Source of the DNA: Buxus sempervirens
Taxonomy: Eukaryota > Streptophyta > Magnoliopsida > Buxales > Buxaceae
NCBI GenBank assembly: GCA_947561395.2
Contig: OX387190.1
Location: 17,044,858-17,108,857 of the forward strand
Length of the DNA: 64,000 nucleotides
Direction of reading: 5' to 3'
Shown piece by piece: positions 1 through 64,000 of this stretch (the first letter of the stretch is position 1; the number at the start of each line of letters is the position of its first letter). The position numbers were made by a program, and so were the translations under genes. Under the pieces are notes generated by a model, which made no database searches, was not told the DNA's origin, and saw nothing but the letters and a program-made list of their open reading frames with translations.

Positions 1-1168
1 TCTCTCTAGCCGTAAAACTTGAAAAGAGAGAGCTAGGGGAAAAGAGAACAGGTGGATCCCTAGAATAGAACCCCATATCTGTTTTCTTTTTTTTCTAGAA
101 TAAAGCCTTTGATTGTGTTTGTGTAACCAAACCTATCTCCAAGTACCTCAAGAATCCTCTCTAGCCGTAAAACGTGAAGAGAGAGCTAGGGGAAAAGAGA
201 ACAGGTGGATCCGTAGGGTAGACCCCCATGTGCTCTAATCTGTGAGATGTGGTTGCTTTGAATATCATGATCTTGTTTTAATGCTTTTTATGATGAATCT
301 GAATGAATACATGAATCCATGATGTTTATAGCATGAGATCCCCACTTTTTTATAAAATTTTGATTTTCACCACTTTTGCACCTACAGCACTGTTTTCGTG
401 ATTTTTGTGATTTTAGGCTAAGATCTTGGATTTATCATGATCAATATGATATATCTGGATCCAGAAGCCTGAAAGTAAATTCTAGGGTTTCATGATGTGG
501 TTTTTAAATCGTTTTTCATTATTGAGAGAAGACCCTACGGTCTAAGTTCTCCCCTTTTGATGTTCTTCATCAACGTGGGTATTTTTTGTTTTGATTTCTT
601 GATTTAATGTGAAATTTTGGCTCTACCTATATCCTGGACTGCTCAAGTTCAATTTTGAAATATTTTGTAAAAATCATATTTTTCTAGACTTCTAGAATTT
701 GACTTGAAGCCAGATTTTTGGATTTTTCACTTTAAATTGATTTTATTTGATTTTATCTCAATTTTATTTTGATCATGAAACCCTAGGAATGGTATGATCA
801 TATTTGAAAGTTCTGGATCAATCAGACTATTCATATGAAAAAACCATATATTTTTGTCTTTTTTGTGATTTTTCCTGATTTTTATAGCAAGCTTTTTCCT
901 TTATTTTAACATGAACAATACCTGGCAACCACCTTGTGTGGATGAATAGGGGTGCCTAACACCTTCCCCTGTTCATAACCTAATCTCCTTACCCATCTCT
1001 GGTTGTTTTTTTAGGAGGGTTATTTTTACCCTAAAATTGTTTTTTGTGCTTATTTAATATTTTGGTGTCCATTCACACCTAAATTGAATGGTGGCGACTC
1101 TTTGTTTTATTTAATCCCGTGTGATGATAGAGGAAGTCATTGGATTTGATTTTTTTCCATGTCTCACA
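1..1168 (+). repeat. 5' LTR of element A (right part only)
   Basis: Direct repeat of 12027-13192 with few differences. It ends ...CTCACA at 1168, giving the usual CA terminus, followed by AC and then the PBS. Inside it, a block of roughly 75 bases at 1-75 recurs at about 158-232 (both start near CTCTCTAGCCGTAAAAC and include AACAGGTGGATCC), an internal tandem duplication also present in the 3' LTR. The U3 part and promoter of this copy lie to the left of the window; the matching promoter can be read in the 3' LTR. Confidence 0.93.
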
Positions 1169-1170
1169 AC

Positions 1171-1188
1171 TGGCGACTCTGCTGGGGA
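1171..1188 (+). other. Primer-binding site of element A
   Basis: TGGCGACTCTGCTGGGGA lies two bases after the LTR end. It starts with TGG, the complement of a tRNA CCA end. Tat/Ogre elements of plants are known to use a PBS of this kind, usually assigned to tRNA-Arg; the exact tRNA was not checked here. Confidence 0.85.
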
Positions 1189-2690
1189 ATTGAGGATTTC
1201 AGCCTTTTGGTGTTTGTTCATGTTTTGATATTTTTGAATTTGCTTGCTATTTTGTGTTTTTAGCATATTTTTGTTTGGCTTGCTATTTGGAGTTCTTAAG
1301 CATGTTGGGTATATTTTAAATCTGAATTATTGCTTAAGAGTTCATGGGGGTAGAAACATGCTTAATTTTGATTTATAGGATTGTTTCTAGAAACATGCGT
1401 AGGGGAGGTTTGTTTTGCTGAACCATGTTTATTTCTTGCTATATTTTTATAATAGCATGTTTTAATTTTAAGCATGATCTACATGATGATTTTTTGGTGT
1501 ATAACATGATCAGATGTTTGCATGATTGGATGATTTTTATGAGCATGTTTTAGGTGCTATAGGGACTGCTTTGTGTATTTGTTTACTTTATAGATGCTTT
1601 CCTATTATGCCTTGGTTTGTTTATGCATGGCTGCGAAAAGAGTGGCAAGGGTTTGGAACGTTGTGAATGCACCCTATTTTTACAATGCACTGTGCACATT
1701 TTATTTTTTTACACAGCCTACCCTTAACCTATAGGAAGTTGAACCCGAATGTGTGTAGCTTGGCGCAACGAGGTCGATACTTCGGAAAGCGAAAGTGAAA
1801 ACATTCGCCTTAGAACTTTGAGCTAATGATGTGATGATAATGTGGATCTGTGATTCTGGTCATCACTAGGCTTGAGTGCTAAGTTGCCATTAAGCCAAAA
1901 CCCCTACGTTTGAAGGTGGAGTTATACGTTTTTGGCTAAAGTACACAATTACGTGGGGATATGGGCTTGTAATTGTGGGAAGGCCGTTTGCATGGCTTAC
2001 AAACCAGGGCATAATGCGGATGCCATATCGAGGTAAAACAAGGTAACAAGGTATTCCTATTGTTTTGCATTATTTTCATGTCATAGGGGTGTCATGGTGC
2101 CCATTGGTTCGGGATAAAATTGGTCCCAAAATATGCATGTTTTCTAAAATTGGTGCAGCCCATAGGAAGAGTTTCTAACTCTGTTTAGAGTCAATCCTAC
2201 CCAAGGTTCATGCAAGAGTCAACAAAAGGGTACCAAATTTTTGAGTATGGTGTCAATTCGGAGGGTACATGTGCCCTCCTAAACATGTGTTTTAGCAAAA
2301 AGGTCAAAGTCCACTTTGGGACAGTTTAGAAGCCCGGCACTGGGTGAACCGTATGTTTGGATGAGCAATTAAAGTGATCAAACCATGAAAAAACTGAGAA
2401 AACATAAAATAGCTCCGTAAAACCGCATTTGATACACGGGCTGGGTTCATCCGTATTAGTTATACGGGCTGGGTTCGCCCGTGTATTCCGTACGGTCACG
2501 GCTCGCTCGTAATTTGAATACGGCAGGGCTGGACCATACTGTGTATACGGTTTTCTCAGAAAATTCAATTTTAATCAGTTTTTCCCACTAAATCTTATTC
2601 CTTTAACCTTTAAATAATGATAAAGGGAAATGAGTTTGAATAAAATGCTTCAAAAAAAAAAGAAGAAAAAAATGTAAGAGAAAATCCTTT
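1189..2690 (+). other. Untranslated leader of element A
   Basis: No open frame with recognisable content. At 2420-2560 there is a GC-richer patch of inverted repeats around the word ACGGGCTGGGTTC. One of them, 2464-2482, is a perfect 6-bp stem ACGGGC/GCCCGT with loop TGGGTTC (7 nt). A related perfect hairpin occurs in the 3' LTR at 11533-11553 with another loop. The rest looks like ordinary T-rich leader. Confidence 0.6.
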
Positions 2691-3815
2691 GGGCCTCTGA
2701 AAGCCTTTGAATTTCAGACTTTTTCTCAAAAAATCCTTGGGCCTCTGAAGGCCTTTGAATTTCAGACTTTTTCCAAAAATATCCCCGGGCCTCTGAAAGC
2801 CTTTGAATTTTAGACTTTTTCTCAAAACTCCTTGGGCCTCTGAAAGCCTTTGAATTTCAGACTTTTTCCAAAAATATCCCTGGGCCTCTGAAAGCCTTTG
2901 AATTTCAGACTTTTTCTCAAAACTCCTTGGGCCTCTGAAAGCCTTTGAATTTCAGACTTTTTCTCAAAAGATCCTTAGGCCTCTAAAAGCCTTTGAATTT
3001 CAGACTTTTTCTCAAAAGATCCTTGGGCCTCTGAAAGCCTTTGAATTTCAGATCTTTTTCCTTGGGCCTCTGAAAGCCTTTGAATTTCAGAATTTTCCTC
3101 AAAACTCCCTAGGCTTCTGAAAGCCTTTGAATTTAAGACTTTTTCCAAAAATATCCTCGGGCCTCTGAAAGCCTTTGAATTTCAGATCTTTTGGGCCTCT
3201 GAAAGCCTTTGAATTTCAGATTTTTTGGGCCTCTAAAAGCTTTGAATTTCAGATCTTTTTTCCTTTTGGGCCTTTGAAAGCCTTTGAATTTTAGATCTTT
3301 TGGGCCGTCTAAAAGCCTCTGAATTTTAGACAATCATTTCTTTGGGCCGTCTAAAAGCCTCTGAATTTTAGACAAATCATTTCCTTGGGCGGTCTAAAAG
3401 CCTCTGAATTTTAGACAAATCATTTCTTTGGGCCGTCTAAAAGCCTCTGAATTTTAGACAATCATTTCTTTGGGCCATCTAAAAGCCTCTAGAATTTTAG
3501 ACACAACTCATTTGGGCCGTCTATAAGCGTCTGAATTATAGACACATATCCTTTGGGCCTCTGAAAGCCTTTGAATTTCAGATCATTTTCCTCGGGCCTC
3601 TGAAAGCCTTTGAATTTTAGACCTTTATAAAAAATCTCTGGGCCTCTGAAAGCCCTTGAATTTCAGACCTTTTCCAAAAATATCCCTGGGCCTCTGAAAG
3701 CCTTTGAATTTTAGACCTTTTCCAAAAATATCCCTGGGCCTCTGAAAGCCTTTGAATTTCAAACCTTTTTCAAAAATCCCCTCAGGCCTCTGAAAGCCTT
3801 TGAATTTCAGATCAT
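2691..3815 (+). repeat. Hairpin minisatellite, about 26 units of 35-49 bp
   Basis: Unit core GGGCCTCTGAAAGCCTTTG followed by AATTTCAGA and a T-rich spacer. Each unit holds an inverted repeat around a 9-nt loop GCCTYTGAA. Three arm types are seen: TCTGAAA/TTTCAGA (for example 2696-2718), GTCTAAAA/TTTTAGAC (3307-3331 and several more) and GTCTATAA/TTATAGAC (3519-3543). The arms therefore change on both sides together, although some units are mixed and pair with one G-T or A-C mismatch. The commonest spacing is 48 bp, a multiple of three, which leaves long minus-strand reading frames repeating KFKGFQRP; I treat those as a by-product. The array lies between the PBS and gag. Confidence 0.95.
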
Positions 3816-3984
3816 TTTCTCTTTTTGTGGGACCTGTTGGAAGCCCTAGAATATTCCAAAAATTCAATTCAAAAAAAAAAAAAGCAAAAAAAAAAGAATG
3901 AGCAAATAAAGAAAAAAATCCAAACTCGTGTTCACCCAGCTAGTACATAGGCATTCCTAGGCATGTGAATGAGATTAATTGGGC

Positions 3985-4014
3985 ACTGATATTTTTTCCT
4001 TTATTTTTTGCCAG
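3985..4014 (+). promoter_or_regulatory. Candidate 3' splice site just before gag of element A
   Basis: A run of pyrimidines (TTTTTTCCTTTATTTTTTGC) ends in CAG at 4012-4014, directly before the open gag frame. A perfect donor CAG|GTAAGT is present in the LTR leader (11897-11905 in the 3' copy). If used, the intron would remove the rest of the LTR leader, the PBS and the hairpin array from gag mRNA. Inferred from sequence only. Confidence 0.45.
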
Positions 4015-4068
4015 GGACTAATACACTTGCAATCATAGCTCCTGTAACCAGATCAAGAGCTCGCGCCA

Positions 4069-5681
4069 TGAATCCCATTGAGGCTGAAACTGATGCTCCT
4101 CACCCAGATATTCTCTTGCTTCAAGAGCAAGTGGCAGGACTAGCCCGAATGCTAGAAAACATCCTGTCGTTGCAGGCCCAACAAGTACAAGCCCAGAACC
4201 AAGCATCCACTTCCAACCCAGCACCTCCACCACAAATCAACATTCCACCTCTGGTTCAACCTATTCCTGAACCCATTTATGAACCCACCCCTGAACCTAT
4301 AATGATCAGGGATGAGACAGTTGAATCGGACAAAGAAAAGGAAAAAGAAAGGATGAGGGAAGAAATGGAAAAGAAGTTCATGCATAGGCTGGAAATGATT
4401 CAGGATGAACTGAGGGAGGTAAAAGGGGTGAATAACTTTGGAGGCACCAGTTTCGAAGATTTGTGTCTATACCCCAATGTATGTCTACCGGCCAAGTTTA
4501 AATGCCCTGATTTCGATAAATATGATGGCACTGGCTGCCCAATGAGCCATTTGAAGTTATACTGCGGAGCTTTATGCCAGTTTGGCCGGGATGACGGCAT
4601 ACTAATTCAGCTCTTCCAGAGGAGTTTAACTGGAACTGCTTTGAGGTGGTTTGCCACCTTAGACCATGAAAGGATCAGAAGATGGAAAGACTTAGCAGAT
4701 TCCTTTTTGGCACAATATAGGTTCAACTCTGAGATTATACCAGATAGGTATGACATGATGAGGATGGCGAAGAGAAATAATGAGACCATAAGGCAATATG
4801 CTAAAAGGTGGAGGGAGTTGGCTGCACAAGTCAAGCCACCCGTGGGAGAACCACAAATGATTTCAAATTTCATCATGACATTGGGGCAACCATTTTATAG
4901 TCACTTGGTGGGTTAAACTACCACCAACTTTGCTGCCCTAGTGCAAGTGGCAGACAGAATTGAAGATGGGATCAAATCTAGGAAAATAGCTGATTACTCT
5001 GCAGTGTTGAACCAGGAAGCTTCCACCACTTTCTCTACACAGAAAAAGGAGAATGGTAATGGAAGAATAAAGAATGAAGAAAGGAGAGAAGGAGAAGTGA
5101 ATATGGTGCAACTTCCCAGGGAACCCTTTCAAATCAATGTCCATCCACCTCTTATCAAGCCAACACATCAAGTTCCTTTGCTGCCTATCCAAATTAATGT
5201 CCCTTCTGCACAGCCTGTGAAGGACGAAACAGAAGTAAGGAAGAGAAGGGAATTTTCTAAACTGCCTATGAGACAAGCTAAACTTTTGCCTACTTTACTT
5301 CAAAAGGGTTACGTGACTTTGAGGTTGCCAAATCCTCATGCAAATAAGGGGAAGAATTATGATTCATCTGCAATCTGTGATTATCATATGAGAACTCCAG
5401 GGCATACCACAGATCGTTGCTTGGCCCTAAAGCATGCAATCCAGGATTTGTTGGATAATAACTCCTTATCATTCAATTCAGTCACTAGCATCCCACCTAT
5501 CGATAACAATGGGGCAAGCAGCTCAAATGCAATAGGGGCAATTTTCTCCAGAGAAAGAAGATTTGACCCTTCTCAGTTTATCGCTCCTATTGGTCCAACA
5601 GTCAGGGTTTATCTTGAAAGAAATGCTCCTGGTTATGAGCAGGAAGGCTTGCCTCACTCAGCAGGAGAAAGAAATTATTAG
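4069..5681 (+). pseudogene. gag: Gag of Tat/Ogre-type element A, one in-frame stop
   Basis: Structural protein that would form virus-like particles in the cytoplasm and bind the element's RNA. The frame is open from 4011, with the first ATG at 4069. It holds a proline-rich N-terminus, a charged coiled-coil-like stretch (many E/K/M residues, about 4310-4420), then the retrotransposon Gag core with CPDFDKYDGTGCP, LTGTALRWFATLD and DSFLAQYRFN. A TAA stop at 4914-4916 splits it; the same frame continues with NFAALVQVADRIEDGI and ends after 5678. A nucleocapsid-like motif C-x2-H-x5-H-x4-C (CDYHMRTPGHTTDRC) lies near the end, followed by LKHAIQDLL, a pairing common in Tat/Athila Gag proteins. No pol follows. 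The single stop suggests a fairly young copy or read-through; a decayed gene is more likely. Confidence 0.9.
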
Positions 5682-7818
5682 AAAAAGGGAGAAAAGTCAA
5701 CTTTTGCCTTTGAGAACAAGGGCAGTTTTCGAACTCCCACGTTCTTTGAAAAGAAACCCCCATAAAAAGAATGCACATTTCCTGAGAATCTTAAGGAGCC
5801 TTGTTCTTAGGAAGTGATTTCAATAAAGGCTCTTCAAAAAAAAAAAAGATTTTTCCCTTTAACATTTTTCTAGAAAAAAAAAGTTTTCAGCAAGGTCCTT
5901 TTACTTATGAATCATATCTCTTATTGAATTTCATTGAGTTGAATATGACTTTGACATTGGGCTCAATTTTGAGACCAAAATCGAAGAAAAAGACATTTTA
6001 TGTGAAAATTCAAATCTTTTTAAGTGTCATGAGAAGAATATTCTGCAAAATTATGAAGTGACCAATTTTATGGCCTTTGGAACCAAAGATGACCCACAGT
6101 CTTCAACAGAAAAGATAGAAGAAGATTTGAAGTTTCTTCATTAGAATACAGAAAGGATCGCATCACTTGCTGATTCGTTCAAAGGGAAGTTGAGAATATT
6201 GTTTGAAGAAATTTTGGGGCTTTGCATTTGAAAATATGGGAGAATCTGACCTTTTCGGTGGAAATAGAATTGGGCATCATTTCATGGAAAGAATCCAAAT
6301 TCATAAGATTGATCAAAAGGTGAAGAACTTGTTCATAACAGAGGTTCTATTTGAAGATGCTTTTATCTTGATAGAAGGTGATTAAGAAAAAAAGAAGAAA
6401 AAATCCTGAGCCAGTCATGTAGTGCAACTCTACCAAGTCTGAAAATTCAAACTTTTCTTAAAATGATAAGAGGCCTTTCTTTCTTATATCCCCAAAATTT
6501 TTGAAATCCCTAGTTAGACCCTTTGAGCTTGATACATTTTTCCAACTAACCTAAATTGAGAATTGTAACCCCACACTGGGGCAAATTTATTAAGGCATAA
6601 AAAAAAAAAAGGAATGAAGGGACAATTATTGAAGTTCAAAAGGGATTTTGAATATGTTTTCAGAAAATGGGACAAAGAAATGAAAAAAAAAAAGAAGAAA
6701 AAGAAATAAAAAAAAGGAAGAAAAAAAGATAATCAAATGCTATTTGGAGAATGTCTTCAAAATTGTGAAGAAAAGAATGGAAAAAAGAAGTTCAATACTG
6801 GAGAATAAGTTTCAAATGAAGAAATCAAATTGAGGGAAGAACTTCATTACTGAGAGCAATTTTGTATTCATTCCAAGGGAAGAAATGCCTTAAAAATTAC
6901 AATTTCAGTTAACCAATTTAATCATATGGTATTTGAGCATTTTATTCCTTTTCTTTCTAAACTAACACCAAGCCTTTGTTTCGTCCCATTCATAAGTCCT
7001 CTTTGATTAAGAAATTTTGAATTAAGGCAGTTTTGACTACATGGTTACTGGTGATGAAGAAAACAAAAAAGAAAAAGAAAAAAAAAAGAAAAAGGAAAAA
7101 ATGGAGAAAATATAGTGAAAACCCGGAAGGGCGCTACATGGCAAATAATCAGCTATCTACAAGAAGGAAATCGTCAGAGAGGAAAGTCCAGAATTGGCAT
7201 AGATCCAAGTGAAGTCCTCATGTTGGTGGTTATTTTGAGATACAATCACTCTTCAAGTGATTGAGGAAAATTCTCTTTTCAATACTGAAGCAACATAATC
7301 ATAACTATGATATGAATCATCTGTGAACAAGATGATGGCCATCAAAATTGCCATTAGGAAATTATTGCTGAAGTTGAAGTCATAAATTCTCATATCATGG
7401 ATACAATGGAGAAACAATTGCTCTTCAATTGGATGAAGGAAAATGTCTCTCTAGACTGGGGCAAAATAGTCAGATTGAAAGAGTCGTCATATCTGGAGCA
7501 TCAATTGACAAGCCGATGGTCATGGGAATGATTCTAAAGTTTCCAAAGGCTTATTTTGGTCTTTCTTCATTTTCTGAAATAATCTTCTTATTATTCAACT
7601 TGATTTTAATTCTTTTGGACTATATGATAATAAGTGATTGGATCATTTTTTCAAAAAAAAATATTAAAACACAAAAAAGCAAAAAAATATGTTTTTTGGC
7701 CTATGAAGAGAATCTATATCTTTTCATAAAACATTGGTTTTGCAAGCATTAGAGAATTCTGAGGCCACTAGTATAAAACATATTTTCTTATGTTTGCATT
7801 TGCATTCTTCTATTAGGG
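5682..7818 (+). other. Non-coding A-rich region of element A after gag
   Basis: Contains many A and A/G runs (for example 6600-6730, 7060-7110) and no pol motif in any frame. The words ACTGGGGCAA recur (6570-6579 and 7451-7460), as they do elsewhere in the Tat-type elements of this window. The short open frames here lack recognisable domains. Confidence 0.55.
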
Positions 7819-10179
7819 TGTAACGCCCCGAACCCGGGTCAGTGCAAACCGGCACCCGACCCGAACCCGGTTCGCTACTGTAACAACCCGAATTTAGTTC
7901 AACAACCAAATCCGAGGTGTTACTGGCCCATATCAATTACAACATCAATAACATACCAGACTAAAGAAAGTAAATCCAATCCATATATTAAACTATCAGA
8001 GTTGCGGAAACAAGTATGTACGGAAGTGTAGATCAAAATCCTCAAACAAGCATAAAGCTTGACCATCAGTCAGTAATATCAAAGTCTGGTAAAATGAACG
8101 GGTCACTATCTCTCTCTCTCATCTCTCTCATACATCAATCCATATAAATGATAATAAACCAATCAAAAATGCTAATTCTATAACATCAATCCACCTCAGA
8201 TGAGATCTGGATAATAATAATCCTCCGGCGAATACTCGGCTATCTCTCCCTGGAAGTCTAAGAGATCCCCCTCTCGCGTATCAGCTGAAAAAAAATGGAA
8301 TAGAAGTAGGGTGAGATACGAATATCTCAGTAGGTAACACATGCATGATTAAACAGTTAATATAAGCAAAGTAGCATTTCATGCACGATTAAGCAATATC
8401 GACAAATCAGGCTCGCATAATCATTTATACCATTCGTGAACACAAAACAGTTTGATAACAGTTCTAGAAATGATTTTCAGCAAGTTTTAATATAAGAACT
8501 CAATAGCCAAATCAATAGCATAATCCAAGTATTGCCAGGATGTACTAAGCAGTCACATCCAACCAATATCCCAATCACATGCATCCCGCACGTGCACAAT
8601 AGTAATCATATCAAGTGTTATGTTTTCAGTGTCATTGTAGGACTCACAAAGTTAGATAAACCTTTTGAGATGATTCTCAACCAATTGCTATACCACCGTG
8701 CGACTTAGGAGCGATGCTACTAATGATACTCAAGTCCCATGCAGCGCAGCTTAGACAAGAGCCGTAGTCACCGACTTATTGCACACGTACCCATCAAAGT
8801 TGGTATGTACCACCAGCATGCAGCACCAGAATCAATACATGGAGGTGGTTGCTTATCCACATGTACAGGGAATCACCAGCGGCTCACCGGGGTGTCCTTC
8901 CAGACATAGGACCTTCCCAGACAAACTAACTTGCAAAGGAAGCGCGTCGCATATAGGAGTAACTCAACCGAAATAACATATCCCTCAGCTATCTAGCTAC
9001 GACTATGGATCCATAACCAGCTATGCCCACTAGACTCCAAAATTCCCTAAAGTATCATATTTCTATAAGGGTTGGTGCCTAGCGGCATATAATGGTTATA
9101 TCTGTACATTCATTTCATTATTCCGTCATCCGGATTCTGAATTCTCTTTATAATGTCTTATGATTTATAATGTCATTTAGAAGTGTTTAGATAATCAAAG
9201 AGTAGTTAGGCTTTTCCAAAATCACATTTCTCATATACCTTCAAAACTTGGCAACTAATGTCCTAAATATCTCCCTAATTTGTTTTTCTGTAAAACAGGG
9301 GTTTAGGTAGTTTATTTTGGTCTTAAAGTACCTTAATTAATCATTAAAATTGTCTAAAAATAGTTTAGAATTGAATTAGGTTCGAAATTATGAAAAATTG
9401 GAAATTCTGCTGAGAGCGCCTGGGATCGCTCAGGATCGCTCCGGGCGGTCATCAGTTGGCGGTAATGCAAATTCGAGCGCCCACGGTCCGTCGTCCCGCG
9501 GTCCACGGCGTCCTCAAATATTTAACCAGCGCCTAAGATCGCCGATGAGCGCCCCGCACAGTCGAGGTCGGCGGTCTCACCAAATCGAACAAAAACAGTT
9601 CTAAATCACGATTTTTCTCGTCTAAACTCATTCTAATGTATTTATAACATGCTTAGCTAACTAAATACAACTTTACATATCATAGAAACATGCGTATGCG
9701 ATTAAACAGAGATAAATCCGAATTTAAAACCAAAACGGTGTCACCTACCTCTTGAACGAAGGTTCCTCTTCCTCACTTCTCTCAACCACGCTTCTTTATC
9801 ACCCAGCAATACTCTGGAAGATGAAGAACTCCAAAAACCCAAGCTTTTCTTCTTCCCCTTCTTCTTCTTCTCCTTCGGTCGCTTGTCGCTTGCGGCTGAT
9901 CAATACGAGCGAGAATACACGCGTATAAATTTAGGTTATTAAACTAATACTTATACTCACTTATCCCATGTGTCTCACCTATACCAAATTCCATACACAC
10001 GCCCAATCAGAATACATACCTTGATATCTCATGATCGGACGGTCAGATCTGCGTCTAATTCTGGATCTCCACTAAGTTGATCACCCCCTACAATATTAAA
10101 ATGTTTCTATCAATCATAACTCTGGGTAATATTATTTACTAATTTAATTTATTATTTAAGGGAAATTCGGGGTTTTACA
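7819..10179 (-). mobile_element. Solo LTR, Tekay-type, inserted in element A (TSD TAGGG)
   Basis: Starts TGTAACGCCCCGAACCCGGG and ends GGGGTTTTACA, i.e. on the minus strand TGTAAAACCCCG...GGGGCGTTACA, the termini shared by the other Tekay-type LTRs here. It is flanked by TAGGG at 7814-7818 and 10180-10184. No internal domain is present, so it is a solo LTR left by LTR-LTR recombination. On the minus strand it has a donor-like GAG|GTAGGT (near 9748), an acceptor-like T8CAG (near 8285) and a GC-rich self-complementary island (9405-9560). Its first 900 bases match 56895-57794. Confidence 0.95.
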
Positions 10180-10852
10180 TAGGGTTTCTTTTTGGCAAAG
10201 GTTAAAATAAAAAATAAAAAAAAAGGAAAGAGAAGAAAAAAAAAGAGAGAAAAAGAAAAAAAAAAGAGAGAAAAAGGAAAAAAGAGGATCATCTCTACTA
10301 AGGGGCAAATACTTCTTCAAACAATCAAAACCGGGGCATGCTCAGTGTCTTTCCTTCTGGGTTTTCATTGGAATGAATTCCAACATCTGGAAGAAGCAAT
10401 CAAGCTTTAGTCTTCAAATTTGAAAGAAAAAAAAGGTTTCGAAGCAATGGCATGTTTTCTTCATTAAACAAGGGTTCCCAATTCTTCAATCATGAAGAAG
10501 GATTTTACTGGGGCAACAAGAAGGCATGAAAGACAGATCATGGGTTGTAAAGGCATGAGGTTAGATCAACAAATTATGATCCATCAATCAAGATGAGGGC
10601 ATTCACTTGGGCAATTAAAAAGCATGAAGACAGGTTATGGGCAGTAAGGGCACATACATCGTTATTGAGAGCGCAAGAAGATAAAGAAACAAAAGCAAGT
10701 TGCAAAATATTCAAGCACAGGTTCGGGCATCAAATGGCACCCAGGTATATCAAATAAGAAAATCAATCAGGAAAATTCAAAAAAGTGAAAAACATCAAAA
10801 TCAATTGAATTTGCAGTGGTCAATTTTGAATCCACATTCTTTTCAAAATTTG

Positions 10853-10906
10853 CTTGTCTCAGATTTCTTTTCATAGCCATGAGAGCTCCAAGAAATCTGA
10901 GATAAG
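10853..10906 (+). repeat. Long hairpin, 17-bp arms, 20-nt loop
   Basis: Left arm 10853-10869 and right arm 10890-10906 pair at 16 of 17 positions; the exception is a G-T pair. The loop contains TCATAGCCATGAGAGCTC. A diverged duplicate lies about 330 bases downstream with the same loop but other stems. Confidence 0.9.
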
Positions 10907-11182
10907 GAAGAGACGCCACCCCATCAAACTTCAAGCAGGGGTTTCATTGGCTATCTTCGAATCCATGTTTTTATCATTTCTTTGTTTGACCAAAGCAAGT
11001 TCAATTAATGAGATGTTTTTCAAATGTGTAATTTTGAGTTGTGTCTGTGCTACAACTGCAAGCCACCCAGAAAAATTGTCTTTTTTATTATTATTTTCTC
11101 CACACTTTTCAAGAGATTAATGTTTATATTAGTTGTAAGTTTCAAGGATTGCCACCTTACCCACTTTTGTTTAAAAATTTTG

Positions 11183-11228
11183 TCTCAAATCTCACTTCAT
11201 AGCCACGAGTGCTCAGTGAGAGGAGAGA
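11183..11228 (+). repeat. Sister hairpin with the same loop and different arms
   Basis: Arms TCTCACT (11190-11196) and AGTGAGA (11215-11221) pair perfectly around TCATAGCCACGAGTGCTC. Outside a 3x3 internal loop, TCTC and GAGA pair again. The left flank resembles that of the hairpin at 10853, so the two are duplicates whose arms diverged while still pairing. Confidence 0.85.
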
Positions 11229-11404
11229 GGAGGATTTGCCCCTTAAGCTAAGGGACTTTTAGCAAATCTTCCGCAATGAATTCTTTTTCCCAACATCATC
11301 CTTTTAATCCTTGCAAAGTGCAATTAGTAAGACAAAGATCTCAAAAAGTGCAATTGGTGGGTCTTTTTTTTTCTCTCTGCTTGTAATTGGTTCCAATTAC
11401 CAGC

Positions 11405-11418
11405 AAAGAGGGGGCAGC
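11405..11418 (+). other. Polypurine tract of element A
   Basis: AAAGAGGGGGCAGC directly precedes the TG of the 3' LTR; it is the expected primer site for plus-strand DNA synthesis. Confidence 0.85.
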
Positions 11419-13192
11419 TGTAGACACCCCAAATTGCACTAAAATGAGAAAATAATGAAAACATTAATTGGGATTTAAAACAGGCCAAAAATGTATGAAA
11501 ATCAATAATGAAAGCCTTGACCGTATTGTATCTACGGGCTAAGCGCGCCCGTAATACATATACGGACACCATTGAACCGTAAATCATTTACAGGCACATT
11601 AGATTTGTGCGAGTTTTATTCTTCTCTCGATTTCTGAGCCTTATCTTTAGTCCAATATCCCTTTAAATGAGCGAATTATATCTTTTATTCATGCGAAATA
11701 TCTTTGTGGATAAAGGATTGGCATATCCTTGTGTTTAACTCAAACTGAAACTCTATCTTGCCAAACCTTGGACCAACCATACCCCTATGTTTGCCTATAA
11801 ATAGAGGGCCTCTCCTCAAGCAAAAGGCCACGATAATTTGAAGTCTAAGAAGCTCCAAGAGAAGAGAGGAATCCCTGCTGCCTTGCTTGCTCAATCCAGG
11901 TAAGTCCCTTTTCCCTTTTATTTTCTGTTTTCAATTCTAGATGTAATAGGATCATCTCTATTGCTGTAGAATAAGGCCATCTTTTCTATCTAGTATTCCT
12001 AAACTTGCCTCTAAGTACCTCAAGAGTCTCTCTAGCCGTAAAACGTGAAAAGAGAGCGAGGGGAAAAGAGAACAGGTGGATCCCTAGAATAGAACCCCAT
12101 ATCTATTTTATTTTTTTCAAGAATAAAGCCTTTGATTGTGTTTGTGTAACCAAACCTATCTCCAAGTATCTCAAGAATCCTCTCTAGCCGTAAAACGTGA
12201 AAAGAGAACTAGGGGAAAATAGAACAGGTGGATCCGTAGGGTAGACCCCCATGTGCTCTAATCTGTGAGATGTGGTTGCTTTGAATATCATGATCTTGTT
12301 TTAATGCTTTTTATGATGAATCTGAATGAATACATGAATCCATGATGTTTATAGCATGAGATCCCCACTTTTTTATAAAATTTTGATTTTCACCACTTTT
12401 GCACCTACAGCACTGTTTTTGTGATTTTTGTGATTTTAGGCTAAGATCTTGGATTTATCATTATCAATATGATAGATCTGGATCCAGAAGCCTGAAAGTA
12501 AATTCTAGGGTTTCATGATGTGGTTTTTAAATCGTTTTTCATTATTGAGAGAAGACCCTACGGTCTAAGTTCTCCCCTTTTGATGTTCTTCATCAACGTG
12601 GGTATTTTTTGTTTTGATTTCTTGATTTAATGTGAAATTTTGGCTCTACCTATATCCTGGACTGTTCAAGTTCAATTTTGAAATATTTTGTAAAAATCAT
12701 ATTTTTCTAGATTTCTAGAATTTGACTTGAAGCCAGATTTTTGGATTTTTCACTTTAAATTGATTTTATTTGATTTTATCTCAATTTTATTTTGATCATG
12801 AAACCCTAGGAATGGTATGATCATATTTGAAAGTTCTAGATCAATCAGACTGTTCATATGAAAAAACCATATATTTTTGTCTTTTTTGTGATTTTTCCTG
12901 ATTTTTATAGCAAGCTTTTTCCTTTATTTTAACATGAACAATACCTGGCAACCACCTTGTGTGGATGAATAGGGGTGCCTAACACCTTCCCCCTGTTCAT
13001 AACCTAATCCCCTTACCCATCTCTGGTTGTTTTTTTAGGAGGGTTATTTTTACCCTAAAATTGCCTTTTGTGCTTATTTAATATTTTAGTGTCCATTCAC
13101 ACCTAAATTGAATGGTGGCGACTCTTTGTTTTATTTAATCCCGTGTGATGATAGAGGAAGTCATTGGATTTGATTTTTTCCCATGTCTCACA
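11419..13192 (+). repeat. 3' LTR of element A (1774 bp)
   Basis: Starts TGTAGACACCCC after the polypurine tract and ends CTCACA at 13192, where the gag of element B begins. A perfect hairpin TACGGGC/GCCCGTA with 7-nt loop TAAGCGC lies at 11533-11553. The TATA box and a splice-donor-like site follow (see separate entries). The last 1166 bases match the 5' copy at 1-1168. Confidence 0.93.
11796..11803 (+). promoter_or_regulatory. TATA box in the LTR of element A
   Basis: TATAAATA followed by GAGGGCC, in the U3 part of the 3' LTR. Transcription would be expected to start about 25-35 bases downstream. A perfect donor consensus CAG|GTAAGT sits about 100 bases further on (GT at 11900-11901). Confidence 0.75.
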
Positions 13193-14364
13193 GCTCCTGA
13201 GCAGGCCGATATTCCAGCTGATGTTCCAGTGGATGCACCACCTGGGGCCCCAGCTCACACAGACCAGATGGATGCTGTGTGGAGAGCTTTTGGGCGGGTT
13301 TCAGCCCTGTTCGAGCAACAGGCTACTGTAAACCACCATTATGGGCAAAATTTGAATCATCTTAGGAATGAAGTTGGTCAAGGACCAATAGAAGATAGAT
13401 CTTCCAGGATCATGAGAGAGTTTAGGAAGATGTCCCCTCCTCCCTTCCATGGTCATCCTGATTCCATGGAGGTGGAGAGGTGGATGATGAGAATTGAGAA
13501 AGTTTTTGAAGCTATAAGATGTCCGGAGGAGGACAAAGTACGATTGGCTGTTTATGTGCTTGAAGGGGAGGCTGAACACTGGTGGAGATCTCTACGCTAG
13601 GAGTTGGTTGAGGGAGATATAGAGATTACTTGGGAGGAGTTTAAGGATCGGTTTGATCTCAAGTTCTTCCCTGAGGAAGTGAGGGCACAAAAGGAGGCAG
13701 AATTTATGACTATCACCCAAGGAAATTTGACTATTGCACAGTATGAGGCCAGATTTGATGAATTAACCCGGTTTGCTCCACACATTGTGAACATCGACAA
13801 AAGAAAGACCAAACACTTTGAGAAAGGACTTCGTCCTGACATTAGAGAGAAGGTGGAGACCTTTATGGGCACAAACTTTTATGAGTTAGTGCGTAGGGCC
13901 TCTGTTATAGAGAGCTCTATTATGGGAGAGAGGAGGAGATGAGGCCGAGAATTCCGCCTCAACCTACTACTGAACATAGGTTTGGGGGAAACAAGCGGCA
14001 GAGAAAACGCTATTCAGGAACGAGGAGGTTTGGTGAGACCGAATCATCGGGAGGTCAGGGTCAGATTGGTAGTATTGCACCAGGAAGAGCTTGCTATCGG
14101 TGTGGTAAGTTTGGGCATCACATCAAGCAGTGTTGGTATCCCTCTACATATCAAATGCCACAGACTCGACCGGCACAGCAAGATCTAGAACAGCCTATTG
14201 CAGCCCCTCCCATACAATCTTTTCGACCACACGTAGACCAGAGAGCACCGGTAGGCCCAAGACAGCAGGGCAGGCCGCTAGGTAGAGATGGACTTCAGAG
14301 GCCACAGCTAGTTGCTCCACAACCACAGCCACAGGCTAGAGCACATGCTATTGCTGCTCATTAG
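13193..14364 (+). pseudogene. gag: Gag of Tekay-type element B, 5'-truncated by element A, stop and frameshift
   Basis: Capsid and nucleocapsid precursor. In the first frame come MREFRKMSPPPFHG, a capsid-like core with EGEAEHWWRSL, a TAG stop at 13598-13600, then ITWEEFKDRFDLKFFPEEVR and FEKGLRPDIREKVETF in the same frame. Near 13930 the frame shifts by one; the new frame runs to 14364 with a perfect CCHC zinc knuckle CYRCGKFGHHIKQC and a Q/P/R-rich tail. These are the usual Gag parts of Del/Tekay elements in the usual order. Its N-terminus is separated from the rest by insertion of element A; the open frame that starts inside A's LTR at 13145 is an accident of that junction. Confidence 0.9.
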
Positions 14365-14589
14365 GAGCAAGTGCCCAAGCCAGAGCTTGAGCCTGACACC
14401 CCAGTTTAGTAGGAGGTATCATTTCTAATTGTGGTCAATATGTTATCTGTCCATTTGATTTCGAAGTATCATGTTCTTTTACTACACCTGCATGTGTTGT
14501 GTGTATTGGTTTCGTGCATTCTTTGTTTGAGTTTATTTTATTTGTGCGTATTTCACCAGTATAGATTAGTAGGGTACAAATAGTGTATA

Positions 14590-15500
14590 GGTACCATGGT
14601 CAAATTTTGGCCAACTAGATTTACCCAATGATTTGATATGTCTGAATTTTTGCTAGTTTGAGGTAATTCCAGGATTGGATTGGCTTTCAAATTGCTTGAT
14701 GACTATAGACTATTCCATAAGACAATCGCAGTCCGTAGTCCAAAGCATCTTATCCATTGTTTTCAAAGTGAAGAGTTGAATAACCATGTTAGTTGGTAGC
14801 TTCAATTTAACTGGAGGTAGAGGATAGCAAGGAGTCTAGTCTTGGCAAGGTGCTTGTTGTCGGTGAGGTTGCGGACTTATTTCCAGATGGCTTGCTAGGT
14901 TTACCACCTCCAGGAGAGATTGAGTCTAGGATTCATCTCTTGCCTAGCACACAACCTATATCAGGGCAACCTTATTGGATGTCACAAGTTGAATATGATG
15001 AATTGAAAAATTCAATTGAATGAGTTGATGGAGAAGGGATTAATTAGGCATAGTGCATCACCTTGGGGTGCACCAATATTTTTGTGCAGAAGAAGGATGG
15101 GTCAATGAGATTATAAATTGATTTTAGGCTACTAAATCAAGCAACTATAAGGAACAAATACCCTTTCCAAAAGATTGATGATATATTTGATCAACTTAAG
15201 GGAGCCACATGGTTTTCAAAGATATACCTAAGATCAGGCTATCATTAATTGAGAGTGGTTGAAGAGGACGTTTAGAAAATCACCCTTTAAGGCAAGATAT
15301 AGAGATTTTGAATTCCTGGTCATGCATGTGGGTTAACTAAAGCACCTACAGTATTTATGGACTTAATGAACCAGATCTTTCACTAGTACCTTAATAGCTT
15401 TCGTAGTGGTTTTCATCAATGACATCTTAGTTTATCCCAAGAATTGGGGAGAAATGAGAAAGAAGTATCCTACATATTTGGAGAACTACAAGGTGAAATT
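14590..15500 (+). pseudogene. pol: Pol remnant (protease end and RT) of element B
   Basis: Readable only in pieces across frames. Near 14650 a protease-end motif resembling IPGLDWLSNCL is seen; near 14880-14960 the pre-RT linker with GLPPPGEIESRIHLLP; at 15020-15420 RT fragments with [30 protein letters not shown] and a damaged FIDDIL box. Many stops and small deletions break it. After the RT core the sequence jumps to the end of the element, so RNase H, integrase and any chromodomain are deleted. Confidence 0.85.
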
Positions 15501-15534
15501 TCGAGGACGAAATTTATTTTGTAGGAGGGTAGAA
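15498..15534 (+). other. Polypurine tract region of element B
   Basis: TTTCGAGGACGAAATTT, then GTAGGAGGGTAGAA directly before TGTAAAACCCC. The same signature stands before the 3' LTR of element E at about 46857-46889, showing the two are related. Confidence 0.85.
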
Positions 15535-15789
15535 TGTAAAACCCCGACCCGGATTATATCTTAATTATTAAGATTAATTATTTAAAGTGTGATTATTAGA
15601 CTAATTAAGTACTTGTGTTATGAAGATGAGGTAGATGTGGATTATTCTTGAGGATTTAGAGAAATCAATTGAACTTTATGAAGGTTAGTGAGGTAAGTTT
15701 AATTAATGTTATTTCTAAATTCCAATTGTCTAAGATACTCTCCAATTAGCTCAAAGGAATTGGAAATCAAATTCTGAAACATTAGACTT

Positions 15790-16660
15790 ATGTGTACCTA
15801 GAGTAATTCCCAAGTATACCCATGGTACCCTAAAGTTTACCCCAGGTACCCTCCCGGATAACACTAGTGTATACCCATGTATACCCCAAAATACTCCCAA
15901 GAATACTTAAAGTAACTCCTAAGAGTACCCAAGGTACCTCCCAAGTGTACTCAAAGTACCCCCTAATTATACCTAAGGTACTTCACTTGTATTGCCTAAG
16001 GTATCCCTTTATTTTGACTAAGGTACGCCACTGTTTTACTTAAAGTACCCCCTTGTTTACCTAAGGTACATTCCCTTATACAGCAGAGGTACCCCCTTTA
16101 TATAGCTAAAGTACCTCCAACATACCTAAGGTACATCCCCTATATTACCTAGGGTACACCCCTTGTATTTCCTGGAGGTACTCCTCTCATATAATTAAGG
16201 TACCCCCACTGTTTTACCTAGGGTACACCCCCTATATAGCCAAAGTACCCCCTTTGTATAACTAAAGTAACCCCTATATAAGTAAAGTAACCCCCCATTG
16301 TTTTGCCTAAGGTATAACCCCTTATATAGCTAAGGTACCCCCCTCATGTAACTTAGGTACACCCCTTCTATAGTTAAGTACCCTCCTCAATATAACTGAG
16401 GTACACCCCCTAAGCTTATCTAAAGTTTATTCTTTAGAATGACTAAGGTAAATCCCTTGAAACATCAAGGTACCTCCTCAAATAACTAAAGTACCCCTCA
16501 TATAACCGAGGTAACCTTCTGTGTTAACTGAGGTACACCTCCCAAGCATTCCTAAAGCATGCCTTTTGAAGTGGCTAAGGCAAACACCCCACTTAACACT
16601 AAGGTACCCCACTCGAATAACACTAAGGTACCCCTGGTATGCCTTAGGTACACCCTAGGA
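15790..16660 (+). repeat. Degenerate short tandem repeats with GGTAC core
   Basis: About 40 loosely repeated units of roughly 20-25 bases, consensus near CTAAGGTACCCCCNTNTATA, upstream of the TATA box of B's LTR. The cores GGTACC and AAGTACC recur throughout; units are diverged with variable spacing. Confidence 0.85.
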
Positions 16661-16717
16661 TTTAGTTGAATAAAAGCCTTGTTTAGGGGCAGATTTGAAA
16701 GACCCAAAACTTGGGCA

Positions 16718-16725
16718 TATAAAAG
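16718..16725 (+). promoter_or_regulatory. TATA box in the LTR of element B
   Basis: TATAAAAG preceded by GGGCA, located between the GTACC repeats and an A/G-rich leader. Equivalent boxes are at 34890-34897 (LTR D) and 42314-42321 (element E). Confidence 0.7.
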
Positions 16726-17334
16726 GATGCCCTAATTTCTAATTAAGTGTTTGAGAACACTTCCTCTTGTCTTGATCGTATAGAACAAGAGAGAGAGTTG
16801 TGGGAGCTTGCTTCAAAGCTTCAAGAAGAAGGAGAAGAAGAGGAGAGCTAGGAGAGGAGGTTGCTTCTCCATTAGCAAGTAAGTAGCAAACCCTTCCAAA
16901 CGAAATGAATTACCAAAATTCGTATTCTCTCTCTAAGGTTTGATTTATTTGAAGAAATAATCTTGCATGTTGGTTTTTATTGCTAAAATTCATAGGGTTT
17001 TGGTTGTATGATAATCTTGTTTAGTTTTCTATTGATTTGGAATGGATTTCCAGCTTTGTTGATTATGTTTCAGATTATGGTTTAAGATTTGTGTTCATGT
17101 GGATTTGGGATGAATCTTTGTGTTGGAAAGTATTTTAAAGTATGTTGGGATGTTTTATGATCACCCATTTTGATGTTGGAAAGGTTGTAAAGGATTTACA
17201 TGAGTTTTGTGTTGAAAATAGTCAAAATATTTCAAAATCCCAACCCTGCGATTAATCCTGAGCCAAACCCCTAAAAACTAGCCTTTGTTATCTTAAATCA
17301 AGAATCAGGATTAACCTAGGCGATTAATCTAGAG

Positions 17335-17500
17335 CCTTAGCGCGAGAACGTTCAACTTCAGCGCGCGCGCGTCAACCTCGTTATAAACTTGAGCGTGCGC
17401 ACCTTAAGCCTCAACACCCGAACCTTGAAGCCCAACGCACGAACGTTGCCTAGCCTATTACCTCAACGCGCGCACGTCCAACCTCAACGTCCGCGCGTTG
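17335..17500 (+). repeat. GC-rich self-complementary island in LTR B
   Basis: CpG-rich island in AT-rich surroundings, with GCGCGCGCGC and a perfect 9-bp inverted repeat CAACGCGCG (17464-17472) / CGCGCGTTG (17492-17500). The other Tekay-type LTRs have an unlike but equally self-complementary island at a comparable place. Confidence 0.75.
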
Positions 17501-18105
17501 ACCCTATATTTTTGAGAATTCTTCACCCTTTTTCTCCTCAACCCTTTCCCAAACAACCCAAGCTTCTCGCATAGCACCCTTATTTCCATGAAAGGCATTG
17601 AAGTAAATGTCATGTGTATTTATTGCTCAATTTACTTAAGTCTTTACATGTAAATAAGGTTTTACCCCCCATTTGGAACCAATAAAAATACTCCCAAGGC
17701 CCAATTTCCAACCAATAAAAAGTCAAATTTTCAGTTTGTGCCTAAATTTCCAGATTTCCCGATTTTCAAAAATGGCCACTTTTTGAGTTTGATATCAAAA
17801 CGAGTGATTCAGAAGCCCAGAAAATTCTAGATGATTTGTATACCCTCCAATAGACTACAAAATTCTAGAAAATTTGAGCCCCAAACTCCTTGTAGATTTG
17901 TCTAGAAAAATTCTACACCGAAAAGTCAACATTTTTATCCAGACTTAGAATATTTTTGAGGTCCAAAACGTTTTGTCTCGGAATCCATTGATTTTTGGTA
18001 TAGTGACTCATTTGGGATTCCTAAGACTATCACACTCATCCAAAATGTATTTTGAGGATTTCATGGTACTCGTTTTGATTGATTTTGGATTTCATGAACG
18101 GGGGC

Positions 18106-18320
18106 AGTGTAGAAGTACTCCGCTTAGCCTTGATTCATCGGGCAGCGTAGAAGTACTCCACTAGGCCTTGATTCATCGGGCAGCGAAGAAGTATTCCACT
18201 TGGCTTTGATGCGTCGGCGGTGTAGAAGTACTCCACTTGGCCTTGATTTCGTCGGCAGTGTAGAAGTACTCCACTGGGCCTTGATTCGTCGGCAGTGATG
18301 AAATACTCCGCTTGGCCTTA
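18106..18320 (+). repeat. Tandem repeats of about 37-40 bp in LTR B
   Basis: Five to six units of GGCAGTGTAGAAGTACTCC plus CTTGGCCTTGATTCGTC. Most units hold AGTG...CACT or AGTG...CGCT arms (the second with a G-T pair) around TAGAAGTACTC. The array sits between the GC-rich island and the acceptor-like site, as do arrays in the other Tekay-type LTRs. Confidence 0.85.
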
Positions 18321-19032
18321 ATCTTAGACAGCGATCATTAATCTTATTTGGACATTTGACTTGGAATTGTTGATTTGATTTCATGAATTACCCGATTGAG
18401 ATATTTGACTTGGAATTACACTTTATATCTGTTTGAGATGTTTTGGTTTACATTTGGTATCTTATACTTGTGCATATTATCATGATGTTACAAAATTGCA
18501 TAAACTGTTTCTCTGCATGCATGTTTGCTGCTTACTGGGACTTTAAGTCTCACGCGTGTTTTGTTTTACCGGATTTGTTTTCAGATCCGCTTGGTGAGCC
18601 GCGTATTGGGGCAGGCATTGAGGGTGAGCTTTAGTTCAGGCCAGAGGATTTCTACCAACCATAGTAGGGTTCTTTTTATAATGATGTATTTTGTCTTGGG
18701 GATTGTATATGGGATGTGAATATTATTTTTGGACCTATACTCTTGGGAGATATCTTTTGTACATGTCTATATATTTTGGAGAAATCATTGTAAATGGTTA
18801 GTTGCCTTAGTTGTATTTTATTTACATATATATCATGTTTTGGAGATTATAGTACAGATGCCATTTGATTAGATGGGAATTTTTATTCCATGCTTCTTTA
18901 GTCATGCACTCTGATGATTACTTTGTAATTTCCCAGGATTAATTGTGTTAATCCGGTTCTATTGGGCCCATAAGTAGGTCTCGGGTACGGGTTGGTGCTG
19001 TGATAGGGTAGACCCGGATCTAGGGCGCTACA

Positions 19033-19460
19033 GGTGGTTCAGCATTATGCTTTTCTAATTGTGTCAAGTGGTGTGAGGGCCCTGCCTCCTGGGTTTGTAG
19101 GTTCAGGTTGGTCGTTGCAAATGGCACCCCACTATCCATAATATGTGGGGTTTCCTGAGCTTTCCCTCTAGGCTTCTGAGGGTTGCTTTTATCCATGGCA
19201 GTAGGCTTCCGCAATTCCGGGTGTGCTCTCCAATAGAGCTCCTTCAATTGCCCGATCATGACACAGTGTGAGTAGTACTTAGGTACCTTTTCATACAAGA
19301 CCTTCTGCCATTTACCGCTCTTGCCCATTCCAATCCAAATTTTGCTAGATAATTCTTTCTGAACATCCACCTCAATGCACACCCTTGCCACACTAGGGCG
19401 AAACAAGGCCAATGTGGGACCATCTATGGCCAGCATGTAAGATCCTATAGTTTTAAGCAT
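19033..19460 (-). pseudogene. LINE ORF1 fragment (DUF4283 end and zinc-knuckle region)
   Basis: RNA-binding ORF1 product of a plant L1-type LINE. The minus frame reads ARVCIEVDVQKELSSKIWIG, then WQKVLYEKVPKYYSHC, the hallmark order of the DUF4283 end and the following CCHC knuckle. Only the first Cys of the knuckle is clear, so it is damaged. The frame is cut downstream by the end of LTR B (the last 13 bases of the open frame lie inside it) and upstream at about 19463 by LTR F. A second, N-terminal LINE ORF1 piece lies at 24800-25508 on the same strand; the two overlap in homology (both contain a TIG motif region), so they may be two copies rather than halves of one. Confidence 0.8.
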
Positions 19461-20045
19461 TTTTAATTAAGAATAAATAGTGATTAAATGATTTAATTAG
19501 ATTAATTAAATCAAATTTAAAAGAAACCTTTGGTTTTGGTTTTGGTTTGGTTTGGTTCGGTTTGGGTTGGTTCATTTTAAATAGGCCGATCTGATTGGTT
19601 TGGGTTTAATTATAAAGTACTCGAGGAAACTCGAATGTTTTGGTTGCTCATGGAAGGACGGAGAAAGGAAGAACAGAAGTGAGGGAAGGAGAGCAGAGGA
19701 AGAAGAAGGGGAAAAAGAAGAGGCCAGATCTGTAACCTTTCGTAAGTAGCATCTTTCTACTCTTAGATTTTGTAGGAATTGTGGTTTTAACAGAGAATCA
19801 CTGTTAGTTCTGTTTCAAATGAAATTCTGTAGTTCAGATGTTTTGATTTGGATCGAAGGAATTATACTCTGTAAATCATGTTGTAAACTATTAGGTTTTG
19901 ATTCTTGAATGTTTATGAAGTTTTCCTAAGTGATTTAGATCAAATAAAACCAGTTTTGTAGTTTAAAATCGGAAAAACAGAGGTTCCGTAAATGTTAGGT
20001 TTTCTAGTTGCTCAACATTTGGGGTCAAGCGGACAAATATATAAG

Positions 20046-20194
20046 GGGCGCTCAAGCGATGGGTCAAGCGCCCATGTACATTTATACTTAAAGGGGGCAC
20101 CTAACAACATTGCTTGAGCAATGTGTCAAGTGCCCATGATAAACCAAATTATAAGGGGCGCCCAACACATTGCTTGAGCAATGTGTCAAACGCC
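20046..20194 (+). repeat. Three nested hairpins in LTR F
   Basis: First, 20046-20073: GGGCGCT/AGCGCCC. Second, 20095-20135: outer GGGCAC/GTGCCC enclosing the perfect inner ACATTGCT-TG-AGCAATGT (20107-20124). Third, 20157-20194: outer GGCG/CGCC enclosing ACACATTGCT-TG-AGCAATGTGT (20165-20186). A fourth, weaker copy follows at about 20215-20260. The units are recognisably related but their outer arms differ and still pair. Confidence 0.9.
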
Positions 20195-20569
20195 TATGTT
20201 AAAACACTTTAAAAGGGCAGCTCAACCCATGTGCTCAAGCATAGGGTCAAGCACCCAACACATAAAAGATGTTTTTGGACATTTTTGAGTAAATTTTAAG
20301 TAGGGAACGTGTTCTTATCAAATCAAATTTAGGTATGAATAAATTTTAGGTGTTTAGAGAGTACTTCTACTGAATTTATCCTACAATTCAATATAATAAG
20401 ATTTTTGGTACATTTTTCTAAAATTGGTTATGAATTGGAATTTTATGGATATTGTGTTCTTTCTTTTGATTTTAATTGAGTTAGATGATTTGGAAATGGT
20501 TTTATCTGTGAATTGTATGAGTTCAATAAATGGTATTTTATTATGGTAAAAGGGAACTTGAAAGGCCGG

Positions 20570-20840
20570 TGGCCTATTACATGTTGATTCTGTGGGTAGT
20601 GGATTGCTGTTCACCCTTGCTGTTAAGAGCCAGGGGTAGTGAACCTGCATCCATCACAGACTTGGATATTTGTTGGTAGTTGATTCATGTTCACCTTAGT
20701 TGGGGGTAGTGAACTGCTGTTCACCCTAGCTAGGGGTAGTGAACCTGCATCCACCACAAATATGGATTTTGGGGGTAGTGAACTCAAGTTCACCACATGC
20801 CTTGACGTATTGTAGGTAGTGAACCTAAATTCACCCTAGA
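20570..20840 (+). repeat. GGGTAGTGAAC repeat array in LTR F
   Basis: Seven or more units starting GGGTAGTG. Two carry the perfect stem GTGAAC/GTTCAC with different 4-nt loops (20709-20724 TGCT, 20778-20793 TCAA); others have shorter arms. The array resumes directly after the nested LTR (23906) with GGGTAGTGAACTAGTATCC, confirming the insertion point. Confidence 0.85.
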
Positions 20841-21584
20841 AGCTCAAAATTGTGAGATTGTTTAACATTGGTTGGTTTCTATGGTCTAGAGGGCTTGGTT
20901 GTAGAGTTGGATCCATGTCTAAGCCAGATAGTGTGTTGAAGTGGCTTGTGTGAAATTAATACTTTTGTCCAGCATGCGTATCACTGATTTGTGGGTAGTG
21001 GATGGCCGTTCATCCTAGCTCGTGAGAGCCGGGTGTAAGCACCTTATTTTTGCACCCCTAGAAGTGCTGAAAATGAAAACCCTAGCAGAAAAGTCAAACC
21101 CTGAGGGGTCAAAATTTGACCTTTTGATTAAGTGATAATTGGCCGCCTTGATTTATCTCAATGGATAGAGAATCTCGACACGGTTCCAACGCAACTGAGT
21201 TTGCTGGAATCGGAGTCCGGATGAAGGTTCTGCAGGCGGTCAAACTTGAGGGAGAACCGAAAGTTGACTTTTCCTCGAACCCCGTGCCAAGTGCTTACCC
21301 CTATGCCATTGGATAGAAAGCTCCGATATGGGTCCAACGCAATTGAGTTTGCCCAAATCGGAGTTCGGATGAAGGAGATATGAGCTGTCGAAGTTTCCGT
21401 GCAGCAAAGCCGGAAGCTGCACACGTGGCAGCAAACGCAGCAAAATATCTCAGGGACTAAATCTTAAATATCTAAAAATCTCAGGGACTAAGCGAAAAAT
21501 CGTACGGGGCAATCCGTAGATATCCAAAAGTGTCAAATCAGTCGAATCAGTCAAGTCGAGGGGCAAAACCATAATTTTTTGATT

Positions 21585-21832
21585 TGTATCCGGTCACATA
21601 TACCGGATACACATAGGCTTGTGTATATCCGAACTGAAATACCGGATACAAAAAGATTTTCGCGCGAGATTCGCGCCGATCGCCTGACAAATTCGCGGCG
21701 GCATTTAATTTTCAAATGATTATGTTTTGTATCCGACATTGAAGACCGGATACAAAGGAGTGCCTGTGTATCCGGCCATGGAGGCCGGATAAGGAGAAGC
21801 CTTAGTGTATCCGGCCTGAGTTGCCGGATACA
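21585..21832 (+). repeat. CCGG hairpin cluster 1 upstream of the TATA box
   Basis: Hairpins at 21585-21611 (TGTATCCGGT/ACCGGATACA, loop CACATAT), 21769-21791 (TATCCGGC/GCCGGATA, loop CATGGAG) and 21806-21832 (TGTATCCGGC/GCCGGATACA, loop CTGAGTT) all have 7-nt loops. Two weaker ones lie between them (for example 21728-21754). The last ends 11 bases before the TATA box. Confidence 0.92.
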
Positions 21833-21842
21833 TTAAGTTGTC

Positions 21843-21850
21843 TATAAATA
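21843..21850 (+). promoter_or_regulatory. TATA box of the Tat solo LTR
   Basis: TATAAATA followed by GCAAACAGCA. On the minus-strand relative at 36734-40048, TATAAAAG at 39249-39256 is the likely equivalent. Confidence 0.7.
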
Positions 21851-22726
21851 GCAAACAGCAACTCATTTCCGGGGGTTGGCTTCATTTTGCTGGTTTCCAC
21901 CCCTTCTCCCTCAGACCACCTGCACCGAAACCCCTTCCTTTTGGCCTCCTTCGGCTCCCCAAAGCCCTCCAAGCCTTACTTCAAGGATCTCCCACTCTCC
22001 CCTCCCTTCTTCTTCCCCATTTCCTCACAAGCAAGAAGAAGGCCTGCTGTTTTGGTGTCCAAGAGGAGGAGCTCCAGCTGCTTCCACCACTCGAAGGAGG
22101 CTCAACACATCTCCCATAAGGGTTTAGACCCCAAGGTAAACCCTTCCCATGTATTATGTTCAACATATATTGAAATGAGCATTTTTGAGCATGATGTGAT
22201 ATTTTCTGTCTAAGCATGTTTTCCATAGCTTGCCTTTGTTATCTTGTTTGCATGGGGGAGCATGTTCCTCCATTTGATTCTCAATCTCTTGTATCCCTTG
22301 TGTAACCCCCCTCATTCCCTTCTCTAAATAGTTTTACTCGAATGATTTTGCATGTGTGCTAAGCATGAAGGTAGTGATCTAATTCAAGAGCTTAGGCTAG
22401 ATTATCTAAGTCATGTTATTCATGCATGTTTCTTGGAAAGCATGTTCCCCACACCCCCTTTGCTATATCGCCTAGCTAGTGTAATAAACAGCCTGATGTT
22501 ATCCCCTCCCTGGCACATACGCGCATGCAGGCCTTCACACACCATTGGAACCATGCATCTCCCCCCTTGCTTTGGTGTAAAAATCTCAAAAGAGATTGGA
22601 ATGAGGTGATTCCTCATCTCCAGAACCACAGTGGGCTCGCACGGGAGTCCACATGACCCCTGGAACATCCCAGATGACCCAGAGACCCAACCCCCTTTGA
22701 AAAAATGCGAAAAACAGCTTCTGTAG

Positions 22727-22831
22727 GTTGATCCGGCAACTCAGGCCGGATCAACAGAAGTCTATGTGTAGCCGGCAATAGATGCCGGATACAATAAGCC
22801 TTGTGCGTAACCGGCATCTCAGGCCGGGTAC
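22727..22831 (+). repeat. CCGGC hairpin cluster 2
   Basis: Three hairpins with 7-nt loops: 22727-22755 (perfect 11-bp GTTGATCCGGC/GCCGGATCAAC, loop AACTCAG), 22768-22792 (GTAGCCGGC/GCCGGATAC, loop AATAGAT) and 22807-22831 (GTAACCGGC/GCCGGGTAC, loop ATCTCAG). The loop AACTCAG is the reverse complement of CTGAGTT in cluster 1, so the clusters may be inverted copies. Confidence 0.92.
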
Positions 22832-24608
22832 ACTGCCAGACTGCATTCTTGCCATTTTGCTGATCTTGTGTGATTTCTTTGGTTTGTTTGATCATTCCAG
22901 ATGAACCGGAAGGGTTTCTGGGTCGCCCGGGAGCCCAAGAGGGGCCTTGGACCGACCCGGTCCAAATTGATTTCCGGTGGACCTTCCAACGGGGCCCACC
23001 AAGCCCAACGAACCCATTTTTTGTTAAATAAGATAATTAAAAGAATTGAGTGGGCCAGACCCTGTGAGGCCCATCAAAGCCCAACTGGGGCAACATGCAT
23101 GCTTGGATCTAGGCTTGGGTTGGCCGAGACCATGGGCAGGGCCTGTCGAGCCCACTAAGCCCATTAAACCAAGGTTAGGGTGTCAAAACCCTAACTCGGA
23201 AAGTCTTGGGCTTTCAAGCCCAAGCCCAGGTAAAGGGCCCCAAGCCCAAATCCTGGCCCACTTTGGCATGGATAATCAAAGATAAACTAAATCATTTGGC
23301 AACCAATAGTGTGGCCCACTTAAGGGCCCACAAACCAACCCGGCCCGCTTTTGCATAAAAATCACTTTAAATTCAACTTAAACTTTAAAGTAAAATCAAT
23401 TCACTTGAACCAAAGCCCAAAGGGCCTCTCAGGCTAGGCCGAGGCCCACCAAGGGACACGTGGGCTCAACCAAAGCCCACCAAGGAATCCGCGGGCCTTC
23501 CAACGAGGCCCGCCCAATCCGACTCACATCACTTTAATTAAAAAGATAAAATCAAGTAAAGGGACCCACACCACTTTGGCGGTCCCGCCAGACTTAAACC
23601 AAATTTGAATGCTGGATTAGGAATCGGGTGAGTGAGAGACCAGAGTTGACTCAAACTAGGGAAGCTTATGGGACCCGTCTTTTGACGGGGTGGACTGGGG
23701 TGTCTACGGACTTCCCCAGACCGCAACCGAGAACCTACTTAGAATCTCAAGCCGCAAACCAAGCCGCAAACCAAGCCTTAGTAGAAGAACTTAGGCACCC
23801 AGGTGTCTGCTTGCACCCCATCAGGCAATAGCGACTCCAAACAAATCCCGAGGCACGCATCGTTTTGCGTGCGCCTCGTCGTGCGACCAAAATCGGGCGT
23901 GCACACCGGGGGTAGTGAACTAGTATCCACCACAGAATTAAGGCCACCCTATGTGTGGGTGAGCTGCAGCAACCCATTCCACCGTTGCCAATGGTGAGGT
24001 CAACTGGATGGTTTTGTATATTCAAATATGTTATAATCACTAAACCCTACTAACTAGTTCGACTGGGTAGTACTTGCCAACTCATGCGTGATTCAAGTGT
24101 GAGTACTCCGCTTTGGAAGAACGACCCTAGCTAGGTCTTTCCTTGTAAGCCGCATGGTGGTGAATTGGACACTAGTGTTAAGTCACTCAAGATATTCTAA
24201 TCCACGAGTCCTATGTTAACACATCTTTGTAATTGATTGTGGTTTATTGAAATCGTGGTTTGTAGTGAATTTGATTTATCCTTTCTTTATTTCATACAAC
24301 TATTGATTACTATTGGAAATTACTGAACATCCAGAGATTGTTTTAAATAAGGATAAATTGTTATATTGTATTATGAACCTGCATCAATTGTGTTTAGCAT
24401 GCATTTGTTACTTACGGGGAAGAAATTCTCATGCGTTTTTGTTTTATCGGTTTTGTTTTCAAAAAATTCTGCAAGACAAGTACGTGCTGAGGTAGATAAA
24501 GAGAGGGATTCAGGTATATATAGTCCAGAGGATTATTATTTTCCTGGCTAGGACTGGAGATTTTTCTTTTATAGTTTTTTTGACTTTATGGGACATGTAA
24601 ATATTGTT

Positions 24609-24611
<3 letters not shown>

Positions 24612-24648
<37 letters not shown>

Positions 24649-24652
24649 GTGA
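24612..24652 (+). repeat. (AG)n microsatellite
   Basis: About 17 AG units followed by a few GTGA units, within LTR F. Other simple repeats in the window are (TC)n near 8107-8120, (TG)n near 38195-38208, (TA)n near 53572-53583 and (CTT)n near 62068-62088. Confidence 0.9.
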
Positions 24653-24799
24653 GTGAAATTTAGTGGAACTGTATCTGTGGACTTTTATTTTGGATATGTA
24701 TATACAGGTTTAGATTTTGTAAACACTTACACCCACGCTTTACTTGTTTTACATTGTTTTAAAATTTTAGTGCACTTTGATGTTAACTGGTTAATCAGG

Positions 24800-25508
24800 T
24801 TTAGAAAGTGCCACTGGGACCTTACTTGATGTCAAGGAGCCGACATATATCTTTAATGAACATGTCTGGGTCCAGTGCGTCACATAGCACCTTCCCAATA
24901 GTGCTGACAATGAGGTTGAGATAGGAGGGGTTGAATAATTTAAGTGGGAGCAAAGGGAAATTGACCCACACAAGCACAACCAAACACTCCTTTGAGGAAG
25001 GATTCCATCATAGCAGCTTGAAGGCATGTCCATTGATGGCCCAAGTTTTCCTAGTAAATGCTTTAAGAAGGTCCTTCTCCGAATGAAATTTGAGGAATAC
25101 ATGGCGTTGATCGAGCAATCCAACAACCACCTCCTACTCAATGTTCTATGACCGATTGATAGCAGCTCTAATGGTTTCGACTGGAGGCCTATTGGTGGAA
25201 AATTTTGCAACCAACGAGTGCTGCAATGGAGTGGCAAAGGAAGCAATCTCTTTGGTGGAGAAGCACATCGCCAGTGCACCCTCATGGGAGGTGGGAGCAC
25301 GATAGGCCACTGAAGCAAAGGTAGAGGAGACGCCCCTGGCAGCTTCCGCGAATGATTTTTGGCCGACCCCAGCAGCTCTCGTCGAACCTGAATGCATTGA
25401 GGGGACGAGGGGGTCCTCCCGCACTGGCGCCGTGGTTGCCGCTGGCTCCGGCAGAGGAGCCAAAGACGGCATGAGGGTTTGGTTCAAAAAAAACAAAGAG
25501 CCCACCAA
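24800..25508 (-). pseudogene. LINE ORF1, N-terminal part with DUF4283, frameshifted
   Basis: Read on the minus strand from ATG at 25508: an A/P-rich N-terminus, KSFAEAARG, FSTKEIASFATPLQHSLVAK and NRPPVETIRAAINRS, the standard start of plant LINE ORF1. The DUF4283 fold continues in another frame with DQRHVFLKFHSEKDLLKAF and TWAINGHAFKLL, so at least one frameshift occurs near 25140; stops follow. The downstream part (endonuclease-RT ORF2) is not present. LTR F follows at the 3' side. AT-rich DNA lies upstream, perhaps the LINE 5' flank. Confidence 0.85.
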
Positions 25509-26352
25509 CTTCTAATCGTCTTCTAAATAGCCTTCTAATCGCCTTCTAGATTATGAGTAAGCATACGTGGGAAGGGCCTGGGTTTTCCATATAAATAGCA
25601 ACTTGCATAAAATATAATGTGTGAAAAATAGAGCTCCAATATATTTTAATAATTTAAGTTTATCATTATATTCAATTCATTTCCATGAAGTCACTTTCAT
25701 TCTATAATTGTATAGGATTAACATTTTTTTTATTGTATGTTTGATTATATTCCAATTATTTATAAATTATTCTGAAGCATATTGAGATTGTTATGAATAG
25801 TTTGTTACACATTTTATATTTTGAATGATCTTAAAAAATTATGAATATTATTCAAACTTATAAATATATTGCTTAAGATAATTTCTACTCCTACAACCTT
25901 GAACATCACATAGATGCCAATTAATATATTTCTACAAATGTATTTAATTGAAATAAGTAAATCTATTATCATCAATAAATATAATTTCATAAAAGTTACG
26001 TTCACTGTATCTCAATCTAACTCTTGTTTATTTTTAATTTTCTTAATAATTTGTCTAACTCTTATTTAATTTTGTTTGAATTTAACACAGTGCTTGATTA
26101 ATATTGGATAAACTAATTTTTTTTTGCATTTAAATTAATATACTAATAATTAATCAAATAATATATGAATAGTTATTTAATTTTAATATGTATTAGTAAT
26201 TATCAAAACATAGTTATTTTATTTATTAAATATATTAACTATTAAAATAATTAATTTAAATATATATTATATTTACATTATATAAATATAATATGTTAAC
26301 ATATTAATTATTTGTTAATAATTGTCAAAAGTAGCTTAAAGATGCCAAATTT
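25509..26352. other. AT-rich spacer
   Basis: Very AT-rich sequence with many TAATTA words and no open frame worth keeping. With 51806-53180 it would have formed continuous DNA before element C inserted. No feature recognised. Confidence 0.6.
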
Positions 26353-26530
26353 TAATTATTTGAGCATGGTTTGGTGCATTCAAATCAGCTCAGAATCCTT
26401 CTTATTATATGCTTGTTACTTCAAAAAGATGGGGCCTCTATTCCACTTTTGATTTGCATACTCATATAAGTGCTGGTTTAGGGTTTGCATTTTTGGACAA
26501 ATTTTATGGTGCAAAATTAGGGTGCTGAGA
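26353..26530 (-). repeat. Inverted remnant of the start of a C-type LTR
   Basis: Reverse complement of about 26580-26770 with many substitutions; shared words include GAGCATGGTTTGGTGCAT, TTATTATATGCTTGTTA and TTATGGTGCAAAA. It lies head to head with the 5' LTR of element C, about 45 bases apart. It ends GGTGCTGAGA, matching the reversed LTR start. It is older than C, which has intact TSDs. Confidence 0.8.
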
Positions 26531-26575
26531 CCATGTATTCTTTCCTTTGAGTGCTATATTGCCTTTTAAGTAGGT

Positions 26576-28725
26576 TTTCAATACCTCATTTTTGCACCAT
26601 AAAATCGCCCAAGAAGCATATCTTAAACCGGAATATATGTGGGCACGTAAATCAAGGTTTTTATAGTGGACCCATCTTTTTGAAATAACAAGCTCATAAT
26701 AAAGAGAATTCTGAGCTGATTCCGATGCACCAAACTATGCTCAAATTGGATCTCAAACAACTAAGTTATGGATAAAAGAAGTAAAGGGTAGTTCGGGGAT
26801 TTTTATAAAACTAGAATTGGGTGCCACATGGCAGACACGTGTAAGCCATGGTGGTTACCATGTAACCAATGATAAATTAAAAATTCTAGGGTTCTTTTCG
26901 TAAATAAGTAAGTTTCTTAGTGGGGTTTGTTATGCAAATAAATAAAAATTTAATAACAAAGTTAATAAAATTTTTAAAATTAAAAGAAAATAAAAAAAAT
27001 ATAAACAAAGAGAAATGAGTTGGACGAATTGGTCCAACAAATATTCTTTTGAGATATTGAGACTAAGCTTAAAAAAAATATAAGCCTAATAAAAATATGG
27101 GACAAAATAGACTTCGACTAAACCTAAATGAATGATGGTATTTAAGAGAGGAAGAGGAAGAGTTAGGGGTTTAGGTGTTTAAGAGAGGAAGAGGAGGAGT
27201 TAGGGGTTTAAGAGAAGAAGATGAGGAGTTAGGAGTTTAAGAGAGGAAGAGGAGGAGTTAGAGGTTTAGGAGGGGAAGAGGAAATGTTAGAGGTTAAGAA
27301 GTTGAAGGGGTGGGAATTCTCTATAAAAAGACTTGAAGTTGGGAGCAAAAGGAGGAGGATCTAAAGAAGAGAGTTCTTAAGAAAAAGCAAAGAGGGAAGT
27401 GAGAAAAAGAGGTAGAAGGAGGTTGTGTAAGAGAAAGGAGGGAACATCTGGAGTTGAGCACATCAGTTTCCGGGAAATCGACTCCATACCCGGTTTTTTC
27501 ATTATTTTGTTTATTGATTCTTTAATCAAATATTTTTTTAGGTTGTTAAATTGTCAAATGAAAATAATAAAAAGCATGTCACTGTTATGGCCGAATATGA
27601 ATTTTTCAATGTTGTTAAATTGACAAATGAAAGTATACAAAGCATGTCTCTTATCCGACCGAATCTGTTGAACGAATGGATATGTGGGTTGAATTTTGAG
27701 AATTTGATAAACTAGGGTGCCTAATTTGTTATTCTAAAAAGTTAAATGATTTAAAAAGAACTTATTTTATTTCCTGTTTTAATCCTTCTTTAAAACCGTT
27801 TAATAACTCTAGTTTTCATTTGTTATTTCTTTTATTTCTTTCATGTTATTTCTTTAATTTTTTTTTCTTAATTTCCTTTTAGATAATATACTTAACTAAC
27901 ATGCTTAATTTTTCTTAATTTCTTAATTATTTTTAGATAATATGCTTAATTAACATACTTAATTATAATAATCAGATTTTTTATTCTTTTCTTAATTTTT
28001 TAAATAATATACCTAACATATTTTTTTTCTTAATTATTTTTTAGATCATATGCTTAAACATTTGTCACTTTTATAACACTTCTCCTTGCCTCCAAATCCT
28101 TGGAAATAAGAGTAAAAAAAATATGGAAAATAAAGTGTAATTTTCAATGACCAAATATGATTGAGTTTTTTTTACCCATGCTTTGTGTAAATAAATTATC
28201 ATAAGAAAAAAAAAAGGAAACAACATAAGAAAACAGTAAAAAAAAATAAAAGATTAAATGATGTGGCTAGGTTAAATAAAAAATAATAATAAAAATAAAT
28301 AAATAATTTTTTTTTAAATAACCAAGTACATTGCCCTATGTTGAAATATTTGATTTAGATTTCTTTATTTTGGATTTTTTATATATGTATTATATTTTGT
28401 ATAGGATGTAGCATAGCAATCTCCTTTCCTCCAATGTTTGTACACATGTGATCATAAAAAAATAAATTAAAAATATATAAAAGATAAAAGATTAAATAAT
28501 TAAATAATAGTAAATCAGCCCAAATATTATCCAACTAATTTAAGGGAATCCACTTCGGTGGGGCAACCCAGGGTGTTCAAGGACTTCCCAGGGTTGTAAT
28601 CAGGTCACTTATTCGGAATCACTGGTGCAGACCGAAAATCAACAAGGTGTCTACCTGCACCATTTTAGGTAGTGGCGACTCCATAAAACATGTAACACAC
28701 TTTTTCAGCACGCTCGAGGTGCGCA
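26576..28725 (+). repeat. 5' LTR of element C
   Basis: Begins TTTCAATACCTCATTTTTGC, a decayed form of TGTCATCACCCCACCTTTGC seen in the 3' LTR. Ends GAGGTGCGCA. It contains purine-rich GAGAGGAAGAGGAGGAGTTA repeats at 27140-27290 just before TATAAAAA at 27322-27329, then AT-rich sequence. It preserves the uninterrupted site (CCACA at 26824-26828) where element E sits in the 3' LTR. Confidence 0.92.
27140..27290 (+). repeat. Purine-rich tandem repeats before the TATA box of LTR C
   Basis: About five units of roughly 30 bases, TTTAAGAGAGGAAGAGGAGG plus AGTTAGGGG; the 3' LTR has a similar array at 50238-50395 with an extra unit arrangement. Confidence 0.85.
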
Positions 28726-28730
28726 TAGCT

Positions 28731-28748
28731 TGGTGACTCTACTGGGGA
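28731..28748 (+). other. Primer-binding site of element C
   Basis: TGGTGACTCTACTGGGGA, five bases after the LTR end, differing from element A's PBS at two positions. The differences are presumably mutations of the same tRNA match. Confidence 0.8.
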
Positions 28749-30434
28749 TCGAACCCAGAATCTCTGGTTTGATCGAACCCGGAATCGCTGGGGGCTGACC
28801 CAACCCGGTTTGATTAGTTGGAGTATAACAGGCTTATTCTTTGCACATGTGCACACATTTGCACATGAACGCACACTCTATTTGTACATATGCACACATT
28901 TGCACAAATTGGTCAAGGAAGATTTGCCGCCTTACTTAGTAAGTGTTGAATATACGCAAAAACATATTCTAGGGAGTTCTATCATAAAGGACGAGATAAT
29001 TGCCTAAGGAAATTGGATTTTAAGTGGGACCACTGTGACCTCTCCAATTACCTAGGAACTTTCTCGGAACATCATTTTGTGTACTAATTCATCACTTTAC
29101 TATATGAGGCAGTGAAAATTCCTTCCCATACATACATGTGCACTCACACACACTGTGGTTTGTTTACATGCTTTGATATAAATTGCGTGGGGTGACACAC
29201 ACAAGGGAGCCCGCGTGGGTGATCCGATTGAATGATATGGTATTTCTTCTTTACCAAAACCTAGATCTTTCTAGCAGCCACCCTTCTTTATCGTATAAGC
29301 AAATTTTGGGATGGTATTAGCCTCACGCTCCTGTGGCTTACCGGGGAAAGCAGGGTAAACCCATCTCCCCAGGTTTCTGGATTCCTATAGCGCCACTGGT
29401 TTCTTGCCGTGGTACGCGAGGGTCTAGTACTTGGCTTAGACCCTTATGGGCAAATGTCTCAGGCTGGGTATCCTTCCCCACGCATTACTTCTGGATAAAC
29501 CACGATTTTGTGAATGTGCTTAAATGATAGAAATAAGAAGAATAAAATCAATTTAAAACCCAAGAGTCCATCAGGGGCAATAACTCCCATCTTTTTGCAT
29601 CAAACTGAGTAAACCCTAGATCATGGGCTACCTCAGCCCTAATTTAGGAAGCCAACCAAACTTTGATCAAGGGGCCGCCCCAAATCCATGCATAGAGTCC
29701 TGTGAGCCGTGGGCCTCGACCCATTGAGTCCACTGGAAGCACCCTGAGTCCAAATCGGCCTTTTTGAGCAGATGAAAGCCTGCTAGATCAAACAAACAGA
29801 TGAAAGCGAGCCAGAACAAAACAGGGGCCCAAAACCCTAGATCTAGGAATTCAGCTCATCTACCTTTGAAGTAATTTGTACCCTTCTTTTGGGCTCCCAA
29901 CAGCCCTAAAGATGGATTCTTTGCAGATTTTTGTAAATAACATGTAATTTTTGCCCTCGATGGCAAGATGTAAGTTTTTTCTAAGGTTCGACGCCAAGAG
30001 CAGACAAAAGAACAGATGAAAAACAAAGGCTGATTAGGACTTGGACGTGCTTCCTTACACAAGTACGATTCATATATTTCACATTAAGAGTACCACTCAG
30101 AACGCTGCACTCGCAGTGAGAGATGACTGCAATGAATTCTTCTGAGACTCCAACTCCATCACAGCAAAGGGCCGAAGAGCAGCCAATCATAATAGATCTA
30201 AGCCAACAAGTGGCCATGTTGCATGCCACGGGGATTTGAATGCCGGAAATCCAGCAGGGGCAACCACCTCAGCTAGCACCCATGGCAACACATCCACCAC
30301 CACAGGACACTCCATTCCCACACCCGGCAACGGTTCCCATCCATCCTCCACAACAAGAACCATTTGTGCCTATCCGACTAGGGCAGGAACAGCAAAACTG
30401 AAATAGGGCACAGGAGGCCCAGCTTGAGGAAGTT
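28749..30434 (+). other. Leader of element C
   Basis: No coding motif recognised. It starts with a 24-base near-duplication around GATCGAACCC, then a GCACACATTTGCACAT-type repeat patch (28840-28910). A proline-rich frame just before 30435 (PQLAPMATHPPPPQDTPF in the same frame) suggests gag begins upstream of its first listed Met, after a stop near 30403. Confidence 0.5.
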
Positions 30435-31505
30435 TTGGCAGCAATAAAGGAAGACAATGAGGCCCGAATGGCCGCAATGAAAAAAGACCTCTTGAAGCAA
30501 CTCCAGCCCAACCCGGTGCAGGATGAAACCACTCTAGAGAGCCTATGTTTCTTCCTAGATATCAAATTGCCAGCAAATTTCCGATGTCCTGAATTGCATA
30601 GTTTCGACGGCACTGGTTGTCCCTTGATACACCTGTGCTCTTATGTTGGTGACATGTGCCAATACGCGAAGGATGAGAAAATTATGGTTCAGTTCTTCAA
30701 GAGATCTCTTACTAGGGCAGCATACTCTTGGTTTCTAAGTCTGGACAAGGAGAGGGTTAAGACGTGGAACGACCTCGCCGCCGTGTTCACCCTACAATAC
30801 CATTTAAATAGCTAAATGGTTCAAACCAGAACAGAATTGCAGAGGTTGTCAAAGAGGAATAGCGAGTCTGTGAGAGACTACACCAAAAGGTGGATGGAGC
30901 TAGCCAATGTGGTACAACCCACTCTTCTTGAATAAGAGCGGACTTCTTTGTTCATATCATGACTAGGGCAACCCTACTTCACAATGATGTTGGGACAGTG
31001 CGCTATAAGCTTCACTGACCTAATCATGGCAGTAGATAGAATTGAGGATGCCATTAAAATGGAGAAGCTCGAAGGCTCCATGATGAACTTGTTGCATGGA
31101 ACAATCTCAAGTGGTAAGGAGCAAGAGAATGACAACGGTACAAGTACAACCTTCCATGCCATTTCGCATCCCTTCCTCAAGAAGCATGAGCCTTCCCCCC
31201 ACAAGCAAGATTGCATCTCAACTTAGGAGGCGTCACACCAAGGAGGAAAGAAAGAACCGGGAGTTCACTCTACTTCCATATACGCTGGCTAAATTGTTAC
31301 CAACGCTCTTGAGAGAGGGACACCTGCAATTGGCAACGCCAAATCCCAAGGCATAAAAAATGAAGGGCTATGATCCAAACAAAAGATGTGAGTACCACAT
31401 GGGTGCACAAGGCCATGATACTGATGGATGTTGGGGCCTTCGGCATGCAGTCGAAGACCTCCTTAAAGCTGGGGAACTAAAAAAAATTGATCCTCCACCA
31501 AATTG
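30246..31505 (+). pseudogene. gag: Gag unit 1 of element C, several stops and a frameshift
   Basis: Same architecture as the gag of element A: proline-rich start, a K/E/M-rich helix (KEDNEARMAAMKKDLLKQ), Gag core with LPANFRCPELHSFDGTGCP, FFKRSLTRAAYSWFLSLD and WNDLAAVFTLQY, then KRWMELANVVQP, FTDLIMAVDRIEDAI and, after a frameshift near 31200, REFTLLPYTLAKLLPTLL and the knuckle-like CEYHMGAQGHDTDGC with AVEDLL. Stops include those near 30403, 30815 and 30935. It is more decayed than element A's gag. The exact start is uncertain. A purine tract follows. Confidence 0.87.
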
Positions 31506-31600
31506 AAAAAAAAAAGAAAAAAAAAAGAAGAGGAAAGGAAAAAAGAGAAGAAAAAAACAAGAAGAAGAAAAGAAAAAAAAATGAGAAAAAAATGAGAAAA
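31505..31600 (+). repeat. A/G-rich tract between the two gag units
   Basis: Almost pure purine run of A and G (AAAAAAAGAAGAGGAAAGG type), about 95 bases, ending in a short CACCACCATCATCATC stretch. Confidence 0.85.
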
Positions 31601-31663
31601 GAACCACCACCATCATCATCTTGCATCTTGGTATTTCACATCATGAACTCTGCTTTCTAACAT

Positions 31664-32433
31664 TTGGTTCTCCTGGCAGGAACCCCGTCAACAACCAGAC
31701 ATGGACCACACCTTAGGACCAAGACTTGATGCAGCCCAGCAAATAACAAGCATAATGGCTTCTCTACAAAGCCTACTGCAGACAATAACAAACAAGGAAG
31801 AAACATGGAACAAATGCTGGGAAGCATTAGGAGAAAAAAATTTCGAGTTGCGATCCCGAGTAAGGCTTCTGGAAGAAGTGATTAAAAGCAAGAAGGGAGA
31901 GACACCCCGGAGCAACCAAAAAGTGAGCCTTCCACCCGCCTTAATAGATGGTCGAATGCAAAGAGAGAAAGGAAAAGATGTAGTAGCAAAGGCTCCCCAA
32001 CTCATGCAGAAGCTGAATCATTCGAAGGATCTCCCAAGGTGGAGCCAAGAAGAAATGAAGGCCATGCTTGAAAGCAGTTCACCCCTTTGAATATCCAACC
32101 AGTCCAGATCCTAACTAATTTACTAAAGAAGGGCCTCTTGCAGCCTAAACGGCCTAGCCCGCAAGCATCAGCTAGTCGCAAATACAATCCAAATGTATTT
32201 TGTGCTTACCACATGGGATCCCCAGGACACAGCACAGAGCAATGTTGGGATCTGCGGCAGACATACAAGATTTGATTGATCAAGGGTTCCTAAAGGAACT
32301 TGTTAAGCAACCAAGATCCGTTGAAGGTCAAGACATCGCTGACAAGTCAGCCCGGATCCCGATATCTGAATTGACTATCTCCCTACTGGAGGAAGGAGAT
32401 AATGAGGAAGAAAGTGGCAATAAGAGTACTTAA
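31664..32433 (+). pseudogene. Second gag-like unit of element C
   Basis: Preceded by a possible acceptor TTGGTTCTCCTGGCAG ending at 31680 and starting GAACCCCGTCAACAAC; ATG at 31701. The first frame encodes a coiled-coil-like segment (ITSIMASLQSLLQTI, RSRVRLLEEVIKSKK). After a frameshift near 32087 come LTNLLKKGLLQPKRP and the knuckle-like CAYHMGSPGHSTEQC with DLRQ, and after a further shift DLIDQGFLKELVKQ, ending at 32433. It lacks the Gag core but repeats the Gag C-terminal motif of unit 1. It may be the remains of a second Gag-type protein or of the normal Gag C-terminus beside an acquired one. Confidence 0.7.
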
Positions 32434-33109
32434 AGGCATGATGGTGATCTCGGGATAAATCTGGCCAATCCATGGAAATTGACAGAACCCTCAGACTGGG
32501 GCAAGACACCGAACCTGAGAGAAGGAACCAATTGAGAGAAAAACCATTCCACAACCCTCAGACAAGGGTGGGGAAAGAAAGAACAAGAGAGGAAGGCAAA
32601 AGAGCTGGGCGAAGGGCAATGCCAAAGAAACCCCCTTGACCAAAACAATTCCCCTCATTTCAACCCGGGGCATGCTATTGAAGGCGAAAAATGTTGAGAC
32701 CCTCGCAGGGAGTGCCAGGAGGCACCACTTCATAAGTATAAATGAGATTGTTGGGTGACTTACCCAAAGATTACTAGTCTTGTCGTGGACCCACTTCGAA
32801 GAAGAAACTCCAAACTCTTAATGAATTCCCAAGAGATTTTAATCAAAGAGAAATTACATGAATTTACATGTAATTTTGATAATAAACAGATGAAGTCCAA
32901 TTGACTGAACTCCATATGAACTTTTGCAGGTATTGACAAAACTTGAAACAGACAGACAAAGCCACCACAGCGCATCTCACATGTTGAGTGCGAGACAGAA
33001 TCGTCGCAATGTAGTCACACATTGGATGCAGAAGAAATCCATCACAGTGTACTCACACATCGGATGCAAGACAAAGATATCCTCAGCACATCTCACGTGT
33101 CGGACAGAG
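32434..33109 (+). other. Non-coding region of element C
   Basis: Contains the recurring CTGGGGCA and CCGGGGCATGC words (32495 and 32666) and a near-duplicate TCACATGTTGAGTGCGAGACA / TCACACATCGGATGCAAGACA motif at 32978-33072. No coding domain seen. Confidence 0.5.
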
Positions 33110-34080
33110 ATTGAAGGAGCAAGGTGTCTCCCAACCATAAGGAACAAGATACCTCCCAAAATTGAAGAATTAAGGGGCAAGGTGCCTCCCAAAAAGCAAG
33201 ACATAAGGAGCAAGGCGTCTTCCAAGATAGAAGGAGCAAGGTGCCTTCCTACCCTAAGGAGCAAGATGTCTCCAAAAATTGAAGAATTAAGGAGAAAGGC
33301 GTCTTCCAACCACAGAGAGTAAGGCGTTTCTCAAGACTGAAAGGGCAAGGCGTCCCTGGAGCAAGGCGACTCCAAAATTAAGGAACAAGACGTCTCCCAA
33401 CCACAGAGAGCAAGGCGTCTCTCAAGACTGAAAGGGCAAGGCGTCCCTGGAGTAAGGCGACTTCGAAATTAAGGAGCAAGGCGTCTCCCAACCACAGAGA
33501 GCAAGATGTCTCTCAAGACTGAAAAGGCAAGGCGTCCTTGGAGCAAGGCGACTCCGAAATTAAGGAGCAAGGCGTCTCCCAACCACAGAGAGCAAGGCGT
33601 CTCTCAAGACTAAAAGGGCAAGGCGTCCCTAGAACAATGCGACTCTGAAACTAATGGAACAAGGCGTCTCCCAACCACAGAGAGGAAGGCGTCTCTCAAG
33701 ACTGAAAGGGTAATGCGTCCCTGGAGCAAAGAGACTCTAAAACAAATGGAACAAGGCGTCTCCCAACCACAGAGAGTAAGGTGTCTCTCAAGATTGAAAG
33801 GGCAAGGCATCCCTGGAACAAGGCGACTCCTAAACTAATGGAGCAAGGTGTCTCCCAAGATTGAAGACCTTCGGAGCAAGGCGTCTCCCACATCTGAATG
33901 ACACGGAAATGTGTCCCTAAGGAGCAAGGCGTCTCCCACATCTGAATGGACACGGAAATGTGTCCCTAAGGAGCAAGGTGTCTCCTACATCTGAATGACA
34001 CAGAAATGTGTCCTTAAGGAGCAAGGTGTCTCCTACATCTGAATGACACAGAAATGTGTCCTTAAGGAGCAAAGAATCTC
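33110..34080 (+). repeat. Higher-order hairpin array with constant loop CAAGGCGT
   Basis: From 33291 to about 33855 a 91-92 bp unit repeats about six times (starts near 33291, 33382, 33473, 33564, 33656, 33748, 33840). Each unit holds four small hairpins with the 8-nt loop CAAGGCGT or CAAGGCGA and different stems: GGAG/CTCC (33473-33488), GAGAG/CTCTC (33406-33423), AGGG/CCCT (33433-33448), GGAG/CTCC. In the third unit AGGG/CCCT has become AAGG/CCTT (33524-33539). Downstream (33898-34064) the pattern changes to GGAGCAAGGYGTCTCC alternating with GACAC/GTGTC around a 6-nt loop (GGAAAT or AGAAAT). Confidence 0.95.
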
Positions 34081-35764
34081 CAAACTGCAAAAAATTTGAG
34101 GCCAAAGCCTCCTGATTGAAGAACAATGAGCAAAGACCTCAAAGGAGCAGAATGTAAAACCCTGGATTTTCTTAAAATAAAGTAAATTAATAAGCCTAAA
34201 TATTGAGAAGTTAAGATTTAATTTAGATATTGGAGGAATAATATTATGATCCAAAGAGATATTAGTAACTAAATAAATAAAAAATAATTTTGAGTAATTA
34301 GGAATTTAAATAGTGGCTTCATTTAAATAGGAAAGAGCAAGGTTGATTTAGAAAAATTGGGAGAGTGATTTAAATATAAAGGATTGAAGAAGATAGGTAT
34401 TAATCCAAGTGCATTATATGGTTAAAATTAATGTGAGGAATAAAGAGGAGAATATTTGGAAAAAGATTCAAAGGTTAAGTATGGAATTACAAGGAAAGGG
34501 TATTTTAGTCATTTTCCAATTAACCAAATTAATATATTGAGTAAGTAAATAATTATTAGACTTGAAATATTTAATTAGACTTAATTTGGGTTAGGTTTGA
34601 ATTTAAATAACAAATTATGGCTTAAAAGTAGGAAAAAGGGTATATTGATGATTATGGTTGATAAGGAGCCTTAAGTTTGAGGATAAGAGGAGTTTTTGGG
34701 TGTTTTAGTAATATTTTAAAATAATAAATTTAATTAGCACGAAAATAAATTAAATTAAGACCTTCTTTTATATGAGATACTTAAAAATGGAATTAGAAAT
34801 AGGATTAAGATAGGGAGGTTTCCAATTAAAAGTGGGAATCCTATTTAGAAGGTCTCCTAAACCTATTAGGACTTCTAATTAAGAGAGCTTATAAAAGGGG
34901 AGGTCTAGGGAAGGTTTATGGTTTTTAACAAATCAAAAATAAGGAAAACAAGAGGGGAATTCGTGCTTGGGCTTGGGCAAAAAACTAAAGGGAAGAAGAG
35001 AGGAGAGAAAAGAAAGGGAAGAAAAGAAAAAGGGAGGTGTTGCAGAGGTCTGACCAGCAGACTTTGAACGACAATCCCCATAGATCCAGTCGTTGGATCG
35101 TCATGAAATTTGGCGGTTATAATCTATACATAAGATACTTTAATATGAACGGTGGAGATTGGATTTGGATGAGTCTAAGGTGGTGTGAACTAACCCAGAA
35201 ATTGGTGGAAAATTAGATTTTGAAAGGAAAAGGAGTTGCAGAGATGGCTGCTTACCAACTTCGAACAAAAAGATAGGACGATCCAACCGTTGTAATGGGC
35301 TGAAATTTTTGATTTTTGTTCTACGCATGGAGGACTTTAAAATGAATGGTGGAGATCTAAATTGGAGAAGTTTAGATGGGTGCGGTCGAGCTCTAAAAGC
35401 GGGCACAGAAGAAGTTCTGAAAAATCTGGGTTCATCAAAAAAGTAAATAGAAAACACTTGAAACTAGAGGAACTGCATGTTTTGTTGTGATTTTGATGTG
35501 TGATCGTATTGGTTTAAGTTGGATTTCATTGGAAAATTTAGATGATTATAAAGTTTTGATTTGGTGATTTAAATCTCTCTTTAAGAATCAAGAAAAGTGT
35601 TGCTCATGGGTAGTTTAATTTAGAAAGAAATCTTAGATAAATTTTAATCACAAAGATTTGATTAGGATTGTCTTAGAAGTAATTTGGATTGAAATTTAGA
35701 TGTTTAGAAACAATTTAAAGCCATCGGAATTTGAGAAGTTTCGGAAATTATGAAAAACCTAGAA

Positions 35765-35950
35765 AAACTGAGTTTTGGGCAGAGCGCTAAAACAGTCGCT
35801 CGAGCACCCTATCTGTATACCTTAAACCAGAACATTGGAAACAAGTCGCTTGATACATCATTCAAGCATAGCCACAGGCAACCTGCCTGTGTATTTAAAA
35901 TAGAACCTGTAATTATAGCCGCTGGAACAGTCGCTCGAGCGCCTCTTCGA
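35765..35950 (+). repeat. GC-rich self-complementary island in LTR D
   Basis: Includes CAGTCGCTCGAGC twice, the 10-bp palindrome CGCTCGAGCG (35934-35943) and a perfect 8-bp hairpin CACAGGCA-ACC-TGCCTGTG (35873-35891). Confidence 0.85.
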
Positions 35951-36589
35951 GTGACCCATGTCAGAAAATCCAGATTTTGGGATTCGTGCCCAAATTTAAT
36001 TTTTAATAATTTTTCTGTAAATTATAAAGTTGTAACACCTGTAACTAGGTTAATTTGAGATGTAGAAAGTGGCGGAATTAAATTTGAATTAAAGAATAGT
36101 AATTTGGGACGATGATTATAAATATGAAACTTTTGGAGATATCTTAAGTAAAAAGAGGTCACAACCAATTTAGATCTGATTTTGGATAACCTAACCTATT
36201 ATTAAATTTCAATATAGACCTAAGATACCTTCTGAAGTACTAAATAATAGAGTTAATACGTTTTGACACCTTGGGTTCTAAATGAGGGAAAGTTGGATGT
36301 TTATAGATAATAGAAATAGAGAAGTTTTAATCAAGAGTTAGGAACATTGTTAATGCCTTGATTTATTTCCTTTTAAACAAAACTTGATTTTGGGAGTTCC
36401 TGCACTTGTATTTGAACTATCTGAGTATGCTTTGAGCTCCGAATGATTTATGTATATACTTGGATTATTTTGCCGTTGAAACTTGGAGTTTGGACATATG
36501 ACTTGGTACATCTTGTGTTGGATTTTGGGTCACAGTTGTGACAAGGCAGGTGCCTGGTTTATTATTTCCATAGGGTGGATTTGGTTATT

Positions 36590-36733
36590 GGTATTTATAT
36601 CCTCAGTCTATGTACTCAGCAGGATACTTCCTCAATCCGTGTACTCGGTGGGAAGATGGTTACTTTTATTTATCCTTAATCCTTGTACTTGGCGGGATGC
36701 TTCCTCAATCCGTGTACTCGGTGAGAAGCTGGT
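36590..36733 (+). repeat. CCGTGTACTCGGTGGGA repeats, left part of array in LTR D
   Basis: Units of about 45-60 bases with TCCTCAATCCGTGTACTCGG, GGGAAGCTGGTTAC and TTTTATTTATCC. The array is cut at 36733 by the nested LTR and resumes at 40054-40280; removing the guest restores AAGCTGGTTACTTTTATTTA, exactly as in intact units. Confidence 0.9.
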
Positions 36734-39700
36734 TGTGCGCACCTGATTTCGGTCGCACGACGAGGCGCATGCAAAACTATGCGTGCCTCGGGATTGTTTG
36801 GAGTCGCCACTACCTGATGGGGTGCAGGCAGACACCTGGGTGCCTAAGTTCTTCTATTAAGGCTTGGTCTGCGGCTTGAGATTCTAAGCAAGTTCTCGGT
36901 TACGGTCCGAGGAAGTCCGTAGACACCCCGGTCCGCCCCGTCGAGTGACGAGTCCCATAGGTTTCCCTGGTTTGAGTCAACTTTGGTCTCTCACTCACCC
37001 AATTCCTATTCCAGCATGCACATTTGGTTAAGTCTAGTGGGACCGCCAAAGTGGTATGGGTCCCTTTACTTGATTTTATCTTTTTAGTTAAAGATGGGAT
37101 GAGTCTGATTGGGCGGGCCTCGTTGGAAGGGCCGCGGATTCCTTGGTGGGCTTGGTTAAGCCCACGTATCCTTTGATGGGCCTCAGTCTAGTCTGGGAAG
37201 CCTTTTGGGCTTGGTTCAAATGAATTGATTTTATTTAATGGTTCGAGTTTGATTAAATTTGATTTCCATGCAAAAAATGAGTCTTGATTGCTTTGTGGGC
37301 CCGTGAGTGGGCCACACAGTGGGTTGCCAAGTGATTTCAGATTATTTTGGTTAACTGTGCCAAAATGGGTCAGGCCTTGGGCTTGGGGCCCTTTACCTGG
37401 GCTTGGGCTTGAAAGCCCAAGTCTTCATGAGTTAGAGTTTGGAAACCCTAAAATTGGTTCGATTTAATGGGCTTTAGCGGGCCCAATCGGCCCTACCCGT
37501 GGTCTCGGCCAAACCATGCCTAAATCTAAGCAACATGCTACTGAAACTAGGCTTGGGTGGGCCTCCAATGGTCCGGCCCACTCAATTAATTTGATTGTCT
37601 TCATTTAGCAAAAATGGATTTGTTGGGCTTGGTGGGCCTCATTGGAAGGCCCACCGGAAATCAATTTGGACCGGGTCGGTCCAAGGCCCACCTTGGGTTT
37701 CCGGGTGACCCGGAAACCCTAATGGTTCGCCCGGGTTGATCAAACAAACCAAAAAAAATAGCACAAGATCAGAAAATGGCAAGAAAAAGCAATCTAGCAG
37801 TGTAGCCGGCCTACGATGCCGGTTACACACAAGTCTCATTATATCCGGCATCTTTTGCCGGCTACAGATACAGCTCCGTTGATCCGACCTGAGTTGCCAG
37901 ATCAACATACAGAAGCTGTTTTTATGATTTTTGCATTGGGGTTGGGTTTCTGGGTCATCTAGGATATTCCAGGGATTGTGTGGGCTCTTGTTTGAGCCCA
38001 CATTGGTTCCGATGAGAGACCCAAGGAGAAGGCTAGGGCTTCAGCTTCTCTTTGCTTTGAACCAGATTTGGTGAAGAAACAGGAACACAAGAGTCCCTGT
38101 TTTGGTCATTCCTTCACTCCAAAAATCCAGAATCAAGGCATATGAGTAAGAGTCAATGACATGGATTCAAAGAGATATGCTTCACTCCAAAAGTATGTGT
38201 GTGTGTGTGAGCTTTTTTGTGCCTAAAAGCTGAAGTAAATACTCATATACAATTTACAAAAATAATGAATGAAAGGAGAAATAGCTAAAGTAATTTCCTA
38301 ATGCATGGTCATGTAATCTTATACATGAGGAAAAAAGGGGGCTGATTTCTCATAGGCAAACAATGACCGATATAAGGTAAAAATATGGTGAGGCAAGAAT
38401 GTGCAAGATACTAACAAGAAAACCATTGCTCAATTCATATGCATGTTCCTAGTACTAATAAATGATGAGTGAACTTTATATATGCTTAAAATAGTAGTTA
38501 AACCATGCACAAGCAAACTAAATAAAGAATATGAAATTCAACATGCATCCCATATAAGTTTATAGCATATTTATATTAATCTATCTAGCTTAAGAAAAGC
38601 ATTTAAAGAAAGGGTAAAGGGGGGTTACACAAGGGATACAAAAGATGAAAAAGCCAAGAGGGAACATGCTCCCCCATTAGAAACAAAGAAGGAACAGCAC
38701 AATATTTGCATAAAACAGTGGCCATGAACACTTTAAACCAAGCTTAAGACCTCTCATCCTCTCCTTAATCTGACCAAACCTTCATTTTTACCTTTGAGTG
38801 TTAACCACTCTTAGAAAACCATGAAAAGAGAGCGAGGAGCAGGGAAAAGCATGCACACATACTCATAACAGAAACCTCATAACATGATTAACATCCTTCA
38901 TGCTTCAAATGAGTTAATATTCATATATGTGAAAGAAAATGACCTAAAGGAACTCACCTTGGGTTTCAAACCCTTGGGGAATGGGTATTAAGCCTCCTTG
39001 GAGTACGAGTGGCTGCTGGAGCAGCCCTTATGCAGCACCTCCTTCACTCCAAAAAATCTCCTAGGCCTCCTCCTTGAGCAAAAATGGGAGAAGAAGAGAG
39101 TGGGAAAGGTTTAGAAGGCTTGAGAGGAGGTTTTGGGTGCTTGGGAAAAATGGGAGAGAGGATGGAGCTCTTGGAGAAGAAAAATGGTGGGAGAAAAAGT
39201 GTGCTCCACCAAAATGTGCTCAACCCCTAATGCATCCCACCCCCTCCCCTTTTATAGGAGGGGTTGCTTAAGGGTTAAGAAAGACCAATTTTTAAATATT
39301 TTTATCAAAAGTGACTTTTTTATTGTTATTTCTTATTTGTGACTTATTGCTCTTACTTAATGGTTAAAAAAGACTCTTTTGCTAATATTTTTTACTTAAG
39401 GGTTAAGAAAGACTCTTTTTGTTAATATTTTTGTTTACTTAAAGGTTAAGAAAGGGGGACGTCCACGTGGCACAGTTTGCTACGTGGACAGTTTATTTTT
39501 GACCAAGGATTGCCCATAACTCTCTCATTTGAGCTCCGATTCTGGCAAACTCAGTTGCGTTGGAACCGGGTCGACATCCTCTATCCACTGAGCTAGAGTT
39601 TAGCAGCAAATTCGGGGTTTAGCAGAAAGTCAACTTTCAGCTCCTCAAGTTTGACCGCCCGCAGAACCTTCATCTGGACTTCGATTCCAGCAAACTCAGT

Positions 39701-40048
39701 TGCGTTGGAACCGTGTCGGGAGTCTCTATCTACTGAGATAAAGCAAGGTGGCCAACTATCACCTGATCAAAAAGTCAACTTTTTGTCCCTTCGGGGTTTG
39801 ACTTTTTGCCAGGGTTTTCATTTTTAGTACTTCCAGGGGTGCAAAAATAAGGTGCTTACACCCCGATCTGAGCAAACTCAGTTGCGTTAGAATCATGTCA
39901 GAATTTCCTAATCATTGGGAAGAAGTATGGCGGGGAATTTGCACCCGATCAAAATGTCAATTTTTGCCCCTTAGGGTTTTGAGCTATTTTGTTATCTTTT
40001 AGCACATTTTCTCTTTTATTTGGTTTGATCAAAATTTGGGTGCTTACA
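36734..40048 (-). mobile_element. Tat-type LTR nested in LTR D (TSD CTGGT), with duplicated LTR start
   Basis: Starts TGTGCGCACC and ends GGTGCTTACA, flanked by CTGGT (36729-36733 and 40049-40053). On the minus strand it is a relative of the solo LTR at 21034-23905. The LTR-start word TGTAAGCACC occurs twice on the minus strand: at the outer end (40048) and again 188 bases in (ending at plus position 39860). The outer 188 bases resemble the LTR start at 60122 more than the one at 21034. It also has TATAAAAG (39249-39256, minus), a donor-like AAG|GTGAGT (near 38957, minus) and CCGGC hairpins at 37798-37915. Confidence 0.9.
37798..37915 (-). repeat. CCGGC hairpins with 7-nt loops in the nested Tat LTR
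   Basis: On the plus strand: GTGTAGCCGGC/GCCGGTTACAC with loop CTACGAT, TATCCGGC/GCCGGCTA with loop ATCTTTT, and GTTGATCC...GATCAAC with loop CTGAGTT. All three keep the 7-nt spacing seen in the copy at 21034-23905, while arm sequences differ. Confidence 0.88.
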
Positions 40049-40053
40049 CTGGT

Positions 40054-40280
40054 TACTTTTATTTATCCTCAGTCTGTGTACTCGGCGGGATACTTCCTCA
40101 ATCCGTGTACTCGGTGGGAAGCTGGTTACTTTTATTTATCCTCAATCCGTGTACTAGGTGAGAAGTTGGTTACTTGTTATTTGGTTTACTTCCTTAGTCC
40201 GTGTACTTGGCGGGAAGTTTGTTGTTTTGTGGCTGGTGCCTTTTATACTCAGTTCGTGTACTCGGTGGGATACTTCCTGG
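40054..40280 (+). repeat. CCGTGTACTCGG repeats, right part of array in LTR D
   Basis: Four to five units continuing the array at 36590-36733, with CCGTGTACTCGG or CCGTGTACTAGG, then GTGGGAAG or GTGAGAAG and GGTTACTT. Confidence 0.88.
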
Positions 40281-40749
40281 TGGTTGTGATTATTTTGTTC
40301 ATTATGTGATGTTATAGGGTGGTATGCTGTTTGCCGTGATTTCTATATTATTGTTTTTTTCTTGTTGATGTTGTTGTTATTTTAATCGTACACCTCATGA
40401 CTTATTTTATATAAACATGGACTGATTTCATGCATACACCTTGCTACTTTTTGAGATTTATTCTCACTCCGGTTTCTCCCATTTTTCAGGTATTCTTGGA
40501 GAGGACGACAGCATTGGGCTAGTATGTAAAAGGGGTAATCAATTTAGTTGTAGATTAGCTTCCGGAGATTAAAAACATTGTAATTGTTAAAGTTTATTTG
40601 TTAATGGATATTAATTCAAGTTTCCACATTTACTTTGATTATAAAGTTAGAAAAAGTTTTAAATTATTCCATATTTTAGTTGCTTTTGTTACTTACCATA
40701 ACACCTTGGGTTTTGGGAGTTGGACCCGGAACCGGGGCGTTACACAGAG

Positions 40750-41466
40750 CATCTCCCAAGACTGAAGGACAGGGTGTCCCTAAGGAACAAGGTGCCTCCG
40801 CAAAGTTAAACAAGATATTCTCATTCCTGAAAATGACAGAGAATCAAGACATGAAGAAGAAGACAAAATGAAGAACTGCTGGGCAAATGACCCCTTTTGT
40901 AATTTTCATTTTCCCACTTTTGTATCATAGGATTTGAACCAGGATTCGAAGCTCTTTGGTGTGCTGGACAGTAGTGACTCTTAAACCCTTTAGAAGCCAA
41001 ATAGAGTTAAGGGGTAGTGTACCTACATGGGGGATAAAGAACTTCAAACTTTAAAAACAAAAAAAACAAAAACAAAAAAAAGAAAAAAAACTTAAAAAAA
41101 GAAAAAAGAAAAAGTGAAAAGATAAAAGAAGAAGTCAAAAGTCAATGGAAAAACAAGTGGAAAAGAACACTATTGAAGCACTTTTGCATCAATGCCGAAA
41201 CAAGTCGGTAAGTCTAAGTCCAACCCATCTTTTTCAATTCAAACTAAAAAAGGGGAACAATTCCAAACGCCCAATGGCAAGGAAATTCCCCAGAACTTAG
41301 AAGTGGGCCAAAGTAACACAGAGCTTGCACCAGCGCTTCCGCATCTTTGAAAACATTAAAGGACCTGGCTCATCGGTTATGTCGACAGAAATGCAAAGTA
41401 CAAAAATAGGGTTCTTTTCATTCTTTGTCATTCATCACCAAAGTGACTCTGACAAAGAGGGGCAGC
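40750..41466 (+). other. 3' internal end of element C with polypurine tract
   Basis: Resumes the GGAACAAGGTGCCTCC hairpin-array wording after LTR D, then an A-rich tract (41058-41140). It ends with ACAAAGAGGGGCAGC at 41452-41466, the polypurine tract directly before the 3' LTR. No coding motif. Confidence 0.7.
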
Positions 41467-41719
41467 TGTCATCACCCCACCTTTGCACCATAAAATCGCC
41501 CAAGAAGCATATCTTAAACCAGCATATATGTGGGCACGTAAATCGAGGTTTTTATAGTGGACCCATCTTTTTGAAATAACAAGCTCATAATAAAGAGAAT
41601 TCTGAGCCGATTCTGATGCACCAAATTGTGCTCAAATCGGATCTAAAACAACTAAGTTATGGATAAAAGAAGTAAAGGGTAGTTTTGGGATTTTTATAAA
41701 ACTAGAATTGGGTGCCACA
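41467..41719 (+). repeat. 3' LTR of element C, left part
   Basis: Starts TGTCATCACCCCACC and follows 26576-26828 closely up to GGGTGCCACA, where element E is inserted. The LTR continues at 49922. Confidence 0.92.
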
Positions 41720-44676
41720 TGTAAAACCCCGAATTTTCACCTAATAAACAAATAACTAAATAATAAATAAAAGAAAATATGAGTTAAGTCCTAGTTAAAA
41801 TAAAAAGTGAGGATTTAGAGGATAATTAATTCGAATAAGTCATAAGTTGTAAATAAAGAAAGAATTTTAATGAAATTAGCCTAAAAGAGTAAAAAGGGTA
41901 TTTTGGTAATTTTCAAAAAAGAGTAATTAATAAATAAATTATTAAATAATAGCTAGAATTTGATAATAGAAGAAAATAATTTATTTAGACAAGTTAGAAA
42001 TTTAAAGAAAGTAATAAAAGCCTAAATGAGGAAAAAGGGTAGTTAGGAGATTTCAAGTCTTAATTGGGAGAAAAGTAATTTAATTTAGGTTTTTGGTAAT
42101 GTTTAGTATTTAAGTGAATGTTATGCACGAAAATAGGTGTAAGGAGGAGTTTAAATAAAAAGAGATTTTATTTGTAATGTTTAAATTGAAAAATAGAAGG
42201 TGGAGAAAAAGTAGGAATTAAATTAGAAGGTGTTAGACTTTAACTAGATCTTGGTTAGGTTAGCCCAAATAAAAGGAGCCTATTAGGGTTGGTTTAGGAC
42301 TTCCAAAGCCTAGTATAAATAGGAGATTAAGGTTAGACAAGAGAGAATTTTCGTGGGTTTCATATTGAGAGAAAAGAGGGAGAGAAAGGAAGAAGGCCGC
42401 TCATGAACATATCTGACCAGCCATCATCAAAACATGATTGGGGAAAATCCGTACGGTTGATCACCTTCAAATATAGAGGTTTTGTTCATGACTGATGGAA
42501 CTACAATATGAACGGTGGAGATTGGAATTGGAGAACTCTAGCGTGGTGCGTTTGGAAGCAAAAGTCAGGTCCAGAATTAGAAGCTTCAATGGAAGAAGGA
42601 TTTTAGCGTATAAGGCAAGTAGTAACTCTTGAAAATTGGAGGAATTGCATGGTTTTGATTTCTGTGATTTATTATGGTTTATTTTGATTAGCCGGAAAGG
42701 ATTTTGCAAGGGATCGTATGGTTTATATTTTAGAGTTTTGTGTTTTTGAAGGATTTGCTAAAGTAATGAATAAATCTTGGTTTGATCATGTAAATATGCA
42801 TGGGATGTTTTTTTAATGGATGCAAATTAATCTAGAGGGCTTTAGATATGATTTAGAATGTTAAGGGACAATTTAGACCAATGGAACTCAAAGCAAAAGC
42901 CTAAAAATCCGAAATTGGAAAATCTGGAAATTTTAACTAAAAATTTGTACGAGCGCCTAGGACCGCCCAGGATCACCTAGACAGCAGAGGTAGGCGCTCT
43001 ATGCAGTAAATTCAGATTTATGGTATGTTTCTAATCCAAATAAATTTCTAATAATTTTTCTAGTATGTTAACTATTCCAACATCTTTATAAAGGCCTAAT
43101 TGAAGTATGGAAATTATAAAAATTAAATTTGATAAACATCCAAATAATTAAAGTCTTAATGGTAGGATAGTGTATGAAAAAGACTAAATGATGGGGAATA
43201 ATGATAGGACAAATACTAACTAGTAATTATGAATTAAAATCATCTTCTAAACTATAATTTAGGTCTGTAGAATATGCGGGAAATTATAAATACAGAAAAT
43301 TGAAATAAATACTATCTTAGGTATTAATATGAGAACTTGGATTATATAATAAGGGGATTTATAAGGAAAACTTTAAGCAAGACTTGAAATACTTTGGTTT
43401 GTGCTTTAAATATGAATATTGATTTTCTGGAAATTACATTAATTCTGATTTCAGTGGAACTTATGTTCAGGAGTTTTATTTGGACTGTGGATTAAATATC
43501 ATGATGGTAATAAGAGATTTGTACCATCTGCGGATGAGATATGAGACCACCTACGGGTGAGATATGTAACTCCTTTGGGAGAGATCTCCTGTTGGGGGAG
43601 ATGTAATCCTGATTGGATTGCATCCCACAGGGGAGATATGTGACCACCTACGGGTGAGATGAGACCTCCTGTTGGGGGAGATGTAATCCTGATTGGATTG
43701 CATCCCACAGGGGAGATATGTGACCACCTGCGGGTGAGATGAGACCTCCTGTTGGGGGAGATGTAATCCTGATTGGATTGCATCCCACAGGGGAGATATG
43801 TGACCTCCTGCGGGGGAGATGTGACCTCTTGTGTGGGAGATGTAATCATGATGTGATTGCATCCTACAAGGGAGATATGTGATTACCACCTGCGGGTGAG
43901 ATGTGTAACTCCTGCGGGAGAGACCTCTTATGGGGGAGATGTAATCACGATGTGATTGCATCCCACAAAGGAGATGTGTGTGTTACCACTGGCGGGTGAG
44001 ATGTGTTAGCTCCTGTGGGAGGAACCTCATGTAGGGGAGATGTGAATACTACGTGTTTGCATCCTACATGGGAGAATGTTACTATCGGATTTGTGAGATG
44101 GACCATTAATTATGAATACATGTTTTATCGTTAATCTTCGGATTTATCTATCAATAACATCTTTTTACTGGTATTTACGAATGATTGCATATCCTATTGC
44201 TTTATTTGGAATTGGCCATGTTGATTTGAATTCATCGCCTTATCGTTGATTAATCGTATACCTCATGACTATTTGCCTAAATGAGACTATTTACTTGCAT
44301 GCACCTACTACTTGCTGATATGTAAATCTCACTCTGTTTTCCCCTATTTTTCAGGTTGCTTGGAGAGATCGCGAAGATTGGGTTTTAATTTGATGGGTAG
44401 AATTATAATTGGTATTAATGGCACATGTTGATTAGGTAAACTTTTTTGTAAACAGAATTGAATATGTTGATTAAAGAATTGTTTTTATTGGCCACCAGAA
44501 CTCTGATGTAATTAATTAGTAAAGTTTAAAATTATTGTGAATCTTAGTTGGTATCTGACCCCAGCTTCGTGGTAACACCTCGAGTTTGGTTGTTGAACCG
44601 GACTTGGGTTGTTACAGTAGCGAACCGGGTTTGGGTTGGTTGCCAGTTTGCACTGACCCGGGTTTGGGGCGTTACA
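41720..44676 (+). repeat. 5' LTR of element E (2957 bp)
   Basis: Starts TGTAAAACCCCGAATTTTC and ends TTTGGGGCGTTACA. TATAAATA at 42314-42321, donor-like GCAA|GTAGTA at 42619, GC island 42950-43010 with the 9-bp inverted repeat GAGCGCCTA/TAGGCGCTC, repeat array 43530-44090, acceptor-like CCCTATTTTTCAG ending at 44354. Confidence 0.93.
43530..44090 (+). repeat. Array of 80-bp hairpin units in the 5' LTR of E
   Basis: Three near-identical 80-bp units (CTCCTGTTGGGGGAGATG starting near 43587, 43667, 43747), then diverged units. The inner hairpin is GATGTAATCC/GGATTGCATC with 5-nt loop TGATT (43600-43624); in diverged units it is GATGTAATCA/TGATTGCATC with loop TGATG (43839-43863). Both stems keep one T-G pair. 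Small flanking hairpins alternate between CACC/GGTG and CTCC/GGAG. Confidence 0.93.
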
Positions 44677-44680
44677 GAGA

Positions 44681-44692
44681 TGGTATCAGAGC
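44681..44692 (+). other. Primer-binding site of element E
   Basis: TGGTATCAGAGC, four bases after the LTR end. This is the well-known PBS complementary to the plant initiator methionine tRNA 3' end, used by many Ty3 chromoviruses and Copia elements. Confidence 0.93.
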
Positions 44693-46889
44693 AACAAGAT
44701 CTAAACCTAGGAAATAAATTCTTAGGTGGGTAGTGGGATTGAGTGCACGTTAGATAAAAGCATGTTATTTAGGATGAGAGACTTTAATTTTATTTGCATG
44801 TTGTGAACACTATGGTCTGATAATATTCTTGTGCTATTGATGTTATTGTTATTATTGGATGCTATATTATTGACCTAATTAAATTGAAAGGTTGCAATAT
44901 TAACCTGTGAGTATAAACAAATAAATTCTTACATAAGAAAAATAAATAGGAAAAAAAATTTGAAGTAGGTAAAAATTTAACAAAAATGATCTGATATATA
45001 TATCTGTAAGATGAACCAGTACAAAGCTTGGTATACAACTGAAAGACTAATAAAAGACCTATAGACTAAATACAATCAAAATAACCAAAAAGTGTATACA
45101 CATTTGTCCCAAAGTGAGAAAGAAACAAATAGAAAATACAAGACTCTAAACAAGAAAGATAAATTCAGCTAGATGGTCCAGCACCGTCTCCTCTATGTCC
45201 AACACCTATCTCCTATGCTAGTGTCCCCATCTCCAGTCCTAGTAGCTCCATCATCATCATCACCATCTCCTCCCTGACCTCGATCACCAGTAGCATCATC
45301 TCCAGCCTCATCATCAGCCTCCCCATCATCTCTAGACAAAGACCAGATACTAGAAGAAAAATAAAGAAAAGAGACAAGAAACCACAAAATAAACAAATAG
45401 AAAGTTAGTAAGTAAGCATGTATATAGTCCTATATAACCAACAAAAATTTAAAGAAATCAAACCAGGGTAAAAAGTGTGTAATAATGGACTAGAAAAGTG
45501 CTAAAACAAGTTTTAAATCGAAATCATTTGAAAGAAATTGAAAAGGGAACAAAATCTACAAAAATAGGCCGAGTGCTCAGGAGCACTCAGGTCGATAAGG
45601 TCGGCGGTTGTGTTTTGCCATAAACAAAAATTGGGATTTTCAAATAAAATGCAACACACGACCAAATCTTCGAGTAAAAACTAGTTCAAATCAACAGTAT
45701 AAGGTATCTAGAAAGTAAAGAAACCATTTTTAAGCAAATGCCCTAAAAATTTGAGCATCAATCGAAATCTTTTTAGAAATCTAGCCCTAGTCGTCAACAA
45801 ACAATGAAAGAACTAAATCTGTGCTACTGTAAAAGATGAGTAGAAGTGGAGAGGCATACATGTGAGTGGCGTTTGTTGGAGGTAGTGATTGAATGAGATT
45901 GAAGAAGACGAACGCCTAGGAGAATAGGGTCAGCGAAGTTGAGCGTTAGCCTTAGGATTGTCTTAAGTGTGCATTTAAGAAAGCGTTATAAAACTAGCGC
46001 TAAGGAGCGCGTGAATTGGGTTTAAACCCCAGTCAGTCAGCGCCCATTTGGCCTGGGTGCTGAGCGCTCAGTCTTCTTTAGGTAGTAATAAAAAAAAATT
46101 TTACTTAGTTAATAGAAACAATAACAACTATATAGCAGACAAAAATCACTTATACTAGTTCGTAAAAATAATGTGTATACATTTGGATGTAGTTAAACTA
46201 TAAAGTAAAATAATTATAACTGAAAACCACTAAAAAATATGAATTATTAGAGATTACAGGAAATTTAAAAATTTTACCTAGAATAATAATCAAAGTTTAT
46301 ATAAGGATTTATTCAGAAATTTTGATCATTGCAACCCAACACTTTTGATCTATATATGCTGTCTCACAGATACCTGATTAGAACTAATTGACATATAAGA
46401 TAATATATTTGATTGTATATTTGTATCTGAGGTTGAATGTATAATTAAATTATTATTGTTGAATATTGTCTGTTGTTCGTTGAGCCAGTTGCATTAGGAC
46501 ATGCCCGAAGTGTGGTGAAGCAGTACGTAATGTGGAACTGTACTTGAGTGTGAATCCTTATGCAATATGGGTTATGTATTAGTACAAATAGGTGTGTGTA
46601 AATATGTATTGTGAATACAGTATTTTAAATACAAGTTAAGCTCGAAGGGATCCGTAATTTTCTTCTCAAGCTTGCATATAAGCGGATGCGTTTATATGTA
46701 CAGATTGACGATACGAAATTTGTAGAATTCTTCTACAGTATTTTTGAAGTTAAACTATTTTTTGAGAAATGGAATTGAAATGAGGAAAACTTTGAATTGT
46801 TTTGAATTGCTGGAATTTTGTTATGAAATATAAAATGAAGATGATTGTTTTTAAATTTCGAGGACGAAATTTTTGTTAGGCGGGTAGGA
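44693..46889 (+). other. Internal region of element E, non-coding
   Basis: No recognisable protein. At 45000-46090 the wording resembles a Tekay-type LTR in reverse orientation: a patch like that after the start of the minus-strand LTRs, a TC/CAT-rich repeat (45180-45330), and GC-rich inverted repeats including GAGTGCTC-AG-GAGCACTC at about 45591-45608 and AGCGC...GCGCT near 46040-46070. A minus-strand frame at 45193-45396 is an acidic low-complexity product of the CAT-rich patch. The last 30 bases form the polypurine-tract signature. Confidence 0.6.
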
Positions 46890-49800
46890 TATAAAACCCC
46901 GAATTTTGACCTAATAAATAAATAAATAATAAATAAAAGAAAATATGAGTTAAGTCCTAGTTAAAATAAAAAGTGAGGATTTAGAGGATAATTAATTCGA
47001 ATAAGTCATAAGTTGTAAATAAAGAAAGAATTTTAATGAAATTAGCCTAAAAGAGTAAAAAGGGTACTTTGGTAATTTTCAGAAAAGAGTAATTAATAAA
47101 TAAATTATTAAATAATAGCTAGAATTTGAAAATAGAAGAAAATAATTTATTTAGACAAGTTAGAAATTTAAAGAAAGTAATAAAAGCCTAAATGAGGAAA
47201 AAGGGTAGTTAGGAGATTTCAAGTCTTAATTGGGAGAAAAATAACTTAATTTAGGTTTTCGGTAATGTTTAGTATTTAAGTGAATGTTATGCACGAAAAT
47301 AAGTGTAAGGAGGAGTTTAAATAAAAAGAGATTTGATTTGTAATGTTTAAATTGAAAAATAGAAGATGAAGAAAAAGTAGGAATTAAATTAGAAGGTGTT
47401 AGACTTTAACTAGACCTTGGTTAGGTTAGCCAAAATAAAAGGAGCCTATTAGGGTTGGTTTAGGACTTCTAAAGCCTAGTATAAAAAAGAGATTAAGGTT
47501 AGACAAGAGAGAATTTTCGTGGGTTTCATATTGAGAGAAAAGAGGGAGAGAAAGGAAGAAGGCCGCTCATGAACATGTCTGACCAGCCATCCTCAAAACA
47601 TGATTGGGAAAAATCCGTACGGTGGATCGCCTTCAAATTTGGAGGTTTTGTTCATGACTGATAGAACTACAATATGAACGGTGGAGATTGGAATTGGAGA
47701 ACTCTAGCGTGGTGCGTTTGGAAGCAAAAGTCAGGTCCAGAATTAGAAGCTTCAATGGAAGAAGGATTTTAGCGTATAAGGCAAGTAGTAACCCTTGAAA
47801 ATTGGAGGAATTGCATGGTTTTGATTTCTGTGATTTATTATGGTTTATTTTGATTAGCCGGAAAGGATTTTGCAAGGGATCGTATGGTTTATATTTTAGA
47901 GTTTTGTGTTTTTGAAGGATTTGCTAAAGTAATGAATAAATCTTGGTTTGATCATGTAAATATGCATGGGATGTTTTTTTAATTGATGCAAATTAATCTA
48001 GAGGGCTTTAGATATGATTTAGAATGTTAAGGGACAATTTAGACCAATGGAACTCAAAGCAAAAGCCTAAAAATCCGAAATTGGAAAATCTGGAAATTTT
48101 AACTAAAAATTTGTACGAGCACCTCGGACCACCCAGGATCACCTAGACAGCAGAGGTAGGCGCTCTATGCAGTAAATTCAGATTTATGGTATGTTTCTAA
48201 TCCAAATAAATTTCTAATAATTTTTCTAGTATGTTAACTATTCCAACATCTTTATAAAGGCCTAATTGAAGTATGGAAATTATAAAAATTAAATTTGATA
48301 AACATCCAAATAATTAAAGTCTTAATGGTAGGATAGTGTATGTAAAAGACTAAATGATGGGGAATAATGATAGGACAAATACTAACTAGTAATTATGAAT
48401 TAAAATCATCTTCTAAACTATAATTTAGGTCTGTAGAATATGCGGGAAATTATAAATACAGAAAATTGAATTAAATACTATCTTAGGTATTAATATGAGA
48501 ACTTGGATTATATAATAAGGGGATTTATAAGGAAAACTTTAAGCAAGACTTGAAATACTTTGGTTTGTGCTTTAAATATGAATATTGATTTTCTGGAAAT
48601 TACATTAATTCTGATTTCAGTGGAACTTATGTTCAGGAGTTTTATTTGGACTGTGGATTAAATGTCATGATGGCAATAAGAGATTTGTACCATCTGCGGA
48701 TGAGATATGAGACCACCTGCGGGTGAGATATGTAACTCCTCTAGGAGAGATCTCCTGTTGGGGGAGATGTAATCCTGATTGGATTGCATCCCACAGGGGA
48801 GATATGTGACCACCTACGGGTGAGATGAGACCTCCTGTTGGGGGAGATGTAATCCTGATTGGATTGCATCCCACAGGGGAGATATGTGACCACCTGCGGG
48901 TGAGATGAGACCTCCTGTTGGGGGAGATGTAATCCTGATTGGATTGCATTCCACAGGGGAGATATGTGACCACCTGCGGGTTAGATGAGACCTCCTGTTG
49001 GGGGAGATGTAATCCTGATTGGATTGCATCCCACAGGGGAGATATGTGTGCTCCTGCGGGAGAGATGTGACCTTGTGGGGGAGATGTAATCATGATGTGA
49101 TTGCATCCTACAAGGGAGATATGTGATTACCACTTGCGGGTGAGATGTGTAACTCCTGCGGGAGAGACCTCTTATGGGGGAGATGTAATCATGATGTGAT
49201 TGCATCCCACAAAGGAGATGTGTGTGTTACCACTGGCGGGTGAGATGTGTTAGCTCCTGTGGGAGGAACCTCATGTAGGGGAGATGTGAATACTACGTGT
49301 TTGCATCCTACATGGGAGAATGTTACTATCGGATTTGTGAGATGGACCATTAATTATGAATACATGTTTTATCGTTAATCTTCGGATTTATCTATCAATA
49401 ACATCTTTTTACTGGTATTTACGAATGATTGCATATCCTATTGCTTTATTTGGAATTGGCCATGTTGATTTGAATTCATCGCCTTATCGTTGATTAATCG
49501 TATACCTCATGACTATTTGCCTAAATGAGACTATTTACTTGCATGCACCTACTACTTGCTGATATGTAAATCTCACTCCGTTTTCCCTTATTTTTCAGGT
49601 TGCTTGGAGAGATCGCGAAGATGGGGTTTTAACTTGATGGGTAGAATTATAATTGGTATTAATGGCACATGTTGATTAGATAAACTTTATTGTAAACAGA
49701 ATTGAATATATTGATTAAAGAATTGTTTTTTATTTGCCACCAGAACTCTGATGTAATTAATTAGTAAAGTTTAAAATTATTGTGAATCTTAGTTGGTATC

Positions 49801-49921
49801 TGACCCCAGCTTCGTGGTAACAGCTCGAGTTTGGTTGTTGAACCGACCTTGGGTTGTTACAGTAGCGAATCGGGTTCGGGTTGGTTGCCAGTTTGCACTG
49901 ACCCGGGTTCGGGGCGTTACA
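46890..49921 (+). repeat. 3' LTR of element E (3032 bp)
   Basis: Begins TATAAAACCCCG (TG changed to TA) and ends TTCGGGGCGTTACA. It differs from the 5' LTR by scattered substitutions and by one extra 80-bp unit in the array, which accounts for most of the length difference of 75 bp. Confidence 0.93.
48695..49315 (+). repeat. Array of 80-bp hairpin units in the 3' LTR of E
   Basis: Four near-identical 80-bp units (CTCCTGTTG ending near 48760, 48840, 48920, 49000) against three in the 5' LTR, followed by the same diverged units. Hairpins are as in the 5' copy; a new small one, CTCC-TCTA-GGAG, occurs near 48737-48748. Confidence 0.92.
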
Positions 49922-49926
49922 CCACA

Positions 49927-51800
49927 TGGCAGCCACATGTACGCCATGGTGGTTGTCATGTAACCAATGATAAATTAAAAATTCTGGGGTTCTTTTAGTA
50001 AATAAGTAAGTTTCCTAATGGGGTTTGTTATGCAAATAAATAAAAAATTGAATAAGAAAGTTAATAAAAGTTTTAAGATTAAAAGAAAATTAAAAAAATA
50101 TAAACAAAGAGAAATCTGTTGAACGAATTGGTCCAACTCATATTCTCTTGAGATATTGAGACTAAGCTTAAGAAAAATATAAGCCTAATAAAAATATGGC
50201 ACAAAATAGACTTTGACCAAACCTAAATAAATGATGGTGTTTAAGAGAGGAAGAGGAAGAGTTAGAGCTTTAGGAGAGGAAGAGGAAGAGTTAGGGGTTT
50301 AGGTATTTAAGAGAGGAAGAGGAGGAGTTAGGGGTTTAAGAGAGGAAGAGGAGGAGTTAGAGGTTTAGGAGAGGAAGAGGAAATGTTAGAGGTTAAGAAG
50401 TTGAAGGGGTGGGAATTATCTATAAAAGGCTTGAAGTTGGGAGCAAAAGGAGGAGGATCTAAAGAAGAAAGTTCTTAAGAAAAAGCAAAGAAGGAAGTGA
50501 GAAAAAGAGGTAGAAGGAGGTTGTGCAAGAGAAAGGGGGGAACATCTGGAATTGAGCACATCAGTTTCCGGGAAATCAACTCCATACCAAGTTTTTTCAT
50601 TATTTTTTTTATTGATTCTTTAATCAAATATTTTTGTATGTTGTTAGATTGTCAAATGAAAATAATACAAAGCATGTCACTATTATGGCCGAATATGAAT
50701 TTTTCAGTGTTGTTAAATTGACAAATGAAAGTATACAAAGCATGTCTCTTATCCGGCCGAATATGTTGAACGAATGGATATGTGGGTTGAATTTTGAGAA
50801 TTTGATAAACTAGGATGCCTAATTTGTTATTCTCAAAAGTTAAAGGATTTAAAAAGAACTTATCTTATTTCATATTTTAGTCCTTCTTTAAAACCCTTTT
50901 AATAACTCTAGTTTTCATTTGTTATTTCCTTAATTTTTTTTCTTAATTTCCTTCTAGATAATATACTTAACTAACATGCTTAATTTTTCTTAATTTCTTA
51001 ATTATTTTTAGATAATATGCTTAATTAACATACTTAATTATAATAATCAAATTTATTATTCTTTTCTTAATTTTTTAAATAATATGCCTAACATATTTTT
51101 TTTTCTTGATTATTTTTTAGATCATATGCTTAAACATTTGTCACTTTTATAACCTCTCCTTGCCTCCAAATCCTTGGAAATAAGAGTAAAAAAAATATGG
51201 AAAATAAAGTGTAATTTTCAATGACCAAATATGATTAAGTTTTTTTACCCATGCTTTGTGTAAATAAATAATCATAAGAAAAAAAAGGAAAAAACATAAG
51301 AAAACAAAAAAAAATAAAAGATTAAATGATGTGGCTAGGTTAAATAAAAAATAAAAATAAAAATAATTAATTAATTAATTAATTTTTAAATAACCAAGTA
51401 CATTGCCCCATGTTGAAATATTTGGTTTAGATTTCTTTATTTTGGATTTTTCATATATGTATTATATTTTGTATAGGATGTAGCATAGCAATCTCCATTC
51501 CTCTAATGTTTGTACACATGTGATCATAAAAAAAATAAATTAAAAATATATAAAAGATAAAAGATAAAATAATTAAATAATAGTAAATCAGCCCAAATAT
51601 TATCCAACTAATTTAAGGGAACCCGCTTCGGTGGGGCAACCCAGGGTGTTCAAGGACTTCCCTGGGTTGTAATCAGGTCACTTATTCGGAATCACTGGTA
51701 TAGACCGAAAATCAACAAGGTGTCTACCTGCACCATTTCAGGTAGTGGCGACTCCATAAAACATGTAACACACTTTTTCAGTACGCCCGAGGGGTGCACA
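49927..51800 (+). repeat. 3' LTR of element C, right part
   Basis: Continues the LTR after element E, matching 26829-28725 along its length with scattered differences and small indels, and ends GGGGTGCACA, followed by the TSD TAGGT. TATAAAAG lies at 50421-50428. Confidence 0.92.
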
Positions 51801-51805
51801 TAGGT

Positions 51806-52662
51806 TTCTAACTTGATACTGGATAAAAAAGTGTCTTTATCAATATTGATAGAAGGTAATGATACTTTTATGAAAATGTGGGCCATAACTCATGGCAAAT
51901 ATCCAAATTATTAGAATCAATTGTAACATGCAACGCACGTTGTCCATACCTAGTATATGTAAATATGGTTAGGGTCTAGTTCAATTCTATGAGATTAGAA
52001 TGGACCTAGCTTTAGATTGGTTACATCATGGTTTGCCCTTGGAACTATATCATAATTAATTCAATAAATTTCTGCTCCTTTAAATTAGGACTATCAAAAT
52101 AGTTAGTCTTCCTATGCTCAAGATTCCTTGAGGAAAGATTGTGAAAGTTGCTTTGAGGTTGGTTGAAATATTAAAAACCTTTTCAGTAAATCTAAAAACT
52201 AAGGCGCATTCCTTACCCTTAAGTGGCATTTCTTAAATTTTGAAATCTTTCAGCTAATGGCCAAACATCATTGTTTATCTTCTTATCAAACCAAATACAC
52301 TATGTGTTGAGCATTTTAATGGTAAGTTGATCTTTTGATTTACAATTGAAATTTATATTACTCCTTTTATGGAACATGTATATTCTTCTGGAAGTTCCCT
52401 TTTTGTCAGCATTTATGTCTCTTATTTAGTGTTTCCATCAATGTTAGGCTTAAGAGAAACTTGTGGTTTCTTATTGGTTGTCAATTCCCCTATAGACTAC
52501 CTTCATTTTGGACCTTTTCAGAACCCTTTGCCAATTCTAAGGTTAATGACCACTTCAGGATATCATTTAAGCGGGAGTGGCCCAGTACTACTCCCGCTTA
52601 AAGATGAAGTTTGTTGACATGAATCTGTATATCCCTCTTATAACCCCATATATTCCCTAACT
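51806..52662. other. Low-copy-looking sequence right of element C
   Basis: No LTR, LINE or known gene recognised. It contains an open frame of 82 codons at 52369-52617 (plus) with no recognisable domain and a perfect 13-bp inverted repeat near its end. It may be the original non-mobile DNA of this locus or an unrecognised element. Confidence 0.5.
52566..52602. repeat. Perfect 13-bp inverted repeat, 11-nt loop
   Basis: Arms TTTAAGCGGGAGT and ACTCCCGCTTAAA around GGCCCAGTACT. It lies 60 bases before the tandem duplication and has no visible relation to a transposon end. Confidence 0.92.
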
Positions 52663-53141
52663 TTGTATCCAATCATCACCATTCTATTATTTGATCTTGG
52701 GTTACCTTTTATTGATTCAGCTTAACTATGGAACCAAATGGTAACAATGGCCTTAATGATGAAAATCTAATAAACTAGCTTCTCGCACAGTATGCACAGC
52801 TCAAACAAGAAGTCAACATTATCTTAAAAACAATAAACATGCTCCTAGCTTTGAGAGTAATTCTCAAAAGACAAATGAGTATTAATGAGGATCTCAATGA
52901 TGCTTGTATCCAATCATCACCATTCTAGTATTTGATCTTGGGTTACCTTTTATTGATTCAGCTTAACTATGGAACCAAATGGCGACCTTGATGATGAAGA
53001 GCTAATCAACCAGCTTCTCGTAGAGCATGCACAGCTGAGACAAGAAGTCAACATTATCTTAGAAATAATAAACATGCTCCTAGCTTTGAGAGTAATTTTC
53101 AGAAGACAAATGAGAATTAAGGAGGATCTCAAAGCTGCTTT
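52663..53141 (+). repeat. Tandem duplication of a roughly 240-bp segment with a start codon
   Basis: Copy 1 52663-52903, copy 2 52904-53141. Both begin TTGTATCCAATCATCACC, run through TTGATTCAGCTTAACT and then ATGGAACCAAATGG. They differ by substitutions and small indels, so the duplication is not recent. Copy 2 is followed by about 40 more bases of the same frame and then LTR H1 at 53181. Confidence 0.92.
52728..52903 (+). pseudogene. First copy of small unknown coding segment, early stop
   Basis: ATG at 52728 opens a frame that hits TAG at 52776-52778 after 16 codons. Beyond the stop the same frame matches copy 2 (AQLKQEVNIILKTINMLLAL). Function unknown; the early stop suggests decay. Confidence 0.6.
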
Positions 53142-53180
53142 TAGGGTACTCATCAACAACTTAATTGATACCATACTAGG
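52969..53180 (+). pseudogene. Second copy of small unknown coding segment, truncated by an LTR
   Basis: Open from ATG at 52969 to the LTR boundary. The product is acidic at the start (MEPNGDLDDEELINQLL), then helix-forming and leucine/isoleucine-rich (VNIILEIINMLLALRVIF), then basic (RRQMRIKEDLK). This pattern suits a coiled coil or short amphipathic helix. The frame runs on into LTR sequence to 53256, so the original 3' end is lost beyond the insertion. I do not recognise the family; a host exon or the start of an unfamiliar retroelement protein are both possible. Confidence 0.5.
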
Positions 53181-53881
53181 TGTAACGCCCCGAATCCAAG
53201 TCAAAAAAAAAGAAAATTTTTTTTTTCAGATCAAGGCATTACTTAGTGATACATAACAAATCAGCTCAAAGGATAAAGAATAAAAAAACTAAGAGAATAT
53301 CAAAGTACACTAAGATAATATCTTAATCATTAAAACCTCTAATTGCATTACATCAATACTCAAGAAAAAAGGGTAACTAATACTCTACTAAACAAAAGAG
53401 TCATAATATAATATCCTTGATTGAATCCTATAATAACCCTGGTTCTTCAACCTTCTATCAGTCGAGCCTGTAATGTCCTCTCCAATAATACTTGAAAAAC
53501 AAAACATTTGAAAACAAGAAATGAGATATTAAATCTCAACAAGTAGCAACATACATGAAAGAAAATAGTTTATATATATATATACTTTACAAACCTTTTA
53601 TGAGTTGCAAACAGAATCATAAGTGCCACTAAAACAAGAAGGCAATGCTGTATAAATCAAATCTAATAGTTTCTCAAATTAATACAAATAGTTTTTCCCA
53701 ACACAATTCATCATGCCAATCATATAATTTTACTATCTCTTTTCAAAACTGTTCCCATCAATACATGGCTAAACCGATCAATCTCTTCCTTTAAAAGGAA
53801 ACAAATCATTCATAATTAGTAATCAAATTTCACCCTCAGGTAGTAGCCTACTTCTACCGCAAGATGTAAATACATAGTATC
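53181..53881 (-). mobile_element. Tekay-type LTR (H1), first layer of the right-hand nest
   Basis: TGTAACGCCCCGAATCC marks the 3' end of a minus-strand Tekay-type LTR. Middle sequence (ATGAGATATTAAATCTCAAC, acceptor-like region) resembles the other LTRs loosely. It is cut at 53881 by the next LTR. Candidate TSD on this side is CTAGG (53176-53180); the partner lies outside the window or is lost. Confidence 0.75.
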
Positions 53882-54575
53882 TGTGCGCGCGTCCTGAGAA
53901 CGCTGCACCGCGGGGCGCACGGGAGTGCGTGCCTCCATTCTGGAAAATCGAGGTTTTGGAGTCGCCACTGCCTGATGGGGTGCAGGCAGACACCTGGATG
54001 CCTAGTTTTGTCTATTAGGCTGGTCTACGACTTGAGATTCTGTGGTAGGGTCTCGGTTACGGTCCGAGGAAGTCCGTAGACACCCCGGTCCGCCTCGTCA
54101 GGTGACGGGTCCCATAGTTTTCCTGGTTTGAGTCAACTCGGTTTGTCTACTCACCCAATTCCTAAGCCAAGACATGCACACTTTATTGAGCCTGGTGGGG
54201 ACCACCTGAGTGGTGTGGGTCCATTTATTTGATTTTATCTTGTTTTATTAAGTGATCTGGGTTTGATTGAGTGGGCCCCGTTGGAAGACCCATGGATCCC
54301 CTGGTGGGCTAAGATTAGCCCACATGTTCCCTTGTTGGGCTTCTACTTAACCCTAAAAAGCCCTTTGGGTTTAAGCCAATTTTGGTTCTTTTTATTTTGG
54401 GTTTCATCCAAAGCGTTTAAGTTAAGATTTACGCTTGGTGGGCTTGGATGGTCTGTGGGCCCATTTAGTGGGCCACACAGTGGTTGCCTTGATTGACTTA
54501 TTATTTTCGTTAAGTTCTTCTCCAGTTTGGGCTAGGAATGGGCTTGGGGCCCATGTCCTAGGCTTGGGCTTGAAA
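53882..54575 (-). mobile_element. Tat-type LTR (H2), second layer
   Basis: Starts TGTGCGCGCGTCC and follows 36734-37420 of the other minus-strand Tat LTR: GGAGTCGCCACT, CCTGATGGGGTGCAGGCAGA, GTCCGAGGAAGTCCGTAGAC and the GGGCC-rich patch. It stops at GGGCTTGAAA, exactly where a plus-strand LTR begins, so it is interrupted rather than decayed. Candidate left TSD is GTATC. Confidence 0.85.
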
Positions 54576-56894
54576 TGTGAAACCCCATTCCAATATCCCT
54601 AGCATACCCTAATCATTGAGCTTGATGTGTAGGTGAAGCTGGAGCAGCTCAAGCCTAAAACCAATTAAAGTGGCTAAGCTCTGGGCTTTCAGCAGCCTAT
54701 TGAGGTGAGCAACCTCTATTTGGCTAAATGAGATTCCATATAGCGAGACAATATGTTAAGTGTTGGTATTATGCAATGTAGGAGGAGTGGCAAAACTGTA
54801 AAAATTAGTGTCTTGTGGGAAGTCACTTAAGTGGAGAACCAAAGGGGAAATGCCATTCACGACCAAACCCTCACTCTTCTCCCATTATCTTCACTTTCTT
54901 CTCCCATTCTCATTCTCTTCATCCCCTTCTCATCATCTTCCCCATTTTCGTCCCCCATCCTTTTCCAACCCATTGGAGGAGTATATTTGCAAGAAAAGCA
55001 AGAGAGGAAACCAAAGGAACCATTTTTCGTTTGGGAAGAAAGCTTGGAGATTCATGGAGGAAGTCAAACCAAGGAACTCAAGTGCTGTTCGTGGGTTGAT
55101 TTAGGAGCTAGGAAGATTGCTCAAGTGTTTGCAAGAGGTAAGCAACACCACCCTTCCCCATGTTTTCAATTTTTGGCCAATATCGCATGTTTAGATGAAT
55201 GTTAGGGTTGAGATGTGAAAACGAGTTCTAGGGCCAATAGGAGAGTTTTCTTTGAGGGGTTTTTCTGGTAATAGATTTCTACACATGCTAGGAGTGATTT
55301 CGAGCCCAAAAAACACCTAGAAGAAGTCAGATTTGAGGAAAATCAAAATCCCCAAAAGTTCGGATTTTGCGAATTGTCAAAAAGCCCAGCCGCCCGAGTA
55401 GTCGCTCGAGCTGGCATCGGGCGGTAGTTTTAGGTAGCTTCAAATAGAGTTTTAAGGCATGACTGCTCGAGCGACTCTCGAGTGACTGTTCTAGTGAGTG
55501 TTTTAACAGAAGAACCCGAGAGCAAATATTTGGCCGCTCGAAGCAGGCTCGAGCGACCCATCGAGCGCCCTTACTAGAATTTCCAAAATTTGTACTTTTA
55601 ACCTAGATTGAACTACCCTTTGTTTTTGTTCAAATCCAAACCATGTATAAGTGAGAGTTAGGTGTCTAGGAGGTGTTACAACAAGAAGTAACTCAAAATT
55701 CCAAATAACAAGGAATTTGGGTTACGTTTTGCCGAAGAAGGCCTTAGACACAGTTTCTATCCCAGATTACTATAGAAATAGGATAACTTGATTCCACCAC
55801 CTCAAACACTTTCCAAATGACCATTAGAAGTATAAAACAAAAGCCAAAATCAAGATATACAAGTACCAAAAGAGTCGGGGCATAGGTTGCCTAAATTGAC
55901 TCATTAAGGGTAGAGAATTCCTAAAAACCAAACCTTACCATTGATTATCAATGTGAGTGCACCACCCATGACTAGATGGGCTTCAACCTAGTATTATACA
56001 CATAATATGAAGGGCATTGGACCCGTATTACACTTAACATGAGTTGCCCGATAATGAGGGCGTAGGCCCGTATTACATTTGCACCACATCAAGGGCATTG
56101 GCCCGTCACTTGTGACATGAGATGAAAAGAGCAGTGGCCCATAATTATTGATTATAAATGAAAGGGTAGTGGCCCATCGTATTGATATTGAAAAGAGGGC
56201 AGTGGCCCCAATGACATTGAGTACCATTGAACAGAGGGCAATGGCCCAAGATTGACTCGGGTAAGGCCATGGGCTACCCTTGAGCATTTTCCATGCAAGT
56301 GGCATGAGGTATTGATCATGAGTAATTGACCAGTAAGTCTTGGTGGGTTGTTGAGCAGTTCATCTCAGTTGGGGTAGTGGACCCTTGTTCCTCCCAACTT
56401 GGAGATAGAGAACTAGCATCCTCCACTCAAGCTTGGACATTGATGTATTATTATTCCATACTTGGTTGTTACAATTGTTGTGTAATTGATGAATGAACAC
56501 ACCCGCATAATGAATCCTTAAGGTATGGATCCATAGACTTAACTAGGATTGTTTGTGTATATGTCATGGCCAGTTGTTCTTGTACTGTTTCTGCTCTCTA
56601 TTGTGATATCATCCCGGCACCAACATCATCGGTGGCCAATGCCCACTTGCTATGGGGAATCGGCAGTGGATGCCTGTACGTCAAGGGGAATCGGCATATG
56701 GATGCCTACGTCAAGGGGAATCAGCGTAGATGCCTAGCCACCACATGGAATCGGTGACGCTAGATGGGGCCATGTGTATATATGTAAACATCCTAGATAA
56801 CAAGTGATACATTGAATACATGATTGCTATTAAATGGATTATCTGTACACTGAGGCACATGCATGCACTGTTGTATGTTACATGAGATGCCGTG
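54576..56894 (+). mobile_element. Tekay-type LTR (G), third layer
   Basis: Starts TGTGAAACCCCATTCC after TGAAA. It has a strong donor-like AGAG|GTAAGC (GT at 55138), a GC island (55380-55570) with CCGCCCGA/TCGGGCGG enclosing GCTCGAGC, and arrays of GGGCAGTGGCCC-type units (56010-56290) and CAAGGGGAATCGGC-type units (56660-56760). It is cut at 56894 by the next LTR. Overlapping open frames at 54808-55205 have no recognisable domain. Confidence 0.75.
56010..56760 (+). repeat. Short repeat arrays in LTR G
   Basis: Units of roughly 40-50 bases around AGGGCAGTGGCCC or AAGGGCATTGG (56010-56290), a GGGGTAGTGGACC unit near 56370 like the array of LTR F, and CAAGGGGAATCGGCATGGAT-like units near 56660-56760. 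It occupies the same relative place as arrays in the other Tekay-type LTRs. Confidence 0.75.
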
Positions 56895-57794
56895 TGTAAC
56901 GCCCCGAACCCGGGTCAATGCAAAACCAACATCTGACCCGAACCCGGTTCCCTACTGTAACAACCCAAATTCAGTTCATCAACCAAATCCAAGATGTTAC
57001 TGGCCCATATCAAATAAACATCAAGAATATACCAGACTAAAGAAATAAATGATACATTCATTACTTGACTATCAAAGTGAGGAGCATGTGTGTGCGGAAG
57101 TATAGTCTAATATCCTCAAGAAACTGAGATATAATTAACCATCAAAAATCAATATTAAAATCTGATAAAATAAAAGGATCACTACTCTCTCATCTCTCTA
57201 ATACATCAAATAAACATATGAATAATAATCTGATCAAAATAACTAAATCCATATCAATCCACAACCTCAGACAAAATCCGGATAATAGTACTCGTCCGGC
57301 GAATAATCAGCTAGCTCTCCCTGGAAATCACTACTATGATCCCCCTCTCGCGTATCAGCTGAAAAATGAGATAAAGGTAGGGTAAGATACGAATATCCCA
57401 GTAGGTAACACATGCATGTTTAAACAGTTCAAATACATAACAATAACAATTCATGCACGACTAAGCAATCTCGACTAAGCAGGCTCGTATAACCATTCGT
57501 ATCGATCGTGGAATACAAAACAGTATATAAAACAGTTCTCAATATAAATTTCAGCAGGTTCTATGATAGGAATCCAATATCATAAATCAATAGCATAATC
57601 CATACATTACTAGGATGCACTAACCAGTCACATCCAACCAATATACCAATTACATGCCTCCAGCATGTATGCAACAGTAACAACATGATCTTGTGATTTT
57701 AGTGTCATTGTAGGACTCACAAAGATAGATAAACCTTTTAAGATGACTCTCAACCAAACGCTATACCACCGTGCAGCTTAGGAGCAGTGCTACT
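56895..57794 (-). mobile_element. Tekay-type LTR (H3), fourth layer
   Basis: TGTAACGCCCCGAACCCGGG onward matches 7819-8730 of the solo LTR in element A almost base for base in order, including CCCCCTCTCGCGTATCAGCT and the acceptor-like site. It is cut within TTAGGAGCAGTGCTACT, while the solo LTR continues through the matching site, so this is a clean insertion by element J. Candidate TSD on this side is CTACT (57790-57794). Confidence 0.9.
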
Positions 57795-60122
57795 TGTGCC
57801 CACGTGGAGGCGCACCATGCCGATGCCCCGGTTTTCCGTGGGTTTTTTGTTGTTTTTGGGGAGTCGCCACTGTTCATTGTTTAGGGTGTGAACAGTCATC
57901 CAAATTTTCATTTAAATTTGGTCTACCCAGAGACTTTGGATAAGCAGTTCGGTTCTAACCCAGGGAAGTCCGTAGACACCCTGAGTTATCCTGCTAGATA
58001 GTGGGTTCCCATGAGTCAGAATTTAGGCGATTTGACTCAATTAGTTTGTATGCATGTTTCCTTAAGATTGGGCTGGCTTAGGTGCTTACTTGATGATGGG
58101 GCTTATTGGAAAGCCCCCATTAAGTTCTAATTTGATTCGGGTCCATCAAAAGACCCAATTTTCTTCCAGGGGTAAAATGGTCATTTTCATATGCTATTCC
58201 TCAGAAAACCATCAATCCACAGTATAGAGCACATAAAGTAAGAAACATAATATTGGAAAGCCCCCATTAAATTCTAATTTGATTCGGACCCATCAAAAGA
58301 CCCAATTTTCTTCCAGGGGTAAAATGGTAATTTTACAGGTGCATTTCTCAGAAATTACTGATTTGAGCTACGGAGCACTCAATGTTAGTAAATATGTAAA
58401 AAAAAATGCATTCACAAAGCATTAAAAATGAGGAGATGGGATGAAAAATAGAGACAAGGGGGATTTTGAAATGAAACTTTAAAAAGAAAAGAAAGTAAAA
58501 TTCATTTATGCATTAGACTTTTGAAAATATCTAAAACATCATAAATCTTTTCTAATTTACAAAAAAAAAAAACCCCAAGCTTCAACGAGCCATGTTTTTT
58601 GAGCACATGTTGGTCGGTTTGTCATAGATGGATAAAAATTTCCTAAAAAATATGGAAATTAATCCCCATGAGATTTTAATGACCATGCCATGCAAACAAT
58701 GTCATTTTGTTGGAGATGAAGGGATCAACAAACAGCCAAAAGTGGCTATTCATCAACCTTCATGGAATTCAAATGCACATGCATTTGTTGGAGAGTAGAA
58801 CAACAATAAAAAATATGATAAAAATCAACACGGAAAGCTGGACTCTCTTACATATTAAAAAAAATGAAGGGACCAACAAACAGCCAAAAGTGGCTGTTCG
58901 TCACCCTTCATGGAATTGGGTTCGGCTGTTCCAGCCGTACCCAATTCCATCAAGCTACTTTTTCCTTTTGTGTTTCCTTTTATTATCATGTTTCATTTTT
59001 TTTAAACTAAAAAGAACGCAAATAACGCTGACAGAATTTTACAAACTCAGTGTAGGAAAAATAGGTATTCCAAATGCAACCATTACAAACAAACAAAGTG
59101 CAGTGAACGCAATGCTCTGTATCTAATGATCACAAGCAAACATAGTACACAATAGTCTCGGTTGAGTCATTCTAACCGAAGCACTCCACTCACAGTCTAA
59201 TCTTATGTTGCAAAATCATCTGTTGGTTTTGATTCTTCTGTCTTTGGATTGAAATCACAATTTTTGCAGAACATGAACATCAAAGGTTTACTTCATTTAA
59301 ATCAATGGCAAACACAGCAAAGGCAAAATAAACAAACCTGTTGGAGAGTAGCTTCAACTTGGTTTTTAGAATTATTGGAATGTGCACAGCAGTAGAAGGA
59401 GATCTGTCCCTACAGCAGATTGCTAAGAGACTTTTTCTGTTAGTCAGATTTCAACTCCCTTCTTGTAGAATTCTTTCCCTTTTTTCTGATTCCCACCACT
59501 CTCTTCTTTCTATTTTTTCTTCTTTTTTTTTTTTATCCCTCTGTTGATCCCCTGTAAAATCTGTCCCCCTTCTCCTTTAACAGAGAAGGGAGAAGGAGAT
59601 GGGAGAGGGGAGGCAGGCCCACATGAGCCCACGTGGGTCACCTCCCCTCCCTCCAATCACCATTAGATAAGGAGGGGCAAACCGCCCCTTCCTTATCTAA
59701 TTTTATTTTTATTTTGTTTTCTTTTTTTTATTTAATTTGTACCCTCAATTACTTTGTTTTGGTTGGATACTCATTATCTAAAATTTTCTTTTCTTTTATT
59801 TATTTTTTTTATTTTTATTTTTACATATTGCTGCCCAATGAAAAACTTGTGACATACAGGTTTGCCACATGGCAAACCAAATCTTATAAATTTACAAAAA
59901 TACCCTTCAAACTGTTTTGGCCATAACTTCATTGTTCGAACTCCGATTCACGCAAATTTAGTTGCGTTGGAATCGTATCGAAGTGTACTTTTCAATGGTG
60001 CAAGGGTTACTGGCCAAATCAGCTTCTAACAAAATGACAAATTTTTAGCTCTTTGTTTCAACTTGCTTAGGGTTTTGCTGTGTTTAGCACTTTTTGGTTT
60101 GAACAAAATTTTGGTGCTTACA
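57795..60122 (-). repeat. 3' LTR of element J (2328 bp)
   Basis: Starts TGTGCCCACGTGGAGG and ends TTTGGTGCTTACA (plus-strand view). Shares GGAGTCGCCACTG, GGGAAGTCCGTAGACACC and the outer start with the other Tat LTRs. Contains three hairpins at 58718-58948. Confidence 0.88.
58718..58948 (-). repeat. Duplicated hairpin and a long near-perfect hairpin in the LTR of J
   Basis: Copies at 58718-58761 and 58866-58909 share CAACAAACAGCCAAAAGTGG. In the second, outer GAAGGG/CCCTTC and inner AACAGCC/GGCTGTT pair perfectly; the first has one mismatch in each. Immediately after the second copy lies a 17-bp stem with a 3-nt loop (58912-58948), 16 of 17 paired, arms starting GGAATTGGGT and ending ACCCAATTCC. 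Confidence 0.92.
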
Positions 60123-60140
60123 GCTGGCCCCCATTGTCGG
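60123..60140 (-). other. Polypurine tract of element J
   Basis: On the minus strand CGACAATGGGGGCCAGC stands directly before TGTAAGCACC, the LTR start. This settles the orientation of J and shows that 57795-60122 is its 3' LTR. Confidence 0.85.
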
Positions 60141-62272
60141 AGTCACTCGTTGATGAATGACAAAGGTAAAAAAAGGAGCCCAAATTTTGCATTCCTCATG
60201 TCCATCTAAGAACTTTGAGTTGATTTCTTGTTTGTGGGATAAAGCACATAGCGCGAGCTTGTTACGTGCGTGGTACTTTTCCCGATTCTGGTTTTTGGAA
60301 ATAGGTGATGCTTTGCACCTTTTCCAGGTTTCAAAAAGAAGTGACACTTTGCACATCTTTCAGGTTTTTGGGTGCCCGTGCATTGCTTTAATGTCGGTAC
60401 ACTGGTTTTCAGTTTTCAAGTTGATTCAATTTCCCAAATTTCAATGAGGTTGCAATTCTTGGTTCTTTCTTACTTTTTGTCAGATTTGGATTTTTCAAGT
60501 GTTTCCAGGGGTGTGACTACCCTAATGGTCTTCCTAAGCTCTTTTTGAATTTTGAATTTTTTTTGTTTTTATTATTTTATTATTATTATTTTATATTTTT
60601 TTGTTTTTGTTTTGTTTTTTTTCGTTTTTGTTTTCGTTTTTCTTTTTTCTTTTGTTTGTTTTTTTTTTGTTTGTTTTTTTTAAGGTTTTGAAGAACTACT
60701 ACTGTTCTGCACATCAAGGAGCTCGTACACCTAACCTACTCTATTTATAGAAGTGGTAAATAAAATATTACAACATGAGGGCGGGTTTCACCCACAATTT
60801 ATTTTTCTGTTTCTTCAAGCATTGAGATCTTCTTTTGTTTTCCTTCTTCTTTAGGTCTTCTTTCTCGGGATGATTCCTTTCCTGCTTCGGGTGATACTTC
60901 TTTCTGTTCTAAGATGACTTTGCTAGTGAATTTTTTGGAAGAGCCCTTTGTCGATCTTCTTCATGCCATCTTTTCTCTTATTGGCCGTTGCTTCGGCACT
61001 GCTTTACGTCCTTCTCACCTTAGGCTTCATTCCCTAGGCGATGGATCTCCACTGGGATTTGATGGGAGATGTCCCTCTTTCCTTGGGAGGGTTCCTACCT
61101 TCTTTTCACCGATTCATTTGGGTCGAGCCATGAGTACTTCTGGAGTGAGAGGCACTTCGTCTTTTGGAAGAGACCGTGCTGGGGATTTGTTGATAGGAGT
61201 CTTCTTTTCCACTTTCTCCTTCTCTTGCTTGATTGTTCCTAAATAAGAGAGCAGCTTTCAGTTGTGACCCGTTGGGGAGTATCATTAAAAAATCTTTTTG
61301 ATTTCATTTCCTGATCATTGCCCGCTACAGAGATAGGGGCCTTTTATCTAGGTCATGAGCCTTGTATTCTCAGATTAGCAGCACAAATTGAAATTATTTC
61401 AAAAACGGTTAAGCCGAGATAAGTAGAAGAAAAGCAGATGTGTTAGTGTATGCAAGTGTTTGCAATTCCGAGAGGATTGGTCCCAGGATCAAACGGGACT
61501 AAGTGTGCTTGGTGTTTTCAGTAACATTGTCATCACAGGCCGGTGGTGCTTTGACTTAGACGCAGTCTGCCGATTTGAGCCCTTTCCCCTTCACTTTGTT
61601 CATCCCTGGTATCTCTCAGATTTTCTTGATTCACTGTTTTGTTTTGCTTTCGACTCATTCGGTTTTTTTTTTTACCACGACTGGTCATTTTTGCATGCAG
61701 CGCCCTTTTTCGAGTTTTCACTGTGTCCGACCTTTCTAGAAGCCATGGATCCTGTCATCACCAACCAATGCAAACTGGATTTTTGCCAAGATCATCCTTC
61801 TTGGGATCCGAGAGGTCTTAAAGATAGGACGAAATGTAGGCTAGGTCCCAGGTTATCAAAAAAAGGACAAGTGGCTCAAAAGGCTTGATTTGTTGAGTTC
61901 ATTCATTTTTCTTCTTCTTTCTTTTTTTCTTTTTTTTGTTTTGTTTTGTTTATTGTACAATGTTTCTACCTCTTATTGATTTTGGGGCTTACAACCTGAT
62001 TTTTCATTTTTCTTTGTTTTTTCATTGGATTCTCGTTATCCAAAATTTTCCTCTCTTTTTTTTTTTTCTTCTTCTTCTTCTTCTTCTTTTTTATTGGGTT
62101 TTATTCTCTAGGAATGCCCAATTTGTTGTGTAGAACACATGTATTGGGTTGAAAGAATTTATTAAGGCTCAAAGGTGTCTAACTAAAGTTAAAGACTTCA
62201 AGGTGCTCGAAGGGATTTACAATTTAAGGGAAAGTCAAAATGGCCTCTCTTCATTTCTCAATCAGGATGATC
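60141..62272. other. Region between pol and 3' LTR of element J
   Basis: T-rich on the plus strand (A-rich in element sense), especially 60540-60690. A 30-base duplication GATGCTTTGCACCTTTTCCAGG / GACACTTTGCACATCTTTCAGG lies at 60306-60366. Plus-strand open frames of 60157-60447, 60914-61246 (110 codons) and 61460-61888 (142 codons) run antisense to pol. Some Tat-lineage elements are known to carry an antisense ORF at this place, but I see no family motif here. Confidence 0.5.
61460..61888 (+). other. Candidate antisense ORF of element J, unknown product
   Basis: 142 codons from ATG at 61460, rich in F, L, W and C, with FEPFPLHFVHPWYLSDFLDS and a basic end. It is antisense to pol and lies between pol and the 3' LTR. 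No domain recognised, and composition may simply reflect T-rich DNA. A second frame at 60914-61246 ends GVFFSTFSFSCLIVPK. Confidence 0.3.
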
Positions 62273-63222
62273 CTAAGTGTAGTATAATTTGACAGCATCT
62301 GCATTTATTGGCTCAGGGAAAATGGCTCCGTCCATCTCTTGTAGGATTAGTGCTCCTCTGGATAGAACCTTGCGAACTACGAATGGTCCTTTGTAGTTTG
62401 GCTTGAATTTTCCTCTGTTGTCTTCTTGGTGAGGAAAGATTCTTTTCAACACAAGGTCTCCCACCTTGAAGTGTCGTGGCTTTACTTTCTTATTGTAGGC
62501 CCGTGCCACTCTCTGTTGATAGAGCTGACCATGACACAATGCTTTGATTCTTTTCTCATCCAATAACTGAAGCTGGTCAAATCTGGACTGCTCCCATTCA
62601 ACGTCGTCAATCTCGGCTTCCTTGAGGATTTGGAGTGAAGGGATCTGTATTTCCACAGGAAGAACTACTTCCATTCCATATACCAGAGAGAAAGGACTTG
62701 CCCAGTTGAAGTTCTAATTGATGTCCGGTACGCGTGCAATGCGTAGGGTAACTTCTTGTGCCAGTCTCTGTAAGTAATTGCCATTTTCTCCAGTATTTTC
62801 TTCAAATTCTTGTTGGCGGCCTCTACTGTGCCATTCATCTTAGGCTGATATGCTGTGGAGTTCAGATGTCTGATCTTTAGGTCTTCACACATCTTGTCCA
62901 TGTCTTTATTGTTCAGATTCATCGCATTGTCTGTGATGATAGCTTCAGGCACACCGTAGCGGCACACGATGTTGTTCTTGATGAACCTCAAGACATGAGA
63001 CTTCTTCACCTCTCTAAAGGACATGGCTTCTACCCATTTGGTGAAATAGTCAATCGCAACCAAGATGAATCGATGCCCATTTGAGGCCTTCGGATGAATC
63101 TGGCCTATCATGTCAATTCCCCATATAGCAAATGGCCATGGTGAAGCCATGGAATGCAATGTGTTTGGTGGTGCATAGATGTTGTCTGCATAGATCTGAC
63201 ACAGATGGCACTTTCAGACATG
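62273..63222 (-). pseudogene. pol: Integrase of element J, frameshifted
   Basis: Catalyses insertion of element DNA into chromosomes. On the minus strand, the zinc-binding end is broken by two stops just after METDC; then follow HSMASPWPFAIWGIDMIG (first catalytic Asp), RFILVAIDYFTKWVEA, PEAIITDNAMN (second Asp) and NGTVEAANKNLKKIL (catalytic Glu), so the D,D,E set is visible. The frame shifts near 62690, where GQVLSLWYMEWK ends one frame and MEVVLPVEIQIPSLQIL opens the next. The C-terminal part has RHFKVGDLVLKRIFP, NYKGPFVVRKVLSRGALIL and NADAVKLYYT, typical of Tat-lineage integrase, with no chromodomain; the frame ends at 62273. Confidence 0.93.
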
Positions 63223-64000
63223 GGTTTAACAATCTGTCTCCATTGTCTTCGAGTAATAACCCATCCTCAGGATTTTTCTCGCGAGCATGTGGCCATTCAT
63301 GTGTGCGTCGCACAAACCTCCGTGTACCTCATTGATCAAGTTCTGAGCTTCATCCTCCCTAACACATAGTAGCAGTGAATCGTTGAATGACTTCCTGTAG
63401 ACTCTATCACCACTGAGAAAGTACTGCCCTACAAGGCTCTGTATAGTTCGTCTCTCTGCAGCCGTGGCACCATCTGGCAAAGTTTTATCTCTCAGGTATC
63501 TCTCAATGTCTGCATACCATGGTTCATCCTCAGGCCTGTTCTCTTTAATACTAAAACAATACACTGGTAGGCGTCGCACTTCTATCTCTAGAGGCTGCAC
63601 TAGGGACTTGTCCGTTATGCTCATCATGGAAGCAAGTGTTGCCAAGGCATCAGCGAACTGATTTTTGATTCGTGGCATATAGTTGAATGTCACGCTCTCA
63701 ATCTGCTCTTCCAGTTCTTTGATTAGTTCTTGGTATGGAACCAGTTTCGAGTCTCTCATCTTCCAATCTCCAATTATTTGATAGATAATGAGGCTTGAAT
63801 CTCCAAATAATTCCAACTCTCGTATATACATCTCGATCGCTGCTCGCAAGCCTAATAAACATGCTTCATATTCTACCATGTTATTAGTGCAATCAAACAA
63901 GAGTTTAGCCGCTATCGAGTGATGGACACCTTCTGGGGAGACTAGTACAGCTCCAATTCCTTTTCCACTAACATTGACTGCCCCATCAAAGAACTTTCTC
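63223..64000 (-). pseudogene. pol: RNase H and integrase N-terminus of element J, continues beyond window
   Basis: Degrades RNA in RNA-DNA hybrids during reverse transcription. The minus frame is open from the window edge: FFDGAVNVSGKGIGAVLVSP (first Asp), NNMVEYEACLLGLRAA (Glu), LELFGDSSLIIYQI (Asp) and KNQFADALATLASM (last Asp), the complete D-E-D-D set of the RNase H fold. A linker with EDEPWYADIERYL leads to the integrase zinc region (GGLCDAHMNGHMLARKIL). TAA at about 63223-63225 ends the frame, and a TGA follows four codons later; both are in frame with the integrase core downstream. Confidence 0.93.

Follow-up and report, generated by a model that had tools for sequence, protein, structure and literature searches.

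In plants, LTR retrotransposons of the Tat lineage commonly have tandem arrays next to the 3' LTR, and these are a source of satellite DNA, according to the available part of PMC7004042. Tat/Ogre elements carry hypervariable tandem repeats in their 3' untranslated region (Macas et al. 2009, Gene 448:198, as cited in PMC7004042). Retand elements have family-specific arrays between POL and the 3' LTR, the origin and function of which are stated as unknown in the available part of PMC11963269, and the accessible sections on soybean Gmr9/GmOgre describe minisatellites between the coding region and the LTR (PMC3305785). As far as the available text of these articles goes, there is no mention of hairpin, palindrome, dyad or secondary structure for the Tat/Ogre repeats (PMC7004042), of hairpin, stem or secondary structure for Retand (PMC11963269), or of hairpin, palindrome, dyad or stem for Gmr9/GmOgre (PMC3305785). 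In the available portions of the literature on Retand, Gmr9/GmOgre and Tat/Ogre arrays we met no arrays of paired-arm modules, and no priority is claimed. If many such arrays were hairpin arrays with paired stem evolution, their function would become directly testable.

In this work we focused on an array, called array B, within a 64,000-nucleotide stretch of the Buxus sempervirens genome (the window). Array B is noncoding and lies in the 3' part of a gag-bearing LTR element, element B (Table 1). This is the position where Tat/Ogre-type elements carry their tandem arrays, between the coding region and the 3' LTR, and the family-specific monomers and the variation of unit number and block content from copy to copy are further likenesses to Tat/Ogre. 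Array B is also family-specific and placed before the 3' LTR as in Retand, and it is a minisatellite array between coding region and LTR as in Gmr9/GmOgre. Unlike the Tat/Ogre repeats, however, its monomer is made up of paired-arm modules that share one loop, and no pol was seen in the scanned pieces, which distinguishes it from Retand as well. We regard array B as a variant among the tandem arrays of Tat/Ogre-type elements, its own membership of the Tat lineage being putative.

Table 1. Features of element B and of its array in the window
Feature	Position	Strand	Basis
5' LTR of the array-bearing element B, approximate ends	26583..28731	+	Direct repeat with 41474-41721 (94%) and 49922-51806 (92%), BLAST
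Putative primer-binding site TGGTGACTCTACTGGGGATCGAACCC	28731..28756	+	Sequence just inside the 5' LTR
gag fragment	30402..30812	+	Weak Pfam PF03732, E 0.022 (below cut-off); likeness to element A gag
Hairpin-module tandem array (array B), main part	33110..34152	+	TRF, loop scan, hairpin scan
91-92 bp units, four hairpins each	33285..33858	+	TRF period 91, 6.3 copies; hairpin list
48-bp units	33873..34072	+	TRF period 48, 4.1 copies; hairpin scan
Nested LTR element inside array B, starting TGTAAAACCC and ending GGGGCGTTACA	34153..40744		Flanks CAGAA/CAGAG; other copies
Array B continuation beyond the nested element	40745..40807	+	Read by eye; alignment to other copies
Purine-rich tract, putative PPT, before the 3' LTR	41454..41466	+	Read by eye; inferred from position
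3' LTR, first part	41467..41721	+	BLAST match from 41474; start 41467 read by eye
3' LTR, remainder, split off by the nested element 41719-49921	49922..51806	+	BLAST

The putative primer-binding site is probably similar to the 3' end of a tRNA-Arg. The gag of element B is 48% identical over 95 amino acids to that of another LTR element in the window, element A (BLASTP, E 8e-37), and a second piece is 48% identical to it over 84 amino acids. The element A gag matches PF03732 at 9.1e-12 as well as seven database proteins, among them one named from Trifolium and one from Theobroma, both plants; no homologue was found with the element B gag piece L060:1-582 as query. Judged by this likeness to element A, the Gag of element B would be of the plant Ty3/gypsy kind. 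No pol domain was detected in the scanned pieces of the internal region. From the end of gag to the stretch before the array the distance is 1.2-1.5 kb in 8 of the 30 fetched loci, those with both sides visible in the alignments, so that a whole pol would not fit there, and two open pieces from two of these 8 loci gave no Pfam match. The window copy is without this stretch of 1.2-1.5 kb (at 32437-32468), which in L060 and L042 holds a lysine-rich open frame. Gag-only non-autonomous LTR elements are known as TR-GAG. Element B may resemble them in its gag and in the short gap between gag and array in those 8 loci, and would differ from them by its hairpin array.

The array had initially been annotated as ending at 34080. 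It runs on in degenerate form to about 34152, is broken there by a nested LTR element, and resumes beyond it up to about 40807. In L042 and L044 position 40745 directly adjoins about 34150, which identifies 34153-40744 as an insertion within the array. Array B ends approximately 650 bp upstream of the 3' LTR, and L042, L044 and L052 show the array, then 40745-41721, then the LTR in this order. There was no Rfam match in 26000-52500 (E up to 0.1).

A scan of positions 33001-34150 found 35 CAAGGCGT-like loops with at most two mismatches. Four pairs adjoin the loop at 28 of these sites (22 with Watson-Crick pairs only, 6 with one G.T), five sites have one mismatch and two are not paired through, all counted by eye from the hairpin list. 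The hairpin array with a near-constant 8-nt loop that the initial annotation described between 33110 and 34080 is thus confirmed, its module consisting of arms of 4-5 bp around the 8-nt loop. Each 91-92 bp unit carries GGAG/CTCC (loop CAAGGYGT), GAGAG/CTCTC, AGGG/CCCT and again GGAG/CTCC (loop CAAGGCGA), which makes three stems among four hairpins and not the four different stems initially proposed. The GACAC/GTGTC hairpins, which were thought to take over further downstream, are indeed present from 33900 on, but in the 48-bp units GACAC-GGAAAT-GTGTC alternates with GGAG-CAAGGCGT-CTCC and does not replace it. The same hairpin may also be read as GACAC(G/A)-GAAA-TGTGTC, with a 6-bp stem and a GAAA tetraloop of the GNRA type if the sixth pair forms; this pair, which closes GAAA, is G.U, or A-U in the AGAAAT variant. 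Both loop variants, GGAAAT and AGAAAT, are also present in other loci.

The survey covered the 676.5-Mb genome, in which the window is G000:C12:17044858-17108857. Allowing up to two mismatches, CAAGGCGTCTCTCAAGACTGA has 803 + 698 occurrences, and its reversed control has 0. Runs of three exact CAAGGCGT loops, spaced by 8-38 unspecified bases, number 328 + 300, and among the matches listed the right arms, read by eye, are CTCC, CTCTC, CCCT and a few variants. The loci used for the counts below were found with a query that contained the right arm of one hairpin, so this arm is favoured in at least one unit per locus. Loci L001-L030 overlap larger loci and were excluded from the counts. L038/L039 (38 kb apart) and L048/L049 (13 kb apart) show the same alignments to the window and are probably local duplications; they were kept in the main counts, and two counts were repeated without L039 and L049. 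Unit number and block content vary between loci, as expected of a hypervariable array, and at C3 24796682-24799738 the array matches are spread over about 3 kb.

The 30 fetched loci and the window yielded 1111 loop candidates, with 554 GGAG/CTCC, 131 AGAG/CTCT and 121 AGGG/CCCT stems, the rest being scattered. The Watson-Crick fractions at the four pairs were 0.906/0.931/0.868/0.879, compared to 0.86/0.64/0.84/0.50 with shuffled right arms. The chance level is high because the left arms are purine-rich and the right arms pyrimidine-rich, and most of the gain over it comes from the two pairs that distinguish the main stem types. The density of hairpins was 31.0 per kb versus 14.4 in dinucleotide shuffles (three per locus). 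Most sampled hairpins are therefore paired, and the mostly unpaired genomic copies that would have spoken against the initial annotation were not found.

To compare stem types, subunits were clustered by their linkers only, and classes were counted if present in at least four loci. Four Watson-Crick pairs were found in 25 of 57 classes, against a mean of 8.4 with permuted right arms (0 of 10,000 permutations reached 25). These 57 classes include anchors other than hairpin loops, and since the permutation partly contrasts true loops with false anchors, we prefer the plainer count of the loop-bearing classes, of which the fixed rule CAAGRNGN retains 29. Among these, 25 are fully paired, as GGAG/CTCC (21), AGGG/CCCT (2), AGAG/CTCT (1) and GAAG/CTTC (1). 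Without the duplicate loci L039 and L049, 22 of 27 loop-bearing classes are paired, and the added miss, GGAG/CTTC, contains a G.U pair. Of the four misses among the 29, AGGA/CCCT and TGAA/TCCC become paired when the register is shifted by one base, giving GGAC/GTCC and GAAC/GTTC. The miss AGGG/CTCC seems to be two adjacent hairpins fused together, and TCCT/AAAG, retained among the misses, is probably a false anchor that overlaps a GGAG-TAAAGCAT-CTCC hairpin.

Most recurrent subunit types thus keep complementary arms through paired differences, in two cases by a register shift. From these class-level counts the stem types differ by approximately three to four paired changes and few unpaired ones, in agreement with the initial annotation, and at the level of types paired substitutions exceed chance, as they do in a covarying structured RNA. 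The genome search also brought up the new stems that had been looked for, GAAG/CTTC in register and the two that lie one base off, but they are few.

Variation per site was measured in 135 units from 29 loci, using a single mismatch threshold across all 97 columns and a reference string taken from loop-anchored units. It amounted to 3.5% in the arms, 6.3% in the loops and 15.0% in the linkers (3.2, 5.3 and 13.3% without CG sites), and no rotation of the class labels (0 of 96) equalled the difference between linkers and modules. When whole units receive the same treatment, modules thus vary less than linkers. With the arms as the least variable class and GGAG/CTCC in 21 of the 29 classes, the data run contrary to the idea that the loop stays fixed while its stems change freely. 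Linker-anchored units did not clearly show arms and loops to vary less than linkers: for h2 the values were 0.124 and 0.092 in the arms, 0.132 in the loop and 0.105 and 0.091 in the linkers, and for h3/h4 they were 0.092-0.118 in the arms, 0.11 in the loops and 0.079 and 0.154 in the linkers. This version is biased to conserved linkers and admitted misaligned subunits, and the loop-anchored first measurement is biased to conserved loops; as the two choices are biased in opposite directions, we rely on the single-threshold measure.

Among individual copies, paired substitutions did not exceed chance. In hairpins with one change per arm relative to the nearest main stem (48 of the 1111 were removed as too distant from all main stems), the changes were at partner positions in 8 of 28 cases versus 6.7 expected from the position rates, or in 8 of 27 versus 6.5 without the duplicate loci. 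Five of the 28 restore a pair. One of them is AAGG/CCTT (33524-33539) in the window, which had been singled out as a double change from AGGG/CCCT (33433-33448). The two sequences are as described, but this is one instance beside many one-sided changes, and we reject it as a compensatory event because it is compatible with chance. G.U was not favoured over A.C in array B (57:47, 63:60 and 85:84 at three thresholds). Alternative Watson-Crick pairs were seen 12 times versus 2.75 under independence at the strictest threshold, about a fourfold excess, and in a separate count 6 of 13 such cells concern one pair of one hairpin type, where an existing stem stands in another's place. This excess consists in good part of swaps among existing stems. 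Recent changes fit neutral decay after insertion and give no support to an ongoing constraint. On the + strand, the three parts of array B fold with z of -1.1, -0.2 and -1.7 against 40 dinucleotide shuffles. Since z is near 0 (-0.2) for the 91-bp units (33285-33860), which fold no better than their shuffles, overall RNA stability was dropped as evidence for array B.

Two more hairpin arrays are present in the window. Array A (2681-3830) is located between the 5' LTR and gag of element A, and the gag pieces found upstream of array B confirm that the latter lies downstream of gag, as annotated. Comparison of the window with itself gave no BLAST match of 90 nt or more between the two arrays, although the gags of both elements are related. 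In the window and four fetched stretches (L061-L064) we counted 139 array A hairpins with the loop GCCTYTGAA, leaving out sites before AGC or GGCC or after G, which are overlapping decoys. Perfect pairing over 7 bp was seen in 119 of them, with four stems (56 TCTGAAA/TTTCAGA, 44 TCTAAAA/TTTTAGA, 16 TCTATAA/TTATAGA and 3 TTTGAAA/TTTCAAA), and 20 were others; a change from an A-T to a T-A pair is present in 16 of the 139. For G.U against A.C the numbers were too few (13 to 7, pairs 1 to 7 summed). The loop pattern has 21,824 + 22,124 overlapping matches in the genome. Array A is a stronger and clearer covarying hairpin array than array B.

Array C, seen in the window alone, occupies both LTRs of the nested element 41719-49921 (43520-44090 and 48690-49320). 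It has CACC/GGTG and CTCC/GGAG stems around TGCG or TACG loops of the UNCG type, and longer stems of 10 bp with paired changes, GATGTAATCC/GGATTGCATC versus GATGTAATCA/TGATTGCATC. Its + strand folds below the shuffles with z of -5.7 and -7.6 for the two LTR copies, which are not independent. Downstream of the 5' LTR of this nested element, on the + strand, lies TGGTATCAGAGC, which we take to be similar to a primer site. Given arrays A and C, chance is a poor account of the hairpin design as such, though not of each array B stem.

Where repeat types of array B have different arms, the difference mostly affects both sides together, an indication of hairpins being kept. Our preferred reading, which taken as a whole we hold only tentatively, is that these are RNA hairpin modules and that their pairing, including at the RNA level, was of importance as long as the element was active. 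The genomic RNA of this gag-bearing LTR retrotransposon would then carry short inverted-repeat modules in its 3' noncoding part, and their pairing may have been relevant in this RNA during the active life of the element. As each hairpin shows the same loop, the array could repeat one weak contact site, RNA-binding or RNA-RNA, many times over. Its position and multiplicity suggest that the most likely use would be recognition by Gag and packaging of the element RNA, the Gag coming from the element itself or from autonomous relatives. Slippage or strand transfer in the course of reverse transcription might multiply the units and so account for the variable copy number, and after insertion the array would decay neutrally, which would account for the uncompensated recent changes. 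Counting against this reading, the paired differences at type level represent only three or four events, and 4 of the 29 loop-bearing classes lack in-register pairing. Kissing of the loops with other parts of the element was also considered and set aside: of the possible partners, CGCCTTG and ACGCCTT are absent from all 31 loci, TCGCCTT is present in 1, and CACCTTG was seen outside the arrays.

The main rival, hard to exclude even if we consider it somewhat unlikely, is template switching in short inverted repeats during replication or reverse transcription, a mechanism described for RNA genes (available part of PMC8794818). It makes and repairs palindromes, so that paired changes would arise in single events without selection on RNA structure, and it easily accounts for the A-T to T-A double change of array A and for the array B stems restored after a register shift. 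The roughly fourfold excess of alternative Watson-Crick pairs is in its favour too, as is the concentration of almost half of the 13 cells at a single pair in a single hairpin type, a pattern suggestive of copying from subunit to subunit. Without selection, however, it predicts loops that diverge like linkers, whereas the loops vary less than half as much in the single-threshold measure, though not in the linker-anchored one, and the same loop is common to types with differing linkers. It should also sometimes flip the loop; the exact flipped form CGCCTTG is absent from all 31 loci, and CACCTTG, the flipped form of CAAGGTG, occurs 24 times in 18 loci, always outside the arrays, which speaks mildly against it. 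If such a copying-error origin were true, the arrays would be a natural record of template switching. An ordinary hypervariable tandem repeat with chance palindromes, its types derived from one 16-nt module and their differences paired by luck, seems unlikely to us. The frequency of 4-bp stems in shuffled sequences, the 50-86% pairing per position of shuffled arms, the absence of a folding-energy excess in array B, the uncompensated recent changes and the single stem common to 21 of 29 classes all agree with it. It has more difficulty with the conservation of modules over linkers in the single-threshold measure, with four in-register stems when only one class that has this loop in register is unpaired (AGGG/CTCC, an apparent fusion of two neighbours), and with the same design being shared by arrays A and C.

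Palindromes acting at the DNA level, as sites for dimeric proteins or as cruciform-prone DNA in the integrated copy or the cDNA, we consider very unlikely. Inverted repeats around a fixed 8-bp centre would suit them, and the equal frequencies of G.U and A.C do not favour RNA. Dimer sites usually keep their half-sites and vary the spacer; in array B, by contrast, the centre recurs while the arms differ between types, and the alternation of GGAAAT and AGAAAT in the 48-bp units, with G.U or A-U closing GAAA, suits a sense-strand RNA. Extending the preferred reading of RNA hairpin modules to all three arrays, multivalent RNA hairpin arrays might arise in plant LTR retrotransposons repeatedly, and each time independently, upstream or downstream of gag or in the LTR, with one loop shown dozens of times on covarying stems. 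These could be packaging or mobilisation tags, also in elements without pol, and a reason for carrying tandem arrays at all; this wider proposal is, in our view, rather doubtful. A further tandem array in the window, at 15887-16412, has units of about 22 bp rich in GGTAC/GTACC, and its minus strand folds with a z of -3.7.
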